DNA from: Candidatus Gastranaerophilales bacterium
GTDB taxonomy: Bacteria > Cyanobacteriota > Vampirovibrionia > Gastranaerophilales > Gastranaerophilaceae
NCBI GenBank assembly: GCA_944325005.1
Contig: CALUYO010000001.1
Span: 62,001 to 126,000 of the forward strand
Direction of reading: 5' to 3'
DNA length: 64,000 nt
The notes under the pieces: generated by a model
Databases searched by the model: none
What the model was told of the DNA's origin: nothing
What the model saw: the letters and a program-made list of their open reading frames with translations, nothing else
In this document: piece by piece, positions 1 through 64,000 of the stretch
How positions within the stretch are numbered: the stretch's first letter is position 1
Layout of the letters: each line of letters opens with the position of its first letter
Made by a program: the position numbers and the translations under genes

Positions 1-528
1 ATAAAAGCTGTTGCAACTGTAAGCATGTATGATATGGGCAGAGCCAGAAGACAGGGTGTCGGCGATACCGTATCTTATGAAGACAGAATGAAAACTCTTG
101 ATGAAATAGGAAGACAAAGAACACTTGAATTTAGAGGCGGAAAGAGAAAAGATATAAGAGCTTTGCCTGTAAAAGTAGATGAAAATACTCCGCAATATGC
201 AAGAGAATTTATTGCTTATTATGAAAATCCTGAACGCGGTTATCACCCGAACTCTGACGGCTGGTATTCATATACAAGTCTTGCTCCTATGATGAACTTT
301 TTCCCGTTTGCGCAAATTGAAACAATTTCACCGCGTCCTGTATTGTTTATAGTTGGAGAAAATGCCGTATCAAAATATTTTAGCGATGATGCTTACTCAA
401 AAGCAGCTGAACCGAAGGAGCTTTTTGTTATTAAAGATGCGACACATGTTGATTTATATGACGTCCCGCAATATATGGGGCAGGCTCTTGATAAGTTGGA
501 TTCTTACTTTAAACAATATTTAAAATAG
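1..528 (+). CDS. alpha/beta-hydrolase-like protein, 3' part (runs off left edge)
   Basis: The reading frame is open from base 1, so the gene begins outside the window; the first ATG at 25 is internal. The visible 175 codons look like the C-terminal half of an alpha/beta hydrolase of the dienelactone-hydrolase/peptidase S9-like group. The segment 'SPRPVLFIVGENAVSKYFS' followed by 'ATHVDLYD' resembles the late strand with the acidic residue and the loop with the catalytic histidine. The nucleophile elbow lies off the window. The gene ends in a strong hairpin shared with the convergent ABC permease. The substrate cannot be read from the sequence. Confidence 0.7.
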   Translation: MKAVATVSMYDMGRARRQGVGDTVSYEDRMKTLDEIGRQRTLEFRGGKRKDIRALPVKVDENTPQYAREFIAYYENPERGYHPNSDGWYSYTSLAPMMNFFPFAQIETISPRPVLFIVGENAVSKYFSDDAYSKAAEPKELFVIKDATHVDLYDVPQYMGQALDKLDSYFKQYLK

Positions 529-553
529 ATAACTGTCACTGCTCTCTATTATA

Positions 554-603
554 AAAACTAACAATTTTCGTATATAAAATTTTTACGATTATTGTTAGTT
601 TTT
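554..603. terminator. bidirectional intrinsic terminator
   Basis: The inverted repeat AAAAACTAACAAT / ATTGTTAGTTTTT has A-runs on one side and T-runs on the other. It lies between the stop of the hydrolase (+) and the stop of the ABC permease (-) and would work in both directions. Confidence 0.75.
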
Positions 604-1752
604 TTATCCGAGCTTTCTCTTGAATGTTCGCCCCGCAAGGGTTAAAGTTATTGAAGCAATTATAATCAGCGGGATTAGATTTGTGAAAACATCTGCAAAC
701 CCCATTCCTTTCAAGAATATTCCTCGGGTTAAAACCATAAAAAATCGGACAGGATTAAGCCAGGTCAAATATTGCAGAGCAACAGGCATATCTTCTATCG
801 GAGAAATAAAGCCGGATAAAAGCACGGCCGGCATCATAAATGTCATCGCGGATAGAATTGCCTGCTGCTGGGTGTTACAGATTGCAGAAATATAAAGTCC
901 GACACCGACTATTGCAAGAAGAGAAATAAAAATTGAAATCATAAATAAAAGGAATGAGCCGGCAAACGGGATATGGAAAAATATGATTACAATTCCCGTC
1001 ATAATCATAGTTAATGCCATTGCAATAATAAGAGGCGGGATTGATTTGCCCAGCAGAATTTCAAAAGAGGAAAGAGGGCTTACGATAAGCTGGTCAAAAG
1101 TCCCGAGTTCTCTTTCGCGTGCAATGGAAAGCGAGGTTAAGATTAAAGTCGTTACAAGCGAGAGCATTGCAACAATTACTGTTAAAATATACCATTTATA
1201 TTCAAGGTTTGGATTAAACCAGTTACGGACAGATATATTTATATTTGCACTGCTCATAACTCCCTCGCCCCGTGGGAGAGAAGGTCTTGTTGATGAAGAA
1301 ACTTCCGCACCGTAGCCTGTGATTATCTGTGATGCATAACCTGATGCAATTGACGCTGAATTTGTTTGCCTGCCGTCTGAAATTACCTGAACAGTTGCTG
1401 TTTTTCCCGATTTGATATTTCGTGAAAAATCATTATTTATCATTAATCCAATCTGTACTTTTTGTGCGTCAAGTTTCTTTTTAAAATCGGCTTCATTATC
1501 CACATAGTAAAAATTTCTGAATCTTGGCGAATTTTCAAACCTTGATAACAATTCTCTTGATTCGACACTTTGAGAACGGTCAAAAACAGCCGTATCAATA
1601 TTTTGTACTTCCATTGTAGCTGCGTTTGAAAAAATCAAGAGCTGTACTATCGGAAGCCCGATAATTATTCCTTTTGTTTTCGGGTCATTCCAGATTGTTA
1701 TAAATTCTTTTTTCATCAGCGCAAGAACTCTACGGAAAAAATCTCTAATCAT
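604..1752 (-). CDS. ABC-2 type transporter permease (YbhR/YbhS-like), last gene of efflux operon
   Basis: This 382-residue inner-membrane subunit of a drug-type ABC exporter has one N-terminal membrane helix (about 28-48), a large periplasmic domain, and five to six helices from about residue 185 to the C-terminus, including the ABC-2 motif region 'ARERELGTFDQLIVSPLS'. It overlaps the upstream permease by 4 bp (ATGA), so the two are translationally coupled and probably pair as a heterodimer. Residues 156-166 (RPSLPRGEGVM) are encoded by a GC-rich palindromic repeat inserted in frame in the periplasmic domain, just before the conserved 'NWFNPNLEYKWY' segment. The substrate is unknown; relatives export drugs or hydrophobic compounds. 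Confidence 0.88.
   Translation of the reverse strand: MIRDFFRRVLALMKKEFITIWNDPKTKGIIIGLPIVQLLIFSNAATMEVQNIDTAVFDRSQSVESRELLSRFENSPRFRNFYYVDNEADFKKKLDAQKVQIGLMINNDFSRNIKSGKTATVQVISDGRQTNSASIASGYASQIITGYGAEVSSSTRPSLPRGEGVMSSANINISVRNWFNPNLEYKWYILTVIVAMLSLVTTLILTSLSIARERELGTFDQLIVSPLSSFEILLGKSIPPLIIAMALTMIMTGIVIIFFHIPFAGSFLLFMISIFISLLAIVGVGLYISAICNTQQQAILSAMTFMMPAVLLSGFISPIEDMPVALQYLTWLNPVRFFMVLTRGIFLKGMGFADVFTNLIPLIIIASITLTLAGRTFKRKLG
1255..1287. repeat. GC-rich palindromic repeat, copy A, in frame inside ABC permease
   Basis: The core CCCTCGCCCCGTGGGAGAG is far more GC-rich than the surrounding gene. It shares the pattern C-CCC-n-TGGGAGAG with the second copy at 26526-26560. It resembles the widespread CCCTC...GGGAGAGGG dispersed palindromes of many bacteria. 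It is translated as 11 residues without breaking the permease frame. Confidence 0.6.
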
Positions 1753-2897
1753 TGTTGTTTCTGCCTTTCGATATTGGGGCGGGAAGGAACTTTTTCCAGT
1801 CTCATAGAAGTATTTTTATAAACAGCGGCAAATAAAATCAAGCCGAGTATTGTTAAATATATTGCATTGGCAGTAACAATTTCGGGTACTGTTCCCGCCA
1901 TAAACTCGCTTTCTATAAACGAAACATAATATCTTGGCGGTAAAATTCTTGTCAGATGCTGGAAAAATACCGGCATGGAATTTATCGGGAACATTAAGCC
2001 TGAAAGCATTAGAGCCGGCATAAATCCTACACTCATGGCAACCATACTGGCTAAGAATTGATTTTTCAATACTGATGAAACATTTAACCCTATTCCAAGT
2101 GATGTAAAGAGGAATAAACTGCTTACCAGCAGCAGGACAAAATAATTACCCCTGAATGGTATTTGAAAAATAACAATACAGAGAAAAATATTAAATGTGA
2201 GCGACAGCATTCCGAGAATAAAATACGGAATATATTTGCCTAATACTATATGAATTGTTTTTACTGAGGTTGAAAGCATGGCTTCCATAGTTCCTCGCTC
2301 CCATTCGCGTGCAACAACAAGCGAGGTTAATAAAATTCCGATTAGCGTCATTGTGATTGCGATTGATCCGGGAACAATAAAATAATGACTGTTTAAATCG
2401 GGATTGTACCATGTTCGGACTTCGGTATTTATTGCAGGTTGTTTTGCGGAATTTGCATATTTGCTCGTTGCAAGCCAGTTGTTTGCAATTGCAAGAGCAT
2501 AACTTTGAACATAATTTGCCGTATTAACTTCCGAACCGTCTGTAATAACCAGCAAATCTGCACTCTGTCCTCTTGCGAGTTTTGTTGAAAAGTCATTAGG
2601 GATTATAACGGCTCCTTTAATTTTTGAACGGGCAATCGCGGTTTCAATATCTTTTACATTATCAAAATATATTGAATTAACGTATTTGCTGTGCCCGAAA
2701 GATTTGACAAGCGTTGCAACTTCAGGCGTCGGGTCATCATTTTTAATCCCCATCGTAACTCTGACAGAATCCAGATTTATCCCGTACATATAAATCAGGA
2801 TAGAAATTAAGGGCAGTACAAATGCGATTATTATACTGCTCGGATCGCGGAGAATTTGTTTAATTTCTTTTTTTATGAGCGCAAGAAGTATTTTCAT
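1749..2897 (-). CDS. ABC-2 type transporter permease (YbhS/YbhR-like)
   Basis: This 382-residue paralogue of the next gene downstream has the same layout: an N-terminal helix (about 20-40), a periplasmic domain, then a helix bundle from about residue 175, with the ABC-2 hallmark 'VAREWERGTMEAMLSTSV'. The conserved segment 'EVRTWYNPDLNSHYFIVPG' precedes the helix bundle. It overlaps the ATPase gene by 4 bp and the second permease by 4 bp. With the ATPase, HlyD and TolC proteins it should build a tripartite exporter across both membranes. A Shine-Dalgarno-like GGAGAG lies inside the end of the upstream gene. Confidence 0.9.
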   Translation of the reverse strand: MKILLALIKKEIKQILRDPSSIIIAFVLPLISILIYMYGINLDSVRVTMGIKNDDPTPEVATLVKSFGHSKYVNSIYFDNVKDIETAIARSKIKGAVIIPNDFSTKLARGQSADLLVITDGSEVNTANYVQSYALAIANNWLATSKYANSAKQPAINTEVRTWYNPDLNSHYFIVPGSIAITMTLIGILLTSLVVAREWERGTMEAMLSTSVKTIHIVLGKYIPYFILGMLSLTFNIFLCIVIFQIPFRGNYFVLLLVSSLFLFTSLGIGLNVSSVLKNQFLASMVAMSVGFMPALMLSGLMFPINSMPVFFQHLTRILPPRYYVSFIESEFMAGTVPEIVTANAIYLTILGLILFAAVYKNTSMRLEKVPSRPNIERQKQQ

Positions 2898-4378
2898 TCT
2901 TTTTCACTCTCCTTTATAAGCGTTATAAAAGTTTCTTCCATTGTTTTTGCGCGGGCTTTGTTCTTTAATTCCTGTGGAGTTCCGAGAGCGATTGTTTCCC
3001 CGTGATAGAAAAGGCTTATTCTGTCGCAGTATTCTGCCTCGTCCATAAAGTGGGTTGTTACAAGTATTGTTACTCCCTTTTTGGCAAGGGATGTAATATG
3101 GTTCCAAAAATCGCGTCTTGTCAGAACATCAACGCCGGATGTCGGCTCATCAAGAAATAATACGGGCGGATTGTGAATTAGAGCGCATGCCATTGAAAGA
3201 CGCTGTTTTAAACCCAGCGGTAACTCTTCGCTTTTTTGGTCTGCATACTCTTTTAAACCAAAAACTTCAATAATTTCCTGAACTTTAGATGCTCTGTTTT
3301 TAAATTTTATGCCGTAAGCTGATGCAAAAAATTCAAGATTTTCTCTGACGGTAAGGCTTCCGTAAAGCGAGAATTTTTGCGCCATATAGCCTAAATTTGA
3401 GCGTGCTTTTTCGGGATCTTTTGTAATATCAATTCCCATAATTCTTGCTGTTCCGTTTGTCGGTTTGGCAAGCCCGCACATCATCTTGAAGGAAGTTGAT
3501 TTTCCAGCCCCGTTAGGTCCGAGAAGTCCGAAAATTTCTCCTTTTTGTATGCAGAAAGAATTGTTTTTTACCGCATAAAAGTTTCCGTATTTTTTTTCTA
3601 AGTTATCCGCTTCAACTGTACAGTCTTTTATATCTTTAAGCAGTGTATAATTTTCTGCAATTTTAGAAACCTCCTGCTTATATCCGCCCATAAGGTCAAT
3701 TACTTTATCTTCAAATTCCTGTGCTGTTGCTCCTAAATCATGCGGTTTACCTTCATAAATCACTCTTCCTTTGTCTATAACAACTGCGGTATCAAAACTG
3801 TGGGCTTCATCCAGATATGCGGTTGACCATAGAACCGTTGTTTCGGGGTTTATCATCTCACGCACCATTTGCATTAAATCTTTGCGTGAAATCGGGTCAA
3901 CCCCGACAGACGGTTCGTCAAGAAGCAGAAATTCGGGATTGCCGAGAAGAGTACAGGCTAATCCGAGTTTCTGTTTCATTCCGCCCGACAATGCGCCTGC
4001 AAGCCTGTCTTGAAACGGCGCAAGTTTTGTAAATTCAAGCATTTTTTCAAACTCGTGCGGAACATTTTTTAAATCCGCATAAAGTGTTAAATTTTCAATA
4101 ACCGTTAAATCTTCATAAAGCCCGAATTTTTGAGGCATATAACCGATAAGCGGTGTTAATTCGTCTTTTTGGGTTACAGGATTAAATCCGAGTGTTAAAA
4201 TTTCTCCTTTATCGGGAACTAATAGTCCGATAATTGTCCGTAAGAGCGTAGTTTTTCCCGCTCCGTCAGCACCCATTAATCCTGTGATTTTCCCTTTTTC
4301 AATATTCAGAGAAAGGCTATCAAGAGCTGTTATTTTCCCGAAAGTTTTTGTCAGATTCTTGATTTCAACGGTATTCAT
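2894..4378 (-). CDS. tandem ABC ATP-binding protein (YbhF-like)
   Basis: This 494-residue protein has two ABC ATPase domains. Domain 1 carries Walker A GADGAGKTT (about residue 36), signature LSGGMKQKL and Walker B LLLDEPSVGVD. Domain 2 carries Walker A GPNGAGKSTS (about 288), a degenerate signature LPLGLKQRLS in place of LSGGQ, and Walker B VLFLDEPTSGVD. The asymmetric signature suggests that one composite ATP site is impaired, as in several YbhF-type proteins. It powers the two permeases encoded next. The start ATG follows the HlyD stop directly, with GAGGA as ribosome-binding site. Confidence 0.92.
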   Translation of the reverse strand: MNTVEIKNLTKTFGKITALDSLSLNIEKGKITGLMGADGAGKTTLLRTIIGLLVPDKGEILTLGFNPVTQKDELTPLIGYMPQKFGLYEDLTVIENLTLYADLKNVPHEFEKMLEFTKLAPFQDRLAGALSGGMKQKLGLACTLLGNPEFLLLDEPSVGVDPISRKDLMQMVREMINPETTVLWSTAYLDEAHSFDTAVVIDKGRVIYEGKPHDLGATAQEFEDKVIDLMGGYKQEVSKIAENYTLLKDIKDCTVEADNLEKKYGNFYAVKNNSFCIQKGEIFGLLGPNGAGKSTSFKMMCGLAKPTNGTARIMGIDITKDPEKARSNLGYMAQKFSLYGSLTVRENLEFFASAYGIKFKNRASKVQEIIEVFGLKEYADQKSEELPLGLKQRLSMACALIHNPPVLFLDEPTSGVDVLTRRDFWNHITSLAKKGVTILVTTHFMDEAEYCDRISLFYHGETIALGTPQELKNKARAKTMEETFITLIKESEKE

Positions 4379-5230
4379 TTAGTCCTCGCCCGTTAAATCT
4401 ACCTTGATTGTTACAGGCATACCCTGACGCAAGTATTCGTCTATATCATAAATGTATACTCTTATACGGTAAACCAGATTTGTTCTTATATCTGTTGATT
4501 GGACGGTCTTAGGCGTAAACTCTGCAACCGGCGAAATATATCCGACCTGACCTGTGTATTCTCTTTTATTGCCTGTTTTGGGGTCAGTTGTGTCTGTGTA
4601 AACTTTTACGGTTTGTCCGTATTTGATGTTGCCTAAATCTGTTTCGTTAACATAAGCACGCACCCATACAGGTTTTGTTTTTGCCATTGTGTAAACCGGC
4701 TGGCCTTTAGAAACATTTGCTCCCGGTTCCTGAACTCTTATCATAATTATTCCTTCTTCCAGTGCATAGACTTTTGTATAATCCAGCTGGTTTTTAGCAA
4801 AATTTTTCTGTGCAACTGCGCCGTCATAATCAGCTTTTGATTTGTTTTTTGTGTTCAATAAGGTGTCATAATCCTGTTTTGAAATCGTATTATCTTCAAC
4901 CAGAGGCGCCTGACGTTCAAATTTTGATTCGGCATCGTCTTTCAGGGCAAGCGTTTTTTCAACATCGGCTTCTGCCTTTTCCAGATTTGATACATAATCC
5001 TTATCATCTAGAATGGCGATTAACTCACCTGCTTTTACAGTATCGCCTTCTTCTTTCAGCATTTTTTCAATCTTGCCCGCTACCTGAAAACTTAAATCAA
5101 CCTGCCGGATTTCAATGTTGCCGTAAAGCGTAAGTTCATTTTCTGTTTTACGGTTTTTAAAATACAAAAATCCTAAAGTCCCGCAAACGATTAAAACTAA
5201 TAATATCAAAACGAGTGTTTTTTTCTTCAT
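4379..5230 (-). CDS. HlyD-family membrane fusion protein (YbhG-like)
   Basis: This 283-residue periplasmic adaptor has an N-terminal membrane anchor (about 4-23), a biotinyl-lipoyl-like half ('GKIEKMLKEEGDTVKAGELIA'-type motif), a helical hairpin (about 80-150) predicted to contact TolC, the second lipoyl half ('EPGANVSKGQPVYTM'), and a beta-barrel domain. It links the ABC permeases to the outer-membrane factor. Its start overlaps the tolC-family gene by 4 bp and is preceded by GGAGGTC. Its stop abuts the ATPase start, so it sits mid-operon. Confidence 0.9.
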   Translation of the reverse strand: MKKKTLVLILLVLIVCGTLGFLYFKNRKTENELTLYGNIEIRQVDLSFQVAGKIEKMLKEEGDTVKAGELIAILDDKDYVSNLEKAEADVEKTLALKDDAESKFERQAPLVEDNTISKQDYDTLLNTKNKSKADYDGAVAQKNFAKNQLDYTKVYALEEGIIMIRVQEPGANVSKGQPVYTMAKTKPVWVRAYVNETDLGNIKYGQTVKVYTDTTDPKTGNKREYTGQVGYISPVAEFTPKTVQSTDIRTNLVYRIRVYIYDIDEYLRQGMPVTIKVDLTGED

Positions 5231-6546
5231 AATTGACCTCCGACGGCTTTATATAATGTGAAATAATTTACTATTCTCTGTGTTTTTGCCTGTGCGTAAT
5301 TTGTTTGCGTATTTATAAATTTATTTTCTTCTGCCAGATATTCAGGCTCGGAAATAACTCCTTGTCTGAGTTTTTTTTGTGCGTTTTGGAAATTCTGTGT
5401 TTCATAATTAAGCTCTGATTTTGTATTATTCTCTATTTGTTTATCATGTTTGATTATACAAAGCGATGTATTAACTTCTTTGACAGCTTCCAAATTCGTC
5501 TGATTATAATTCTCAAAAAGTTCTTCATACTTTGCTTTTTGAATTTTTAAATTTGCAACCTTCATCCCGCCTTTAAAAATATCCTGCGTTGCACCGGCTA
5601 AAATTGCGGCAAGCGAGGATTCCCATGAGAAAAATGTCCCCGGTGCTATGGTATTAAAAGCCCACACGCCGACAATATTAAATCTCGGAAAAAATTCTTT
5701 TTTAGCAACTCTTACATCAATTTTTGCTTTTTCAAGATTTGCCTCTGCCATTTTTACATCTGGTCTTGCAAAAATCACGTCAGAACTTATTTCGTCAGGG
5801 ATTTTGCCGGAATATTCAAAATTCTCCAAATCCCCTACCTTCATATCAGCAATATTTGAGGAAGAATTCCCAGTCAAAACCGCTAACTGCATCATTGCTG
5901 TTTCGCGTTCCTTTTGTAATTTTTCGAGAGAACTTTTGCCTGCTTCTACACTTTTTTTAGCATTATTCAACTCAGTTAAACTTATAACTCCGCGTTCATA
6001 TTTTTTAATGCTTCTGTTTAAAATTTCTTCCTGATTTTTTAGAATTTCCATTTGCTTTTCAATCAAATCGTCATACTGCAGAATATTTGTATAAACAGTT
6101 GCGACATCGGTTAAAAGTGCTAAATAAATTATTTTTTCATTAAATTTTGCAGCCTCCCAGCTTTTCTTTACCGATTTCGTTTTATCCCTGTTTTTCAAAA
6201 GTAAATCAGCCTCATAACTTGCCATAAAAGGAAGTATAAAAGCATTATCTTTTAATTGAAAAGTGTCCAGTTCAGGAACTTTTATCCCAAGATAATTTGC
6301 GCTGACACTGAATGAAGGGAGTTCTTTCCCCAGAGAATATTTTGTCTGCTGGCGGTACTGTTCAACAACATGACCGGCTTTTTTCAAGTCGTGGTTGTTA
6401 TTCAACGCATCCTGAATATAGCAGTTCAAGTTTTCATCGTTAAACCTGTTAAAAAATTCAATATTCAATTCCTGAATATCAACCGCAAAGCAGCTTTGTG
6501 CCATAAACAGCAAAGCTAATACAAGGAGCAGTTTTTTAACCCTCAT
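5227..6546 (-). CDS. TolC-family outer-membrane efflux protein
   Basis: This 439-residue protein has a signal peptide (about 1-21, ending SCFA) and two repeats of long amphipathic helices typical of TolC/OprM trimers. The phrases 'DVIFARPDVKMAEANLEKAKIDVRVAKKE'-like and 'RYERGVISLTEL'-like are hallmarks of the outer-membrane efflux protein family. It provides the outer-membrane tunnel for the exporter encoded downstream. The ATG overlaps the end of the TetR gene and has an AGGAGG site, so it is probably translated from the tetR transcript. Confidence 0.9.
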   Translation of the reverse strand: MRVKKLLLVLALLFMAQSCFAVDIQELNIEFFNRFNDENLNCYIQDALNNNHDLKKAGHVVEQYRQQTKYSLGKELPSFSVSANYLGIKVPELDTFQLKDNAFILPFMASYEADLLLKNRDKTKSVKKSWEAAKFNEKIIYLALLTDVATVYTNILQYDDLIEKQMEILKNQEEILNRSIKKYERGVISLTELNNAKKSVEAGKSSLEKLQKERETAMMQLAVLTGNSSSNIADMKVGDLENFEYSGKIPDEISSDVIFARPDVKMAEANLEKAKIDVRVAKKEFFPRFNIVGVWAFNTIAPGTFFSWESSLAAILAGATQDIFKGGMKVANLKIQKAKYEELFENYNQTNLEAVKEVNTSLCIIKHDKQIENNTKSELNYETQNFQNAQKKLRQGVISEPEYLAEENKFINTQTNYAQAKTQRIVNYFTLYKAVGGQL

Positions 6547-7171
6547 TTACACCCTCCTTTATAACACTTTTAATATAAAGTTTTACATTTTCTTTTATAA
6601 TTTTAATATCTTCTTCACAGAAATCATCCTGCCCCAGAGGCCTAAGCGAGAATGCCGGAAGAATACGCGGAGAATTTACCTGAGAAAGCATAAAGAGAGT
6701 TTTGAATACAACAAGTCTGTCATTAACATCTCTGTTTAAAACTCTTGCAACCACAGCTCTCATATAATCCAGAACAGGAGATTTGACTATAAAATCCGGT
6801 TTTTGCTGCTCTTTTAAAAGTATTACAATTAAATCCGAAGAAATGTTTGTATAGAAAAAGTCAACGAATTTTTCGGATATAACCATTAGCAAATCAGCGC
6901 ATTCATCAACGCTCATACTTTTGGGATTTCTATTCAAATTAAGAAAATTTTTTGAATATTCAATCTGTTTTTCAAGGAGATTTTCGATAATACCGTTGTA
7001 CAATTCTTGTTTTCCGCCCCAGTAATATGAAATCATGCAAAGATTTACATTAGCTTTTTTGCAGATTTCTCTGATGCTTGTTCCGTCAAACCCCTTTTGT
7101 GCAAAGAGCTTTGTTGCAGCCTCTAAAATTCTTGTTTTTGAATTTTCATCTTTTTCATTATCATAGAGCAT
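6536..7171 (-). CDS. TetR-family regulator with CecR-like C-terminal domain
   Basis: This regulator has about 211 residues. The N-terminal helix-turn-helix (about 12-58, 'ATKLFAQKGFDGTSIREICK') is classic TetR, and the rest resembles the DUF1956/CecR ligand domain. CecR controls the related ybh exporter in enterobacteria, so the pairing with a YbhGFSR-like operon is meaningful. I start it at the ATG at 7171, not the in-frame ATG at 7189. The latter lies inside the palindrome between the -35 and -10 boxes, upstream of the expected transcription start. The gene is first in the efflux operon and probably represses it and itself. Confidence 0.88.
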   Translation of the reverse strand: MLYDNEKDENSKTRILEAATKLFAQKGFDGTSIREICKKANVNLCMISYYWGGKQELYNGIIENLLEKQIEYSKNFLNLNRNPKSMSVDECADLLMVISEKFVDFFYTNISSDLIVILLKEQQKPDFIVKSPVLDYMRAVVARVLNRDVNDRLVVFKTLFMLSQVNSPRILPAFSLRPLGQDDFCEEDIKIIKENVKLYIKSVIKEGVNEG

Positions 7172-7177
7172 AATGTG

Positions 7178-7206
7178 ATTATAAAACAAACGTTTGATTT
7201 TGTCAA
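7178..7206 (-). promoter_or_regulatory. consensus sigma70-type promoter with operator palindrome for tetR-efflux operon
   Basis: On the minus strand, TTGACA (7201-7206), a 17-bp spacer and TATAAT (7178-7183) are all perfect consensus. The spacer contains the perfect palindrome CAAACGTTTG (7187-7196), a plausible TetR operator. The expected transcription start, about 7 nt downstream, falls on the A of the ATG at 7171, so the transcript would be leaderless. Confidence 0.8.
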
Positions 7207-7237
7207 GGTAACAAATAATTTGGTCTGGTTATTGTAT

Positions 7238-7268
7238 AAAAAAAGTCCGAAATTATCGGACTTTTTTT
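7238..7268 (-). terminator. intrinsic terminator of the cupin gene
   Basis: The inverted repeat AAAAAAAGTCCGA / TCGGACTTTTTTT lies directly after the cupin stop. On the minus strand it ends in a T-run. It separates the cupin transcript from the tetR promoter. Confidence 0.8.
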
Positions 7269-7270
7269 AT

Positions 7271-7576
7271 TTAGATTTTTATTAAAAAGAATTTACTGTC
7301 TTTAAGGGCAACAACTTTATGCCGTTCATCTTTTTTAAACATAAGAATTTCCCCCTTATCAACTTTAAATTTTTCAGCATCAAAATGAAGTTCTATTTCA
7401 CCGTCTAAAACATAGACAGCGGCATCGCAGATAGATGTATGTGTATCGATAATTTCATTTTTCTTAATTGCAATAATAGATATACAATTGTCATTATCCT
7501 CCATCAAAATTTCGCGTTTAAATTTTTCTTCTCCTAAATCGACAATATCTTTGGCTTTTAATACATTATAGAACAT
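7271..7576 (-). CDS. small cupin-domain protein
   Basis: This 101-residue protein consists of one cupin barrel. Motif 1 is partly recognisable in 'DTHTSICDAAVYVLDGEIELH' and motif 2 in 'GEILMFKKDERHKV'. The usual histidine pair of motif 1 is reduced, so metal binding is uncertain. A strong AAGGAGG site precedes the ATG, and a hairpin terminator follows the stop, so it is a single-gene unit. The role may be small-ligand binding or stress sensing; nothing in the sequence decides. Confidence 0.75.
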   Translation of the reverse strand: MFYNVLKAKDIVDLGEEKFKREILMEDNDNCISIIAIKKNEIIDTHTSICDAAVYVLDGEIELHFDAEKFKVDKGEILMFKKDERHKVVALKDSKFFLIKI

Positions 7577-7645
7577 GTTTTTACCTCCTTTTATTTTATT
7601 AAAAGGAAAAAATACATTATTTCTATACTCGAAAGAGTAATATTA

Positions 7646-9199
7646 TTAAGCAGTTTTTTTGTGACGTATGAAAATTACGACAAGAGGAATTATAACAAAT
7701 GCTGCAAGTCCGAAATATCTAAAAGTTTCGACATACCCCCACAGACTTGCCTGTTGTAAAAGCTGGTTATAAAGTTGTGCCTGCGCCATGTGAGCGGCAG
7801 TTGCAATATCCGTACTCGAGGCAAAAGTTGATGCCAGTGCATTCATCTTTTGTGTATATATATCGTTAGAAAAATTCAAATGCCCTACCATCATCATCTG
7901 GTGTGCTTGTCCAAATCGTGAAATCATCGTTGTAGCAAGTGAAGTCCCGACAGCAGCACCTATATTCTTTAAAAGGTTTTGGACACCGGCAGCATTTGTC
8001 TGTTCATCATTTGTTAATGTACTGCATGATAAATTCATCATAGGTACCATTGCCATAATCATTCCAAGTCCGAATACGCAGTTTGGCAAAGCAATATCAA
8101 CTAATGCGATATTTGTATTTATTTGTCCGAACATTAATCCTCCGATCCCGAGGATTATAAGTCCTGCTATAATTAATGGCTTTGTGCCTATTTTGGTCGT
8201 AAGTACACCGCAAATTACAGTAGCCAGTAAACAACCGGCACCTCTTGGAACCATTGAAATACCGCTTAAAAATGAGGTGTAACCCATTAACTGCTGAAGC
8301 ATAGAAGGTAATATAGCAGCAGATGCCATCATTACACCCATTAGTACCATTAAAACGATTGTTCCGAAAAAGAAGTTTGCATCTTTTAATATAGATAAAT
8401 CAATTAACGGTTTTTTCTTTTTTATCTGAATAGTAAAGAATGCTAACATAGCCATCATAGATATTGCAAATGTTTTACAAATCCATGCGGCTCCGAACCA
8501 ATCCGCATCGTTGCCCTTATCCAGTACAATCTGCAAAGTTAAAAGCCACACACAAAGGAAGAAAAAACCGGAATAATCCATGGTGACATTTTTTTGCTTT
8601 TTAGCGTAGGGCGGATCAAATACCAGTTGTTTTATTAGGTGAAATGCAATTATACCGAAAGGTACATTAATAAAATAAATAAACGGCCATGACCATGTTT
8701 CTGTAAGCCAGCCTCCGAGTGCGGGCCCCATAATCGGAGCCATTACAACACCTAATCCGAATACTGCCATTGCTGCCGCACGCTTTTCTTTCGGAAATAT
8801 TTCAAAAATTATGGCCTGCGAAATCGGCATAATTCCTCCGCCTCCGATACCCTGCAAAATTCTTGAAAAAAGTATCATGGGCATTGAAGTTGAAAGCCCG
8901 CAAAGCACTGACGCGATAGTGAAAATGGTAACACTTATTAGAAAGTAAGTTTTTCTCCCTAAAAGTTTTGAGAAAAAATCAACGGCAGGAATTACAACAC
9001 CGCTGGCAACCAGATAACTTGTAATAATCCATGTCGATTCATTATGACTTATTGAAAAACTTCCTGCCATGTAAGGTAATGCTACGTTCGAAATGGTTTC
9101 GTCAAGTGCAAACATAAATACTGACAGCATTACCGGTATCATAACTATCCACGGGTTAAAATGTTTTTCGGTATGTACGCGCTGGGTATAGGTATGCAT
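7646..9199 (-). CDS. DHA2-family MFS drug:proton antiporter (EmrB/QacA type)
   Basis: This 517-residue protein has about 14 predicted membrane helices. Typical DHA2 motifs are visible: 'LDETISNVALPYMAGSF' near the N-terminus, 'SRILQGIGGGGIMPIS' in helix 4, and antiporter motif C 'GPALGGWLTETWSWPFIYF'. EmrB-type pumps often work with an HlyD-like EmrA, but none is adjacent here. A GGAGGG site precedes the ATG. It is a monocistronic gene beside the TolC-containing operon, so it could share that outer-membrane factor; this last point is inference. Confidence 0.9.
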   Translation of the reverse strand: MHTYTQRVHTEKHFNPWIVMIPVMLSVFMFALDETISNVALPYMAGSFSISHNESTWIITSYLVASGVVIPAVDFFSKLLGRKTYFLISVTIFTIASVLCGLSTSMPMILFSRILQGIGGGGIMPISQAIIFEIFPKEKRAAAMAVFGLGVVMAPIMGPALGGWLTETWSWPFIYFINVPFGIIAFHLIKQLVFDPPYAKKQKNVTMDYSGFFFLCVWLLTLQIVLDKGNDADWFGAAWICKTFAISMMAMLAFFTIQIKKKKPLIDLSILKDANFFFGTIVLMVLMGVMMASAAILPSMLQQLMGYTSFLSGISMVPRGAGCLLATVICGVLTTKIGTKPLIIAGLIILGIGGLMFGQINTNIALVDIALPNCVFGLGMIMAMVPMMNLSCSTLTNDEQTNAAGVQNLLKNIGAAVGTSLATTMISRFGQAHQMMMVGHLNFSNDIYTQKMNALASTFASSTDIATAAHMAQAQLYNQLLQQASLWGYVETFRYFGLAAFVIIPLVVIFIRHKKTA

Positions 9200-9252
9200 A
9201 TTCCCTCCGTATAAAATTTATAATTACAAAAAATTTATTTATATTTAAAACA

Positions 9253-9278
9253 TATAAAAAGCGGGTTAAAACCCGCTT
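9253..9278 (-). terminator. intrinsic terminator of tRNA-Arg
   Basis: The inverted repeat AAGCGGGT / ACCCGCTT has a 4-nt loop. On the minus strand it is followed by TTTTTATA, just after the tRNA 3' end. Confidence 0.75.
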
Positions 9279-9287
9279 ATATTAATT

Positions 9288-9361
<74 letters not shown>

Positions 9362-9527
9362 TTGGATCCAGAGGGCTTAGACAAGTGTTTGGTTTCGTGG
9401 GGTACCTGTATAATCCCTCATAGAATTTATACTAACACAAAAATTTTTCTTTGCAAGATTTTTTATTATTTATTTTTTGTTTAAGCTATAATTATAGTAG
9501 ATTAATGAAATAAAAGGACTATAAATT

Positions 9528-12140
9528 ATGCTAACCGGAAATCAAATTAGAAAATTATATTTAGATTATTTTAAAAATAAACATCAGCACACAGTTGTGG
9601 AAAGTTCCAGCCTTGTGCCTGATAATCCGACAGTACTTTTGACTACTGCAGGTATGTTACAGTTTTTGCCGATTTTCTTAGGGATTGTTAAATCTCCGTA
9701 TGATCCGGCAAGAGCTACTTCCTGCCAGAAATGTGCCAGAGCTGGCGGAAAAGATTCTGATATTGAAAACGTTGGAAGAACTCCAAGACATCACACTTTT
9801 TTTGAAATGCTCGGAAATTTCTCTTTCGGCGACTATTATAAAAAAGAAATTATTCCCTGGGCGTGGGAATTTGTTACTGAAGTATTGAAACTTGATAAAG
9901 ACAGATTGTGGATTACAATTTTCGAAACTGATGATGAAGCTTATGAAATCTGGAGAAGTGTAGGAGTTCCTGCTGAACGAATTAAGCGTAAAGGGAAAAA
10001 AGATAATTTCTGGGGACCTCCGGGTGCTTCAGGTTCTTGTGGTCCATGCTCTGAAATTCATTATGATTTAGGCGAACAGTATAAATGTAATGATCCGCGC
10101 GGATGTGGAATTGACACCTGTGAATGCGACAGATGGGTCGAAATTTGGAACCTTGTATTTACAGAGCTTTATCAGGATGAAGAAGGAAATCAATCTCCGC
10201 TTGAAAGCAAAAATGTTGATACGGGCATGGGATTGGAACGCATCACAATGGTTTGTCAGGGGGTTGCATCCACTTTTGAAACAGACCTTTTAAGACCTAT
10301 TATGGATAAGGTTTCTGAAATGAGCGGTGTTCCTTATAAAAAATCAGAAAAAACTGATATTTCTTTGAGAATTATTACAGACCATGCAAGGTGCGTAACT
10401 TTCTTGATTTCTGATGGTGTAATCCCGGGGAATGAAGGCAGAAGCTATGTTTTGAGAATGATTTTAAGACGTGCTTTACGCCATGGAAAAATTCTCGGTA
10501 TGGATTTGCCGTTCTTGTATAAATTAGTTGATGTTGTTGTAGAAAATTACGGTGAAGCTTATCCTGATTTAGTTAAGAACAAAGCTAAAATTATTGATAC
10601 AATTAAGAAGGAAGAAGAGCGTTTTGCAAAAACACTTGACCGTGGTTACAAAATGCTTGATGAGTTTATATCAGCTAAAAAAGATATTGACGGAGAAAGT
10701 GCTTTCAAATTATATGATACTTACGGCTTCCCGTTTGAATTGACTAAAGAAATAGCTTCAGAAAACGGCTTGAACGTTGATGAAGAAGGTTACAAAGAAG
10801 CTATGCAGGAGCAAAAGAATCGTGCAAAAGCTGCTGCTGCAAAAATAAGTGTGACCGGAGATATTAAATATGCAAAAATTGAAGAACAAGTCGGTTCAAC
10901 CGAGTTTGTAGGCTACACAGAGAACGAATGTGACGCTAAAATCCTTGCAGTAGTTGAGGGAGATGGTTACATTGATGTTGTGCTTGATAAAACTCCTTTT
11001 TATGCTGAATGCGGCGGTCAGGTTGGCGACAGCGGTTATATTGAAAATGACAATTTGAAGGTGGAAGTTTTAACGACTTTTAAAGTGAACAAACTTTTTG
11101 TACACCGTTCAAAAGTTGTTAATGGCGAAATAACTATAGGTGAAAGTGTAAAGGCAAAAATTGACCTTGCCAGACGCGAAGAAATCAGACTTCACCATTC
11201 ATCTGCGCACTTACTTCAGGCAGCTTTGACAAAAGTTCTTGGTGATGAAGTTCATCAGGCAGGTTCTTTAGTTGAAGAAAACAGAATGCGTTTTGACTTT
11301 ACATTCTCCCGTGCAATGACACCTGACGAGATTTTCAAAACAGAGGATATTGTAAATAAATGGATTTCGGCGGGATTGGATGTAACTACTCAGGAAATGG
11401 ATATTGAACAGGCTAAATTGACAGGTGCAGTTGCGCTTTTCGGTGAAAAATACGAAGATGTTGTAAGAGTTGTATCAATGGGTAAAGGTGATGTTTGCGT
11501 ATCAAAAGAATTTTGTGCAGGAACACATGCTCGCAATACACGCGACTTAAGATTGTTTAAGATTATTACTGAAGGTGCAATTGCGGCAGGAACAAGACGT
11601 ATTGAAGCAGTAGTTTCAAAATCGGCTTTTGAGTATATGAATGCAAAAGTTAAAGAAATTGATAAACTTTCTTTGATGTTTAAGGTTCATTACGATGGCG
11701 TTATCGAACGTGTTGAAAAACTGCAGGAAGAAAACAAAGAACTGCAAAAAGAACTTGCGCATGCAAAAGAAGAAAGTGCAAGAGCAAAATTTGCTACATT
11801 CCTGTCAAAGGCTGAAGATATTGACGGCGGAAAGCTTTTTGTTTCAAAAGTTGAAAATTTTGACGGCAACGCTATTAAAACCGGTATCGAGTTTATGTCC
11901 CAAAAACTAGGCGACAGTATAATAGTGCTCGCTTCTGACAAAACAGTAGCTGTAAAAGTTTCAGATAATTTTATTCAAAAAGGCTTTAATGCAGGAAAAA
12001 TTGTCGGCGAGATTGCGAGAGCAACCGGTGCTAACGGTGGAGGACGTCCAAACTTTGCACAAGGCGGTATAAAAGATGCTTCTAAGCTAGATGAAGTTCT
12101 TGCAAAAATTGAAGATGATTTGAAATCAGTAAAAGTTTAA
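9528..12140 (+). CDS. alaS: alanyl-tRNA synthetase
   Basis: At 870 residues this is the normal full length for a bacterial AlaRS. It charges tRNA-Ala and edits mischarged Ser and Gly. The class II core has motif 2-like 'RHHTFFEMLGNFSFGDY'. The editing domain has zinc ligands HHSSAHLL (about 563) and the downstream 'FCAGTHARNT' (about 662). A coiled linker (about 705-760) precedes the C-terminal DHHA1 domain ending 'NGGGRPNFAQGG'. A TATAAT box lies at 9487-9492, and AAGGA precedes the ATG. A hairpin with a T9 tract follows at 12180-12235. Confidence 0.98.
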   Translation: MLTGNQIRKLYLDYFKNKHQHTVVESSSLVPDNPTVLLTTAGMLQFLPIFLGIVKSPYDPARATSCQKCARAGGKDSDIENVGRTPRHHTFFEMLGNFSFGDYYKKEIIPWAWEFVTEVLKLDKDRLWITIFETDDEAYEIWRSVGVPAERIKRKGKKDNFWGPPGASGSCGPCSEIHYDLGEQYKCNDPRGCGIDTCECDRWVEIWNLVFTELYQDEEGNQSPLESKNVDTGMGLERITMVCQGVASTFETDLLRPIMDKVSEMSGVPYKKSEKTDISLRIITDHARCVTFLISDGVIPGNEGRSYVLRMILRRALRHGKILGMDLPFLYKLVDVVVENYGEAYPDLVKNKAKIIDTIKKEEERFAKTLDRGYKMLDEFISAKKDIDGESAFKLYDTYGFPFELTKEIASENGLNVDEEGYKEAMQEQKNRAKAAAAKISVTGDIKYAKIEEQVGSTEFVGYTENECDAKILAVVEGDGYIDVVLDKTPFYAECGGQVGDSGYIENDNLKVEVLTTFKVNKLFVHRSKVVNGEITIGESVKAKIDLARREEIRLHHSSAHLLQAALTKVLGDEVHQAGSLVEENRMRFDFTFSRAMTPDEIFKTEDIVNKWISAGLDVTTQEMDIEQAKLTGAVALFGEKYEDVVRVVSMGKGDVCVSKEFCAGTHARNTRDLRLFKIITEGAIAAGTRRIEAVVSKSAFEYMNAKVKEIDKLSLMFKVHYDGVIERVEKLQEENKELQKELAHAKEESARAKFATFLSKAEDIDGGKLFVSKVENFDGNAIKTGIEFMSQKLGDSIIVLASDKTVAVKVSDNFIQKGFNAGKIVGEIARATGANGGGRPNFAQGGIKDASKLDEVLAKIEDDLKSVKV

Positions 12141-12354
12141 AAATTCTTTGAAAGATTTTACATTCAAATTTTTATAAAGGCGGTAAAGATGCTTGGTATT
12201 AATACCTGTTGCATTACCGCTTTCTATTTTTTTTTAGATAACTTACTGAAATTTTTGACTTTAAAGATAGCTCAAGCATTGATATATTATTTTGTTGTCT
12301 GAGTTCTGTAATTCTTTTCCCAAGCATGGTAAGATTTTTTTTAAAGTCTTGCAT
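12126..12354 (-). pseudogene. small XRE-family regulator with a +1 frame break in an A9 run
   Basis: The ATG at 12354 has a good GAGGT site. The first frame reads an XRE helix-turn-helix ('LGKRITELRQQNNISMLELS') but stops early, at 12214, just after 'SYLKK'. Dropping one A from the nine-A run (12227-12235) restores 'SYLKKIESGNATGINTKHLY', the expected XRE helix 4-5 continuation. The restored frame stops at 12126, inside the end of alaS, giving about 75 residues. It could be a real frameshift mutation, slippage-dependent expression, or a homopolymer sequencing error. The same T9 is the U-tract of the alaS terminator on the other strand. Confidence 0.65.
12180..12235 (+). terminator. probable alaS intrinsic terminator, overlapping the XRE gene
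   Basis: The stem GCGGTA-(AAG)-ATGC pairs with GCAT-TACCGC, and an inner GGTATT/AATACC is also possible. It is followed by a T-rich tract ending in T9. It lies 40 bp after the alaS stop and inside the convergent XRE coding region. Confidence 0.6.
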
Positions 12355-12425
12355 AATTACCTCTGTGTACTCAATAATACTTATAAGAACTATATTGTAC
12401 GTATTCGTATAATATGATAAACTAT

Positions 12426-12454
12426 TTTTCAATATTTGTCAATTATTTTATAAT
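12426..12454 (+). promoter_or_regulatory. promoter of the HTH-like/dut operon, probably leaderless
   Basis: TTTTCA (12426-12431), a 17-bp spacer and TATAAT (12449-12454) are followed by 6 nt and then the ATG at 12461. No Shine-Dalgarno site precedes that ATG. Confidence 0.55.
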
Positions 12455-12460
12455 GTAAAA

Positions 12461-12667
12461 ATGAATGTTAGAGCACAAATCAATTTTTGGCTATCATTGA
12501 AGCAGTCCAATTATAAAAAATTGGCAGAAAAAATGACAGAAATAACAGGTAAAAAGTATACTCGTGGAAGTATTAATGCTAAGCTTAGGAGAGATACATT
12601 AAGTGTTAATGAATTTGAAACTATAGCAAAAATATTAGGATACATTATTGAATTTAAGGAATTATAA
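12461..12667 (+). CDS. small helix-turn-helix-like protein (DUF6471-like)
   Basis: This 68-residue protein has a layout typical of a compact lambda-repressor-like fold: 'NYKKLAEKMTEITGKKYTRG' then 'SINAKLRRDTLSVNEFETIAKILG'. It resembles DUF6471-type domains by eye, without a search. It lies 3 bp upstream of dut and probably shares its transcript. It is transcribed away from the frameshifted XRE gene, with about 100 bp between them. Its role could be regulatory. The ATG is 6 nt after a TATAAT box, so the mRNA is likely leaderless. Confidence 0.65.
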   Translation: MNVRAQINFWLSLKQSNYKKLAEKMTEITGKKYTRGSINAKLRRDTLSVNEFETIAKILGYIIEFKEL

Positions 12668-12670
12668 TTT

Positions 12671-13108
12671 ATGACCATATTGAAAATAGAAAGATTACCG
12701 CATAACAAATTTTTACCTGAATATAAAACGGAAGGTGCTGCCGGCATGGATTTGTGCGCTGCAATATCAGAGCCAATTACTTTAAAACCGCTTGAAAGGA
12801 CTTTAGTTCCTACAGGTTTAAAGATTGAGCTGGAACACGGATATGAAGCTCAGGTAAGACCGCGCTCAGGCTTGTCTATTAAACACGGGATTACTCTTAT
12901 TAATTGTGTTGGGACAATTGATGAGGATTACAGGGGAGAAGTCTGTGTGCCTGTAGTAAATCTTTCTAATGAAACTTATACAATTCAGCCTGATGAAAGA
13001 ATTGCCCAGATGATTATAGCACGTGTTGAGCAGGCAGAAATTAAAGTTGCTGTAGAACTTTCTTCAACTTCGAGGGGTGAGGGCGGGTTTGGTTCTACAG
13101 GGAAATGA
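12671..13108 (+). CDS. dut: dUTP diphosphatase (trimeric dUTPase)
   Basis: This 145-residue enzyme hydrolyses dUTP to dUMP and pyrophosphate. All five trimeric-dUTPase motifs are visible: 'AAGMDLCA', 'RPRSGLSIKHG', 'GTIDEDYRGEV', 'ERIAQMI' and the C-terminal arm 'RGEGGFGSTGK'. Length is normal for the family. It starts 3 bp after the HTH-like gene and overlaps the following DUF2752 gene by 4 bp, so the three appear to be one operon. Confidence 0.97.
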   Translation: MTILKIERLPHNKFLPEYKTEGAAGMDLCAAISEPITLKPLERTLVPTGLKIELEHGYEAQVRPRSGLSIKHGITLINCVGTIDEDYRGEVCVPVVNLSNETYTIQPDERIAQMIIARVEQAEIKVAVELSSTSRGEGGFGSTGK

Positions 13109-13368
13109 TATATTTTAAATATTCATTACCTTTAATATTTGTTTGTGCCGTTGAATTGCTTGTAAAGTTTAACGGCAATACAGTATGTTTATGGAAACAT
13201 TTAACAGGTCATGAGTGTTTTGGATGTGGAATTACAAGAGCTTTTCATTCCTTGTTTCATTTGCAATTCAAAGAAGCCTTAGACCTAAATCCTTTAATTA
13301 TAATTGTTGTTCCTTTATTATTTTATCTATGGTTAAAACTCATACTTAAAAATGATTACAAAGGGTAA
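13105..13368 (+). CDS. DUF2752 membrane protein
   Basis: This 87-residue protein has two predicted helices flanking the family signature 'ECFGCGITRAFHSLFHLQF', followed by 'LNPL'. This C-x-x-C-G-x-T-R-A pattern defines DUF2752, a family of unknown function. It overlaps dut by 4 bp (ATGA), so it is translationally coupled. It is complete at normal family length. Confidence 0.85.
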   Translation: MIYFKYSLPLIFVCAVELLVKFNGNTVCLWKHLTGHECFGCGITRAFHSLFHLQFKEALDLNPLIIIVVPLLFYLWLKLILKNDYKG

Positions 13369-13417
13369 TTCGGATGTTATATTCAAACTGTATTACTTAA
13401 TATAGAAAGGAATTTAT

Positions 13418-13756
13418 ATGTCAAATGAAGGAACAGGATTAGTCGGAAACAAATCTTATACGGCATCATTACTTCTATGTTTTTTCTTAGGCGGGTTTGG
13501 TATTCACAGGTTCTATACGGGTTACATAGGATTGGGAATTTTGCAGTTGATAACGGCAGGGGGCTGCGGGATATGGACATTAATAGATTTTATCAGTCTG
13601 TGTTTCGGAAAATTTAAAGATGCGGACGGAAATGAACTTGCGGATTATAATCCTGTACTTGGCGGCACATTATTCTGGGTGTGGATTGCTTTGATTTCTA
13701 TAAGTGTAATATTCAATATTGCTGTTACATCTTCTATATTCGGAGGAATTCACTAA
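13418..13756 (+). CDS. TM2-domain membrane protein
   Basis: This 112-residue protein has the TM2 core 'LLCFFLGGFGIHRFYTGYIG' followed by 'GGCGIWTLIDFI', then a third hydrophobic segment near the C-terminus. TM2 proteins have no settled bacterial function. An AAAGGAA site precedes the ATG, and a bidirectional terminator follows. A TM2 protein with a zinc ribbon recurs at 45697-46224 in the accessory region. Confidence 0.85.
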   Translation: MSNEGTGLVGNKSYTASLLLCFFLGGFGIHRFYTGYIGLGILQLITAGGCGIWTLIDFISLCFGKFKDADGNELADYNPVLGGTLFWVWIALISISVIFNIAVTSSIFGGIH

Positions 13757-13776
13757 ATTTATAATAAATAAAAAAA

Positions 13777-13802
13777 AGACCTTCCATTATTCGGAGGTCT
13801 TT
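13777..13802. terminator. bidirectional intrinsic terminator
   Basis: The stem AAGACCTTC / GGAGGTCTT has one G-T pair and is flanked by A-runs and T-runs. It lies between the TM2 gene (+) and the 56-residue ORF (-). Confidence 0.8.
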
Positions 13803-13835
13803 TTTATCGAGGAAAAGGAGGAATAGTAAAAATTT

Positions 13836-14006
13836 TTATTGTTTGCCTTTAAAGACTGAAATATCTGATAAATCTTTAAGGGCAAAATTTGTATTTATAT
13901 CAAATATTGCATTTGGATTTTGATTATCTTTGTTATTAATTTGTTTCCAGTAATCCGGATCCAGTTGTGGCCGGCCCTTTGGTAATTCGCTATTGAACTC
14001 AACCAT
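13836..14006 (-). CDS. small hypothetical protein (56 residues)
   Basis: A complete ORF starts at the ATG at 14006, with an AAAGGGA site 9 nt upstream, and ends at TAA 13836-13838, just before the shared terminator. The protein begins MVEFNSELPKGRPQLDPDYW and ends SVFKGKQ. It is hydrophilic and has no membrane segment, and I recognise no family. It fills most of an otherwise empty 330-bp gap, which supports it being real. Confidence 0.55.
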   Translation of the reverse strand: MVEFNSELPKGRPQLDPDYWKQINNKDNQNPNAIFDINTNFALKDLSDISVFKGKQ

Positions 14007-14086
14007 ATATAATTTCCCTTTGTATTTTGTTTAACGTCAAACAAGAAAAAAACTTTAATATTTTTAATTGTTTTGTTAAGATTTTG

Positions 14087-16312
14087 TTACATTCTTTTTA
14101 TTGTAAGAAGCATTTCATTTGGCACAAAGTAATCTTTTACTCCGTAATTTGCATTTACAAATAAAAATTCTAAAGTATCACCTTTATCTATACCTATATC
14201 ATCAAATGGTATACTTACATCAATAACTTTGTCATAGACAGCAGTAATATTTTTTGGAGAAGTTATTACCCATAAATTATCCGGTATAGCTTTTACAAGT
14301 CTTACAAGATTAATTTCTCCGTCATATATTGAAACCTGCATTTCGTTATGGAATTTTTCTTTTGATATTGGAAGAATACTTTCGGTTTTCTGAATAATTC
14401 TTATTGGCGAAAGTGCCTGTTTTTTATTCTGATTTCTCATATAAATATACATCTGATTTACACGTTTTGCATTGGCTGCAGAGAGTTTATTGTATTCATT
14501 GATATAAAATCTGAGGTATAAATTATCTTTATCATAACCAAAGCAAATTTTATCATAGAACTTATCTTCATCAAGAACCGGACCATCGGGAATTTTAATA
14601 CAACCTGCATTAAGCCAGCTTTCGTCATCATGCTCTTTGCCGTCAAGAATAGGTGTAAATTCTCCTTTGGGATACCTTGACGGTTTTGAAATTGCAGATA
14701 AAAGCGGAGTATCAAGATACTGAGGAATTTCCATTCCAAGATAGAGGTATATATTTTTTAAGTGTTCTCTAAAAATATAATCAAAAATATTATCCCGTCC
14801 TGAGTCGTTCGGTTCACCATACCACCAGAACCAGTCGCTTCCTTCGCATATAAACAGTTCTCTTCTTGCCGCTTCAATATTAGGATGAAGCGGATTTTGT
14901 TTTACAAAAGCGGAAAAATCATCACGAACCTGTTTCAAATATGTCCATGCAAGATTTTTTAAAGGTTCATCAATCCAGAGTTTAAAATTTCTGTTAATCC
15001 AAGAACCAGGGCTTATTTTATTGAGAGGTTTTTGTGTATCTTTTTCCAGATAATCGCTTATTAAAACTGTTTCTAATGTCGGGTCATTTTCAATAAGTGA
15101 ATAAATTGTCTGTAAAAATGTTGAGCCGTCCTCGGTGTAATTTTCCCAGCAATTTTCGCCGTCCATTGCAATTGTTAGTAAATGATTATCGTCAGGTGAT
15201 GAAAGTAATTTACTTTGAGTGACTTTAATTCTGTCATATAAATCATTCGCCGCAGCTTCTGCAGAGTGGTTCGGGTATTCAAAACCTATTAAATTGGGAA
15301 TAACAGAATCTCTGAAAATTATATTTACACCTTTGTAATTATATGATTTTAGCAAGTGGTAAGGATCTTCAAGATAACCTCTAAAATCTCTAACAAATTC
15401 AAATTTAATCGAATTGGAAAGAATTCCTTCATCGGAAATCGTCCATTTAACACCGAGTTCCTTAAGCATTTCCAAAACTTTTGCGTTTACGCATTGTTCT
15501 GAGGGCCAAATTCCTTGCGGGCGTTTCCCGAATAATTCTTCGATGCGGTCAAGTGCCATTTTTGTTTGCATCTTGGCATCAAGTTCCATTTTTAGATTTG
15601 ACGGTAAGTCACTGTCAGTGGATTTCTTTATACTTTTTATATCCAGAAGAATCGGTAGAATCGGGTGATAATAAGGGCTTGTTGTAATTTCGATTCTGCC
15701 TTTGCCTATAAACTTTTTGTATGCCGGAATTATTTTTCTTATTATATCGCGCTGGATTTCGATAATTTTAATCCTGTCATCAAGAGTATAATTTTTACCT
15801 TTTTTGATGAGTTTTTTCAATTCCGGATATTTATTTTTATAAACAGGGTCGAACCAGACAAGGTTAAACAATGCCATTAAATCGGAGTATTCCTGAGGTG
15901 AAAATATGTTAATATCATTTTCACTGCTAAGTTGATATTTTTGATACAGTCTGTTGTATTCTTCATTAGGCAGTATCATGGAATGAAAGTTAGCATCAAA
16001 AAAGTTATTTATAATAAATTCTTTATCATCATTTGTCAAATCTTCAATATCAGTTACTGTGAGTCTTGAGTGAAGGTCATGCATTTCATTTTCGCCGTAA
16101 TCAATCAATGCATCTAAAAGTACGGGAACAATATTAAAATTAAGCTTAATATTTTTAAACTTATCAAGAATCAGCACCATATCAAGGTAATCTTTGACTG
16201 CATGCAGACGTACCCATGGCATTAAATAATCACCCTCGGGTGAAAGCTGATAAACAGGCTGATGCATATGCCAGTAGAATGCTATGGATAACTTTTTTGT
16301 TTGGCTCATCAT
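14087..16312 (-). CDS. GH57-family alpha-glucan-active enzyme
   Basis: This 741-residue protein belongs to glycoside hydrolase family 57. The N-terminal barrel opens with 'IAFYWHMHQPVYQ'. The nucleophile region is 'GIWPSEQCVN' (about 265-275), with Glu as predicted nucleophile, and 'MDGENCWENY' (about 380) holds the predicted acid/base Asp. A helical region follows to about 560, then a beta-rich C-terminal module ending 'VPNEMLLTIKRM'. There is no signal peptide, so it should act on intracellular glycogen-like glucan. Amylase and 4-alpha-glucanotransferase activities cannot be told apart here. ATG ATG gives two possible starts. Confidence 0.9.
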   Translation of the reverse strand: MMSQTKKLSIAFYWHMHQPVYQLSPEGDYLMPWVRLHAVKDYLDMVLILDKFKNIKLNFNIVPVLLDALIDYGENEMHDLHSRLTVTDIEDLTNDDKEFIINNFFDANFHSMILPNEEYNRLYQKYQLSSENDINIFSPQEYSDLMALFNLVWFDPVYKNKYPELKKLIKKGKNYTLDDRIKIIEIQRDIIRKIIPAYKKFIGKGRIEITTSPYYHPILPILLDIKSIKKSTDSDLPSNLKMELDAKMQTKMALDRIEELFGKRPQGIWPSEQCVNAKVLEMLKELGVKWTISDEGILSNSIKFEFVRDFRGYLEDPYHLLKSYNYKGVNIIFRDSVIPNLIGFEYPNHSAEAAANDLYDRIKVTQSKLLSSPDDNHLLTIAMDGENCWENYTEDGSTFLQTIYSLIENDPTLETVLISDYLEKDTQKPLNKISPGSWINRNFKLWIDEPLKNLAWTYLKQVRDDFSAFVKQNPLHPNIEAARRELFICEGSDWFWWYGEPNDSGRDNIFDYIFREHLKNIYLYLGMEIPQYLDTPLLSAISKPSRYPKGEFTPILDGKEHDDESWLNAGCIKIPDGPVLDEDKFYDKICFGYDKDNLYLRFYINEYNKLSAANAKRVNQMYIYMRNQNKKQALSPIRIIQKTESILPISKEKFHNEMQVSIYDGEINLVRLVKAIPDNLWVITSPKNITAVYDKVIDVSIPFDDIGIDKGDTLEFLFVNANYGVKDYFVPNEMLLTIKRM

Positions 16313-16381
16313 AATATTCTTTATTCCAAGATGCTGTTTTCAGAAATATTATAGCATTCAAAAATAAAAAAAGGAATATCT

Positions 16382-16660
16382 TCATATATTATGCATATTA
16401 TCAAAAATTTCTTTTCTCTGAACCCATATTTCCATACCGAGTTCTTCGCCTGTTTTTGTTAATTCTTCTTTAATTTCTTTGAAAGAATATTTAGACTTTT
16501 CAATATTACCAAGCATAAACATTACGAAATGACCCTGCATTAAAGTCTGTTTTATATCCTCAATATTAACTTCATATTGAGCAAGTACTGCCGAAACTTT
16601 GGCAACGATCCCGACTTTATCTACGCCTGAAACGGTTATGATAATTTGTTGATCTGACAT
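16382..16660 (-). CDS. ACT-domain protein (UPF0237-like)
   Basis: This 92-residue protein has a single ACT domain: 'ITVSGVDKVGIVAKVSAVLA' followed by 'VNIEDIKQTLMQGHFVMFML'. Stand-alone ACT proteins of this type bind small ligands, usually amino acids, and regulate partners. Its start overlaps the 3' end of the amino-acid:sodium symporter by 25 bp, so it may sense the transported amino acid; that link is inference from context. Confidence 0.85.
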   Translation of the reverse strand: MSDQQIIITVSGVDKVGIVAKVSAVLAQYEVNIEDIKQTLMQGHFVMFMLGNIEKSKYSFKEIKEELTKTGEELGMEIWVQRKEIFDNMHNI

Positions 16661-18216
16661 ATTACTTCATCCTCTTCATCGTTTTCAACAGGTACTGCTG
16701 CAGGTTTCAGCCAGTCGCGGTTGATTAATTTGCCAAGCTGGTGCACTCTGCAGTATTCTGCAAGGTCTTTCTTAATCTCCGGAGCCAGAATATACATTGC
16801 TATAATATTCGGAACTGACATTGCAATCATCATCGCATCTGTAATATTAATAACCGAAGTTACATTGAGCACAGAACCTATAAGTATAAATGCACAGTAT
16901 ATAAACTGGAATGTAAGAGTTCTTTTTCTTCCTTCCCCAAATAAGAAATTCCAGGATTTCTGCCCGTAATATGCCCAGCTGATAATTGTTGATAACGCAT
17001 ATAAAAGAACAATGCCTGCTAACAGTGTTGGGAAGAATGGCATAACAGATGAAATTGCATCTGATGTCATTTCAATTCCTGAAGTCTGACCTGCATGAGT
17101 TTTGTAAACACCTGTAATAACAATAGCAAATGCTGTTAAAGTGCACATAAAACCTGTTAAGAAAGGATCAAGCAGGGCAACAAAACCTTGAGATAACGGC
17201 TCATCAGTCTTAACTGTTGCATAAACAATCGGTGCTGAACCTGTTCCGGCTTCGTTTGACTGAACAGAACGTCTTAAGCCCATAATCATTGCAACAAACA
17301 TTCCGCCGTAAACTGATTCAGGTTTGAAAGCTTCTTTTACAATTACCCACGCTGCATGCGGGATTAATTTAAAATTGCATACAATAACAGCCATTGCCGC
17401 AAATAAGTATATAAAAATCTTTAACGGAACAATTTTTTCCGTAACTTTAACAATATTTTTAATTCCGCCGATAACGATAAGACCTACAACGATTGCCATT
17501 CCGAGTCCGATAACCCAGTGAAGCCCGTGTAAAGGCCCGTTTGCACCTCCGCAGACGTTAACAAACTGGTTTGCAGCCTGATTTATCTGAATCATATTAC
17601 CGCCTGTGATACCGCCGCATATACAAAGAATTGCAAATAAAACAGACAAAGGCTGTCCCAGCCATCTGAGTTTTTTTCTTGTAAGACCATGCGCCATATA
17701 ATGCATCGGCCCGCCTGATATTGAACCGTCGAGGTTAAATCTTCTGTATTTTACAGCTAGTGCTGCTTCTACAAATTTTAATGACATCCCGAGAAGTGCT
17801 CCGACAATAATCCAGAAAGCTGCACCCGGACCGCCCATTGAAATTGCAATAGCTACACCTGCAATACTTCCCAAACCTATAGTACCAGATAACGCGGTCA
17901 TCAAAGCCTGAAACGGTGAAGTTTCTCCGGTTCCGTCATCAGATTTTTTAGGTTTGAAAACAAGGTCAATTGCATGCTTAAAGCCCCAAACGGCAATACC
18001 TCTAAGATAAAATGTGAAAAATATCCCTGCGAATAAAATCCAGAAAATAATAATCGGTACATCTGCACCAAAAACATGCACAGGATGGAATATTACGGCC
18101 GCAATAGCATCTGAAACCGGCGCGACATTTTTGTCCATAAACGCATCAATGTTGAAAGCGTTTGCCTGTTGAATGTTAAATAAAAGTGTCAAAAGTACGA
18201 TTAAAAATTTGTTCAT
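16636..18216 (-). CDS. sodium:alanine/glycine symporter (AGCS family)
   Basis: This 526-residue protein has about 10-11 helices and the family motif 'SNEAGTGSAPIVYATV' (about 315). Other AGCS landmarks are 'GTIGLGSIAGVAIAISMGGPG' split around the first re-entrant segment and 'GGPMHYM'. The first 20 residues look like a signal peptide (ending 'QQANA'), as in some relatives. It imports alanine or glycine with Na+. AAAGGA precedes the ATG. The leader of about 100 nt has small hairpins, but I could not match it to a known riboswitch. Confidence 0.93.
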   Translation of the reverse strand: MNKFLIVLLTLLFNIQQANAFNIDAFMDKNVAPVSDAIAAVIFHPVHVFGADVPIIIFWILFAGIFFTFYLRGIAVWGFKHAIDLVFKPKKSDDGTGETSPFQALMTALSGTIGLGSIAGVAIAISMGGPGAAFWIIVGALLGMSLKFVEAALAVKYRRFNLDGSISGGPMHYMAHGLTRKKLRWLGQPLSVLFAILCICGGITGGNMIQINQAANQFVNVCGGANGPLHGLHWVIGLGMAIVVGLIVIGGIKNIVKVTEKIVPLKIFIYLFAAMAVIVCNFKLIPHAAWVIVKEAFKPESVYGGMFVAMIMGLRRSVQSNEAGTGSAPIVYATVKTDEPLSQGFVALLDPFLTGFMCTLTAFAIVITGVYKTHAGQTSGIEMTSDAISSVMPFFPTLLAGIVLLYALSTIISWAYYGQKSWNFLFGEGRKRTLTFQFIYCAFILIGSVLNVTSVINITDAMMIAMSVPNIIAMYILAPEIKKDLAEYCRVHQLGKLINRDWLKPAAVPVENDEEDEVICQINKLS

Positions 18217-18328
18217 TAAATATTTCCTTTCGGGTTATCCTACAGGTTTTTCGGCTACTACACACAAAAGGGTAAATCACCAACCCAACCTTATACTACC
18301 AGAAACATGCTTGCCCGATGTCAAATCT

Positions 18329-19402
18329 TTACAAAATCTTAAAAATTTGTTGCAAATATTCACAGGCACATTTTTCTGATGTGTATTCTTCGATTGTCTG
18401 TAAACTATTGTAGCGCAATACTTTTAACCTGTCATCATCCATGTTTTTTATATTAAGGAGTATTTTTCTAATTTCATTTGAAATCGGAAGTGTTAAAAAA
18501 CCATTTTTTCCGTCCTTAATAATTCCGGAAATACCGTCATCTTTTGTACAGATTGTAATACAGCCTTGAGCCATAGCCTCTAAGTATACCATACCAAATG
18601 TTTCGCCTATGCTCGGGAGTATAAAAATATCGCTTTCTCTCATTTTGGAAAGAACTTTATCATGTTCAAGGTAACCTGTAAATTTCACGTTTTTATCAAG
18701 TTTTTCAAGCTTTTTTCTTCCTTTGCCGTCGCCAATTACTGTTAATTCAAAGTTTTCAAGCCCTTTACAGGCTTCTATAACTTTGTCGATATTTTTTCTT
18801 TTTTTGAAATTTGCACAGGTTAAAACCTTGATTTTGTTAGTGGTGATTGGCGAAAAATCTGATTGAATAATTTCTTTTTTTATACCTGAGGGTGCAATGA
18901 ATGTTTTATTTTCAAATTCAGGATAAAGTTTTAGGAGCTTATCTTTTATTACAAAAGAGCGGCAGGCAATGGCTTTTGCATTATCAAGAGCTTTTTTGAG
19001 CCTTTTTTTGAAATGAAATTTATATAAGGGACTTGTCAAGACCTCCAAATCGGAATTATGCACACCCGCAACAAAAGGAAGTCCGAGTTTATCTGCAAAC
19101 AAAATTCCTGATGGCATATGAGCGATAACCAGGGAGTCAGGAGGATAGGTGAGGGCAGGATGTTTACGTTTTACATCAAACCAGAATGGTGTCCAGTAGT
19201 TTATATTCAAAACTTTGCCGTATTGGTCTGTTTTGTAAAACGGTTTCCCTCTCAAAAATGAGTTCAAAATAAAATTCGGTTTTATAACATCAACTTTGTG
19301 CCCCTGTTTTTCCCACTCTTTAACAAAATTCAAAAGAGTTTTCGGCGTTGTTTTTTCATTGTCTTTTACGGGATATAAGTCAGTTATAAAAAGAATATTC
19401 AT
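18329..19402 (-). CDS. GT4-family glycosyltransferase
   Basis: This 357-residue GT-B fold transferase has an N-terminal acceptor domain and the C-terminal donor-binding signature 'SIGETFGMVYLEAMAQG' (about 262-278, E-x7-E). It uses a nucleotide sugar; the acceptor is unknown, perhaps an envelope glycan or lipid. On the minus strand TATAAT (19410-19415) lies 7 nt before the ATG, with no ribosome-binding site, so the mRNA is probably leaderless. It stands alone, divergent from the TPR gene. Confidence 0.88.
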   Translation of the reverse strand: MNILFITDLYPVKDNEKTTPKTLLNFVKEWEKQGHKVDVIKPNFILNSFLRGKPFYKTDQYGKVLNINYWTPFWFDVKRKHPALTYPPDSLVIAHMPSGILFADKLGLPFVAGVHNSDLEVLTSPLYKFHFKKRLKKALDNAKAIACRSFVIKDKLLKLYPEFENKTFIAPSGIKKEIIQSDFSPITTNKIKVLTCANFKKRKNIDKVIEACKGLENFELTVIGDGKGRKKLEKLDKNVKFTGYLEHDKVLSKMRESDIFILPSIGETFGMVYLEAMAQGCITICTKDDGISGIIKDGKNGFLTLPISNEIRKILLNIKNMDDDRLKVLRYNSLQTIEEYTSEKCACEYLQQIFKIL

Positions 19403-19475
19403 ACAAATTATTATAGCATAAGGCAGGTTGAGGTTTTATACATTATGTGATTTAATTATTTTATGAGGAGAGATT

Positions 19476-19967
19476 ATGAGTTCTGAACATGATTATAAAT
19501 TTTATTTAGATAAAGGAATTTCCGAAACAAATGAAGGTAAGTTTGATGAAGCTTTGCATTCGCTTGATAGGGCAATTACTTTAAATCCTGATGATGCTAT
19601 GCCTTATTTTTCGCTTGCTATAGTTTTTCATAACCTGAATGAGTTAGAACCTGCTTATGAAAATTACACAAAAGCAATTGAGTTAAACCACAAAATGACT
19701 GACGCGTATTTTAACAGGGCACAGGTAATTCTGGCTGATGAAAATAAGGATAACGAAAAATTAAAATCGGCTTTGAAAGATTTTGACAAAGCAATAGAAT
19801 TAGACCCGAAATTTATTGATGCGCTTTATTACAAAGCTGTTGTTCAAAAAAATTTGGAAGATTATAAAGGTGCAGTAGAAACTCTTGACAGAGTTCTTGC
19901 AATTGATCCGCAGGCAGTGTATTCAAGAGCTTTGAAAAAACTTATATTGCAAAAATATTTAAAATAA
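19476..19967 (+). CDS. tetratricopeptide-repeat protein
   Basis: This 163-residue protein contains four TPR units, each with the W/L-G-Y-A-F-A-P pattern, for example 'FDEALHSLDRAITLNPDDAM' and 'LKDFDKAIELDPKFIDALYY'. There is no signal peptide, so it is probably a cytoplasmic scaffold for protein contacts. A GAGGAGAG site precedes the ATG. The stop overlaps the convergent nagZ stop by 9 bp. Confidence 0.88.
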   Translation: MSSEHDYKFYLDKGISETNEGKFDEALHSLDRAITLNPDDAMPYFSLAIVFHNLNELEPAYENYTKAIELNHKMTDAYFNRAQVILADENKDNEKLKSALKDFDKAIELDPKFIDALYYKAVVQKNLEDYKGAVETLDRVLAIDPQAVYSRALKKLILQKYLK

Positions 19968-20921
19968 TTTTTCTTTTAATCGGCTGATTTTTTTATAAGA
20001 ATATTCAATATTTTGCTTTAATTCTTCATCTGTAAGAGCTTTTTGGGCAATTGTTTCAATTATTTCAATAGTTTCAGGTGTAGAATTTCTGTAGATGAAC
20101 ATATTTAATCCTGCTCGGATGCCCATTTCACAGGCCTGTACCGGTTCAAAACCCGTAGCACCCGCCATTATCATGTCATCGGAAATTATAACTCCTTCAA
20201 AGCCTAATTTATTTCTTAAATAAGAAATCGCATTTTTGCTTAAAGATGTCGGAATAATATCACGTTCAAAGCAGGTACAGTGAAGATGTGCCACCATAAC
20301 CATTTCTATTGTTTTGGCACAGGCGGCAAAAGGTTTTATATGCATTTGCTTCATTTCTTCAAGTGTTAAATCTATTTCAGGAAGTGTCAGGTGGCTGTCA
20401 GCATTTGCATCGCCATGTCCTGGAAAATGCTTTACGCAAGGTATAATTCCGTTTTCCCGATATGTTTGAGAAACTATTTTTTCACCTTTTATAACATCAT
20501 CAGAATTGTTTGAAAAAGCACGTTCGCCGATTATAGGATTATTCGGGTTAGTATTTACGTCAATACAGGGCGCAAAGTTCAGGTTTATGCCGTAAGTTTT
20601 TAACTCTTGTGCAATTTCGCATGTTTGTTTCCGCAGGAAATCTTCGCCTTTTTCATAAGCAAACTTTGCTGACAGGTATTTTTTGCCGTTATGAATATTT
20701 TCGGTTCTCTCTACTCTTCCGCCTTCCTGATCAATTGATAGGAAAGGAGGTATCAGGGATTTTGATTTTATACCGCTAATAAGTTTGCGAAACTGCTCAG
20801 GAGATTGAATATCTTTTGTAAAAAAAATCATTCCGCCCAAACCCTTTGACAAAGCCCTTTCATATTCTTCGCCATCTATTCCGAGAATAAACATCTGATA
20901 TAATTTTGTTTTTAAATCCAT
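19959..20921 (-). CDS. nagZ: beta-N-acetylhexosaminidase NagZ (GH3)
   Basis: This 320-residue GH3 enzyme cleaves GlcNAc from anhydro-muropeptides in peptidoglycan recycling. The NagZ signature 'KHFPGHGDANADSHLTLPE' is present (about 160), including the catalytic His of the Asp-His dyad. The nucleophile Asp lies in 'VIISDDMIMAGA' (about 245). 'SIDQEGGRVERT' is the substrate-loop motif. No signal peptide is visible, consistent with the cytoplasmic location of NagZ. Its ATG follows the stop of the upstream hypothetical gene immediately, so the two are coupled. Confidence 0.95.
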   Translation of the reverse strand: MDLKTKLYQMFILGIDGEEYERALSKGLGGMIFFTKDIQSPEQFRKLISGIKSKSLIPPFLSIDQEGGRVERTENIHNGKKYLSAKFAYEKGEDFLRKQTCEIAQELKTYGINLNFAPCIDVNTNPNNPIIGERAFSNNSDDVIKGEKIVSQTYRENGIIPCVKHFPGHGDANADSHLTLPEIDLTLEEMKQMHIKPFAACAKTIEMVMVAHLHCTCFERDIIPTSLSKNAISYLRNKLGFEGVIISDDMIMAGATGFEPVQACEMGIRAGLNMFIYRNSTPETIEIIETIAQKALTDEELKQNIEYSYKKISRLKEKLF

Positions 20922-21509
20922 TTAGAGCACCTTTTGAGCAAGCGGGAAAAGTTCGTGTAACTTTCCGTTTTCTATAACCCTTTCTATGCCGTCGAGGATT
21001 GCCTGTAAATCTTTTTCAGACGGAGTTTTAAAACCTTTAGGCAGTTTGATGTCTGTTGTTGTTTTAGTTTCGACAAATCCTTTATTTTCTTTCAGGAATT
21101 CTCTATATGCGTCAAGAATATTCAAACTTTCTGCATCAATCGAGAAATTTTGTCCTGTATAATATTTTACATCTTTTTTCAGTTGTTCAATATATTTTTC
21201 TATAAAGTCAACTTCTTCTAGAGTATCATTTTCTGAATATTCACCGCCAAAGCAGAGATTGTTTAAAATCGGTTTTTCATCAAGATTTTTGATATAAACA
21301 GCCCATAATATGCATCCGAGATAAAATCCGAGATAGTTTTTCAATAATGATTGAATTTTCGGATAAAACATTTTGAACTGCATTTTTTTCTGATTAAAAT
21401 TTCTGCAAGAACCAAGCGTGTTATAAACATATTCAATATTAGGTTCAAATGCCGATATGTGCTGTATAAATCCGGGGTCAAACTGAACGCCGTCTTTTAT
21501 ATCAATCAT
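20922..21509 (-). CDS. hypothetical protein, operon partner of nagZ
   Basis: This 195-residue soluble protein has a central amphipathic or hydrophobic helix ('YLGFYLGCILWAVYIKNL') and a largely helical prediction. I recognise no family. Its stop abuts the nagZ start with no gap, so it is translated from the same mRNA. It could be a cell-wall-related or housekeeping protein; nothing in the sequence shows which. Confidence 0.7.
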   Translation of the reverse strand: MIDIKDGVQFDPGFIQHISAFEPNIEYVYNTLGSCRNFNQKKMQFKMFYPKIQSLLKNYLGFYLGCILWAVYIKNLDEKPILNNLCFGGEYSENDTLEEVDFIEKYIEQLKKDVKYYTGQNFSIDAESLNILDAYREFLKENKGFVETKTTTDIKLPKGFKTPSEKDLQAILDGIERVIENGKLHELFPLAQKVL

Positions 21510-21564
21510 TGATTACTTACTCCTTCCTGTTTTAAATGGCTTACATTCCTGTTCTCTGCCATCT

Positions 21565-22761
21565 TTAAATCATCTCAAACTTAATTTTTTTCTTGTTATT
21601 TTTCAATACTTTTTCTTGAAATTCTTTGTCGTATTGAAGTCTGTATCCGTTTGCAAATGCTTTTACAACAGCTTTTGCAAAAGTTTTTCTTGCGCTCCAG
21701 TATGAAGTATGCGCGAACAGTACCGAACGCTTTGACCAGACGCTTGAATTATCATAGACAAAGCCTTTCGGATTATTAATTTCGATATTTGCAAGCTTTT
21801 CTATTTCATCTATGGTTAAATTTCTTGAGCTCGGGAAACCAAGCGGATCTTCGCGGTAATTTACGGTGATAAAGAACAATCCGTTTTCTATAATGTATTT
21901 CAGCATAAGCTTGTTATAGTAATTTAGCTCATAATCAGGGTCTGCAAGGTCTGAATAAAAAAGCACCAGAGGACTTGCAAAATTTACAACACCCTGCAGG
22001 GAATCAGCAGGGGCACAGGCAGTTTTGGTCGCTTCCTGTAATTTCAAATAACTTTCTTCAAGCGAATTATCATCAATTTTCTTTAGAAGGAGATGTCCGT
22101 TTTGCGAAACTGTTCCTATCTGTGCTTTTGAAAGTGCTGAAATACATGTATTTTCAAGCGGGTGTTCCAGCGCAAATTTTTTCACATTATCGCTTACTTC
22201 TATTTCGTTAAATAAATCTTCAGGGTTCAGATACGGCAGTTTGTTAAACATATATTCATACGTAACGAACGTTCCTGCTGAATATCCGTATAATATTACT
22301 TTATTTCCTTTTTGGGCTTCCTGAATAACCATATCATTTAAATCATCAAGTACAGGAAGCATATTATGCTGTTTTTGCACCCATATAGCATCATGAAGAT
22401 AAGCAGTCAGCATTGAACGGACTTTGTAAGCGAGTGTCGGACTGAAAGCCTTTGATAAATCAAGCTGGCGCTGTACAAATTCCAAATCATTTTTACTTTT
22501 GTCACCCCAGAAAAATATAACCGGTTCTTCATTAATTTTGTATTGCGGTTTGTCGAGAAAAGCTTCCTTAATTTCTTCACTTTTTTCAAATTTTTCTTTC
22601 AAAACAGGATGAAGTTTCTGTACGCCTTCAATATACCAGTTGCGCATTTTTTCATCATTGTTATTCGAGCCGTTGATGTAAACGAAACTCAAGCCCGTAT
22701 CTGCAATACAAATATTCTGTAATAAAACTAAACCTAAAATAATCCCTAAAATCTTTTTCAT
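21565..22761 (-). CDS. exported alpha/beta-hydrolase-fold protein
   Basis: About 398 residues counted from the ATG at 22761, where a clean signal peptide begins (MKKILGIILGLVLLQNICIA). An upstream in-frame ATG at 22779 would bury it. The segment 'KVILYGYSAGTFVTYEYM' (about 150-167) is a serine-hydrolase nucleophile elbow (G-x-S-x-G). A later Asp and His pair is not certain. It is predicted periplasmic or surface-bound, perhaps an esterase or lipase. TATGAT lies 6 nt before the ATG on the minus strand, but the -35 region is poor. Confidence 0.7.
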   Translation of the reverse strand: MKKILGIILGLVLLQNICIADTGLSFVYINGSNNNDEKMRNWYIEGVQKLHPVLKEKFEKSEEIKEAFLDKPQYKINEEPVIFFWGDKSKNDLEFVQRQLDLSKAFSPTLAYKVRSMLTAYLHDAIWVQKQHNMLPVLDDLNDMVIQEAQKGNKVILYGYSAGTFVTYEYMFNKLPYLNPEDLFNEIEVSDNVKKFALEHPLENTCISALSKAQIGTVSQNGHLLLKKIDDNSLEESYLKLQEATKTACAPADSLQGVVNFASPLVLFYSDLADPDYELNYYNKLMLKYIIENGLFFITVNYREDPLGFPSSRNLTIDEIEKLANIEINNPKGFVYDNSSVWSKRSVLFAHTSYWSARKTFAKAVVKAFANGYRLQYDKEFQEKVLKNNKKKIKFEMI

Positions 22762-22792
22762 GTTAATATCATAGCACAAAGGAGTAATTTAT

Positions 22793-23026
22793 ATGAAAAA
22801 ATTTTTATTTGTTTTCGCATTAATCGCATTTTTCTGTTTAGGATTACAAATTTTTACAACCTTGCATTCATTTCAATCTTATGATTGTCTTATTGCAGGT
22901 CGAGGGTGCTGCTCCCGCCATGGCGGAGTTTGCGGCTGTTCCGGCGGACGTACAAAATGCTGCGACGGAACATTAAGCCCTGCCTGTCAATGTTTTATGG
23001 ATGAGAATAAAGGATTACAGTTATAA
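22793..23026 (+). CDS. small secreted cysteine-rich protein
   Basis: This 77-residue protein has a signal peptide or single N-terminal helix (about 1-22) and then a mature part with nine cysteines in a compact pattern: 'GRGCCSRHGGVCGCSGG' then 'KCCDGTLSPACQC'. Similar 'CCSHHGGVCGC...CCDGT' domains occur as short exported proteins in diverse bacteria, with no settled function. AAAGGAG precedes the ATG, and a strong terminator follows. Disulphide-linked folding in the periplasm is likely. Confidence 0.75.
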   Translation: MKKFLFVFALIAFFCLGLQIFTTLHSFQSYDCLIAGRGCCSRHGGVCGCSGGRTKCCDGTLSPACQCFMDENKGLQL

Positions 23027-23056
23027 AAAAAGCACCCTTATGGGTGCTTTTTTTTT
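23025..23056. terminator. bidirectional intrinsic terminator
   Basis: AAAAAAAGCACCC / GGGTGCTTTTTTT with a 4-nt loop lies between the convergent Cys-rich gene and the aquaporin gene. Confidence 0.85.
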
Positions 23057-23690
23057 AATCATTCGAAGTTATTTTATAAACTCCCGCAGCGGCGGCTCCT
23101 GCAACAAAGTTTGTTAAAAGAGTTGCAAGTATAAGTTTTGTCTGCGTAATTCCCATAGTAAAAATACCGAGAGCAACTGCCGGATTAAATGCCCCGTAAC
23201 ATGTTCCTGCCGTAGCGAGCAAACCTACAAGTACGATTGAACCTATTGCAAGCCCAAAATAGGAATTTCCCTTTGTATCTTCAGATGTTGCAGTATGCAA
23301 AACAGTGTAGCAAAGTGCAAAAGTAAATAAAAATTCGCAAATAATCATTGGCATCATAGAATATGATGTTTCATTTGCATAAGGCGGGATTGCAACAATG
23401 TAACCGGCTAAAAGAGCAGCTAATGCTCCGCCGATAAATTGAGAAATAATGTATGGTGCAAAATCTCTCCATGCAAGAGCCCCTCTTATTGCTGCTGCAA
23501 GTGATACTGCAGGATTATAATGACCGCCGGATACATTACCTCCTGCATAGACCATTACCATTAATACAAAGCCGATTGCCATTGGAGGAAATCCCCCGCT
23601 GCCGTTTGGAAATAATGCACAACCAATAGTAAATACAAGGAAAAATGTTCCTATAAATTCAACCAGACATTTTTTTAAAAGTTCTTTCAT
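23055..23690 (-). CDS. aquaporin (MIP family)
   Basis: This six-helix channel has about 211 residues and both NPA half-helices: 'GHYNPAVSLA' (about 57) and 'AFNPAVALG' (about 170). The first helix 'CLVEFIGTFFLVFTIG' is typical. It conducts water or small neutral solutes. I choose the ATG at 23690, which has AAGGAGAG 8 nt upstream, over the ATG at 23723, which would add 11 charged residues lacking any site. The stop lies at the shared terminator. Confidence 0.92.
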   Translation of the reverse strand: MKELLKKCLVEFIGTFFLVFTIGCALFPNGSGGFPPMAIGFVLMVMVYAGGNVSGGHYNPAVSLAAAIRGALAWRDFAPYIISQFIGGALAALLAGYIVAIPPYANETSYSMMPMIICEFLFTFALCYTVLHTATSEDTKGNSYFGLAIGSIVLVGLLATAGTCYGAFNPAVALGIFTMGITQTKLILATLLTNFVAGAAAAGVYKITSND

Positions 23691-23734
23691 TTCTCTCTCC
23701 TTTTTTCGAGAGAATTTTAACATATTTTTTTAAT

Positions 23735-23762
23735 TTGTTCAATTAATCTTTTATGGTATAAA
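23735..23762 (+). promoter_or_regulatory. pgeF promoter, probably leaderless
   Basis: TTGTTC (23735-23740), a 16-bp spacer and TATAAA (23757-23762) are followed by 6 nt and the ATG at 23769. There is no Shine-Dalgarno sequence. Confidence 0.55.
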
Positions 23763-23768
23763 TATCTT

Positions 23769-24509
23769 ATGTTTTATTTTGAAGAGATTAACGGTAAAAA
23801 AATATTAAAAAGCTCTGTTCTTAATGGTTTAAACCACTTTTTTACAACCCGGGAAAGTGTTATAAAAACTAAAGAACCTGAATTTGAGCCAATTGTTGAA
23901 AATAATAAAAAAGATATCTGTAAATATTTTGGTATTGATGAGAAAGATTTAATCCATCCTTCCCAAACGCATACATCAAATGTTGATGTTGCAAAAATCG
24001 GCATTTCCTCTTATCCTGATACTGACGGTCTGATATTGACAAATAATGTTCAGGCGCTTTATTTGAATTTTGCGGACTGCACCCCTGTAATAATTTTTGA
24101 TCCGATAAATAATATTGCAGCAGTTTCTCATGCAGGCTGGCGCGGTACGGCAGGCATGATTGCCTCAAAAACCGTACAAAAAATGAAAGACGAATTTTAC
24201 TCAAATCCCGAAAAATTGAAATGTGCTATAGGACCGGCAATTTCATTTTGCTGTTACAATGTCGGAGAGGATGTATATAGAAATCTTTCACAGACTGTAA
24301 AAGATTTCTCAGGACTTTATGAAATACGTCAGGGAAATATTTACGTTGATTTAAAGGGTATAAATAAACGCCAGCTTATTGATGCGGGAGTCAAAGAGGA
24401 AAACATTGATGTATGTCCTTTTTGTACCGTTTGTAATAATGACTTGTTTTTCTCATACAGAAAAGAAAATGCGACAACAAATCGTCACAGTGCGGTTATA
24501 AAGTTATAA
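23769..24509 (+). CDS. pgeF: PgeF/YfiH-LACC1 family purine nucleoside phosphorylase/deaminase (peptidoglycan editing factor)
   Basis: This 246-residue protein shows the conserved 'SHAGWRGTAGMIASKTVQKM' (about 119) and the zinc/active-site 'CAIGPAISFCCYNVGEDV' and 'DVCPFCTVCNNDLFFSYR'. Members act on purine nucleosides and, in E. coli YfiH, prevent L-Ser misincorporation into peptidoglycan precursors. Older records call it laccase or polyphenol oxidase. Its end overlaps the convergent pabA by 14 bp. Confidence 0.93.
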   Translation: MFYFEEINGKKILKSSVLNGLNHFFTTRESVIKTKEPEFEPIVENNKKDICKYFGIDEKDLIHPSQTHTSNVDVAKIGISSYPDTDGLILTNNVQALYLNFADCTPVIIFDPINNIAAVSHAGWRGTAGMIASKTVQKMKDEFYSNPEKLKCAIGPAISFCCYNVGEDVYRNLSQTVKDFSGLYEIRQGNIYVDLKGINKRQLIDAGVKEENIDVCPFCTVCNNDLFFSYRKENATTNRHSAVIKL

Positions 24510-25059
24510 AATTCCTTATTAATTCATGTCCGTATTCGGTTAGAATTGCCTCAGGGTGAAACTGTACTCCGTAAACAGGGAATTTTTTATGTTCTAAAGC
24601 CATTATTAGCCCGTCTTTTGTTTTTGCACTGACCTTTAAAATTCCGGACGGCGGCAGGTTTGTTACAGTAAGAGAATGATATCGGGTTGCTTTAAATCCC
24701 TGTTTAAGTCCTCTGAAAAGTTTACTTGTTTCATCAAAATATATTTCAGATGTTTTGCCGTGGCATGGTACGGGGGATTTTATTATCTTTGCGCCGAACA
24801 CCTGTGCTATACATTGATGCCCCAGACAAATTCCCAAAATTTTTTTTGTTTTATAAAACTCTTTTATAACTTCTGTAGAAATTCCTGCGGTATCCGGGTT
24901 CCCCGGACCTGGGGAAATTATTATACTTTCAAATTTCATTTTTTTTAGTTTTTTGATGCTAATTTCGTCATTTTCGAAAATTTTTGGTTCAATTCCAGCT
25001 TCTTGCAGATATTGCACAATGTTGTAGGTGAATGAGTCGTAATTGTCAATTAATATCAT
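24496..25059 (-). CDS. pabA: aminodeoxychorismate/anthranilate synthase glutaminase component
   Basis: This class I glutamine amidotransferase has 187 residues. The nucleophile Cys lies in 'ILGICLGHQCIAQVFGA', and the His-Glu pair lies in 'VQFHPEAILTEYGH'. It supplies ammonia to the PabB subunit. I start it at MILIDNYDSFTYN (25059), the universal family start; the upstream in-frame ATG at 25104 adds an unrelated 15 residues. pabA and trpG cannot be told apart by sequence alone, but the pabB-pabC fusion at 26465 favours folate synthesis. Confidence 0.92.
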   Translation of the reverse strand: MILIDNYDSFTYNIVQYLQEAGIEPKIFENDEISIKKLKKMKFESIIISPGPGNPDTAGISTEVIKEFYKTKKILGICLGHQCIAQVFGAKIIKSPVPCHGKTSEIYFDETSKLFRGLKQGFKATRYHSLTVTNLPPSGILKVSAKTKDGLIMALEHKKFPVYGVQFHPEAILTEYGHELIRNFITL

Positions 25060-25330
25060 AATTCCACTGTATTTTAAAGACCGTTTTGGACGGAAGTGTT
25101 TCAAACATAATTTTGGGTTTCTAATCCAACAACACTAAAATACAGGCGGTCGGAAGCGGATTGATTATTTTAATTTCAAATTACTCACTTTACTCTTTTA
25201 ATGGTCACTTAGGAATTTTATTTCTTTAAATCATCAACTTATCTTTACTCAATAAGCCAATTGTATCCCTGAGTAATTAAAGAGTAGTTTGAGTATTTTG
25301 AATTGGGTGCAAAAAATTACACCCTACAGA
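25060..25330. other. 271-bp gap without a gene
   Basis: No convincing ORF or RNA gene was found here. CTGTATTTT (25067-25075) and AAAATACAG (25137-25145) form a short inverted pair. It separates pabA from the kinase-like gene upstream of it on the same strand. Confidence 0.5.
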
Positions 25331-26455
25331 CTAGTTACAAAAAAGCATTCCTTGTAACTGGGCTTTCCAGCCAATGTATTCAAAACAATCTAACATCTTA
25401 ACCTTTTCACGTAAGGTTGATATTTTATGTGTTGGCGGTTCAGCATAATTAATTGCAAGAGCATATGCGTCAATAGCTTCTTTTAATGCAGGATTCTCTT
25501 TATATTGTTCTGCTATGCGTTGCATCTCTTTATATGACTTTTTGTCTGCAGCTTCGCACATTTGCCTTAATATTACATAACTTTTATGGGGAATTTTGCC
25601 AAATTCAGTTTCTGTCATTAAGCCATAATCTACAATTTTCCAACCAATATAATTTTCAGGAGTTTCATCTAGTATATCAAATTTACTTATAACATCTATC
25701 ATTTTGAACCCTTTGCCTTTTTTACATTCACTACTCTTTATAAACCCCTTTATGTCATGATCTGCACTATCAATATATCTCGTAAGCATGTAAGAATCAG
25801 TATCTGTCTTGCCAAATTTCCCCATATAAAATTTTGCGACGTTCTTTGTTTTATCACTTGCATATACCGCATTTGAGAGTTCTGCCCAACCACTTTGGTT
25901 TGTAGAAGTACCTGTACAATCTATCTTAAATGTTTTTAGCACATAATTTCTACCGTCAACTCTAATTTTATATGTCTTACCGAAAGTACCGCTACCAAGT
26001 AGACTCATTTTTACTTCAGTTTGAAGTAAAAATTGTAATTCATTTTCTAAAGTCTTAATAGCATCTACCTCCGTAACACCATTGTGTATATTATTAATAA
26101 ACTTTGAGAATATTGTATCGACGTCTTCTGTTGCCTTTTTGCTCTTCAGTATTTTTCCCCAGCTTCTTGGCACACTTCCGACAATCCTTCGCATATTCGG
26201 ATTAGAATCAAAAAGTTGTTGCAATTCATTACGACTGTAATGTAGTTTTCTAAGTTTGTTAGTTGAATTGATTGTATTATTAACTTTTGATTCAAATAAT
26301 CCCTCTATATTCTCTGCAGATTGAGCTTCTCTCATGTACTTTGGTAATGTATCATTACCTTTACTTGTCTCAACTGTCTTCATTACGCCATCATCTAAAT
26401 ATTTAGACACAAATTTTCGAACCTGTAATAGATTTAATCCAGCTTTTAAATACAT
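25331..26455 (-). CDS. predicted protein-kinase-fold protein of unknown role
   Basis: This 374-residue protein has a central region reading like a kinase N-lobe: glycine loop 'LLGSGTFGKTYKIRV' (about 149) and beta-3 Lys in 'YVLKTFK'. A late 'FDILDETPEN' then 'WKIVDYGLM' resembles the D-x4-N catalytic loop and the DFG metal motif. The first 130 residues are charged and helical. It starts 9 bp after the pabBC stop with an AGGAGG site, so it is co-transcribed with folate genes. No signal peptide is visible. It may be an active kinase or a pseudokinase, possibly an effector. Confidence 0.6.
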   Translation of the reverse strand: MYLKAGLNLLQVRKFVSKYLDDGVMKTVETSKGNDTLPKYMREAQSAENIEGLFESKVNNTINSTNKLRKLHYSRNELQQLFDSNPNMRRIVGSVPRSWGKILKSKKATEDVDTIFSKFINNIHNGVTEVDAIKTLENELQFLLQTEVKMSLLGSGTFGKTYKIRVDGRNYVLKTFKIDCTGTSTNQSGWAELSNAVYASDKTKNVAKFYMGKFGKTDTDSYMLTRYIDSADHDIKGFIKSSECKKGKGFKMIDVISKFDILDETPENYIGWKIVDYGLMTETEFGKIPHKSYVILRQMCEAADKKSYKEMQRIAEQYKENPALKEAIDAYALAINYAEPPTHKISTLREKVKMLDCFEYIGWKAQLQGMLFCN

Positions 26456-26464
26456 AATATCCTC

Positions 26465-28222
26465 CTATGTATTTATATAAAGTATTTTTCTTATCAAAAA
26501 TTGCCAAATTGTTACAAAATTTATACCCCTCACCCTAACACTCTCCCATAAGGGGTTAGGAAAATCGTCAAACTTGCTGTTTAAAATCTTCAAACCTACT
26601 GTCTTTTTTACATCCACCTCAATAATTCCACGGACTGAATTAACGCAATATATTTTTTCAGCTTTTTCAATGTCCTTTTTATACAATACTTTTTCAGTTA
26701 AATTTTTCATAGACTGTTTAAAAATTCCGTCCAAAAGCCCGCATTTGACAGGCGGCGTAAACAGCTTTCCGTTAATCTGCAAAATTACATTACTTCTTGA
26801 ACCTTCAGTTAATTCATCTTTTTCATTGAAAAATATTTCATCAAAAATTTCTCCATTTGCAATTTTTTGACTGCACTCAAAGAACCATGGCCGGTAAGTT
26901 GTTTTATAATAAAGAAATTCGTTACTGCTGTTTACTTTTATCGGAGAAATTGATATTTTGCGTGTTGTAACAGGAAGGAGAGGCTTGTACTCTTTTGTTA
27001 TTGTACCATCTTTGCTTAACAGCAACCTTATTATCTCGTACTTTTTTTCTGGCATAATTTCAGGTTTTGTAAACTTAAACCCGAAATGTTTTGCACAATT
27101 TTCCATTCTTTTAAAATGTTCATTTTCAAATACCGGTTTTCCGTTTTCAACTTTAATTGTTTCAATTATTTGAAATTCATCATTTAAAAATTTTGTTTTT
27201 GTAAGAGTTTCTTCCCATTCATCCTGTATATCAGAATCCAATACAATTGCTCCGCCGGCGCGGTATTTAAAATTTTTATCATTCCCGCATTTTTGTAGAA
27301 TTCTTATCGGTACGCTGAATACCGTTTCAGTTGGCGATATCATTCCGATTGCACCGCAATAAATGTTTCGTTCGCCTTGTTCAAGCCTTTTAATTATTTT
27401 CATTGTACTCAGTTTGGGGGCGCCGGTTATTGAGCCGCAGGGAAAAATCGCCTTAAAGATATCAAAAAGAGTTGTATTATCTTTTAAATCCGCTTCGATT
27501 TGTGAGGTCATCTGGTGCAGTGTTTTATGCGTTTCTATATCAAAAAGTTTTGTAACCTTTACTGTTCCTGTTTTTGCAATCTTTCCTAAATCATTTCTTA
27601 AAAGATCAACTATCATAACATTTTCAGCACGGTTTTTTTCATCATTTCGTAAATAATTAATCAGTTCTGCATCTTCAGCGGAGTCTTTCCCCCGTTTGAT
27701 AGTTCCCTTCATCGGTTTTGTAGTAATGTGGTCGTTTTTTATTGTGAAAAATAATTCAGGTGAAAATGATAATACGGTGTCATATTTATTTTTTAAATAA
27801 AAATTATAAGGTGTTTTCTGTTTATTCAGAAGGCTTTCAAAAAGCTCAAAATCATCTCCGTTATAAGGAACTTCAAAATCATAAGTGTAATTCACTTCAT
27901 AAGTATTACCGCAGGCAATTTCTTCCTTAATTTGTTTAATTACGTTTGAGTATTCACAAAAATTTACACATGGAGTGGGTTTCAGCAGCAAATTTTTTGG
28001 TTTTTGCGGTTTATATATATCGTAATTTTCGAAAACTTCGAAGTACAAAAGCGGTAAATCACAATTCTGAACATTAAAAGCTTCATACCTTATGTAGCCG
28101 GTTAAAAAGAATTTATGCCTTAATTTTTCTATCAAAGAAAAAGCATCTTCAAGTTCTTTCCGGTTAAATGCTTGAATTACTTTTATCGGATTTGTAAAGA
28201 TTTTGTCTGAAAATATTATCAT
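26465..28222 (-). CDS. aminodeoxychorismate synthase component I fused to aminodeoxychorismate lyase (PabB-PabC)
   Basis: This 585-residue fusion makes p-aminobenzoate for folate. The chorismate-binding half (to about 345) has 'KPMKGTIKRGKD', 'VDLLRNDLGKIAKTGTVKV' and 'FPCGSITGAPKLSTMKII'. The PLP-lyase half (from about 360) has 'ELTEGSRSNVILQINGKLFT' and 'VNSVRGIIEVDV'. The last 30 or so residues depart from the family: they are encoded by a GC-rich palindrome and its flank. TATATT lies 6 nt before the ATG on the minus strand and no ribosome-binding site is seen, so translation may be leaderless. Confidence 0.92.
   Translation of the reverse strand: MIIFSDKIFTNPIKVIQAFNRKELEDAFSLIEKLRHKFFLTGYIRYEAFNVQNCDLPLLYFEVFENYDIYKPQKPKNLLLKPTPCVNFCEYSNVIKQIKEEIACGNTYEVNYTYDFEVPYNGDDFELFESLLNKQKTPYNFYLKNKYDTVLSFSPELFFTIKNDHITTKPMKGTIKRGKDSAEDAELINYLRNDEKNRAENVMIVDLLRNDLGKIAKTGTVKVTKLFDIETHKTLHQMTSQIEADLKDNTTLFDIFKAIFPCGSITGAPKLSTMKIIKRLEQGERNIYCGAIGMISPTETVFSVPIRILQKCGNDKNFKYRAGGAIVLDSDIQDEWEETLTKTKFLNDEFQIIETIKVENGKPVFENEHFKRMENCAKHFGFKFTKPEIMPEKKYEIIRLLLSKDGTITKEYKPLLPVTTRKISISPIKVNSSNEFLYYKTTYRPWFFECSQKIANGEIFDEIFFNEKDELTEGSRSNVILQINGKLFTPPVKCGLLDGIFKQSMKNLTEKVLYKKDIEKAEKIYCVNSVRGIIEVDVKKTVGLKILNSKFDDFPNPLWESVRVRGINFVTIWQFLIRKILYINT
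26526..26560. repeat. GC-rich palindromic repeat, copy B, at the 3' end of pabBC
   Basis: CCCCTCACCCTAACACTCTC continues to CCCATAAGGGGTTAGG and contains the inverted pair CCTAAC / GTTAGG. It shares the CTCTCCCA...GGGG core with copy A (1255-1287). It encodes 'FPNPLWESVRVRG' in the pabBC tail. Confidence 0.6.
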
Positions 28223-28269
28223 AAATTAAATATAACAAAATTGTGTGTTAATATAAAGTCGGAGGTCTA

Positions 28270-28647
28270 ATGAAAAAATTTTTAATTCTTTTTATTTTAT
28301 TTTTATTTAGCTTCTGTATATTTTCTATTCCGGCATCAGCCAGAACAGTTAGAAAAGACCGTCCGGTAAGACTTGTAAATCCGCATCGTTATGTTCAACG
28401 CTATACACATTATAGAATGGGAAGAGGATACACGAGAAGATGTGATGGCAGCTGCCACAGGCAGGAAGATAAAAAGAAACATTTATATACATATAAACCG
28501 GTAAGAAGTATGCCTCGATATGCCTCTGGAGCATCAGGTGTAAGGCCAAGAAAAAATACCGTAAAAACGTTGAGAGTATATAAGTATAACGATTTTAAAC
28601 GACCGGCACCTGTTACTTATACTTTTTCACCGATTAGAACGTATTAA
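28270..28647 (+). CDS. small secreted basic protein, unknown
   Basis: This 125-residue protein has a clear signal peptide (about 1-24, 'PASA' before the cut). The mature part is Arg/Lys/Tyr-rich ('RYVQRYTHYRMGRGYTRR', 'RPRKNTVKTLRVYKY') and has two cysteines (CDGSC). Net positive charge suggests contact with nucleic acid, lipopolysaccharide or wall polymers; this is a guess. A GGAGGT site precedes the ATG. Confidence 0.65.
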   Translation: MKKFLILFILFLFSFCIFSIPASARTVRKDRPVRLVNPHRYVQRYTHYRMGRGYTRRCDGSCHRQEDKKKHLYTYKPVRSMPRYASGASGVRPRKNTVKTLRVYKYNDFKRPAPVTYTFSPIRTY

Positions 28648-28648
28648 A

Positions 28649-28993
28649 TTAATATCCCATAAACATATTTTGCATCCCGCCCTGCATTAACATCATGCTG
28701 TTCGAACTATCATAGTTTTGAGGGAACTGGCTGTATGTCATAGGAGTTCTTGCATCGTTTGAGGGGGTAACACTGCCCATTTCTCTTACAGATTTCGGTC
28801 CCATTATGCCGTTTTCATTCTGTTCTTCAATTAAATCAGATGCAGATAAAGTTTTATTTAATTTTGGATATTTTGGTCGTGCAGCATTATTATTAAACCC
28901 TGAAAATGAATTTTTAGGTGTAAGATTAATTTCTTCCGCAAATACCGGTGCAGAAAAGACCAATAATGCCAGAATAAAAATAAATTTTTTCAT
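28649..28993 (-). CDS. small secreted protein, unknown
   Basis: This 114-residue protein has a signal peptide (1-19, ending VFA) and a low-complexity, Asn/Met-rich mature part, with a C-terminus 'MMLMQGGMQNMFMGY'. I recognise no family. GGAGGGA precedes the ATG. It converges on the basic secreted protein with a 1-bp gap between stops. Confidence 0.6.
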   Translation of the reverse strand: MKKFIFILALLVFSAPVFAEEINLTPKNSFSGFNNNAARPKYPKLNKTLSASDLIEEQNENGIMGPKSVREMGSVTPSNDARTPMTYSQFPQNYDSSNSMMLMQGGMQNMFMGY

Positions 28994-29087
28994 ATTGCAC
29001 TTCCCTCCTGTACTTTTATAATATTATTATAACAGAAAAATCAGTTTTGAGTATGATTGAATTTTTGATATAATATGATACAAAGAA

Positions 29088-30722
29088 ATGAAAATAGAAG
29101 ATGGTAGTATGGATATTAATATTGAAATAAAAGAATCTAAAATTATTATTTCCTGGGCAGATGTAAAAGCCGATTATTATAAAATCTTTTTTAAAAAAGA
29201 GGATATATTTTACGAAGCTGCGCGAGTTTATGATAATACTTCGGTACGCTTTTCTCTTGTTTCTTACGGCGAAAATGAATGTTTTGTACAGGCTGTAAGG
29301 GATGGACAGGTCATTGATGAATCCTCCAAGCGGCAGTTTAAATTTGATACAATTGATGTTCAATATCGATTTGAGGATGATAAAAATATTAAACTGTTTT
29401 ACAGTAAATATGAAGGCGCCGATGGTTATAGACTTTATAGAAACGAAGATGAAATAGGGTTTAACGGTTTTAAAAACTCTGATACTGAATATATTACAAC
29501 GGAATTGCGCGCGGAAACAGAATTTAAAGTAAAACCTTTTAAGAAAGATGATGATTGCGGAAGAAAGTTCCTTGCATCATCCTTTGTTGTAAAAACTAAC
29601 GAAAATAGGTTTGAAAGTGTTTCAATATATAAATCATATAACTATAACAATTTTCTATCCTGGTGTTTTACCGGTGATGCCGACGGCTTTCTTGTGTATA
29701 CACAAAATCTTGATAAACCTATCTTTGAAACAACTGATAAATTACAACATTTTTTACCGTTGTATGATTATAAAGGAACATCTAAATTTATAGTTAAGGC
29801 TTTTGTTAATACTCCTGACGGACGTTTGATTATTGCTGAATCCGGAAAAATTTCTTTAAGTATTAGAAAATATAAAAAACCGGTTGTCTCATTAATAATT
29901 CCGGCATATAATGCACAGGATTATATTGTTAGAAGTATTGACTGTGCGCTCGCATCTGATTTTGATAATCTGGAAATAATTATTGTGAATGACGGCAGTA
30001 CTGATGATACACAAAAAATTATTGATTGGTACGATAAAAATTATCCTAATGTTATTTCTATTGTTAAAAATAACGGCGGTGTTGCAGATGCGAGAAACAA
30101 GGGAATAGAAGCTGCAAATGGTGAATATATCGCGTTTATGGATAATGACGATTTAATACGTCCTGATATGATCCGTAAACTTTATGATGCAATTATGAAA
30201 AATAACTGTGATGTGGCTATTGCTCCGTTATACAGAATAATAGATAACGGTTATACCATTCATTGCAATCTCCCATTTATGGAAGATATTCCGCTTGATA
30301 TTGATAAATACCTTGATATTATGTATACACCCGGGTATTACAATTGTGCGATATGGAACAAGCTTTATAGAGCTTCTATGGTAAAAGCTCATCCTCTTGG
30401 ACTTTTAAAATATGAAGATGTTTCCTGGACACCGTGCATCCTTTCATATGCTGAAAAATTTTGCTTTTTGAAAACTCCGTTTTATGAGTGGGACAGAAAA
30501 ACTCGTCCGCAAACATTCGGGGATGTACTTGCGAAAATGCCTGAGGAAGAATTGTTTGAAAACCGGAAACAGGCTATGTTATTTTTCCTCAAAAACGGTA
30601 ATCCTCAAAAAATTGATTATTTAAAAACTATTGCAATTCGTCGTTTGATGAGATATTCAAAAAATTCGTCCAACCCTGCTTATCAGGATTTAATTAAAAA
30701 AATTGAGACAGGGAAATTTTAA
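29088..30722 (+). CDS. GT2-family glycosyltransferase with N-terminal beta-domains
   Basis: This protein has 544 residues. From about 264 it is a GT-A transferase: 'VSLIIPAYNAQDYIVRSID', 'EIIIVNDGSTDDTQKI' and the D-x-D region 'YIAFMDNDDLIRPDMI'. The first 260 residues are beta-rich repeats resembling fibronectin-III-like modules ('YEGADGYRLYRNEDEIGF'). There is no signal peptide, so it is likely cytoplasmic. TTGAGT-16-TATAAT ends at about 29074. The ATG at 29109 is an alternative start. Confidence 0.85.
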   Translation: MKIEDGSMDINIEIKESKIIISWADVKADYYKIFFKKEDIFYEAARVYDNTSVRFSLVSYGENECFVQAVRDGQVIDESSKRQFKFDTIDVQYRFEDDKNIKLFYSKYEGADGYRLYRNEDEIGFNGFKNSDTEYITTELRAETEFKVKPFKKDDDCGRKFLASSFVVKTNENRFESVSIYKSYNYNNFLSWCFTGDADGFLVYTQNLDKPIFETTDKLQHFLPLYDYKGTSKFIVKAFVNTPDGRLIIAESGKISLSIRKYKKPVVSLIIPAYNAQDYIVRSIDCALASDFDNLEIIIVNDGSTDDTQKIIDWYDKNYPNVISIVKNNGGVADARNKGIEAANGEYIAFMDNDDLIRPDMIRKLYDAIMKNNCDVAIAPLYRIIDNGYTIHCNLPFMEDIPLDIDKYLDIMYTPGYYNCAIWNKLYRASMVKAHPLGLLKYEDVSWTPCILSYAEKFCFLKTPFYEWDRKTRPQTFGDVLAKMPEEELFENRKQAMLFFLKNGNPQKIDYLKTIAIRRLMRYSKNSSNPAYQDLIKKIETGKF

Positions 30723-30733
30723 TAAAAAAGAAA

Positions 30734-31540
30734 TTATAAATAACATTTAGGTTCCTGACCTTCAACCCCTGCATACAGTTCAACATACTGTTTTGCCGGA
30801 CTTGATTCAATTTTGGTCAAAAGAACTTCCTCAATCTGGAAAAATCCTACATCTCCTGACATTTCAATATCAATTCTTATCGGCTTTTTCTCCCCGTGAT
30901 GTATTCCAATTCTGTTAATTGCATTCGCAGAATATTTGTGTATATCGCCGACGCGCGGAGTTGTATTAATTGCCATAGGAATTCTTGCTCTTCCCTTTGT
31001 CATGTCACATCCGTCAGCTATCAGGATTATGCCTGCTTCAATCGAGTGGATTTTTCTTGTGGACATGTGGCCGATAATCGCTTCTATTGCAAGTGATTTG
31101 ATGATTGTGCGTCTGTGAAGATTTTCAGGAAAAACATGCATCAAAGTCCTTTCAATGATAGGTTTTGCAAGAATTACCGACATATCTTCATGTCCCTGTC
31201 TGCCTATCATCATACCAAGATCGTGTGTTAGTCCTGCGAGTATTACAGCACACATACTGTCCTCAAATGTACCGATTTCTTCCTGCTCCAATGATGTTCT
31301 TATTCCGGAATCCTGTAAAAGATTAAGCATTTTTATAGCATTTGCCGCAACCTGACGCATATGAACAGGGCCGTGGTCATTATACCCGAGGCGTTTAATA
31401 GAAACGTTATTGGCATAATCCTGCATTTCCTGTAATTCCTCATCCGCAAACAGATAATTAACTAGTTCTGTGCAAATGGGATGATTTTGCAGGCGTTTTA
31501 AAATTTTGGATTCCAGTGAAATTTCTTTTATTGATTTCAT
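30734..31540 (-). CDS. HD-domain phosphohydrolase
   Basis: This 268-residue protein carries the HD-superfamily metal motif set H...HD...D: 'YNDHGPVHMRQVAANAIKML', 'ILAGLTHDLGMMIGRQGHED' and 'GIILIADGCDMTKGRARIPM'. The last part (about 195-268) is a small beta domain. Family members hydrolyse nucleotides or cyclic nucleotides; the substrate cannot be assigned. There is no signal peptide. It is the last clearly housekeeping-like gene before the accessory region. Confidence 0.85.
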   Translation of the reverse strand: MKSIKEISLESKILKRLQNHPICTELVNYLFADEELQEMQDYANNVSIKRLGYNDHGPVHMRQVAANAIKMLNLLQDSGIRTSLEQEEIGTFEDSMCAVILAGLTHDLGMMIGRQGHEDMSVILAKPIIERTLMHVFPENLHRRTIIKSLAIEAIIGHMSTRKIHSIEAGIILIADGCDMTKGRARIPMAINTTPRVGDIHKYSANAINRIGIHHGEKKPIRIDIEMSGDVGFFQIEEVLLTKIESSPAKQYVELYAGVEGQEPKCYL

Positions 31541-31764
31541 AATTTTTAACCGTACTTTTGTTTTTCAAAATATTACTGTTACGAACATTCCAGTGAGCAA
31601 TAGGCTCTATTAATTGTTATTATATTATTAAAACATATATTTGTCCATTCTTGTTTGCTAATAATAAGCATTAATAAGCAGAGAGTAATAGCATTTTTAA
31701 ATCAGAAGTTTTACTATTGCTAAAATATGTCAAGCAGCGGGCTATGAATTAGAAGCCGTATAGT

Positions 31765-32766
31765 TTATTCATTGTAATAGTCTTTACCTTCTTTTACTAT
31801 TTCATATAATTTATTATTACAATTGTCTTGTATACCTGCCTCTGTTTCTATTTTACCTTCAAAATTCAACCATTTTTTATATGCCGGAGTTAAGTACTTA
31901 TAAAAAGATGTTAAATAATCAGTCTTAACTGTTGCATAAAAATATCCTTCATTAAATGCAACCGAAACTCCATTGTTTTCATAATGTTTAGTTAAATTTT
32001 TAGCTCTTGTTGACCAATCATTATAAGAATCTGTTCCATTTGCATCTTCAAATGAAAGCTGGTTTATTCCGTCATTTGTATTTTCATTAATGTTTTCTAT
32101 TGTATTCCAATAGGTGAATAAAAATTTTCTAAATTTTAAATCGTTGCGTTTTGAAGGTTTTTGATCAGCTGTATTAATAAATTCATTTTCAGCAGATTTT
32201 AAAGATTTAAAATATTCATCTACTTCAGTTGTTTTAATCTGTTTTTCGTTTTTTTCTTTATTATTTATAATTTTTTGTTGAGTTACTTTCGGTTCCACAA
32301 ACCCGTAATTTTCAAGTGATGATGTGTCTACATTTTTTTCAATTTCATATTTGCCGTAACGATAGAATTTATACACCCTTTTCCTTGCTCCTAAAACTGT
32401 AACATAGTCATAAACTCCTGTGTATTTTACGATTTCTTTATCTCTCATCAATTGTTCGTCAACAAATTGTTTCGATGTCTGGATAAAAATTGTTTTAGGA
32501 TTTTCAAAATAATTACCATAATAGACAGCATCAGCAGAAACTAAAATACCGCCATTTAAAACCTGTTTAACTCGTAAAGTAAGCGGATTCATTCTGTCAT
32601 AAGGATTATATGCATATAAACAACCGATTTTTGGAGGATTGGCATTTTGCATATATACAAATGTTGATAAACTCCCGCATATTTGTTCTTTTGCCTCCGC
32701 AGAAATACCCAAAAATCCACAAAATATACTTCCTAAAATTATAATTTTATTCAATTTTACTCTCAT
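31765..32766 (-). CDS. exported protein of unknown function
   Basis: This 333-residue protein has a signal peptide (about 1-25, 'GISAEA'). The N-terminal 130 residues look beta-rich and the rest is charged and helical (K/E/N-rich linker about 160-200). I recognise no family. AGGAGAT precedes the ATG. The 224-bp gap between its stop and the HD gene start holds only short repeats such as TAATAAGCA twice near 31660. Confidence 0.6.
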   Translation of the reverse strand: MRVKLNKIIILGSIFCGFLGISAEAKEQICGSLSTFVYMQNANPPKIGCLYAYNPYDRMNPLTLRVKQVLNGGILVSADAVYYGNYFENPKTIFIQTSKQFVDEQLMRDKEIVKYTGVYDYVTVLGARKRVYKFYRYGKYEIEKNVDTSSLENYGFVEPKVTQQKIINNKEKNEKQIKTTEVDEYFKSLKSAENEFINTADQKPSKRNDLKFRKFLFTYWNTIENINENTNDGINQLSFEDANGTDSYNDWSTRAKNLTKHYENNGVSVAFNEGYFYATVKTDYLTSFYKYLTPAYKKWLNFEGKIETEAGIQDNCNNKLYEIVKEGKDYYNE

Positions 32767-32913
32767 AAAAATCTCCTATCTTTAAAAGACGCAGTCATAT
32801 TAGTTATACAATAAAGAGATGCAAAAAACGACATATTTGGAAAAGATTTTAAAAATTAGTGTAAAAAATACAGAATTATATAAATATATAATTTGTGATA
32901 TTATAATTTATGA

Positions 32914-34377
32914 ATGTGTGAAATTAAATTACCTGTTAAACCGAATGAAATTATATTAGACCTGTTAATAAAAGCAAATGAGTTCTTAAAACATTCATTT
33001 TATCATGCGAGCAAAGAATCTTCATTTGATAAAATGCAATCGATTTTACTTTTAGATGCTAGTATAGAATATCTATTAAGAATCATAAATTATAGTTTTG
33101 ATATTGAATTTAATACAAATAAGAACTTTGACAGATATGGTCTGGCAGAATTAGCCGGAGAAATTAATAAATACCTAAAAGAAGTATACAATGTTCAACT
33201 GCCTTATGTTACAGAAATAAAGCTTATAAGGCAGGCTCGCAATCAAGTTCAACATGCGATGATGAATCCTTCAGTTGAATTTAAAAGAATTTCAGGAATT
33301 GCTGAAAAATTTTTTAATAAATGTTTAAATTTGCTATATGGATTAGAAATAAGTGAATTGTCATTATCCAGTTTAATAAAAAACGAAGAAATAAAACAAC
33401 AGCTAGAAAAGTCTGAACAATACATGCATGAAGAACGGTATCTTGAATCTATTGTGATGGCAAGAAACGCATTCGAAAATGCCTTATATCTTAATACTTA
33501 TGAATCAAATGTTAGATTAAGCGCCATACCTTGTTTATTAAAACATAATAATGATAATGAATATTTAAAGTGGTTTTTGGAAACAATAAAAGAAAAATTA
33601 GAGCTATACGATTTAGATATTAATCAAAAAGATTATAATCGTTTCAAAGAATATTTGGGGTATATTCCAAAACAATTTCAAAAAAATTGGGGAGGTAATA
33701 CTGTTTTAACCAGAGAATGGCAAAAGAAGGATGCAATGTTTTGCTATAGTTTTGTTGCTCAAAGTATTCTGCGTATACAAAATATGGAAACTCCTCCAAT
33801 AAACAAAATAGATGATAGTGATAGTTATGAGTTTGAAGAAAAAATAGACAATCTATGCATAACATCCGGTGAAAAAGGAGGATGTTATTATACATCTGAT
33901 AAAGATGAGGTAATAAGACTATTTGTTGTTAATGCCAAGATAAAGAATATATTTGATACTCTTAAAGAGGGGCAAATTTATCTATATTCTTCTGATATAT
34001 ATAAAAATAAACATTTAATATGTAGGACAAATTATAAATTTGAACTCTTATCAAAAGGATTTAATTTATTAACTAATGAACCGGAAAGATGGGAGTATTA
34101 CATCTGTATTAAAATAATTCCATTTACAAAATACCATGAAGAGTTATTAGATAATGACATTATAGAAAAAACAGTTAATATTAATGAAACTACTTCTAAA
34201 GAAATTTATAATAGATTAAATAAATTTAATAAGTCTATAACGTGGAAAATATCAAATAATATTATTAAATATATTAAAAAAGCAGGAAAAATAACATCTC
34301 CTCTAGAATTGTTAAAAGTTGAAGGAATGAATGATCTAATTTATAAAGAGTTAGGGTCTAATTTTGTCCTGTATTAA
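32914..34377 (+). CDS. HEPN-motif protein, possibly defence-related
   Basis: This 487-residue protein has a helical N-terminal domain containing 'IRQARNQVQHAMMNPS' (about 106-121), which fits the R-x4-H signature of HEPN RNases. A second helical domain (about 165-295) and a beta-rich region (about 300-410) follow. The last 40 residues resemble a helix-hairpin-helix ('AGKITSPLELLKVEGMNDLI'). TATAAT (32902-32907) lies 6 nt before the ATG with no ribosome-binding site. The same frame continues after the stop with protein-like sequence (34402-34518), so a longer ancestor is possible. Confidence 0.6.
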   Translation: MCEIKLPVKPNEIILDLLIKANEFLKHSFYHASKESSFDKMQSILLLDASIEYLLRIINYSFDIEFNTNKNFDRYGLAELAGEINKYLKEVYNVQLPYVTEIKLIRQARNQVQHAMMNPSVEFKRISGIAEKFFNKCLNLLYGLEISELSLSSLIKNEEIKQQLEKSEQYMHEERYLESIVMARNAFENALYLNTYESNVRLSAIPCLLKHNNDNEYLKWFLETIKEKLELYDLDINQKDYNRFKEYLGYIPKQFQKNWGGNTVLTREWQKKDAMFCYSFVAQSILRIQNMETPPINKIDDSDSYEFEEKIDNLCITSGEKGGCYYTSDKDEVIRLFVVNAKIKNIFDTLKEGQIYLYSSDIYKNKHLICRTNYKFELLSKGFNLLTNEPERWEYYICIKIIPFTKYHEELLDNDIIEKTVNINETTSKEIYNRLNKFNKSITWKISNNIIKYIKKAGKITSPLELLKVEGMNDLIYKELGSNFVLY

Positions 34378-34401
34378 GATATACACCAGATTTAGAGAAC
34401 T

Positions 34402-34518
34402 TTATATGCATTATTACGTAAAGCAACAGGATATAAGTATAAAGACAAAATTAGAGGTAATCTACAATGTAGTTTGCGAGATTTTGGAAAAAATCCTGTT
34501 GATACTTTTGTAATATAG
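34402..34518 (+). pseudogene. possible decayed 3' extension of the HEPN-motif gene
   Basis: In the same frame as the upstream gene, after two stops (34375-34377 and 34393-34395), 38 codons read like real protein: 'LYALLRKATGYKYKDKIRGN' then 'LRDFGKNPVDTFVI' and a stop. There is no start codon or ribosome-binding site. It may be a remnant or may be chance. Confidence 0.35.
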
Positions 34519-35018
34519 TTTATTTTGGACTAGGTCTCTGCTGGAGAGAGAATTTTAATAAAAATAAGTATTAAAAAGTAGAGAAATTTAGTAAAATAAA
34601 TTCTCTGTTTGTTTTTTGTTGTTATAAAGTCCGCTAATAGCAGGCTTTAGCCGTATAGATTTTGGTCTAATCGTTGTCCTGTGGACTAAAATCTGGAGCG
34701 AACAAGAAGTCGAAACAATGTCCAAGATTTTCCCATTATGTATTTTATCCTATTTGCAATATTACTCTATGTTGTAGTAATATCAAGTATTTCTGGTGAT
34801 TTTTGTATCAATTTGACACAGTATTTGTAAAGCAAAATTTTTACAATATTTTTGTAAATTTTATTATTTTTATCTGTTAAATCAGTCTTAAAACTTGTGG
34901 CAGTATGGATTTCCATGCCAATTACACTTAAGGAGTAGGTGAAAATACAGACTTGTAGCCTATTTAAATCATCGTTATAATGTGAATATTTAAATTTACA
35001 CTATAGGGGAAAAGAAAA
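34519..35018. other. 500-bp gap: hairpins and an operator-like palindrome
   Basis: No ORF is supported. The inverted repeat AGAGAATTT / AAATTCTCT (34547-34555, 34598-34606) is followed by T-rich DNA and may be a terminator. AGATTTTGGTC / GACTAAAATCT (34656-34666, 34683-34693) could fold an RNA. TGTATCAATTTGACACA (34804-34820) is an imperfect palindrome shared with the macro-domain gene. GGGGAAAAG precedes the next ATG. Confidence 0.5.
34804..34820. promoter_or_regulatory. operator-like imperfect palindrome, copy 1
   Basis: TGTATCAA-T-TTGACACA pairs at seven of eight positions. A near-identical copy (15 of 17 bases or better) lies at 47720-47736. It may overlap a TTGACA-type -35 box. Confidence 0.4.
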
Positions 35019-35978
35019 ATGGGAAAACTCAAAAATTTTTTTAACATAATTTCAAATAACAACAGAATTTATACTACGGAAGACATCGGAGAAATGTCTG
35101 GTAACGAATTTGCACAAAATGAAAAAGCTATCAATTATCAAATGGAAAATTTAGGTGTGCCACGTAGAAATGATTTAGTTAATAATTCAGATGTTATATT
35201 TGTACATTCTTATACCCGTTCTGACGGCACAAAAGTTAAATCTCACTATCGTTCTAAAAATGGAATGACAGGTGCGGCTTCAAATATAGAGCAACCAACA
35301 ATGTTAGAAGGTGGTATAACTTATAATGATTATCCAATAAATGAAAACGCAACAATTGGGGATTATTTTCAACATCAGATCAATAGTACAAACGGCTTCT
35401 TAAATGAAAAAATTCTTAATTTTTTGATTAATATGGGAGGCTATCCAATGAATCAAAATGATGCAGTTGAGTTATGGAATATGGCTTCTGATTCAACGGG
35501 AATATATAACAATGATTATATAAGAAAAAATGGTGTTTTATATAATGACGTAGATTCTTTAACCAGTGAGTATGCTCCTTATAAAACAAAAATAAAAGAT
35601 AAAGTAAAATCACAATTTGGAGATGTAAATGTTCCGGGAGTTGTGTTGCATGAAAATAGTAATGTAGCTAATGCAATAGCAAATTCTCAAGAAATGAGAC
35701 AATTTATAAAAGATCACTATGCAGACTTAAAATCCGGTAAAGAAATTTCCGGTTCATTTAGATTTAATGGATTTACTAATTTACATAATGCCTTTGGCAG
35801 TTTAGATGTTTTATCCGCAAAGGCTCAAGGTGATTATGTGAATGTCACATTACTTGATACGTATGACTTTAATAAAGATGATAAGAACCCTTTTGTTAAA
35901 ATGGGGCGTAGTGCTCAAGAAACAGGGAAATTAAATCCGTACTTTACAATTGTTAAATGTAGGTATAAACTAAGATAA
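35019..35978 (+). CDS. putative toxin with an 'HSYTRSDGT' linker motif
   Basis: This 319-residue protein has a disordered N-terminal part containing 'VHSYTRSDGTKVKSHYRSK' (about 62-80), a motif I associate with modular surface or phage-related proteins. A helical middle follows. The C-terminal domain contains 'SGSFRFNGFTNLHNAFGS' and 'VNVTLLDTYDF'. D-x-Y-D followed by an aromatic residue recalls the catalytic motif of colicin-M-type lipid II hydrolases, but the later His-Arg pair is not evident. The next gene encodes a small four-helix membrane protein, the layout expected of toxin and immunity. The function is inference only. Confidence 0.45.
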   Translation: MGKLKNFFNIISNNNRIYTTEDIGEMSGNEFAQNEKAINYQMENLGVPRRNDLVNNSDVIFVHSYTRSDGTKVKSHYRSKNGMTGAASNIEQPTMLEGGITYNDYPINENATIGDYFQHQINSTNGFLNEKILNFLINMGGYPMNQNDAVELWNMASDSTGIYNNDYIRKNGVLYNDVDSLTSEYAPYKTKIKDKVKSQFGDVNVPGVVLHENSNVANAIANSQEMRQFIKDHYADLKSGKEISGSFRFNGFTNLHNAFGSLDVLSAKAQGDYVNVTLLDTYDFNKDDKNPFVKMGRSAQETGKLNPYFTIVKCRYKLR

Positions 35979-35996
35979 ATTATAAGGATTTTAATT

Positions 35997-36461
35997 ATGA
36001 AAAAATTAGATTTTTATTTATGTTTAAATGTTTTAAATATATTACTTTGTTTATATACATATGTAACTCTGCTTGTCAGTTTTGTAATTTTTAGTATTGC
36101 AGAAAATAGTTTTATTCCAAATTGTTTAATCTTTTTAAGCATACTTGTAAAAATTTTTCTTTTGTATATATTGTTTAATACTTTTGAAAAGTTATCTTTT
36201 CCAAATTTGACATTAAGCAAAGTAGCAATAGAATTAAAAACTAATATAAATAGTAGAAAATCAACATTGTTATTGGCTTTTGCTTATGATGCTATTATAA
36301 TGTTATATTGCTTATTATTTTTTTCAATAAAAGAATATCGTTTTGAATGGGCTTATATTCCAGTGTATGAAATAATTACATTAGGCGGAGTATGCATGTT
36401 CTATATTTCATTGTTTGGTATTTGGAAAATACAAGATAAACTGAAGAAAAGAAAATCTTAA
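35997..36461 (+). CDS. four-helix membrane protein, possible immunity protein
   Basis: This 154-residue protein has four predicted helices at about 8-35, 42-64, 92-112 and 122-145 and a basic tail (KLKKRKS). It starts 18 bp after the putative toxin gene, and both are unusually AT-rich. Four-helix inner-membrane immunity proteins are known for some colicin-M-like bacteriocins in Pseudomonas, which fits the neighbour. No family is recognised from sequence alone. Confidence 0.5.
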   Translation: MKKLDFYLCLNVLNILLCLYTYVTLLVSFVIFSIAENSFIPNCLIFLSILVKIFLLYILFNTFEKLSFPNLTLSKVAIELKTNINSRKSTLLLAFAYDAIIMLYCLLFFSIKEYRFEWAYIPVYEIITLGGVCMFYISLFGIWKIQDKLKKRKS

Positions 36462-36789
36462 AAACTATCCAATTTAATTGTGTATAAATATACAAAAAGG
36501 GCTCTTTGTATTTGCGGAAAGAGAATTTAGAAGGAAGCGAGATAAAATTTTCCAAATTTGCAAACAGGTAAATTCTCATTAATTAGCGCAATCCCGTAAA
36601 GTACGTGAAAAATGCTATTGAAAATGCGACTATAAAAAGCCTCTAAAATTTTATGGTGGAGATGATGTCCGAGAAATCGAACTTTTTTCTCCAAAGATTT
36701 ATTGATTCATTGTCTGATGTTGTTTATATTTCACGCATTCGTGAATATAGAAAATGCGCATAAAATTACAACTATTATATAATTAATGT
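36462..36789. other. 328-bp gap with inverted repeats
   Basis: No ORF is supported. GAGAATTTA / TAAATTCTC (36521-36529, 36569-36577) resembles the AGAGAATTT pair in the previous gap. A hairpin TTCACG-CATT-CGTGAA lies near 36729-36745. TATAAT at 36778-36783 serves the next gene. Confidence 0.5.
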
Positions 36790-37374
36790 ATGAATAATAA
36801 AAATAAATTAAAAAAGGAATTTGAATTAAGATATTTAAAATTATTTAGCGAAACAGATATGGGGAAAAAATATTTGTCAAATTTAAATATTTTTGAGCCA
36901 AATTCCGAAGAACCTGATTTCTTATTTAAAAACCGATTTAACAATGAAATAATTGGAATAGAAATTATAAAAATAATTGCAGAAAACAATAAACAAAAAT
37001 CAACTTCTAAATTAAACCAAATAGTAAGAAATGTTTGTCTAAAATTAAATAAATATACAAATACTAAATACTGTATATTTTTATCATGCAACAATGGTAA
37101 TTATGATAGTATACCAATACAAGCAAGTGAGTGGGTAAATAAAATTTTTCAAATTATTATTGAGGATAAAAACATAAAAAATGGTGATAACAAAAAATTT
37201 GATTTTAAACTTAATAATGGTGATGTATTACACTTGGTATATAGCATAAACGAATCCTCATACCATTTTCCTGGTGTTCCAGATGGAGGTATTGTTATAT
37301 TGAACCCATTTGGTTTACTTGAAAATATAATAAAAAAGAAAAATGAAAAATACACACAAATACAAGAAAATTAA
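36790..37374 (+). CDS. PD-(D/E)XK-like nuclease-fold protein, unknown role
   Basis: In this 194-residue protein, 'SEEPDFLFKNRFNNEIIGIE' followed by II-K matches the PD-(D/E)XK pattern P-D-x(n)-G-I-E-x2 with the usual Lys position occupied by a hydrophobic residue, as in some restriction-like families. The rest is alpha/beta. No partner methylase is adjacent. TATAAT (36778-36783) is 6 nt before the ATG, so the mRNA is probably leaderless. It could be a stand-alone defence nuclease or an inactive relative. Confidence 0.45.
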   Translation: MNNKNKLKKEFELRYLKLFSETDMGKKYLSNLNIFEPNSEEPDFLFKNRFNNEIIGIEIIKIIAENNKQKSTSKLNQIVRNVCLKLNKYTNTKYCIFLSCNNGNYDSIPIQASEWVNKIFQIIIEDKNIKNGDNKKFDFKLNNGDVLHLVYSINESSYHFPGVPDGGIVILNPFGLLENIIKKKNEKYTQIQEN

Positions 37375-37418
37375 GTATTTTTTCTTATTAAATTATATTA
37401 TTCTCGTTCTGTAATTTT

Positions 37419-37622
37419 ATGACAAAAAAATTGGGACTTATTATCAAAATGCCAACAGAACAAGCATCACCAGAAGAAATTAAAGAAAGAAAAACGAAAC
37501 TCTATAACCTTCTTGCGAGGTGGGCTTTTGAGACATACATAAAAGATAACGGCATGGAAGATATGTTCAAGGGACTCGAACTCACAGAAGTAAGCAGTAG
37601 CAAGCTTTTTGTCGAATTATAA
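37419..37622 (+). CDS. small hypothetical protein
   Basis: This 67-residue protein is helical, with 'SPEEIKERKTKLYNLLARWA' and a short acidic C-terminal half. There is no convincing ribosome-binding site for the ATG at 37419 or for the in-frame ATG at 37449. It lies 44 bp after the nuclease-like gene, in the same direction, and is followed by a hairpin terminator. Unknown function. Confidence 0.5.
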   Translation: MTKKLGLIIKMPTEQASPEEIKERKTKLYNLLARWAFETYIKDNGMEDMFKGLELTEVSSSKLFVEL

Positions 37623-37653
37623 AAATATTATTATTTAGTTAAATAACAATAAG

Positions 37654-37684
37654 GCCAGTACAACTATTGATTTTACTGGCTTTT
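37654..37684 (+). terminator. probable intrinsic terminator
   Basis: GCCAGTA / TACTGGC with a 13-nt loop is followed by TTTTATT. It lies 30 bp after the small hypothetical gene. Confidence 0.5.
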
Positions 37685-37783
37685 ATTAGGATTTAAATTT
37701 TAAGTCATAAACTGGAGAGGGTGGACACGTGAGCAAGAGGCTCCATTTATAGGCCCTACAAATAGAATATTTATAGAGAAAAA

Positions 37784-37901
37784 TTCCCTGCTAGTTCAAT
37801 TTTCAGGGAAAATCTATCGATATTTGTTAAATTTTACAATTAAAACTCTTGCTACATAAGGTTTTTGAAATATATTCCCTGCAAAGTAAAGAGCAGGGAA
37901 T
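37784..37901. repeat. two hairpins sharing the TTCCCTG arm
   Basis: TTCCCTG / CAGGGAA (37784-37790, 37804-37810) and ATTCCCTGC / GCAGGGAAT (37874-37882, 37893-37901) lie just past the hamB-like stop. The second could be a weak terminator for that operon. Confidence 0.45.
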
Positions 37902-37913
37902 TATGTCAAGAAG

Positions 37914-40514
37914 TTATGAATATGCCCCTTTATAAATATATAATATCTTTTCAATTTCTTCTATTAACAACTCTGGAATTTTTTTATTTGTTCTAAAATA
38001 TTCAATATTTTTATATAACCATTTTAATGTAGCAATTTCGTCCATATTTATATTATCAATAAGATGTTTCTCGGCTTCAGTTTTTATTTCAAATAATTTT
38101 ACAATAGTAGAACGGGATAAACCTAAAGTTATCATCGACATTTGAGTTTTATTCTCAATTCCATATTCAAGAAGAATTTCAATATCATTATCATCATAAA
38201 TTAAATCAAAATTGCCACTCTGTTCATAATAAAAATTCAATACATCTATATAGCATCGTAATAGTTTTGGTACCAAATATCTAGCATAATCATCAATATC
38301 TTTAAATACCTGACGAACTGATAAATTAAAATTTTCATTTTTATAATATTTTCTTCGAGTGTCAATAATTACAGAAAAATTTTGAAATTTTATCCAACGT
38401 GAAGTAAGTAAAGCAACATATTTAATATGCTTTTCATTTATTAAATTTGTATTAAAATAATTATGCATTCTGCTTAAAAAACCAATAAAACTACCAATTA
38501 TTATATCATCATTTTTAAAATCCACTAAATACCTTTTAGGATCTTCAGGATGTCTGTTTTTAAAATATTCTAATAATTTTTGCATTGAATAGTGATATAT
38601 TATAGGGTGTTTTTCTAAAATATTTTTAGGAATTTCAATTTTTTTGGAGTATTGGTTTAAGACATTATTAAGTATTAAAATTTTATCTTGTCCAAAGGCA
38701 ATTTTTACTTCTTTATTTTTCCCTATATCGCCATATTTTAAAAATTGTGTATATAAATATCCAATTGTTGCTTCAACACTATTACGTTCATCCACATTAT
38801 CAAATTTAACTTTATTAAAATCATTAGTCAAAGCTTGAATTATTTGATTAAAATTTGTACACAAAACCTTTTGTATACTTCTTTCGACATTTGTTTCTTC
38901 TTTTTTTGTAGGGGCTTCATCCCAATCTATATAAAAAATATTTCCGTAAAATTCTTTTCCTAAACGTCCTGCCCTACCTACAAGATTAAATAAATCAGCG
39001 GTAGTCATATTTAATGTTTTAGATCTTTTGGGATTTTTTATAAATATATTTTTACATGATAAATTGACCCCTTCTAGTAAAGTAGATGTACATATCAAAT
39101 TCCTAATAATTTTTTTATTAAATAAATCTTCAATTTTTGCTCTGATTATTTGCGGCATACTACCATAGTGAAAAGCAATTCCTTTTTTTAAATATCGAAT
39201 TAAATTAAAATCTTTATGAATTGTTTCCTTACAAAGTTGAATTAATTTTATTATATCTTCATTATTTTCAACAATATAATTTGTTTTCTTATAAATTAAT
39301 TCAGCTATTTTTTCAGCATCAGAAGGATAATTTGCATATATTAAATTATTATTATCATTAATAGTGATAATATTTACAAAATTAGCTAATATTTTTGGAA
39401 TAGATGTTCCATTTATTTTTTCTTCTAATATAATTTTTGCAATTATAACAAATTTTTCATCATATAATGTACATATATTCCATTCTAACGGTTTCCCCTT
39501 AATTTTTTCAATTTTGAAAACATTTTGATTTATGGCCATTAAATTACTTTTTAAAAATTCTGTTTCCGGATATATTTCTTTAGGATTTTTAACAAATGGA
39601 CTTGCAAATATTATTTTTGTTTCCTGTGAATTATTCTTTACCCTTTCTATTACTGCTTCTAATAATACTCCTCGTTGGTTATCACCTATTTTTTGAGCTT
39701 CATCTATAAAAAGAATTTTAAATTTAGTATTAGAATTTTTAGATAAAAAAGCATTCATCCTTTCCTGAGTGAAGATGTATATAACCTTCTTTTTCCCTAA
39801 AATATTACCATTTCGAAATGGCATTGTTTCAATATAAACATTATCAATATCGTTCTTTAAATCCTCAGTCAAATCTTTCTCATATTGATTAATTAACGCT
39901 CTTGTCGGAACAATAATTGCAACATTTACGGCATTATCATTTGTAAATTCCAAATTTTTAATTATCCATTGCCTAACAATAAAAGATTTCCCAGATGAGG
40001 TCGGGGCAGATATTGAAAGTAATTTGCAGTCTGGTTTGGAACTCTCTTTTATAAACTGTTTTTGAATAGGATTACAAAGAATAGTATTATCTCTAACTTC
40101 AATTGAATATTCATTTTCTCTTTGTAATTTTTGTAATGAAAGTTTTAATGGTAAATAATATTCAATATTTTTGCTTAACAAATTATTTTTCTTTGCCAAA
40201 TTTATAGAAGGATTATTTAATAGAGAATCGACAAGAATATAAGCATAATCTTTTTCAGTAGAATTCCCAAATTCAAATGTAAATTGAGCAATCCGAAGAG
40301 CTTTTTCTTTTAAATCATCATCATCTGTTTGTATAAAAATATTTGCACATTTTAATAAATATTGTAATTCAGGTGTTTCAATTGATTCAAATTGGATATT
40401 CGGTATATGCTTTATTTGTTCAATTGCTAATTTTATACATAAATTTTTATATTCATCATTAAATTTTTTACTTTGAATTAAATCTAAAGCAAGTTCTTCA
40501 CAAAAGTTTTTCAT
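37914..40514 (-). CDS. hamB: Hachiman-like helicase HamB
   Basis: This 866-residue superfamily 2 DEAD/DEAH-type helicase has Walker A 'SAPTSSGKSFIV' (about 166), 'VPTRALINQYEKDL' (motif Ia), Walker B DEAQ in 'ILFIDEAQKIGDN' (about 267), 'CTSTLLEGVNLSC' (motif V) and 'NLVGRAGRLGKEF' (motif VI). The helical C-terminal 250 residues have no obvious nuclease motif. It starts 1 bp after the stop of a DUF1837 gene, the exact gene pair of the Hachiman anti-phage system, where the helicase senses or loads on DNA and licenses HamA. Confidence 0.82.
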   Translation of the reverse strand: MKNFCEELALDLIQSKKFNDEYKNLCIKLAIEQIKHIPNIQFESIETPELQYLLKCANIFIQTDDDDLKEKALRIAQFTFEFGNSTEKDYAYILVDSLLNNPSINLAKKNNLLSKNIEYYLPLKLSLQKLQRENEYSIEVRDNTILCNPIQKQFIKESSKPDCKLLSISAPTSSGKSFIVRQWIIKNLEFTNDNAVNVAIIVPTRALINQYEKDLTEDLKNDIDNVYIETMPFRNGNILGKKKVIYIFTQERMNAFLSKNSNTKFKILFIDEAQKIGDNQRGVLLEAVIERVKNNSQETKIIFASPFVKNPKEIYPETEFLKSNLMAINQNVFKIEKIKGKPLEWNICTLYDEKFVIIAKIILEEKINGTSIPKILANFVNIITINDNNNLIYANYPSDAEKIAELIYKKTNYIVENNEDIIKLIQLCKETIHKDFNLIRYLKKGIAFHYGSMPQIIRAKIEDLFNKKIIRNLICTSTLLEGVNLSCKNIFIKNPKRSKTLNMTTADLFNLVGRAGRLGKEFYGNIFYIDWDEAPTKKEETNVERSIQKVLCTNFNQIIQALTNDFNKVKFDNVDERNSVEATIGYLYTQFLKYGDIGKNKEVKIAFGQDKILILNNVLNQYSKKIEIPKNILEKHPIIYHYSMQKLLEYFKNRHPEDPKRYLVDFKNDDIIIGSFIGFLSRMHNYFNTNLINEKHIKYVALLTSRWIKFQNFSVIIDTRRKYYKNENFNLSVRQVFKDIDDYARYLVPKLLRCYIDVLNFYYEQSGNFDLIYDDNDIEILLEYGIENKTQMSMITLGLSRSTIVKLFEIKTEAEKHLIDNINMDEIATLKWLYKNIEYFRTNKKIPELLIEEIEKILYIYKGAYS

Positions 40515-40515
40515 T

Positions 40516-41538
40516 TTAAACTCCTAATTTTTTCTTAAAAGTTTCACGAAAACTATCAACACAACTCATTGGAATAAAAAAGACATTTATATTTATATTT
40601 TTAATATTATTATTTATTTTTTCTTCTTTAAATATTGTAATCCAGGATTCAATTTGAGACATTATACTTTTAGCATTTTGTTCATAATCATAACCATCAT
40701 ATTTCTTCTCATTAAAACCTACCAGACACAAGCCTCTAACTTCTGTAAATTCTCTACATTCAACTCTATTCGGATTGAAATATTCTTTCAGTTTTTTTGT
40801 TAATTCGATATTATTACCTATATCTAAATAAGAATTTAATAAACTTAATTCCAGTTGTTCTTTTTCCTCTCTTTTCAATAATGGAGCAATACTTGCTAAA
40901 CATTTTTTAATTGCAGTATTAACCTTTTTGTAAATTTTCACCTCTGAATAATATAATGCCAATTTAGAATTATCCTCGGAAATTCCGATATGAATCCCAT
41001 CAGCGCCATGAAAATGCATACTTCCGGAAGTTTTTAAATTCATTTTACATAATGCTTGTGGCAATTTTAAAATTTGTTCAGCAAGCAAAAATAATAATTC
41101 TTCACCCCCTTCACCACTTTTTGAAACTCCTTCATCTTGTTCTAAGTTTTCATTTTTTATAACTTGATTTCTACGTTTCCAATAATCAACATATTTTTGT
41201 TTCGCTTTTTCCATTAATTCTAATACATAATTCGTATTACCCGTAGCCATTGCATCTTCAATTTCGGATTTTGGAATTGTATATTGAATAATTTGATTAA
41301 ATAAAATTTGTGCTAATTCTTCATAACAATAATCAGTTTTACTTAAATTTGGTTTTAAACAATAAGAATAAATATTTGTGTTAATATCGTCGATATTTTT
41401 CTTCTCCTCATTAAGAGTTATTTTAAAAATATTTGCAAGACAACATTCCAAAGATTTATGAAAATCTTCACCTTTTAATAAGTACGGAATGTACTCATTA
41501 AATTGATTTAAGGTTTCAATATTATTATCTTTACTCAT
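40516..41538 (-). CDS. hamA: Hachiman-like DUF1837 effector HamA
   Basis: This protein has 340 residues from the ATG at 41538. The DUF1837 core is 'FHGADGIHIGISEDNSKLAL' followed by 'YYSEVKIYKK' (about 175-200). The E-x-K in SEVK together with the Asp of GADG matches the PD-(D/E)XK nuclease arrangement of HamA. In Hachiman, HamA is the DNA-degrading effector released by HamB. I reject the ATG at 41589: TATAAT (41545-41550) lies 6 nt before the ATG at 41538, so the mRNA should be leaderless. Confidence 0.8.
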   Translation of the reverse strand: MSKDNNIETLNQFNEYIPYLLKGEDFHKSLECCLANIFKITLNEEKKNIDDINTNIYSYCLKPNLSKTDYCYEELAQILFNQIIQYTIPKSEIEDAMATGNTNYVLELMEKAKQKYVDYWKRRNQVIKNENLEQDEGVSKSGEGGEELLFLLAEQILKLPQALCKMNLKTSGSMHFHGADGIHIGISEDNSKLALYYSEVKIYKKVNTAIKKCLASIAPLLKREEKEQLELSLLNSYLDIGNNIELTKKLKEYFNPNRVECREFTEVRGLCLVGFNEKKYDGYDYEQNAKSIMSQIESWITIFKEEKINNNIKNININVFFIPMSCVDSFRETFKKKLGV

Positions 41539-41591
41539 AAAATTATTATATGCTAAAAATATACAAAATGCTGTATAAGTAAGAACCAAGC

Positions 41592-42039
41592 CTAAATATT
41601 GGTATTATATTTCTTACTTTTCTTTTCTAGTTGTTTTTGCGTTTGTTTAACTGATCCCAAGAAGTGCTTTTCTACTTCTGATAATTCATCTTTGATTGTT
41701 TCCTTGTATTTTGCATATTCTGCAAGAGCCTTATTTTCAGCCTCTAACTTTGAAATTTTGCCAGGATTTTCAAGCAGCTCATTTCCTGTCATTTTTATTA
41801 TTCCTTGAAACCTCTCTACTGACTTCATTTTGAGCTGTCAAGTAATCCTTGACAGCTCAAACTTCTAAAAGCTTACCTTCTTCAAAAATATGTTTAATAT
41901 GCAAACTTATATTCTGTTTTGTCGTTTGAAACAGCTCTGCCATTTGATTTTGCGTAAGCCATACTGTTTCATTTTCTATTCTTACATCAATCTTTGTTTG
42001 TCCGTCTTGTGTCTGGTAAATTATAATTTCATTTTTCAT
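41592..42039 (-). pseudogene. RhuM-family gene, internally deleted
   Basis: The N-terminal fragment (41857-42039, 60 codons) reads 'IIIYQTQDGQTKIDVRIENE' and 'WLTQNQMAELFQTTKQNIS', the start of virulence RhuM-family proteins. The C-terminal fragment (41592-41828) reads 'GNELLENPGKISKLEAENKA' and 'SEVEKHFLGSVKQ', matching the RhuM end as I know it. The family is about 330 residues; roughly the middle 180 are missing. A perfect inverted repeat (41830-41860) sits at the junction. Neither half is likely to work. Confidence 0.75.
41830..41860. repeat. perfect 12-bp inverted repeat at the rhuM deletion junction
   Basis: TTGAGCTGTCAA, a 7-nt loop, then TTGACAGCTCAA. It spans the exact gap between the two rhuM fragments and contains the stop of the N-terminal fragment. 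Confidence 0.85.
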
Positions 42040-42084
42040 GCTATAATCCTTTGTTTAAAACAATTATAGCATATATTTACACTA

Positions 42085-42118
42085 AAAAATCCCTACCACA
42101 ATACTGGTAGGGATTTTT
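42085..42118 (-). terminator. intrinsic terminator after the DUF5681 gene
   Basis: AAAAATCCCTACCA / TGGTAGGGATTTTT is a 14-bp perfect stem with a 6-nt loop, 11 bp past the stop. On the minus strand it ends in TTTTT. Confidence 0.85.
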
Positions 42119-42128
42119 CGCAGTTACA

Positions 42129-42629
42129 CTACAGATTTTCAGGATTATTTAGGAAATAATCTTCTAAGATTTTACGCAAAGTATCTTTGTAGAATTTCGT
42201 ATCTTCTTCACTTGTCTCAGGCTCAAAATCCTCAAATGCCTTATTCTCAATCATCTGCCAGAAATCAAAGTTCAGCAAATTCAAGTTCTGCAGAAGCATT
42301 TTCCGAGAAGGTCCGTCATTTTTAATAGCATCTTGCACTATTTTTTGTGCGAAAAGCTGTATAAAAGAAATTTTTTCACGGTTTCCGTTTTCATTAGTAA
42401 TCGTAGCTTCCCGTATAAATGCCAGACGCAACGCTTCCATAATTGTTTTAGGCAGCACTTTTTTCTTACGCCCTCTGGGGTTACCGCTTACACCCTTTTT
42501 AAATTGTCCGCTGACAGGCGGTTTTTTGTACCCAACTTCGTACAATTTATCTTTGATTTCTTGACGTTTCTCATTATCCTTATGTAACGAGTCTTGTATT
42601 TCGAGAAATTTATTAATTTTCTTTTCCAT
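42129..42629 (-). CDS. DUF5681 phage-type protein
   Basis: This protein has 166 residues from the ATG at 42629 (GAGGAG upstream). The conserved 'GQFKKGVSGNPRGRKKKVLP' (about 41-60) defines DUF5681, commonly encoded next to terminase or methylase genes in prophages and integrative elements. The rest is helical and acidic. Its start overlaps the ParB-methyltransferase gene, so the two form one unit. The molecular role is unknown; a basic GRKKK patch suggests DNA contact. Confidence 0.8.
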   Translation of the reverse strand: MEKKINKFLEIQDSLHKDNEKRQEIKDKLYEVGYKKPPVSGQFKKGVSGNPRGRKKKVLPKTIMEALRLAFIREATITNENGNREKISFIQLFAQKIVQDAIKNDGPSRKMLLQNLNLLNFDFWQMIENKAFEDFEPETSEEDTKFYKDTLRKILEDYFLNNPENL

Positions 42630-44001
42630 ATTCAATCTCCTCATAATTCTTAACTAATTTCGCAGTTTTTCCAGTCTCTTTTTCCCAGCGATAGATACAC
42701 ACATCAACATATCTTGGGTCAATTTCAATTAGCCGTGCCCTACGTTTACAGCGCTCCGCAGCTAAAAGAGTAGAGCCTGAGCCACCAAAACAATCTAAAA
42801 CAATATCATTTTTGGAGGACGTATCCAGTAAAATATCATGAAGCATAGACACTGGCTTAACAGTAGGATGGAGCTTCAGCAACTTTAAAGATTCTGGGTT
42901 GGTTGCTCTTACTCCCGGATAATTCCAAACATTTGTGCGATACCTACCATATTTCCCTAGTTGAATATGATTTTGGTGCTTGGCTTCACCGTTTTTGAAT
43001 ATAGGAATCATTTCGTGTTGACTTCTATACATTGAGCCCATACCACCTTGGCCCTTATCCCAGATTGCTATATCTTTTAATTCGGTATAATTCTTTTTAC
43101 CCTGAGTCAGCAAAATATTAATATTCCGCCAGTCCATAAAGATATAATGCAGTGAACCGTTAGATGAAAATTGTACCAGATGTTGCATAAAGCCTGAGAT
43201 AAATTCTGCAAACTCAGCTTCTGTCATCTCTCCTGATGCCATTGCAAACTCATCATGCTTAATCTTGCCCGAGCCGCATACGTGGCCTTTAATTTTGCAG
43301 TTATATGGGGGATCCGTGATAACAATCTGTGCAAGTTCGCCTTGCATAAGTATTTCAAAAGCCTTTTGCAATAATGAATTTGCACATAGGATAAAGTTGT
43401 CACCTAATCGCCATAAATCCCATAAATTAGCTCTTTTCGGGATATTTGCATCAAGCCAGTCTGCAGTTTCTTGTTCAGAATTTTTGACTTCACTCGCTTC
43501 AGAATCGTTATTTAGGAAGATTTTATCATAATCGACAGTCTCAAAACCTAAATCTTCAAAATTGATGTCAAATTTTCCTAAATTTTCGATGACTTCCTGC
43601 AAATTTGCGTAATTCCATTCGCTGTCTTCTGCTATTCTGTTGTCTAAAATTCTGATAGCTTCAGCTTCTTCATCAGTCAGATCCTCAAGAATTATCACCG
43701 GAATTTGACAAAATCCAAGCTTTTTTGCGGCTAAAAGCCGCAACTCCCCCGCTATAATTTTTAACTTTTTATCAATCAGAATAGGGTTTGTAAAACCAAA
43801 CTTTTTGATAGCATTTATTAATTTTTGAAGCTGCTTTTGCGAATGTTTCCGTAAGCTTTTATTGCTTGCAATAATTAAAGCAATATCAATCATTTGTAAA
43901 TTGTTGTTTGGATGCTTCCCTTCAAGTACCACTTTTCTAAAGTGGCGCATACTTCTCTCGATAACTTCAGGATTCTGGAAAATTGAAAGTTTGTCTTCCA
44001 T
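42613..44001 (-). CDS. ParB-domain DNA methyltransferase fusion (phage-type)
   Basis: This 462-residue protein has an N-terminal ParB/Sulfiredoxin-like domain (about 50-145, 'IIAGELRLLAAKKLGF' and 'NRIAEDSEWNYANLQ') joined to an N4/N6 DNA methyltransferase. The catalytic motif is 'VITDPPYNCKI' (about 225), and the SAM motif is 'VLDCFGGSGSTLLAAER' (about 398), giving the DPPY-first beta-class order. Such fusions are typical of prophages and modify DNA without a cognate nuclease. AAAGGAG precedes the ATG. GTTCG / CGAAC arms lie upstream near 44027-44046. Confidence 0.88.
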   Translation of the reverse strand: MEDKLSIFQNPEVIERSMRHFRKVVLEGKHPNNNLQMIDIALIIASNKSLRKHSQKQLQKLINAIKKFGFTNPILIDKKLKIIAGELRLLAAKKLGFCQIPVIILEDLTDEEAEAIRILDNRIAEDSEWNYANLQEVIENLGKFDINFEDLGFETVDYDKIFLNNDSEASEVKNSEQETADWLDANIPKRANLWDLWRLGDNFILCANSLLQKAFEILMQGELAQIVITDPPYNCKIKGHVCGSGKIKHDEFAMASGEMTEAEFAEFISGFMQHLVQFSSNGSLHYIFMDWRNINILLTQGKKNYTELKDIAIWDKGQGGMGSMYRSQHEMIPIFKNGEAKHQNHIQLGKYGRYRTNVWNYPGVRATNPESLKLLKLHPTVKPVSMLHDILLDTSSKNDIVLDCFGGSGSTLLAAERCKRRARLIEIDPRYVDVCIYRWEKETGKTAKLVKNYEEIEYGKEN

Positions 44002-44147
44002 ATATTTTCTCCTTTTTAAATTACTACGTTCGAAAAATTTTCCCGAACAGATTGCCTAAATGCAATCCATATTAATATAAAGAAGCGTTTATATAGTTGA
44101 AAACTATTGTCAATAAAGGGTTTTGTAAAATTTTCTTGAATTTAATA

Positions 44148-44172
44148 ACCGTTTTTATTATAATAACGGTTT
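44148..44172. promoter_or_regulatory. operator-like inverted repeat between divergent genes
   Basis: AACCGTT / AACGGTT with an 11-bp AT-rich spacer lies 25 bp before the zinc-ribbon gene at 44197. It could bind a dimeric repressor. Confidence 0.4.
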
Positions 44173-44196
44173 ATTTGTGATATAAATTTTTCTATT

Positions 44197-44676
44197 ATGA
44201 AACATAAAATTTGTAAAGAAGTATGCCCGTATTGTAAAAGCACAGACAATACTATATATAAAAATAAAAAACAATGTTATTGTAAAAACTGTTGCAAATA
44301 TTTTAAACCAGGCACTAAACGTGAGGAATATTCTGCAACATCTGCTTTAGTCTTGAATACAATATTAGCTCTATTCTATCCCCCATCAGGAATTTTTAGA
44401 AATTTTAGAGATTTTGCAAAAAAAATAAAAGAAAAATTTCGCCCAAACATTCATAATGTAAAATTAAAATATAAAAGTATTCCGGAAAGTGAGGTACCCG
44501 AAGAAACTGCTAAAATGCATATTGCTGGAAATTTAAAAAATAGCATTATTTTAACTCGCTCCGGAAATGATTTTATCATTACCAAAGGTTTAAATGTTCG
44601 TCAAAAAATTATATTTGAAGATTACATTATAAATACATCAGCTCCTGGAGCAATTAAAAGAGAGTATGATGATTAA
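44197..44676 (+). CDS. zinc-ribbon protein with IS1-InsA-like N-terminus
   Basis: This 159-residue protein has a zinc ribbon 'CPYCKSTDNTIYKNKKQCYC' then 'KNCCKYF' at residues 10-36, like the DNA-binding N-terminus of IS1-type transposases. A hydrophobic stretch (about 48-63) follows. The remaining 90 residues lack a DDE domain, so this is not a transposase. No Shine-Dalgarno site is seen. TATAAA lies 10 nt before the ATG. Function unknown. Confidence 0.55.
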   Translation: MKHKICKEVCPYCKSTDNTIYKNKKQCYCKNCCKYFKPGTKREEYSATSALVLNTILALFYPPSGIFRNFRDFAKKIKEKFRPNIHNVKLKYKSIPESEVPEETAKMHIAGNLKNSIILTRSGNDFIITKGLNVRQKIIFEDYIINTSAPGAIKREYDD

Positions 44677-44683
44677 CGTAAAT

Positions 44684-45229
44684 TTAGTGTTCGTCGGTTA
44701 ATGCCCATATAAGTGCAATTACCCAACCAATTATTGTATATCCAAAGAATAAATTGACAACAAAGATTGCAGTAGTGTTTTTATGGCGTTTATCATCAGC
44801 AATAGTTGTTGGAAGAAAGTATATTCCCATTGCTATAATGGCAACTATGGCAAACACTAAGCCCGCGCCTCCACCGTTGCTTGCACATTCTAATAACACA
44901 CCTACTATTACAATTATCATTCCGATAATTATTTGACATGCCTTATATGCTGAATTCTCCTTTTCTGGTTTTTGATTAAGCCATTCGCCGCAAAATTGAC
45001 ATTTTTGTGCATTAATAGGAATTTTTTGACAGCAGTAAGGACAAATTTTTTCATTATTTTGAGATCTTAAATCTACATCAGAATTTTGATGCTTAATATC
45101 CGATTTGTACTTATTGTTATTTTCTTGTTGTAAATCGTTTAACCACTTACCACAATATTTACATTTTTTAGCTCTTATAGATATCTCTTTACCGCAAAAC
45201 GGACAGATTTTTGTTTCTTTTTCTTCAAT
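44684..45229 (-). CDS. double zinc-ribbon protein with superinfection-immunity-like membrane domain, ATT start
   Basis: The C-terminal part 'MGIYFLPTTIADDKRHKNTT' to 'GYTIIGWVIALIWAL' matches Imm_superinfect-type membrane proteins. The open frame extends 103 codons upstream of the first ATG (44920) and contains two zinc ribbons: 'ICPFCGKEISIRAKKCKYCG' and 'ICPYCCQKIPINAQKCQFCG'. No ATG, GTG or TTG lies in frame before the ribbons. ATT at 45229 is preceded by AGGA and lies 4 bp after the upstream stop, the same spacing as the previous gene pair, so ATT is the best start. Total 181 residues. Confidence 0.65.
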   Translation of the reverse strand: MEEKETKICPFCGKEISIRAKKCKYCGKWLNDLQQENNNKYKSDIKHQNSDVDLRSQNNEKICPYCCQKIPINAQKCQFCGEWLNQKPEKENSAYKACQIIIGMIIVIVGVLLECASNGGGAGLVFAIVAIIAMGIYFLPTTIADDKRHKNTTAIFVVNLFFGYTIIGWVIALIWALTDEH

Positions 45230-45233
45230 ATAT

Positions 45234-45692
45234 TTATCCTAAAATTAGCCAAATCGTAATTAGAGCAAAAAATAAAACTATTATACCTGATACTAAAACA
45301 GGTTTAATTGCTTGCTTAATACAGAATGACCATATTGCGGGAACTAAAGGGAATAGCAATAAGAAAATAACACAAAATAAATTTTCAGCTTTATCTGATG
45401 CCGTTATATTCGCAATTCCATCTGACCCTGGAGCATTAATTGATACCCAAAAACCGAAAATTATTAGGATATACAATACTGTAAAAATCCAAGAAATTAT
45501 AGCGAGAGTATAATTATCTTTTTTACCTAAAAAGTTTAATTTTGAATGACACTCAGGACAAATTCTTGTATTTGCACTTACTAATTCATCACAATATGGG
45601 CATCTAATATTAAGCCATTCACCACAATGCTTACATTTTATTGCATTTTCTTTAATTAGTTCTCCGCAAAACGGACATTCTTTTTCCTGCAT
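45234..45692 (-). CDS. zinc-ribbon membrane protein
   Basis: This 152-residue protein has two N-terminal zinc ribbons, 'ECPFCGELIKENAIKCKHCG' and 'RCPYCDELVSANTRICPECH', and then three hydrophobic helices (about 62-84, 102-122, 126-150). It is paralogous in its N-terminus to its two operon neighbours. The family is unknown; it may sense or scaffold at the membrane. It lies 4 bp from the genes on both sides. Confidence 0.75.
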   Translation of the reverse strand: MQEKECPFCGELIKENAIKCKHCGEWLNIRCPYCDELVSANTRICPECHSKLNFLGKKDNYTLAIISWIFTVLYILIIFGFWVSINAPGSDGIANITASDKAENLFCVIFLLLFPLVPAIWSFCIKQAIKPVLVSGIIVLFFALITIWLILG

Positions 45693-45696
45693 AATT

Positions 45697-46224
45697 CTAA
45701 CCTTTAATTAAATTTCCATCTGCATCTTTAAATTTACCTGATAAAATCAATATTAAATCTATTATTGTCCAGATAAAAAATCCCCCAAATGTAAATAGCT
45801 GTAGCCAACCAATAGCTATATGTTTAGTATAAAATCTGTGCATTCCAGCACCACCAAGTAGACCTAAAGCACAAAATACGGCAGTCCCCTCAATTGTAGG
45901 TTTTCTGCTTAATTTACGTCCTTCACTATCTGTATATACATCACATAGTATTAAAATACAATCAATTAAAGGCCATATTCCGCAAAAGCCAAAGAATGTT
46001 AATATTTTAGCGACTCCAAGCCCTGTTTTATTATTATAAAAATCATGAGCACCGAGTCCACCTAAAAAACAACATAGTAAATATGTTTTTACCCAAGATT
46101 TGCCATATCTAGTGACTAACCATTCTCCACAGTGGCTACACTTTTGAGAATTTGCAGGCACATTTTCCCCACAATAAGGGCATCTTTTTGTTGCTACATT
46201 TGCATTCATAGTTTGATTTTGCAT
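45697..46224 (-). CDS. zinc-ribbon protein with two TM2-like units
   Basis: This 175-residue protein has a zinc ribbon 'RCPYCGENVPANSQKCSHCG' and then two TM2-type units, each with a G-x-H-x-F-Y motif: 'LGGLGAHDFYNNKTGLG' and 'LGGAGMHRFYTKHIAIG', followed by 'IWTIIDLILI'. It ends 'SGKFKDADGNLIKG', nearly the same as the chromosomal TM2 protein at 13418-13756 ('GKFKDADGNEL'), which suggests shared ancestry. GGAGAA precedes the ATG. Confidence 0.8.
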   Translation of the reverse strand: MQNQTMNANVATKRCPYCGENVPANSQKCSHCGEWLVTRYGKSWVKTYLLCCFLGGLGAHDFYNNKTGLGVAKILTFFGFCGIWPLIDCILILCDVYTDSEGRKLSRKPTIEGTAVFCALGLLGGAGMHRFYTKHIAIGWLQLFTFGGFFIWTIIDLILILSGKFKDADGNLIKG

Positions 46225-46249
46225 TTTCGTTTTCTCCTTTTAGTTGTTT

Positions 46250-46588
46250 TTAATATCCAAACATTCCTGAATCCATCATTCTAAATAAATTAGATCTTTC
46301 TTGATATTCTATTGTATTCTTATCTGTTCCATACTGTTGTACGTATTGAAAAGCACCATTATAGCCGAGACATCCTGGCTCTGTCCCGATTTTGCAACAA
46401 GGGCTAGCTTTCATCATTTTTGGAGACATACCGTAAACTGGAGTAAAGGCACTTTTATCTCCAGCTTTATAAGCTTTGGAAGCTGCAGCAAATCCCATCT
46501 CAAAGCATTTAACAGCACTTGTTTCTGCCATTACAAAATTGGATGAATACAACAAAAATGTAAAAGATATAATTATAGCTTTTTTCAT
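46250..46588 (-). CDS. small exported protein, first gene of zinc-ribbon operon
   Basis: This 112-residue protein has a signal peptide (about 1-21, 'NFVMA'). The mature part has four Cys ('KCFEMG', 'PCCKIGTEPGCLGYNG') and ends 'MMDSGMFGY'. No family is recognised. AAGGAAGG precedes the ATG. It lies 25 bp upstream of the TM2 gene in the same direction, so all four genes could be one transcript. Confidence 0.65.
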   Translation of the reverse strand: MKKAIIISFTFLLYSSNFVMAETSAVKCFEMGFAAASKAYKAGDKSAFTPVYGMSPKMMKASPCCKIGTEPGCLGYNGAFQYVQQYGTDKNTIEYQERSNLFRMMDSGMFGY

Positions 46589-46746
46589 ATAGCCTTCCTT
46601 TATTCTTTATTAAGAACATATTTTTCTATAAATTACCATATTTAAAATAGTATTACAATATTAAAAACATAAAAATCATCTATTTAGATGTCTTTAATAC
46701 GGTTTATAAGACCTCAATATACTATTATCCTCTTAAAGAGGTGGAA

Positions 46747-47064
46747 ATGAATATAAAAAAAGACTTCGGTTTGAGAATAAAAGAATTACGAAATAAAAAA
46801 GGAATTACGCAGTATCAACTTGCAGAAATGGTTGGGATTGATCCAAAACATATGAGTCATATTGAAACAGGTAGAAGTTTTCCTAAAGCTGATTTAATTG
46901 AAAAATTTGCTAAGGCATTAGAAATTGAGTACACTTTGTTATTTCAGACTGAACATTTACAGGATCGAGATGTTTTATTGAAAAAAATTAACTCTTTCTT
47001 AGCAAAAGTAAGTGATAATGACTTACAAGTAATATATAAATTAATATCAAATTATATAAATTAA
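46747..47064 (+). CDS. XRE-family transcriptional regulator
   Basis: This protein has 105 residues from the ATG at 46747; GTG at 46741 is an alternative. The helix-turn-helix 'GLRIKELRNKKGITQYQLAE' and 'GIDPKHMSHIETGRSFPKAD' fill residues 8-60, followed by a short helical tail. It may control its own promoter and the divergent zinc-ribbon operon. The ribosome-binding AGAGG lies in a small hairpin CCTCT-TAA-AGAGG. The stop overlaps the convergent FtsZ-like gene by 4 bp. Confidence 0.85.
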   Translation: MNIKKDFGLRIKELRNKKGITQYQLAEMVGIDPKHMSHIETGRSFPKADLIEKFAKALEIEYTLLFQTEHLQDRDVLLKKINSFLAKVSDNDLQVIYKLISNYIN

Positions 47065-47639
47065 AAATCATTTAATTCTCTTATTGCAAGTCTTGTCATG
47101 AGCTTGTCAGACATCAAAAACAATTCTCCTAAAGATATTTTTTTATCTGTGCAAATTTCAACAGGAATTGCTTTGTTTGCATACTTTTTAATTTCTTTTA
47201 ATGCTTTTCTTGCGTTGTTATTTCTGATATTTCCTTCAAACCCAAAAGGCATTGTGTAAATTACTCTAGTATAAATATTTTGATCACTTATAAGTTTTAA
47301 TAGTGAAACCATTCCGCCAGAGCTTATGCCCCCGCCTAGTGAAACCAATATTATTATATCTACTGAACCTTTTATAAAGTTACTAATTTTTCTTTTATTT
47401 GAATGCACACAAGCTTCCCCGAGAGAATAATTTTGATAACAACCTGCTCCATCTACAATTTTATCTCCAACTTTTATTTTGTGTGGTGTTGCTGAATATT
47501 TAAGAGTTTCGCTATCTGAATCTATACTTAAAAATTCTGTACCCTCCTCTTGAGCTTTTGGATATAAATAATTCATTGCACTAATTCCACCTTTGCCAAG
47601 TCCAATTACAATTGTTTTATTTGTCATATCATTTTTCAT
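47061..47639 (-). CDS. short FtsZ/tubulin-like GTPase-domain protein
   Basis: This 192-residue protein follows the FtsZ N-terminal domain closely in order: 'IVIGLGKGGISAMNYL' (loop T1), 'EFLSIDSDSETLKYS' (T3 region), 'GKG..' replaced by 'GDKIVDGAGC', the tubulin signature position 'SLGGGISSGGM' (about 100-110, usually GGGTGTG), then 'VIYTMPFGFEGNIRNNNA'. It stops before the C-terminal catalytic-loop domain of FtsZ (about 380 residues in FtsZ). It may not polymerise alone and might bind or interfere with FtsZ. GAGG precedes the ATG. Confidence 0.7.
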   Translation of the reverse strand: MKNDMTNKTIVIGLGKGGISAMNYLYPKAQEEGTEFLSIDSDSETLKYSATPHKIKVGDKIVDGAGCYQNYSLGEACVHSNKRKISNFIKGSVDIIILVSLGGGISSGGMVSLLKLISDQNIYTRVIYTMPFGFEGNIRNNNARKALKEIKKYANKAIPVEICTDKKISLGELFLMSDKLMTRLAIRELNDF

Positions 47640-47719
47640 CTGCGTTGCCTCATCAAGTATTGTTCCTACTTACAGTAATCGCTCTTATTAACCTTAATTA
47701 GAACTGTTTAAATTAAATT

Positions 47720-47736
47720 TGTATCAATTGGACACA
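47720..47736. promoter_or_regulatory. operator-like imperfect palindrome, copy 2
   Basis: TGTATCAATTGGACACA differs from copy 1 (34804-34820) at one base. It lies 45 bp before the macro-domain gene. Confidence 0.4.
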
Positions 47737-47781
47737 AAAGTGATAGAATAAACTAAAAGGTAATTAAGTAAGGGGTAAATT

Positions 47782-48261
47782 ATGACAGAAATAGAAATTT
47801 TAAAAGGTGACATAACAAAATTAAAAGTTGATGCAATTGTAAATGCCGCGAATAGAACCTTACTTGGTGGCGGCGGTGTTGATGGAGCTATTCATCGTGC
47901 AGCAGGTAAAGAATTACTTGCAGAATGCAGAACCCTAAACGGTTGCGAAACAGGACAATCCAAAATTACAAAAGGTTATAACTTGCCTGCCAAATATGTA
48001 ATCCATACGGTAGGCCCTGTTTGGTATGGTGGCAACAAAAACGAGCCGGAACTTTTGAAATCCTGTTATACAACAGCACTAAATCTTGCAAAAGAAAATA
48101 ACATCAAAACAATAGCATTTCCTGCAATATCCTGCGGTGTTTACCATTTCCCGATAGATAAAGCATGCAAAATTGCTTACGATACAGTGAATGAATTTAT
48201 AAACAAATATGATTGCTTTGAAAAAGTTATTTTCATTGATATCAATGCCCCCCATAATTGA
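47782..48261 (+). CDS. macro-domain ADP-ribose hydrolase (YmdB-like), C-terminus disrupted
   Basis: This 159-residue protein shows the macro-domain motifs '[20 protein letters not shown]' (about 16-35) and '[15 protein letters not shown]' (about 113), as in O-acetyl-ADP-ribose deacetylases. It removes ADP-ribose from targets. The last strand '[10 protein letters not shown]' then hits a stop, whereas the family continues with a final helix. Removing one C from the C6 run near 48250 continues the frame as '[11 protein letters not shown]'. It lies 240 bp upstream of darT. AAGGGG precedes the ATG. Confidence 0.85.
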
Positions 48262-48500
48262 AGCTTACAAAAAGATCTCGAAGAAATAAAATATTAAAGT
48301 TTTATATTAAAAATTTTCTTTTATTTGAATAATTATATAAAAAAGGGGGAATATTATATTAAAGAATATTTGTCCCAAATTGTTTATTAATATATAGATT
48401 ATTAGATAATAGATTATATTTAGTATACAAAAAGAGACAAATACTGTGGAATAGAAAATATTACTAGGGCTAAAAACTAAAATAAGAAAAATATATAATT

Positions 48501-49472
48501 ATGGTAAAAGACAAATTTAATGATTTTTTTATCTACTTGCAAAAAAAATATAATTTTGAAGGCTTTTTTCATACTACAAGTTTTGAAAATTTTATAAATA
48601 TTTATAAAACTAATAAATTATATTCTCGGAATTATTTAAAAAATAATAATATTAATTTTGAAGATATTGCAAATCAAGATGTTGTTACTAAACAAAGAAA
48701 AGAACATGATTATGTAAGGTTTTATTTCCGCCCTAAGACTCCAACAAATTACCGAAATGAAGGTATTAAATGTACAAAAAGTTTAAATAAAAAAAATTGC
48801 ATTGATTTAGGTAATGGAATTCACAAAGATGAAGAATATAATAAACAGCAGTCAGCTAATCCAGTAGTCATGATTTTTAATTATTCGATTGCCCAAAATA
48901 AAAACTGTAAATTTAAACAATTTAATAAAATGAATCAAGAACTAGTTAATTCTATACAAGAACTTGAAAATTGGGATCTTATATTTGCTGAAGGAAAATA
49001 TGAAGATGATATTCGAAAAGCATATGAAAAACCTTTTAGGATGGCAGAATTTTTATATCCAGATTTTATAGAAACTAAAGAAATTAAAAAAATTATATTT
49101 AGAAGTAAATGTGATAAAGAAAGAGCTATACAACTACTAGGAAACGATAATAGATTTATAGTAGATACAAACTATTTTTGTAACAATTATTTATATGTAA
49201 AAGATTATACATTATCTAGACATGCTACTTCATTAAACATTTGCATTGAGTATAATATTGGAGAACAATTATATAAGGATTCTGTGGATATAGAAAATTA
49301 TAAGCATGAACTCATTTTTTATAAAAATGGGGAAAAAATTAAAAGTTATCAAGATATAAAATTTAATAAAAAATTAGCAATTGCAAATTTTTTGATTAAA
49401 ATTAATTTTGATTGGGATTATATGTGTTATTATATAAATAACTTTGAATGTATAAGGAAAGATAATGATTGA
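48501..49472 (+). CDS. darT: DarT-like DNA ADP-ribosyltransferase toxin
   Basis: This 323-residue DUF4433 protein has an N-terminal 'GFFHTTSFENFINI' (NAD-binding His), 'HDYVRFYFRPKTPTNY' (family hallmark Y-V-x-F-Y-F-x-P) and 'RMAEFLYPDFIE' (about 178) with the predicted catalytic Glu. DarT ADP-ribosylates single-stranded DNA. The C-terminal 100 residues lie beyond the usual 210-residue core and are unassigned. It overlaps darG by 8 bp, as expected for a toxin-antitoxin pair. No ribosome-binding site is visible. Confidence 0.82.
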   Translation: MVKDKFNDFFIYLQKKYNFEGFFHTTSFENFINIYKTNKLYSRNYLKNNNINFEDIANQDVVTKQRKEHDYVRFYFRPKTPTNYRNEGIKCTKSLNKKNCIDLGNGIHKDEEYNKQQSANPVVMIFNYSIAQNKNCKFKQFNKMNQELVNSIQELENWDLIFAEGKYEDDIRKAYEKPFRMAEFLYPDFIETKEIKKIIFRSKCDKERAIQLLGNDNRFIVDTNYFCNNYLYVKDYTLSRHATSLNICIEYNIGEQLYKDSVDIENYKHELIFYKNGEKIKSYQDIKFNKKLAIANFLIKINFDWDYMCYYINNFECIRKDND

Positions 49473-50136
49473 ATATTTTGAAGGTACAGTATTTAACACT
49501 GATGCTGGTGCAATTGTAAATACTGTTAATTGCGAAGGTTATATGGGAGCTGGAATTGCTCTTGAATACAGTTTAAGATATCCTGAAATGTATCAGGATT
49601 ATCAAAAGAAATGTAAAGAAAAAAAGATTAAAACAGGATTTGTAGATTATTATTTATACAATAATATAACAATTGTCAATTTCCCAACTAAAAACTTATA
49701 TAAATTCCCATCAAATATTAAATGGATTAAAGAAGGTTTAATAAATTTTGTTGAAACGTACAAGAATTATAATATTACATCTGTTGCATTTCCAAAATTA
49801 GGAACTTCAAATGGAGGTTTGAATTGGGAAGAAGTAAATAATATAATGGAATATTATTTGAAAGATATAGATGCAAAAGTGTATATTTGTTTAGATAAAA
49901 TAAAAGAGCCTGCAGGTAAAGAAAAACAAATGATAGATAGCATTAATAAAATTTCTATTCAAGAAATAAGCCATTATGTTAAATTAACAGAAAAACAAAA
50001 ATTATCATTGCAAAAGCATATTCCTTATCAAAGATTTTGGCAAATTTCTCAAACGCAATCTATTGGTAAAACAACATATAAGAATTTATTTAAACATTTT
50101 TATGAACAAAATTATACTCAAACAAAACTTTTTTAA
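49465..50136 (+). CDS. darG: DarG-like macro-domain antitoxin
   Basis: This 223-residue protein has an N-terminal macro domain: 'AGAIVNTVNCEGYMGAGIAL' (about 11-30) and 'AFPKLGTSNGGLNWEEV' (about 109). It reverses DNA ADP-ribosylation by DarT. The C-terminal 80 residues are helical and basic, corresponding to the DarT-binding tail, though shorter than in long DarG proteins. Together with darT it forms a toxin-antitoxin and anti-phage module. Confidence 0.83.
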   Translation: MIEYFEGTVFNTDAGAIVNTVNCEGYMGAGIALEYSLRYPEMYQDYQKKCKEKKIKTGFVDYYLYNNITIVNFPTKNLYKFPSNIKWIKEGLINFVETYKNYNITSVAFPKLGTSNGGLNWEEVNNIMEYYLKDIDAKVYICLDKIKEPAGKEKQMIDSINKISIQEISHYVKLTEKQKLSLQKHIPYQRFWQISQTQSIGKTTYKNLFKHFYEQNYTQTKLF

Positions 50137-50153
50137 ATTAGTTAATTATATTT

Positions 50154-50387
50154 CTATATTTTGTCAATATACCAATTAGAATTTCCAAAGTGATTGAAAT
50201 TCCAATGTAATTGAAAATAGAAATTATATTCCATTGAGTTATCATCTTTAAAGTTATAAGAATACTTATTTAGCTGTGTTTGGCGATAACTTTCAAAAGC
50301 GTATTGAATTTCTTTTGCAAACTTTTTTCTAAATTCTGGATATGTTATGTCTAATGTTTCTTTTGTAAGTTTATTTTTTATAATCAT
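50154..50387 (-). CDS. small hypothetical protein, distal gene of a pair
   Basis: This protein has 77 residues from the ATG at 50387, which has GGAGGA 7 nt upstream; an in-frame ATG at 50489 lies inside the previous gene without a site. Sequence: helical 'ETLDITYPEFRKKFAKEIQY', then a polar, aromatic-rich C-terminus. It overlaps the upstream gene by 17 bp. Unknown family. Confidence 0.6.
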   Translation of the reverse strand: MIIKNKLTKETLDITYPEFRKKFAKEIQYAFESYRQTQLNKYSYNFKDDNSMEYNFYFQLHWNFNHFGNSNWYIDKI

Positions 50388-50634
50388 CTGTATCCTCCAA
50401 TGGTACAATATTATCGAGTTCAATATGATATTTTTTGCCTTTTTTATCAACACAAGTTGCAAACCACAAATTCCCATCTGCAAATTCATTTTCCCAAGTT
50501 TTTATCAATAATCCAATTTCTTCAGTTTTACGGTTAAAAATTTTTGTACCGTATAATGGATTAATGATAGAAGGTTTAAGCAAATCTTGCTTGTCTAATG
50601 TCTTAAACCAAGAAGGATAGCCATTTTTAGTCAT
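50371..50634 (-). CDS. small hypothetical protein, proximal gene of a pair
   Basis: This protein has 87 residues from the ATG at 50634 with GAGGTGA upstream. It has a beta-rich layout, 'LWFATCVDKKGKKYHIELDN', preceded by 'NPLYGTKIFNRKTEEIG'. No family is recognised. The pair reads toward darG and could be a small two-gene unit, possibly a toxin-antitoxin; nothing proves this. Confidence 0.6.
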   Translation of the reverse strand: MTKNGYPSWFKTLDKQDLLKPSIINPLYGTKIFNRKTEEIGLLIKTWENEFADGNLWFATCVDKKGKKYHIELDNIVPLEDTDDYKK

Positions 50635-50738
50635 TGTCACCTCATATTCTTGTAATAACATTTGTCACTCTAAAGGTCTTAATTATCAAGCAAATTCATT
50701 AAAAACTTATCATTAAGACACAGTTGGTAAAGATAATA

Positions 50739-50963
50739 TTATTTATCTAACGTATCAGAATAATTTATAAAAAATGCATATAATATATCAGCTTTATGCC
50801 TAATCTCCTTAATAACAGGCGTAATATTTCTTAGCTCTTCAATTTCATCTTGATTTTTACAAAAATAATCTATCACAACAAGCATGTTATAAATGTTTTC
50901 CGCTAATTTTTTTAATTTTTCAAAATCTTTTTGTTTAATTTGAAAAAGTCCAATTTTATCCAT
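50739..50963 (-). CDS. small helical hypothetical protein
   Basis: This 74-residue protein is predicted all-helical ('FEKLKKLAENIYNMLVVIDY', 'KEIRHKADILYAFFINYSD'). AAAGGAGGT precedes the ATG, one of the strongest sites in this region. It lies divergent from hsdR with 118 bp between starts. The family is unknown; it may be a regulator or an antitoxin-like partner. Confidence 0.6.
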   Translation of the reverse strand: MDKIGLFQIKQKDFEKLKKLAENIYNMLVVIDYFCKNQDEIEELRNITPVIKEIRHKADILYAFFINYSDTLDK

Positions 50964-51081
50964 ACGACCTCCTTTTTAGGTTGTCGCATTCATCACTCGA
51001 AGTTTATTAATTTTCAAGTATGAGATTATTAAAAGTTCTGTTTTTTATGCTATTATAAAGAAGAATTGGGGAGTATGCGCA

Positions 51082-53862
51082 ATGTCTTATCAAAGTGAAG
51101 CAGAGTTAGAGAAGCAATTAATAAACAAGTTGTCTTCTCAAGGATATAGCTATATAAAACTTGAGGATTACAAAGCTCTTGAAAATAATTTTAGAGTAGA
51201 GCTTAACAACATTAATAAAAGCATCCTTGAAGGTGTTGATTTATCAGATAAAGAGTTTGAAAGAATCCTGATATATCTTAACGGTAAAACAGTTTATCAA
51301 TCTGCAAAACAACTTAGAGATCAGTTCATTTTAGATAGAGATAACGGCAAGCAAGTATATATAAATTTTCTTAATGAAAATCCTGAAAATAATGTTTATC
51401 AAATAACAAACCAAGTAACCGTTCAAGGCAAATATGTTAATAGATATGATGTTACTATCTTGATAAACGGTTTACCTCTTGTTCAAATTGAACTCAAAAG
51501 ACGTGGGGTAGATATTAACCAAGCTATAAATCAAATAGACAGATACAGACAGCATTCTTTTAAAGAGCTTTTTAAATATATTCAAATTTTTGTAGTTTCT
51601 AATGGCGTTGAAACTCGATATTTCACCAATACTAACGAGCCCAGAATAATGAAGTCTTTGACTTTTTATTGGACAAGAGAAGATAACGAGCGTATGAACA
51701 TACTTGAAAACTTCTCTTCTGAATTTTTAGAGAAAAACCGCCTGTTAAAAATGATAACTAAGTATATGGTTATCAATGATACTGATAAATGCTTAATTGT
51801 AATGCGACCTTATCAGGTTTATGCAACAGAAGCACTTATAAGACAAGCTCTAAACACTAATTCTAACGGCTATATTTGGCATACAACAGGTTCAGGAAAA
51901 ACATTAACAAGCTGGAAATGTGCAAACTTGCTAAAGAACGAATCAAGTATAGCAAAAGTTTTCTTTTTGATAGATAGAAAAGACCTTGATACTCAAACGA
52001 TTGAAGAATTTAACAAATTTGAAAAAGATTGCGTTGATAATACAGACGATACAAAGGTTCTTGTAAAACAAGTTAAAGATCCAAATAAAAAACTTATCGT
52101 AACAACTATTCAAAAGATGGCAAAAGCTCTAAGTACTAAAAAATATTTAGAAGTAATGGACAAATATAAAAACGATAAAGTTATTTTCATTATAGATGAG
52201 TGCCATCGTTCACAATTTGGTGAAATGCATAACCAAATAAAAAGATACTTTGTCAATGCTCAATATTTTGGTTTTACTGGAACACCTCGTTTTGTAGAAA
52301 ATAAATCTCAAGATGGTAGAACAACTGCCGATATGTTCCAAAAACTTCTTCATGCATACTTAATTAAAAATGCTATCCATGATCATAATGTTTTAGGGTT
52401 TTCGATTGAATACATCCAAACTTATGAGGGTGAATATGACGAAAATGATGACACTAAAGTAGAGGGTATTGATACTGAAGAAGTCTTTATGGCTGATGAA
52501 AGAATTAATATGATTGCAAATCATATCATTAATCACCATTCTCTGAAGACAAGAAATGGTAAATATACTTCTATTTTTGCGGTTTCATCAATTCCTCTTC
52601 TGATAAAATATTATGACACTTTTAAAAAGTTAAAAGATGAAGGCAAGCATAATTATAATATTGCAGCTGTTTATTCTTACGGTAGTAACGAGGATTTATC
52701 TAATAAAGAAGAGCATTCAAGGGATAGCTTAGAAAGAATTATAAAAGATTATAATCAAATGTTTGAAACAAACTTTGATACAAACACTTTTAGTGCTTAT
52801 AATAAAGATATTTCAAACAGATTAAAGCAAAAGAAAAACCCCCAGATTGATATTCTGTTAGTTGTAAATATGTATCTTACAGGGTTTGATTCAAGACCTT
52901 TGAATACCTTATATGTTGATAAAAACTTGGATTGGCATAACTTATTGCAAGCATTTTCAAGGACAAACAGGGTTGAAAAAGAGACAAAACCGTTTGGGAA
53001 TATTGTTTGTTATAGAAACCTTAAAAAGAAAACAGATGATGCTATAAAACTATTCAGCCAAACAGATAAAGCAGAAGAAGTCTTAGTTAAAGATTATGAC
53101 TATTATAAAGACCAATTTGAACAATACGCAGCTGAACTTTATAAAATGGCTTCAACTCCCCAAGCTGTTGATGGCTTGATGGATGAAAACGACCAAGCAA
53201 AATTTGTCATAGCTTTTAGAGAATTGTCAAAGATACTTTTAATCCTAAAAACCTTTGTTGAATTTAGTTGGGAAGATTTAGAGCTTACAATGACACAACA
53301 AAGTTATGAAGATTATAAAAGTAGATACTTAACAATAAATGACAATATAAGAAAAGTAAAACAAGCTGAAAAGGTTTCTATACTTAATGACATAGATTTT
53401 TCTATTGAAATTATTCAAACTGATAAAATTAATGTCGCATACATTATGAACCTTTTAAGAAACATTGATTTTACAGACCACGAACAAAAAGAGAAAGACA
53501 TTAAGAATATATATAAGGAGCTTGATAGAAGCGACAACCCTGAATTAAGAAGAAAAGTTGATTTAATTAAACAATTCATAGGTGAAGTTGTTCCAAAAAT
53601 GTCTGCTGATGATTCAGTTGATGAAGAATATTCTAATTTTGAAACAGCTCAAAGAAATAAGGAAATTGAAGACTTTGCTTTTGAAAACAAACTTGAACCT
53701 GATTTCATAAAGAATTCCATAAATGATTATGAATTTACGGAAATTTTAGACAAGGACAAAATCAGAGAAGGAATTACAAGTGAAATTCCATATTTCAAGA
53801 AAAAATCCTTAGTTGAAAAGATTATGGAATTTATCATAAATAATGTTACTAAATATCAATAA
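51082..53862 (+). CDS. hsdR: type I restriction endonuclease subunit R
   Basis: This 926-residue protein is the nuclease and translocase of a type I R-M complex. The N-terminal PD-(D/E)XK domain includes 'GLPLVQIELKRRG' (about 131-143). The helicase has Walker A 'WHTTGSGKTLTSWK' (about 269), DEAH-type box 'IIDECHRSQFGEM' (about 371), 'FGFTGTPRF' and 'LLQAFSRTNRVEKE'. The C-terminus is helical. GGGGAG precedes the ATG. It starts the hsdR-DUF262-hsdM-cargo-hsdS unit; gene spacing of 1-15 bp suggests a single transcript. Confidence 0.95.
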   Translation: MSYQSEAELEKQLINKLSSQGYSYIKLEDYKALENNFRVELNNINKSILEGVDLSDKEFERILIYLNGKTVYQSAKQLRDQFILDRDNGKQVYINFLNENPENNVYQITNQVTVQGKYVNRYDVTILINGLPLVQIELKRRGVDINQAINQIDRYRQHSFKELFKYIQIFVVSNGVETRYFTNTNEPRIMKSLTFYWTREDNERMNILENFSSEFLEKNRLLKMITKYMVINDTDKCLIVMRPYQVYATEALIRQALNTNSNGYIWHTTGSGKTLTSWKCANLLKNESSIAKVFFLIDRKDLDTQTIEEFNKFEKDCVDNTDDTKVLVKQVKDPNKKLIVTTIQKMAKALSTKKYLEVMDKYKNDKVIFIIDECHRSQFGEMHNQIKRYFVNAQYFGFTGTPRFVENKSQDGRTTADMFQKLLHAYLIKNAIHDHNVLGFSIEYIQTYEGEYDENDDTKVEGIDTEEVFMADERINMIANHIINHHSLKTRNGKYTSIFAVSSIPLLIKYYDTFKKLKDEGKHNYNIAAVYSYGSNEDLSNKEEHSRDSLERIIKDYNQMFETNFDTNTFSAYNKDISNRLKQKKNPQIDILLVVNMYLTGFDSRPLNTLYVDKNLDWHNLLQAFSRTNRVEKETKPFGNIVCYRNLKKKTDDAIKLFSQTDKAEEVLVKDYDYYKDQFEQYAAELYKMASTPQAVDGLMDENDQAKFVIAFRELSKILLILKTFVEFSWEDLELTMTQQSYEDYKSRYLTINDNIRKVKQAEKVSILNDIDFSIEIIQTDKINVAYIMNLLRNIDFTDHEQKEKDIKNIYKELDRSDNPELRRKVDLIKQFIGEVVPKMSADDSVDEEYSNFETAQRNKEIEDFAFENKLEPDFIKNSINDYEFTEILDKDKIREGITSEIPYFKKKSLVEKIMEFIINNVTKYQ

Positions 53863-53873
53863 AGGTTATAAAT

Positions 53874-55709
53874 ATGAGAAAAATTGATGGAAAAGAAAAG
53901 ACATTAAGAGAATTGCTCCAAAACCAGCAATATACTATACAATATTATCAAAGAGAATATAGATGGGGAACAAAGCAAATACTAGAATTACTTTCAGATT
54001 TAACAGATGAGTTCTTATCTTATTATAGTGAAAACGATGAAAGAAAGGCTGTTAAAAATTACGGATATTATTATTTGGGTAGTATTATCAGGACAAATAA
54101 TAATGCGGGGAATGCTATTATTGATGGGCAACAACGTCTAACATCAATAACATTATTGTTAATATATATAAATAACCTACAAAAAGAGCGAGAAGATAAA
54201 GTTAATATTGAAAACTTGATATATTCTGAAACTTATGGTGAGAAATCTTTTAATTTATCAGTTCCAGAAAGAGAGGTATGTTTAAATGCTCTATTCAATA
54301 ATCAAAACTTTGACATATCCAACCAAAATGATAGTATTAAAAATATTTATAATCGATATCAAGATATAAAAAACAATCTATCTGATGATATTATCGGGAA
54401 AGCTCTTCCTTATTTTACTGATTGGTTAATTAATAATGTTTATTTTGTCGAAATTGTTGCTACTACAGAACAAGATGCTCACAAAATATTTGTGACTATG
54501 AATGATAGGGGGCTTAGTTTAACTCCTGCTGAAATGTTAAAAGGCTATATCTTATCTGAAATAGAATTAGATGAAACTCGTGATAAAGCTAACCAAAAAT
54601 GGAAAGAAGTAATTCAATCTATAAATGATTTGAGTGAAGATAATAAAACATTAAGTGAAGACTTTTTCAAGAATTGGTTTAGAGCACAATATGCTGAAAG
54701 TATAAGAGAAAATAAAAAGGGAGCAAAACCCGAAGATTTTGATTTAATTGGTACAGAATTTCATAAATGGGTAAGAGATAATCATGAAAAACTGGGTTTA
54801 GCTTCAAAAAAAGATTACTCCCAGTTTACATTAAAAACGTTACCAACTTTTGCAAATATTTATATAACATTAAAAAAAGCTTCTACCGAATTAAATAAAA
54901 ACTATCCGGAAGTCTTTTATAATGCTAGTAGAGATTTTACATTTCAGTATCAACTAATTTTAGCAAGTATTGATGCAGATGACACTCAAGAAATAATTTC
55001 CAAAAAAATTAAAATTGTATCAAAGTTTATCGATATTTATATAACTCAAAGAGTTGTGAACTATAAAACCGTAAATTATTCAACAATTAAAAATGCGGTA
55101 TTTAATATATCTAAGAAAATAAGAAGGCAGTCTATAGACAGTTTAAAAAGTATTTTAACTAATGAACTTATTAATCTGGAATATCAATTAAATACTTTTA
55201 AAGATTTTGCTCTCAATAATTTTACTAATAGGTATATTAGACACATGTTGGCACGAATGACTAATTATATAGAAGAGTGTTGTGACGTTCCACAGACATC
55301 TTTTGAAAAATATATTGATAGAAATAGAACAAATGGTTATGACATAGAACATATAATTCCAGACAACTATGAGATGGTAAAAGACTATTTTGACAATGAA
55401 AAAGATTTTTATGATACAAGAAATAATTTAGGGAATTTAATTCTTTTACCTGCAGATAAAAACAGAAGTATACAAGATTTACCATATACTGAAAAATTAA
55501 AAACATATGCTGGAGATAATATTTTAGCGAAGTCTTTATGTGATGGATTTTATGCAAATAATCCAAGATTCAAACAATGGTGTGCAGAAGAAAATATTAA
55601 TTTCCAACCAATAAAAGAATTTACTAAAATTTCAATATTTGAAAGGCAAAAAATTTATGAACAACTTGTAAATAAATTATGGAATATTGAATTAATTAAC
55701 CAGATATAA
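53874..55709 (+). CDS. DUF262/DUF1524 protein (GmrSD-like) inside the R-M operon
   Basis: This 611-residue protein has an N-terminal DUF262 domain, 'YQREYRWGTKQI' and 'AIIDGQQRLTSITLLL' (about 82-97, the DGQQR NTPase motif). The C-terminal DUF1524 has an HNH-type site: 'YDIEHIIPDNYEM' (about 488), then 'NNLGNLILLPADKNRS'. GmrSD-type proteins cut modified phage DNA; others (for example BrxU-like) act beside BREX or R-M. It sits 11 bp after hsdR and 9 bp before hsdM, so it is expressed with them. Confidence 0.85.
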   Translation: MRKIDGKEKTLRELLQNQQYTIQYYQREYRWGTKQILELLSDLTDEFLSYYSENDERKAVKNYGYYYLGSIIRTNNNAGNAIIDGQQRLTSITLLLIYINNLQKEREDKVNIENLIYSETYGEKSFNLSVPEREVCLNALFNNQNFDISNQNDSIKNIYNRYQDIKNNLSDDIIGKALPYFTDWLINNVYFVEIVATTEQDAHKIFVTMNDRGLSLTPAEMLKGYILSEIELDETRDKANQKWKEVIQSINDLSEDNKTLSEDFFKNWFRAQYAESIRENKKGAKPEDFDLIGTEFHKWVRDNHEKLGLASKKDYSQFTLKTLPTFANIYITLKKASTELNKNYPEVFYNASRDFTFQYQLILASIDADDTQEIISKKIKIVSKFIDIYITQRVVNYKTVNYSTIKNAVFNISKKIRRQSIDSLKSILTNELINLEYQLNTFKDFALNNFTNRYIRHMLARMTNYIEECCDVPQTSFEKYIDRNRTNGYDIEHIIPDNYEMVKDYFDNEKDFYDTRNNLGNLILLPADKNRSIQDLPYTEKLKTYAGDNILAKSLCDGFYANNPRFKQWCAEENINFQPIKEFTKISIFERQKIYEQLVNKLWNIELINQI

Positions 55710-55718
55710 GGAGTAGCG

Positions 55719-57266
55719 ATGAGTACAGTACAAATACAAAAGGAACAAAAATCTGAACTTCATACAAAGCTTTGGGAAATGGCAAACGAGCTTCGTGGAA
55801 ATATGGAGGCTTATGAGTTCAAAAACTACATTTTGGGCTTAATCTTCTATCGCTACTTGTCTGAGAGAACCCAAAACTATATCAATGAGCTTTTAAAAAA
55901 CGATAATATCACTTATGAAGAGGCTTGGAAAAGAGATGACTACAAAGAAGCCTTGAGCGAAGACTGCTTAGACCATCTTGGATATATCATAGAACCTAAG
56001 TATCTGTTTTCAAATTTGATTAAAATGATTGCAAAGGGTGAATTTGGTATAGATTACCTTGAAAAAGCCATTTCATCGATTACAGAATCCACAATAGGAC
56101 AAGAATCCGAACAAGACTTTGACGGTCTTTGGGAAGATATGGATTTAAAGTCCTCAAAGCTTGGCAAAATGGTAAGCGAAAAATCTAAACTTATTGCTAA
56201 AATCTTGAATACTATTAATACAATAGATTTTCACCTTGAAAATATGGAACTCGATGTTCTTGGTGATGCTTATGAATACCTTATCGGTATGTTTGCACAA
56301 ACTGCAGGCAAAAAAGGCGGAGAATTCTATACTCCTGTTAATATGTCAAAACTTGTTGCAAGACTTGCAACAGTCGGTTTAACAGAAGCAAGAACGGTTT
56401 CAGATTGTGCTTGCGGTTCAGGCGGTTTGCTTTTACAAGTTGGTAAATACTGCAAAGTTGGTCAATACTTCGGTCAAGAACTTACAAGTACAACCTACAA
56501 CCTTGCAAGAATGAATATGTTGCTCCATGGTATAGACTACAAAAAATTTGAAATTCTAAATGTTGATACTCTTGAAAAAGACCAAAATCCTGATAGACAA
56601 TATACAGTTCAAGTCGCAAACCCGCCTTATTCGACTTCTTGGTCTGCAAACCCTAAGTTTTTAGATGATGACAGATTTTCTGTTTATGGAAAACTTGCAC
56701 CAAAATCCACAGCCGATTTTGCCTTTGTGCAACATATGATTTATCATATGGCAGAGGATGGAAGAATAGCTGTATTATTACCTCATGGAGTTTTGTTTAG
56801 AGGTAATGCAGAAGAAACAATAAGAAAACATATTGTTAAAAATATGAATTACTTGGACGCAGTAATTGGTTTGCCTGCAAATTGTTTCCAAGGGACTTCA
56901 ATCCCAGTATGTTGTTTAATCCTAAAAAGAGAAAGAAACGGCAACAGCGGAAATATTTGTTTCATAGATGCTTCAAAATACTATGTTCAAGGTAAAAACC
57001 AAAACTCTATATCTGATGAAGATATTGAAAGAATAGTTTCAGCTTATTCTGAACGTAAAGAAATTGAAAAATTCTGCCATATTGCAACTATGGAAGAAAT
57101 AGAAGAAAACGACTACAACTTGAACATTCCTCGCTATGTAGATACTTTTGAACCTGAGCCCGAAGTTGATTTACAAGCTGTAAAGGAAAGCATTAAAACC
57201 CACAAAACCAATATCCAAAAACTAGAGCAAGAAGTCCAAACTTACTTGGATGAGTTGGGGGTGTAG
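55719..57266 (+). CDS. hsdM: type I DNA methyltransferase subunit M
   Basis: This 515-residue protein has an N-terminal HsdM helical domain (about 10-150) and then an N6-adenine methyltransferase with SAM motif 'DCACGSGGLLLQVGKY' (about 228) and catalytic 'VANPPYSTSW' (NPPY, about 299). The C-terminal coiled helix ends 'VQTYLDELGV', which contacts HsdS. The last 30 bp of the gene recur, with changes, at 60089-60118 and in part at 58851-58866. AAGGAG precedes the ATG. Confidence 0.95.
   Translation: MSTVQIQKEQKSELHTKLWEMANELRGNMEAYEFKNYILGLIFYRYLSERTQNYINELLKNDNITYEEAWKRDDYKEALSEDCLDHLGYIIEPKYLFSNLIKMIAKGEFGIDYLEKAISSITESTIGQESEQDFDGLWEDMDLKSSKLGKMVSEKSKLIAKILNTINTIDFHLENMELDVLGDAYEYLIGMFAQTAGKKGGEFYTPVNMSKLVARLATVGLTEARTVSDCACGSGGLLLQVGKYCKVGQYFGQELTSTTYNLARMNMLLHGIDYKKFEILNVDTLEKDQNPDRQYTVQVANPPYSTSWSANPKFLDDDRFSVYGKLAPKSTADFAFVQHMIYHMAEDGRIAVLLPHGVLFRGNAEETIRKHIVKNMNYLDAVIGLPANCFQGTSIPVCCLILKRERNGNSGNICFIDASKYYVQGKNQNSISDEDIERIVSAYSERKEIEKFCHIATMEEIEENDYNLNIPRYVDTFEPEPEVDLQAVKESIKTHKTNIQKLEQEVQTYLDELGV
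57246..57266 (+). repeat. hsdM-end repeat, copy 1 (native)
   Basis: TTGGATGAGTTGGGGGTGTAG encodes the last hsdM codons. Copy 3 at 60089-60118 matches the last 30 bp at about 26 of 30 positions. Copy 2 at 58851-58866 matches 14 of 16. Confidence 0.8.
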
Positions 57267-57267
57267 A

Positions 57268-57798
57268 ATGTGTATCAATGAGATAAAATTGTTTTCAGAT
57301 ATTCTAAGTAACTTAAGTATTATAATTGCGGCAATTATCGCTTGTACGACTTTCAAATTTAAACTTGGTGTTGATGAAAGAAAATTATATTTAGATAATG
57401 CCAATAAGGTAAGAGAAGTACTTAGCAATGTAATGAAATATGCTAGAATTGATGATGAACATTTAGTTCAAATTGGTATAGCTTTTGAAGAAGCTTCTTT
57501 ATATTTGAATAAGGATATAGTTGATTTTATAGATGAAATTCGTGAATCTTTAATACGATTGTTTTGTATTCAGCTTGAATTAACGAATTTGCCAGTAGGA
57601 GAAAAACGTTCTAAACTTTGTGAAGAAATGGGGGATATCCTTAAAAAATTAGGAGATTATTCCAAAGAGTCTACTATGATATATAGAAGACATATTGTTT
57701 CTGAGCCATTAGAAGTATTTTACAAAGTTAAAAAGAAACTCAATGACTTCAAAAAAGAGAAAATACAAGATATAAAAAGCGGGAGAAAAAATCAATGA
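57268..57798 (+). CDS. small membrane-anchored protein, cargo module A
   Basis: This protein has 176 residues from the ATG at 57268, one base after the hsdM stop. The single N-terminal helix (about 8-28, 'LSNLSIIIAAIIACTTF') is followed by a helical cytoplasmic domain rich in charged residues. No family is recognised. It overlaps the HEPN gene by 4 bp, so the two are translationally coupled and may act together, for example as an anchor or regulator of the HEPN protein. Confidence 0.65.
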   Translation: MCINEIKLFSDILSNLSIIIAAIIACTTFKFKLGVDERKLYLDNANKVREVLSNVMKYARIDDEHLVQIGIAFEEASLYLNKDIVDFIDEIRESLIRLFCIQLELTNLPVGEKRSKLCEEMGDILKKLGDYSKESTMIYRRHIVSEPLEVFYKVKKKLNDFKKEKIQDIKSGRKNQ

Positions 57799-58847
57799 AT
57801 TTTGCTAGAGCATTAAAATATCATGTATTTGTTCCTTTGTATAATATTGAAGTTGTAGATAATCTCATAAATACAACGATTTTTGACAATTATAAGATTA
57901 TAAAAAGTGAAAATTTAGAATTAGAATATGGACAATATCTATATAAAGAAGATTATTTCGCTAGACAACTTTTTCAAGATATTTCTGAAAGACATCCTGA
58001 TAAATTACTATGGTATCCTAATGCTCAATATGTCTTGTGTACAGAATTTATAATTAAAGATGATAAAGAAATATATACCCAAAAAGTCCATGAAACTAGA
58101 CAAAATGTATGTAACATAGTTTTTGCATTAAGGCTTATTAGTAAAGGACGTTGTCAAATTTACAACGGGTATTATTTTACGGAAGGATATTCTGCCTGTG
58201 TTCAATTTAAAGTATCATCTCAATTATTAAATATAAATCTTGCACATAGAACATTTAAAAATACTTTAGTTGTTGAAAATTTGTATAATTTAACTGTTAA
58301 TAAATTAATTGAAGCCACAAATTTATTTAAAATATTACAAACATTACCTAAAGATAGCTACGCCGTGCCTGTTGTATATTTTAACAAGTATTATGATTCA
58401 CTTTTGCCTCATGAAAGAATTATTCAACTTGCAATATTCTTAGAAAGTACATTATTAGCTGGACAAGCAGATGAATTAAACTATCGGTTATATCTAAGAG
58501 CAAGTGCATTTCTAGGAAAAGATGTTAGCAAAATACTAAAACTGTTTTATGCTGTCCGTAGCCAAATAGTTCATAATGGGCATATTATGAAAAATAAAGA
58601 TGGAAAAGATATTATTAAAAAACTAAAAAAACTTATAAATTCAGATAGGGAAGATGAAACAGAATTGCTATTCTACTTTGTGAATGATTATGTTGAACCA
58701 ATTATTAGGGACTTATTCCATAAATCAATTTTGTTAATTAATTCTGGTGCAATTAATAACTTTGAAGATTTAACACAAAAACTTGATACTTTCATTATGA
58801 AACAAATTACCAAGGAAAGTTTTGAGATTAGTAATAACGATAAATAA
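57795..58847 (+). CDS. HEPN-domain protein, cargo module A
   Basis: This protein has 350 residues. The C-terminal helical domain carries 'LFYAVRSQIVHNGHIM' (about 251-266): R-x4-H is the HEPN RNase motif, in the context typical of ApeA-type HEPN proteins ('LNYRLYLRASAFLG' upstream). The N-terminal 200 residues are alpha/beta and unassigned. Abortive-infection RNases often look like this, and the location inside an R-M locus fits. Nuclease activity is a prediction. Confidence 0.7.
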   Translation: MNFARALKYHVFVPLYNIEVVDNLINTTIFDNYKIIKSENLELEYGQYLYKEDYFARQLFQDISERHPDKLLWYPNAQYVLCTEFIIKDDKEIYTQKVHETRQNVCNIVFALRLISKGRCQIYNGYYFTEGYSACVQFKVSSQLLNINLAHRTFKNTLVVENLYNLTVNKLIEATNLFKILQTLPKDSYAVPVVYFNKYYDSLLPHERIIQLAIFLESTLLAGQADELNYRLYLRASAFLGKDVSKILKLFYAVRSQIVHNGHIMKNKDGKDIIKKLKKLINSDREDETELLFYFVNDYVEPIIRDLFHKSILLINSGAINNFEDLTQKLDTFIMKQITKESFEISNNDK

Positions 58848-58850
58848 AAT

Positions 58851-58866
58851 TTGGATGAGTTAGGAG
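58851..58866 (+). repeat. hsdM-end-like repeat, copy 2
   Basis: TTGGATGAGTTAGGAG resembles the hsdM end TTGGATGAGTTGGGGG (14 of 16). It lies just before the SIR2-like gene and supplies part of its ribosome-binding site. Confidence 0.55.
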
Positions 58867-58875
58867 GTGAGAAAG

Positions 58876-60042
58876 ATGAAATTAAAAATTGATGAAAAAA
58901 GTATGTTGAAATGTTTTAATAAAGAATTCTGTGCTTTTTTGGATAATCATATTTTTATATTAGGAGCAGGCTTTTCTAAAGCAATAAACCCAGAATATCC
59001 AACTTTAAAAGAATTAAGTGATGCCATAGAAAAAAAATATAAAACAATTGCAGATGATGATAATTCAGATTTTGATAAAGCTACATCTTGTATTGCAAAG
59101 TATTATTTTTCAATTCCAAATTCAATTAGAAATAATTTTGAAAATTTACTTACTTATTTACATTCAAACTTTCCTTGGAAAACTTCTGTTGAACAAAATT
59201 TGGATAAAGCTTTATATAACGATATATTGAAACAGCTATTAGAAGTATTTGAAGATTTGCCTCAACAATCCAACAATAAATTTTTAGCATTAGGAGAGTT
59301 TATGCATCTTAAAGAATCAATATGTATAACATTTAACTATGATTTATTATTAGAAAATCTACTTAGTCGAACTTCTTATGATAATGATTTCTTAGTCTCC
59401 GATTTTAATTTTGTCGATTATAAATATAAAAATTATTACAGAATTCACTTAGAAAATTTTAATGTTGGAGATTATTTAGATAATGATAATACTTCAGATG
59501 TTTCTGTTCTAAAATTGCATGGGTCAGTTAACTGGATATATAAATCTAACAGTACACCTGATAAAATATTATTTAATGCAACAACAAAAAATTATAGTGT
59601 ACCAGAAGGCTATTCTCCATATATAGTTCCACCAGTTAACGACAAAACCTGTTTTTATAATAATGCTTATTTAAATCAACTTTGGTATAAGGCAAAAGAA
59701 GCATTGGAAATGGCTGACAATATATATATCATTGGCTATTCTTTTCCTAAGACCGATTTATCTTGCGAGTTTTTAATGAAATTTGCATTACAAAGTGACT
59801 GGTTTAATGATAAGATGAAGCGGAATATTTATTATATAAATTTGAAAGAAAATAATAGTCTAAAGGCTTTATGTAATAACAATAATATAAAACTAGAGCA
59901 AATAACTTGTAAAAATTGTGCACATTATAAAAGAGCTGGAATAAGTTCATATTGTAAGAATTGCAAAGATACTCCTTTAGATAAATTTATTAGAAGAGTA
60001 ATAAATAAAAAGTTAAAAGAGGATAAAGCTGATGAAATTTAA
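58876..60042 (+). CDS. SIR2-like NADase-type protein, cargo module B
   Basis: This protein has 388 residues from the ATG at 58876, with AGGAGGT 7 nt upstream. The SIR2-type Rossmann motifs are 'IFILGAGFSKAINPEYPT' (about 26), 'ICITFNYDLLLENLL' (about 150), 'LKLHGSVNW' (catalytic-type His, about 213) and 'IYIIGYSFPKTD' (about 283). Many anti-phage systems use such domains to deplete NAD+. The C-terminus has four cysteines in CxxC...CxxC ('CKNCAHYKRAGISSYCKNC'), a likely zinc finger, which is unusual. Confidence 0.85.
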   Translation: MKLKIDEKSMLKCFNKEFCAFLDNHIFILGAGFSKAINPEYPTLKELSDAIEKKYKTIADDDNSDFDKATSCIAKYYFSIPNSIRNNFENLLTYLHSNFPWKTSVEQNLDKALYNDILKQLLEVFEDLPQQSNNKFLALGEFMHLKESICITFNYDLLLENLLSRTSYDNDFLVSDFNFVDYKYKNYYRIHLENFNVGDYLDNDNTSDVSVLKLHGSVNWIYKSNSTPDKILFNATTKNYSVPEGYSPYIVPPVNDKTCFYNNAYLNQLWYKAKEALEMADNIYIIGYSFPKTDLSCEFLMKFALQSDWFNDKMKRNIYYINLKENNSLKALCNNNNIKLEQITCKNCAHYKRAGISSYCKNCKDTPLDKFIRRVINKKLKEDKADEI

Positions 60043-60118
60043 ATTAAGATTTAAAAATAAAGGAATATTTCAATTTATATTGAAACAGCAAGCCTACTTG
60101 TATAAGTTGGGGGTGTAG
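60032..60118 (+). pseudogene. recombination scar ORF: hsdS start joined to hsdM end (28 codons)
   Basis: The frame begins MKFKLRFKNKG, close to the real HsdS start (MTKPKLRFKDKNG); the DNA AAATTAAGATTTAAAAATAA matches hsdS at 61617-61636 except one base. It ends 'QQAYLYKLGV' stop, matching the HsdM end 'VQTYLDELGV'; about 26 of the last 30 bp agree. AGAGGA precedes the ATG. The simplest reading is a fusion between one cluster's hsdS start and another cluster's hsdM end. Confidence 0.75.
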
Positions 60119-60119
60119 G

Positions 60120-60815
60120 ATGGGAGAATTAATTAGAAAAACTTGGAAAGATACATTTGCACAATATTTAATTGATAGTGGCAAAAATGCAGCAGATATT
60201 GTAGATTTTGTAGAAAATCCTTTAGGACTGTGTAAAAAAGCACTTGAAACAATAGAAGAACATAATAGAGATAGATTTATTCAAGAAGTTCTTGATGGTT
60301 TGAAAGATGTTGATACCAAAAGTCTTGATGCAGAAAAGTCATTACAACGTTTATATAAATCTGTTCAAGTTATTGCCAAAGCTATGACACAAGATAAACT
60401 CAATCGTTTCAAAAATTTGACTATCAATGGTATAATTAACCAAAATAGTTTATCAGATGATAACTATGATTTATTTGTTAGATTAACAGATACATTGGTA
60501 GATATGGAATATGTCTATTTATATACTTTTGCAAAATATATTCCAATTGCAATTTCAAGAGATAATACAGAATCAACAAGAACTGCTTTAAACGATGGAA
60601 AGAGAAGAGCAGAACAGGAATTACAAGAACAATATCAGATAAGTGATTCTAATCTTAGTTTTATAAGATATTCACTTGCAGGTTATGGATTAGTCAATTT
60701 AACTGCTGCAGTTTGTGGATTAGCTTTTAATGGATTATCCGATATTGCTTATGAATATATTAAGTTTGTACAAGAGAATCAACAAAATGCGGATGATTTA
60801 GGGGGTATAGTATGA
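60120..60815 (+). CDS. hypothetical protein, cargo module C
   Basis: This 231-residue protein is mostly helical: 'KTWKDTFAQYLIDSGKNAAD' near the start, and a weakly hydrophobic helix near 'RYSLAGYGLVNLTAAVCGLA' (about 182-201). I recognise no family. It starts 1 bp after the scar ORF, where the hsdM end copy supplies the GGGGG-type ribosome-binding region, and overlaps the next gene by 4 bp. Together they look like a two-gene module. Confidence 0.65.
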   Translation: MGELIRKTWKDTFAQYLIDSGKNAADIVDFVENPLGLCKKALETIEEHNRDRFIQEVLDGLKDVDTKSLDAEKSLQRLYKSVQVIAKAMTQDKLNRFKNLTINGIINQNSLSDDNYDLFVRLTDTLVDMEYVYLYTFAKYIPIAISRDNTESTRTALNDGKRRAEQELQEQYQISDSNLSFIRYSLAGYGLVNLTAAVCGLAFNGLSDIAYEYIKFVQENQQNADDLGGIV

Positions 60816-61612
60816 ATTTAGATATTGCTAATTTAACTATATCATTAAATAATAGCAACCCAGATTTATTTATAAAAATAGTTCCAATAATTATATCACT
60901 TTTCGCATTGGGATTTTCAATTTTTTCTTGGGTTTCAAATAGAAATATAACGTTAAAAAATGAATTTATAAAACGAGAAAGTAATGTGTTATTACAATTT
61001 AGAGAAGATTACTTAAAAGCACAGGCTTCATTTATTTGGTTTAAAGATTGGTTATTAACCCCAAGAATATATGAACATAGAGTTCAAGAAGAATTTTTAG
61101 AAGTTAAAGTAAGCGAATTAGAGTATCACTTGAATTTGATAAACAAGTTAAATGAAACATATAACTTGAATCAACATATTTTTGCCAAACATAATTTAGT
61201 TTACGAATGCGAATGTATAGAAAAATTTATGAAAGTTTTTCATGCATATTATTTTGGTAAATTTCAATTATATAAACAAAAACGTGATGATAATCTTATA
61301 GAATATAGAGCAGGGAATTATGATAAGATTGTGCGTAAATTTATAGAAACTTTTGATGATGTAGAAATTACTGATTTTACATTAGAAAAATACGAGGAAA
61401 AGTATAAAAATTTAAAAGAAAAAATTTATAATGTTATTGGTAATATGGAATTCAAATTAGATAATATAACATTATATAACACTAATCCAAAAACAAATAA
61501 GCGAACTTTTTCTAAAAAGGTATTCTATCCATATTTTATAGAGAAAGAAAAACCAGAATTTTATGGTGCCGAAGAAATATATAATTCGGAAAATAAGGAG
61601 AATAATGACTAA
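60812..61612 (+). CDS. membrane-anchored hypothetical protein, cargo module C
   Basis: This 266-residue protein has one membrane helix at about 22-42 ('IVPIIISLFALGFSIFSWVS'), followed by a long helical soluble part and a short C-terminal segment with 'KVFYPYFIEKEKPEFYG'. The topology parallels the module A membrane protein. No family is recognised. It overlaps the previous gene by 4 bp and hsdS by 8 bp. Confidence 0.65.
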   Translation: MNLDIANLTISLNNSNPDLFIKIVPIIISLFALGFSIFSWVSNRNITLKNEFIKRESNVLLQFREDYLKAQASFIWFKDWLLTPRIYEHRVQEEFLEVKVSELEYHLNLINKLNETYNLNQHIFAKHNLVYECECIEKFMKVFHAYYFGKFQLYKQKRDDNLIEYRAGNYDKIVRKFIETFDDVEITDFTLEKYEEKYKNLKEKIYNVIGNMEFKLDNITLYNTNPKTNKRTFSKKVFYPYFIEKEKPEFYGAEEIYNSENKENND

Positions 61613-62762
61613 ACCTAAATTAAGATTTAAAGATAAAAATGGAAATGCTTATCCTGAGTGGAGTCAAGAAAAAATTGGCAACTTGACCAAAATATATGAT
61701 GGAACACATCAGACTCCAAAATACACAGACAAAGGCATTAAGTTTTTAAGCGTAGAAAATATTTCAGATATTCAAGCAAGTAATAAATTTATATCTGAAG
61801 AAGCCTATAATACTGAGTTTAAAGTAAAACCAGAAGTTAATGATATATTAATGACAAGAATTGGTGATATTGGTACACCTGCGTTAATAAATACTAATGA
61901 ACAATATGCATATTATGTTAGTTTGGCGTTAATTAAATGTAGCAGGCAACTACTTCCAAAGTGGTTAGTGCAAGCAATTTTAAGCAATAGCTTCCAAAAA
62001 CAATTATACAAACGAACATTACATGTTGCATTTCCTAAAAAAATTAATAAAGGTGAAATAGGTGAATGTATTGTAAATTATCCTTGTCTTGAGGAGCAGG
62101 AGAAGATTGCGGGATTTTTGAGCAAGGTCGATGAGTTGATTAATGAGTGTGAGGGTGAGGTTAAAGACCTTGAAGAACAAAAGAAAGGGCTTATGCAAAA
62201 AATCTTTTCTCAACAAATCCGCTTCAAAGACTCCAACAACCCCTACCCAGATTGGGAAGAAAAATATGTAAATGAGGTTTGTGATATATCTACAGGCAAG
62301 GGTAATACGCAAGATAAAGAAGACAATGGCATTTATCCTTTTTATGTACGTTCACCTATAATAGAAAGAAGTAATAAATACATATTTGATGGAAAGGCTG
62401 TACTTACTGTTGGTGATGGAGTTGGTACAGGGAAAGTTTATCATTATGTAAAGGGGAAATTTAATTTTCATCAAAGAGTATATAAAATGTCCAATTTTAA
62501 TGGAATATTGGGAAAATATTTTTATTATTATTTTTCAACACATTTTTATGACCGGGTAAAAAAGATGACTGCAAAAACTTCGGTAGATTCTGTTCGTCTA
62601 GAAATGATATCAAAAATGACTATATTAATACCTTGCCAAGAAGAGCAAGAAAAGATAGCAAAAGTATTATCAAAAATGGATGAGCTTATTGAAGAGAAAA
62701 AAGCACTTCTTTCTGACTGGCAACAGTTCAAAAAAGGCTTACTCCAACAAATGTTTGTATAA
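61605..62762 (+). CDS. hsdS: type I specificity subunit S
   Basis: This protein has 385 residues from the ATG at 61605 (AAGGAG upstream). It has two target-recognition domains, each followed by a conserved coiled helix: 'EEQEKIAGFLSKVDELINEC' (central) and 'EEQEKIAKVLSKMDELIEEK' (C-terminal). Each half opens with the same phrase (LRFKD...YPEW and IRFKD...YPDW), the usual internal repeat. It sets the DNA sequence recognised by the R-M complex. No second or inverted hsdS is present in the window, so there is no sign of a phase-variable shuffle. Confidence 0.93.
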   Translation: MTKPKLRFKDKNGNAYPEWSQEKIGNLTKIYDGTHQTPKYTDKGIKFLSVENISDIQASNKFISEEAYNTEFKVKPEVNDILMTRIGDIGTPALINTNEQYAYYVSLALIKCSRQLLPKWLVQAILSNSFQKQLYKRTLHVAFPKKINKGEIGECIVNYPCLEEQEKIAGFLSKVDELINECEGEVKDLEEQKKGLMQKIFSQQIRFKDSNNPYPDWEEKYVNEVCDISTGKGNTQDKEDNGIYPFYVRSPIIERSNKYIFDGKAVLTVGDGVGTGKVYHYVKGKFNFHQRVYKMSNFNGILGKYFYYYFSTHFYDRVKKMTAKTSVDSVRLEMISKMTILIPCQEEQEKIAKVLSKMDELIEEKKALLSDWQQFKKGLLQQMFV

Positions 62763-62777
62763 TAGGAGGTTGTTATT

Positions 62778-63899
62778 TTGTTTATTGATGAGTTAAGTTT
62801 TCCAGTAGAGAATATAATCTTTCCAGTAGGACAAGGAGGTTTGTTCTTAGGTTTGATTAAATATCGAGAATCAAACCTAAGATCAAAAACTTTTGCTTAT
62901 ATATATGATTGTGGAAATATACAACAAACATATTTGAAAAAATCAATAAACAATTTAATAAATATTTTAAAAAATACAAATGAAATTTCACCATTAACCC
63001 ATATTTATATTTTTATATCTCATGTGCACGATGTTCACATTAGTGGGTTAAAAATTTTAAAACAAAAATTAGAAAAATGTAAATTCAATCTACATTCTAC
63101 ACCTGTTCTTGTAATGCCTTATATGGATGCAGTTGAAAAGAATTTAATTATAGGGTTAGATATTTTATATAAAAGATACACTGGTATTTTAACAGATCCA
63201 GAATCCTATTTTGGCGGTTATTTTGATATTATATACTTAACAGACGAACAAGATAATTCAAGGGATATTGCTCCTGAAAATAAAGATTTTTCTCCCAACT
63301 CTTTTAAATGTTGTTCAATACCAAAAACAGCAATTAATAGTTTAGGTATTAAAGTTTTTAATCATAGTGAAAATTTTACATTTAACACATTAGCTGGTTT
63401 ATGGGTATTAAAACCATTTTATAAACGTTTTGACATATCAAACAAATTAAAAGAAGAAATTAAGGAGATGGGCTACAATAGCATAGATAGCATTAATTTT
63501 GATAATATAAATAATCGGCTAAAAACGGAATTAAAAGATAAACTAAATCTGTCATCATTATGTTTGTATTCAGGGCTGCTAGATGATCGTAAAATTTGTG
63601 GTTGGATGCATACAGGTGATTTCAATTTTAAAAATAAGAAAGCTCTTGAAAATTTTTGCAAGCATTATGTTTCTGTTTTGGATAATATTCAAGTTTTACA
63701 AATTCCTCACCATGGTTCTGCAAAGAATTCATCAAATGAAATTTTTAAAATATTTAAACACTTAAAATTTAAGTATATTACGATGCAGGGAAATCCCAAT
63801 GGCCGACAAGAACCTAAATTATCTCCAGAATATACTAATGATAAAACAATTTACTTAGCAACAGAAAATAAAAGAATTAAAACATTTTTAGGATTTTGA
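62778..63899 (+). CDS. metallo-beta-lactamase-fold protein with altered metal motif
   Basis: This 373-residue protein starts with TTG at 62778, 7 nt after AGGAGGT. It is ComEC/RNase Z-like in order: 'IFISHVHDVHISGLKIL' (about 77-93), 'WMHTGDFNF' and 'LQIPHHGSAKNSSNEIFK'. The canonical H-x-H-x-D-H reads H-V-H-D-V-H here, so the Asp is shifted one position; metal binding may differ. It lies 15 bp after hsdS, probably co-transcribed. It may be a hydrolase acting on nucleic acid or nucleotides in defence; unproven. Confidence 0.75.
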   Translation: MFIDELSFPVENIIFPVGQGGLFLGLIKYRESNLRSKTFAYIYDCGNIQQTYLKKSINNLINILKNTNEISPLTHIYIFISHVHDVHISGLKILKQKLEKCKFNLHSTPVLVMPYMDAVEKNLIIGLDILYKRYTGILTDPESYFGGYFDIIYLTDEQDNSRDIAPENKDFSPNSFKCCSIPKTAINSLGIKVFNHSENFTFNTLAGLWVLKPFYKRFDISNKLKEEIKEMGYNSIDSINFDNINNRLKTELKDKLNLSSLCLYSGLLDDRKICGWMHTGDFNFKNKKALENFCKHYVSVLDNIQVLQIPHHGSAKNSSNEIFKIFKHLKFKYITMQGNPNGRQEPKLSPEYTNDKTIYLATENKRIKTFLGF

Positions 63900-63984
63900 C
63901 TTTGATACGAATTGTGTCTTTTTGGTTGATATTATAGGGAAATAGAGTGATAGATGTTTATACAAGTATTAATGAGGTATTTGT

Positions 63985-64000
63985 ATGGCATTGAATATTT
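63985..64000 (+). CDS. possible start of next gene (runs off right edge)
   Basis: The ATG at 63985 reads MALNI to the window end and has GAGG 8 nt upstream. Only five codons are visible, so nothing can be said about the product. Confidence 0.3.

Follow-up and report, generated by a model that had tools for sequence, protein, structure and literature searches.

The window, by which is meant the whole 64,000-nucleotide stretch of contig CALUYO010000001.1 analysed here, carries on its minus strand (47061..47639) an ATG-initiated open reading frame of 192 aa, designated half-FtsZ, that comprises the FtsZ GTPase (N-terminal) domain only and ends within helix H7, as judged from the frame itself, its matches to PF00091 and to FtsZ in the PDB, and an alignment. 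A preliminary description of this DNA had placed the frame here and had likened its product to FtsZ through the GTPase domain, and at the level of sequence the likeness holds. The protein matches the Tubulin/FtsZ GTPase domain of Pfam (PF00091) at 5.2e-21 (76.2 bits, cut-off 33) over profile positions 2-180 of 190, and its residues 8-164 match FtsZ chains in the PDB with a best phmmer E-value of 2e-18, values that put the resemblance far above chance. Against the NCBIfam model for FtsZ, TIGR00065, the match (1.2e-19, 70.8 bits) falls below the equivalog cut-off of 295.2 and covers profile positions 17-168 of 353 only. Identity with the host's own FtsZ is 31% over residues 10-183.

What half-FtsZ has in common with FtsZ (TIGR00065) is the GTPase domain with its T1, T2, T4, T5 and H7 elements, whereas the T7 loop, the C-terminal domain, the linker and the C-terminal peptide are lacking. 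The protein stops 14 residues past the H7 aspartate and, because it ends in helix H7, it has neither the T7 loop (the NxDxxD synergy loop) nor the C-terminal domain FtsZ_C (PF12327), whose absence had been recognized from the start. The T4 glycine loop reads SLGGGISSGG at residues 100-109 (47313..47342, minus strand; translation and alignment) in place of the GMGGGTGTG of FtsZ, and where TIGR00065 has the signature GGGTGT[GS] there is GGGISSG at residues 102-108. This altered signature, singled out in the preliminary description, is present but is not peculiar to the window protein: Ser occupies the G108 position (S. aureus FtsZ numbering, used for all family positions) in 13 of 33 relatives, for example in the motif GGGTSCG, and an altered glycine motif is usual among them. 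Searches of half-FtsZ against the PADLOC models gave no match at 0.001, and the best match in PHROGs (E = 0.19) was unrelated.

Immediately downstream lies a gene for a 107-aa XRE/HTH_19 regulator (46741..47064, plus strand; HTH_19 9e-13), which is convergent with half-FtsZ, overlaps its stop by 4 bp, and is 37-42% identical to XRE genes at seven other half-FtsZ loci. Since the two genes converge, they do not form an operon, and a type II toxin-antitoxin pair was rejected on the same ground, the genes not being co-directional. Upstream of the half-FtsZ start is a 21-bp inverted repeat, TTTGTATCAATTGGACACAAA (47718..47738), that is kept at a related locus, L004. A second copy with 2 mismatches occurs at 34802-34822, making two in the window, the first included, against 0.12 expected by chance. 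The repeat also marks where the sequence common to the window locus and L004 ends. From its sequence and position it may be an operator; as a family-wide operator it was rejected, being present among the fetched loci in the window and L004 only.

The gene sits in a variable stretch of about 43 kb (roughly 31.5 to 74.5 kb, window plus flank) between a conserved HD-domain gene (30734..31540, minus strand) on the left and, on the right, an XRE gene upstream of recA that starts at window+74478, the hotspot as a whole spanning 30734-74482. Both edges are set by synteny with the genomes G138, G196 and G006 of the same genus, where the corresponding interval measures 3.7 kb, 21 kb and 2.2 kb. The region upstream of recA is an integration or defence hotspot in the genus, ranging from 2 to 43 kb in four genomes. 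The G+C content of the island is 28%, against 35% in the left part of the window. On the minus strand it encodes a Hachiman pair (37914..41589; HamB 37914-40514, HamA 40516-41589), a small-terminase-like DUF5681 protein (42129..42644; PF18932 1.1e-15), which is an element marker common to other half-FtsZ loci, and a ParB_N protein with an N6/N4 DNA methyltransferase domain (42613..44001; PF01555, PF02195), a marker also found at the second half-FtsZ locus of this genome. On the plus strand follow a stand-alone macro-domain protein divergent from half-FtsZ (47782..48261; PF01661 2.4e-49), a DarT DNA ADP-ribosyltransferase toxin that represents defence cargo (48501..49472; PF14487 4.9e-20), a DarG-type macro antitoxin (49465..50136; NF048014 1.6e-47), and a type I restriction-modification cluster of HsdR, HsdM and HsdS with GmrSD-like and SIR2-like genes inside (51082..62762). 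A serine recombinase just past the window edge (window+64302-65882) ends the island. The neighbours first described, namely the overlapping XRE regulator, DarTG at 48501-50136 and, further away, Hachiman and type I restriction, were all recovered.

The DarG antitoxin, at 223 aa, matches only the first part of its 338-position model, and the DarT toxin exceeds its model in length. A functional tie of half-FtsZ to DarTG or to the macro-domain gene was rejected after comparison with L004, the only close relative, which carries an SMC-like ATPase gene and others instead on its one readable flank, the other flank ending at the contig end. The link to DarTG therefore looks incidental.

Three FtsZ-type genes occur in this genome: a normal FtsZ (406-aa frame, G000:C1:259941), the window half-FtsZ, and, on contig 8 (G000:C8), another half-FtsZ, 181 aa long, which lies within an element carrying a WYL regulator, a UvrD-nuclease and a recombinase. 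The sole FtsZ_C (PF12327) match in the genome belongs to the 406-aa frame. A search of eight genomes for a second FtsZ_C domain found the domain in normal FtsZ only, so that no split-FtsZ partner is available there to complete half-FtsZ, and the idea of a split FtsZ with its other half encoded elsewhere was rejected for these eight genomes. The host is a member of the Gastranaerophilales: beyond the compared genome set, the nearest sequence came from a MAG of that order, whose contig retains 50 residues of the protein, 96% identical.

A family of FtsZ halves

Homology searches of the taxonomic family, followed by a profile search of genomes with extra matches and a reading of the loci, showed that the window gene has many counterparts. 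Among 383 screened genomes of this Gastranaerophilales family, at least 24 hold short FtsZ homologues (short meaning below 260 aa), at least 33 in all and at 26 loci, the counts of homologues and genomes being lower bounds because only genomes with more than one match in the family searches were followed up. These proteins align with the GTPase domain from end to end, and in 31 of 33 the end point falls 11-22 residues past D187, the H7 aspartate; the other two extend 31 and 71 residues. When 19 half proteins are combined into a profile, its positions 3-187, which span the entire GTPase domain, match solved FtsZ chains at 4e-54, and a six-sequence profile of half proteins matches host FtsZ at 1.7e-36. 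In a quick tree the half proteins group together, with two label changes against 16 when labels are shuffled; the window protein forms a long branch there, its exact place being unsure. The profile matches predict an FtsZ fold for the half proteins, in keeping with the preliminary description. Five longer relatives (278-346 aa) have the T7 region, degenerate in most.

Conservation within the family is concentrated in the GTP pocket and at the residues that face the T7 loop of a neighbouring subunit. G104 and P135 are kept in 33/33 members, D46, E139 and R143 in 32/33, and F183 in 26/33; D187 is kept in 19, with Asn there in nine more. The H6/H7 region is among the most divergent parts of the family, and the N166 position is gapped in 11 of 33 members. 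We propose to define the family by a GTPase domain that ends in H7 and keeps D46, R143 and the GGG of T4, all of which are found in the window protein. The window copy is nevertheless among the most divergent members, with Tyr at G72, Ser at N25, Glu at Q48 and N166 missing, changes that may weaken nucleotide binding or docking in this particular copy. Other half proteins are about 24-30% identical to it, a low likeness that does not require one common function for all.

The sequences are under purifying selection. Close pairs of half-FtsZ genes give dN/dS values of 0.11-0.36, a comparison of 50 codons between the window copy and that of L004 shows 4 synonymous and 2 non-synonymous differences, and a search for stop codons found none in any half-FtsZ frame. 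The common end point and the dN/dS values led to the rejection of a pseudogene or sequencing truncation for the family. Judged by its sequences, half-FtsZ is accordingly a selectively maintained family and no one-off truncation.

Two half-FtsZ genes are present at 9 of the 26 loci. At locus L110, the ends of two different half-FtsZ genes (8360-8905 and 8898-9569), placed back to back, overlap; a UvrD-nuclease and a WYL regulator adjoin this pair, which is a good candidate for a heterodimer.

Neighbours of family members

Within 10 kb of half-FtsZ, a WYL regulator is found at 15 of the 26 loci, a UvrD/PD-(D/E)XK protein at 11, RtcB at nine, and a serine recombinase and an XRE gene related to that of the window at eight each; a second tubulin-family gene falls within this distance at nine. 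Seen from the whole genome, the best WYL match lay at the half-FtsZ locus in all seven genomes examined, and the UvrD-nuclease, present in six of the seven, lay at that locus in all six. Within the genus, the WYL gene occurs at 73% identity or more in exactly four genomes, which are those that hold half-FtsZ. Short loci around divergent WYL genes (34-52% identical) in six genomes of the genus contained no half-FtsZ, so that a WYL gene alone is no predictor of it. For the relatives, this genome's second copy among them, the link to WYL and UvrD is strong; it does not extend at close range to the window copy, whose nearest WYL gene is about 23 kb off and only 37% identical to the family-associated type.

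Distribution beyond the taxonomic family

When 194 genomes were sampled across the phylum, the matches listed included half proteins from the window's own taxonomic family only. Most other genomes of the sample gave a single match and, again among the matches listed, these were full-length FtsZ frames. The 33 genomes of its genus yielded nothing that resembles the window protein more closely than FtsZ does. Most genomes of a sister genus (g7) give two matches, both full-length FtsZ frames, and so possess two FtsZ genes.

Mobile-element collections were also searched. IMG/VR yielded nothing when scanned with the window protein and with the alignment, and, at the sensitivities used, neither this collection nor INPHARED or PLSDB gave a half protein. 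A phage origin was rejected, the tblastn matches fetched from the phage collection being ordinary full-length FtsZ next to cell-wall or other chromosomal genes. In five of these records (MT837026, MT835561, MT835527, MT839183 and MT835696) the ftsZ is an ordinary bacterial one accompanied by genes for division and the cell wall, and the records therefore look like bacterial contamination labelled as phage. Plasmid relatives were likewise rejected: the best PLSDB matches are mostly annotated FtsZ, and two that were examined are 402 and 320 aa long and no halves. The 320-aa protein, encoded on a Marinomonas algicola plasmid (L178:3968-4930), is FtsZ-like, annotated as hypothetical, and adjoins a gene for a PcfJ-domain protein.

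A possible cap for FtsZ filaments

In the FtsZ filament, D46 and R143 on the GTP face of one subunit contact the T7 loop of the next, and a free monomer has been proposed to add via its GTP-bound top surface onto the bottom end of the filament (PMC8936486). The inhibitor MciZ is reported to cap that bottom end (PMC5624674). Having the top surface only, half-FtsZ would by its anatomy be a natural cap able to occupy the same end. A division inhibitor is the best-supported mechanism, since family members retain the GTP face together with the T7-facing residues and never have the other face, and we put the probability that half-FtsZ docks on host FtsZ by its GTP face, caps or sequesters it and stops division at roughly 0.45.

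The proposal runs as follows. Half-FtsZ, carried as cargo on mobile elements and in defence islands of Gastranaerophilales, would bind GTP in an FtsZ-type pocket and would dock by its GTP face (the 'top' surface) on host FtsZ where the latter exposes its T7/C-terminal face (the 'bottom' surface). With no bottom face of its own, it would make filament growth from that point impossible, and the capping or sequestration of FtsZ would delay or stop division. The trigger would probably be the element's sensing of phage infection, DNA damage or its own mobilisation. A WYL regulator, DriD, is known to switch on the division inhibitor didA after DNA damage (PMC4211646). More doubtful is the fuller picture of a self-contained element checkpoint, in which a WYL damage or infection sensor, a UvrD/PD-(D/E)XK helicase-nuclease and one or two half-FtsZ proteins capping host FtsZ filaments would act together. 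Against docking, it should be said that conservation of the pocket could reflect GTP binding alone.

In the main rival, half-FtsZ would act off the Z-ring as a GTP-dependent homodimer or heterodimer of its own, sensing GTP or regulating the neighbouring helicase-nuclease or other cargo as a defence or element-maintenance switch. Such a role fits the two half-FtsZ genes at nine loci, with the L110 pair back to back and overlapping, as well as the repeated presence of the UvrD/PD-(D/E)XK protein and the WYL regulator near family members and the conservation of the GTP pocket amid wide divergence of the remainder. However, conservation of the T7-facing D46 and R143 is as strong as that of the pocket, and roughly half of the other loci lack the nuclease neighbour, as does the window locus, where there is moreover a single half-FtsZ; on balance we regard this rival as a credible but unlikely account.

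Another way in which half-FtsZ could serve defence is by mimicking FtsZ, so as to soak up or report phage division inhibitors and trigger or support immunity. The defence-rich island around the window gene is suited to such a decoy or sensor, and there is precedent in CapRel, where a complex of host FtsZ and the phage inhibitor T7 Gp0.4 can trigger immunity (PMC13423816). Some inhibitors do bind the N-terminal domain, as CbtA does at the H6/H7 loop (PMC5624674), but that region is highly divergent in the family, with N166 gapped in 11 members. For Gp0.4, SulA and MciZ the binding site is on the T7/C-terminal side of FtsZ (PMC13423816, PMC5624674), and since this target face is missing from half-FtsZ, a decoy for inhibitors of that kind is unlikely. 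A mimic would also be expected to resemble host FtsZ more closely than the 24-31% identity seen, and the explanation as a whole is improbable.

Rated slightly lower again is a role confined to element maintenance, in which half-FtsZ would slow host division in favour of excision, replication or transfer and have no part in defence. Family members do travel with serine recombinases, ParB-methyltransferase, DUF5681/terminase-like and DUF2924 genes, and a serine recombinase forms the end of the window island. Yet half-FtsZ is absent from the G196 hotspot, where the same serine recombinase and terminase-like genes are present together with Hachiman, a ParB-methyltransferase, DUF5681 and DUF2924; half-FtsZ is therefore not essential for mobility. 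Moreover, this reading would share its biochemical step with capping and differ in the benefit alone. Finally, a decaying and functionless FtsZ fragment, which the truncation, the divergence and the pocket residues lost from the window copy might bring to mind, is very improbable, this reading being largely refuted for the family by the end point common to 31 of 33 members, the dN/dS values, the mostly synonymous differences between the window copy and L004 (which share their upstream region) and the stop-free frames.

Relation to known systems

As a cap, half-FtsZ is proposed to share with SulA, MciZ and T7 Gp0.4 the effect of blocking subunit addition at the T7 face (PMC13423816, PMC5624674). 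Those inhibitors have unrelated folds, whereas a half-FtsZ inhibitor would, on its sequence, be a piece of FtsZ itself. The proteins FtsZl1 and FtsZl2 (Makarova and Koonin 2010, PMC2875224) are, like half-FtsZ, non-canonical members of the FtsZ/tubulin superfamily, and FtsZl1 resembles it in that its FtsZ-like N-terminal domain is not followed by the usual C-terminal one. FtsZl1 differs in its long coiled coil and alpha-helical C-terminal domain and in the lack of T6-H7 (PMC2875224); half-FtsZ keeps H7 and has nothing beyond it, and the window protein, at 192 aa and ending in H7, departs from the published definition. The pairing of WYL genes with half-FtsZ relatives is comparable to DriD-didA of Caulobacter, in which a WYL regulator controls a division inhibitor after DNA damage, but DidA is a small membrane protein that acts on FtsW/I/N and is no piece of FtsZ (PMC4211646). 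For half-FtsZ, regulation by WYL is something that we infer from gene order only.

An FtsZ-like region also forms the N-terminal part of the chloroplast protein ARC3, which is long, carries MORN repeats and is nuclear-encoded. The window half-FtsZ differs from it as a bare domain on a mobile island. In its related setting, ARC3 inhibits Z-ring assembly (PMC13335998).

If the capping proposal is correct, half-FtsZ would be a natural FtsZ inhibitor that is built from FtsZ and spread by mobile elements, and it would link division arrest to a cassette of defence islands in a gut lineage that has received little study. The literature leaves open at which end an FtsZ filament grows, earlier capping mutants being in conflict with MciZ (PMC5624674), and half-FtsZ would offer a simple tool for addressing it, as its bare GTP face would bind one end only. 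Even if the mechanism is wrong, selectively maintained FtsZ halves on mobile elements, often in tandem, are new relative to the open-access papers searched, in which no description of such a family was found.

Further observations

In genome G012, a 198-aa half-FtsZ overlaps a 278-aa relative of FtsZ whose N-terminus is short and whose T7 region is degenerate (L039:7319-7915 and 7908-8744), and this pair sits among apparently chromosomal genes with no obvious mobile element. Beside serine recombinases, a ParB-domain methyltransferase is repeatedly found in combination with DUF5681 and a terminase-like gene (window 42129-44001, L040:6792-9915 and the G196 element). No capsid gene was seen in these elements, and the set may represent an undescribed kind of element. 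An RtcB RNA-ligase gene, for example L040:1585-2706, also recurs in the half-FtsZ elements (9/26 loci), and DUF1643 proteins occur at 14 of the 26.
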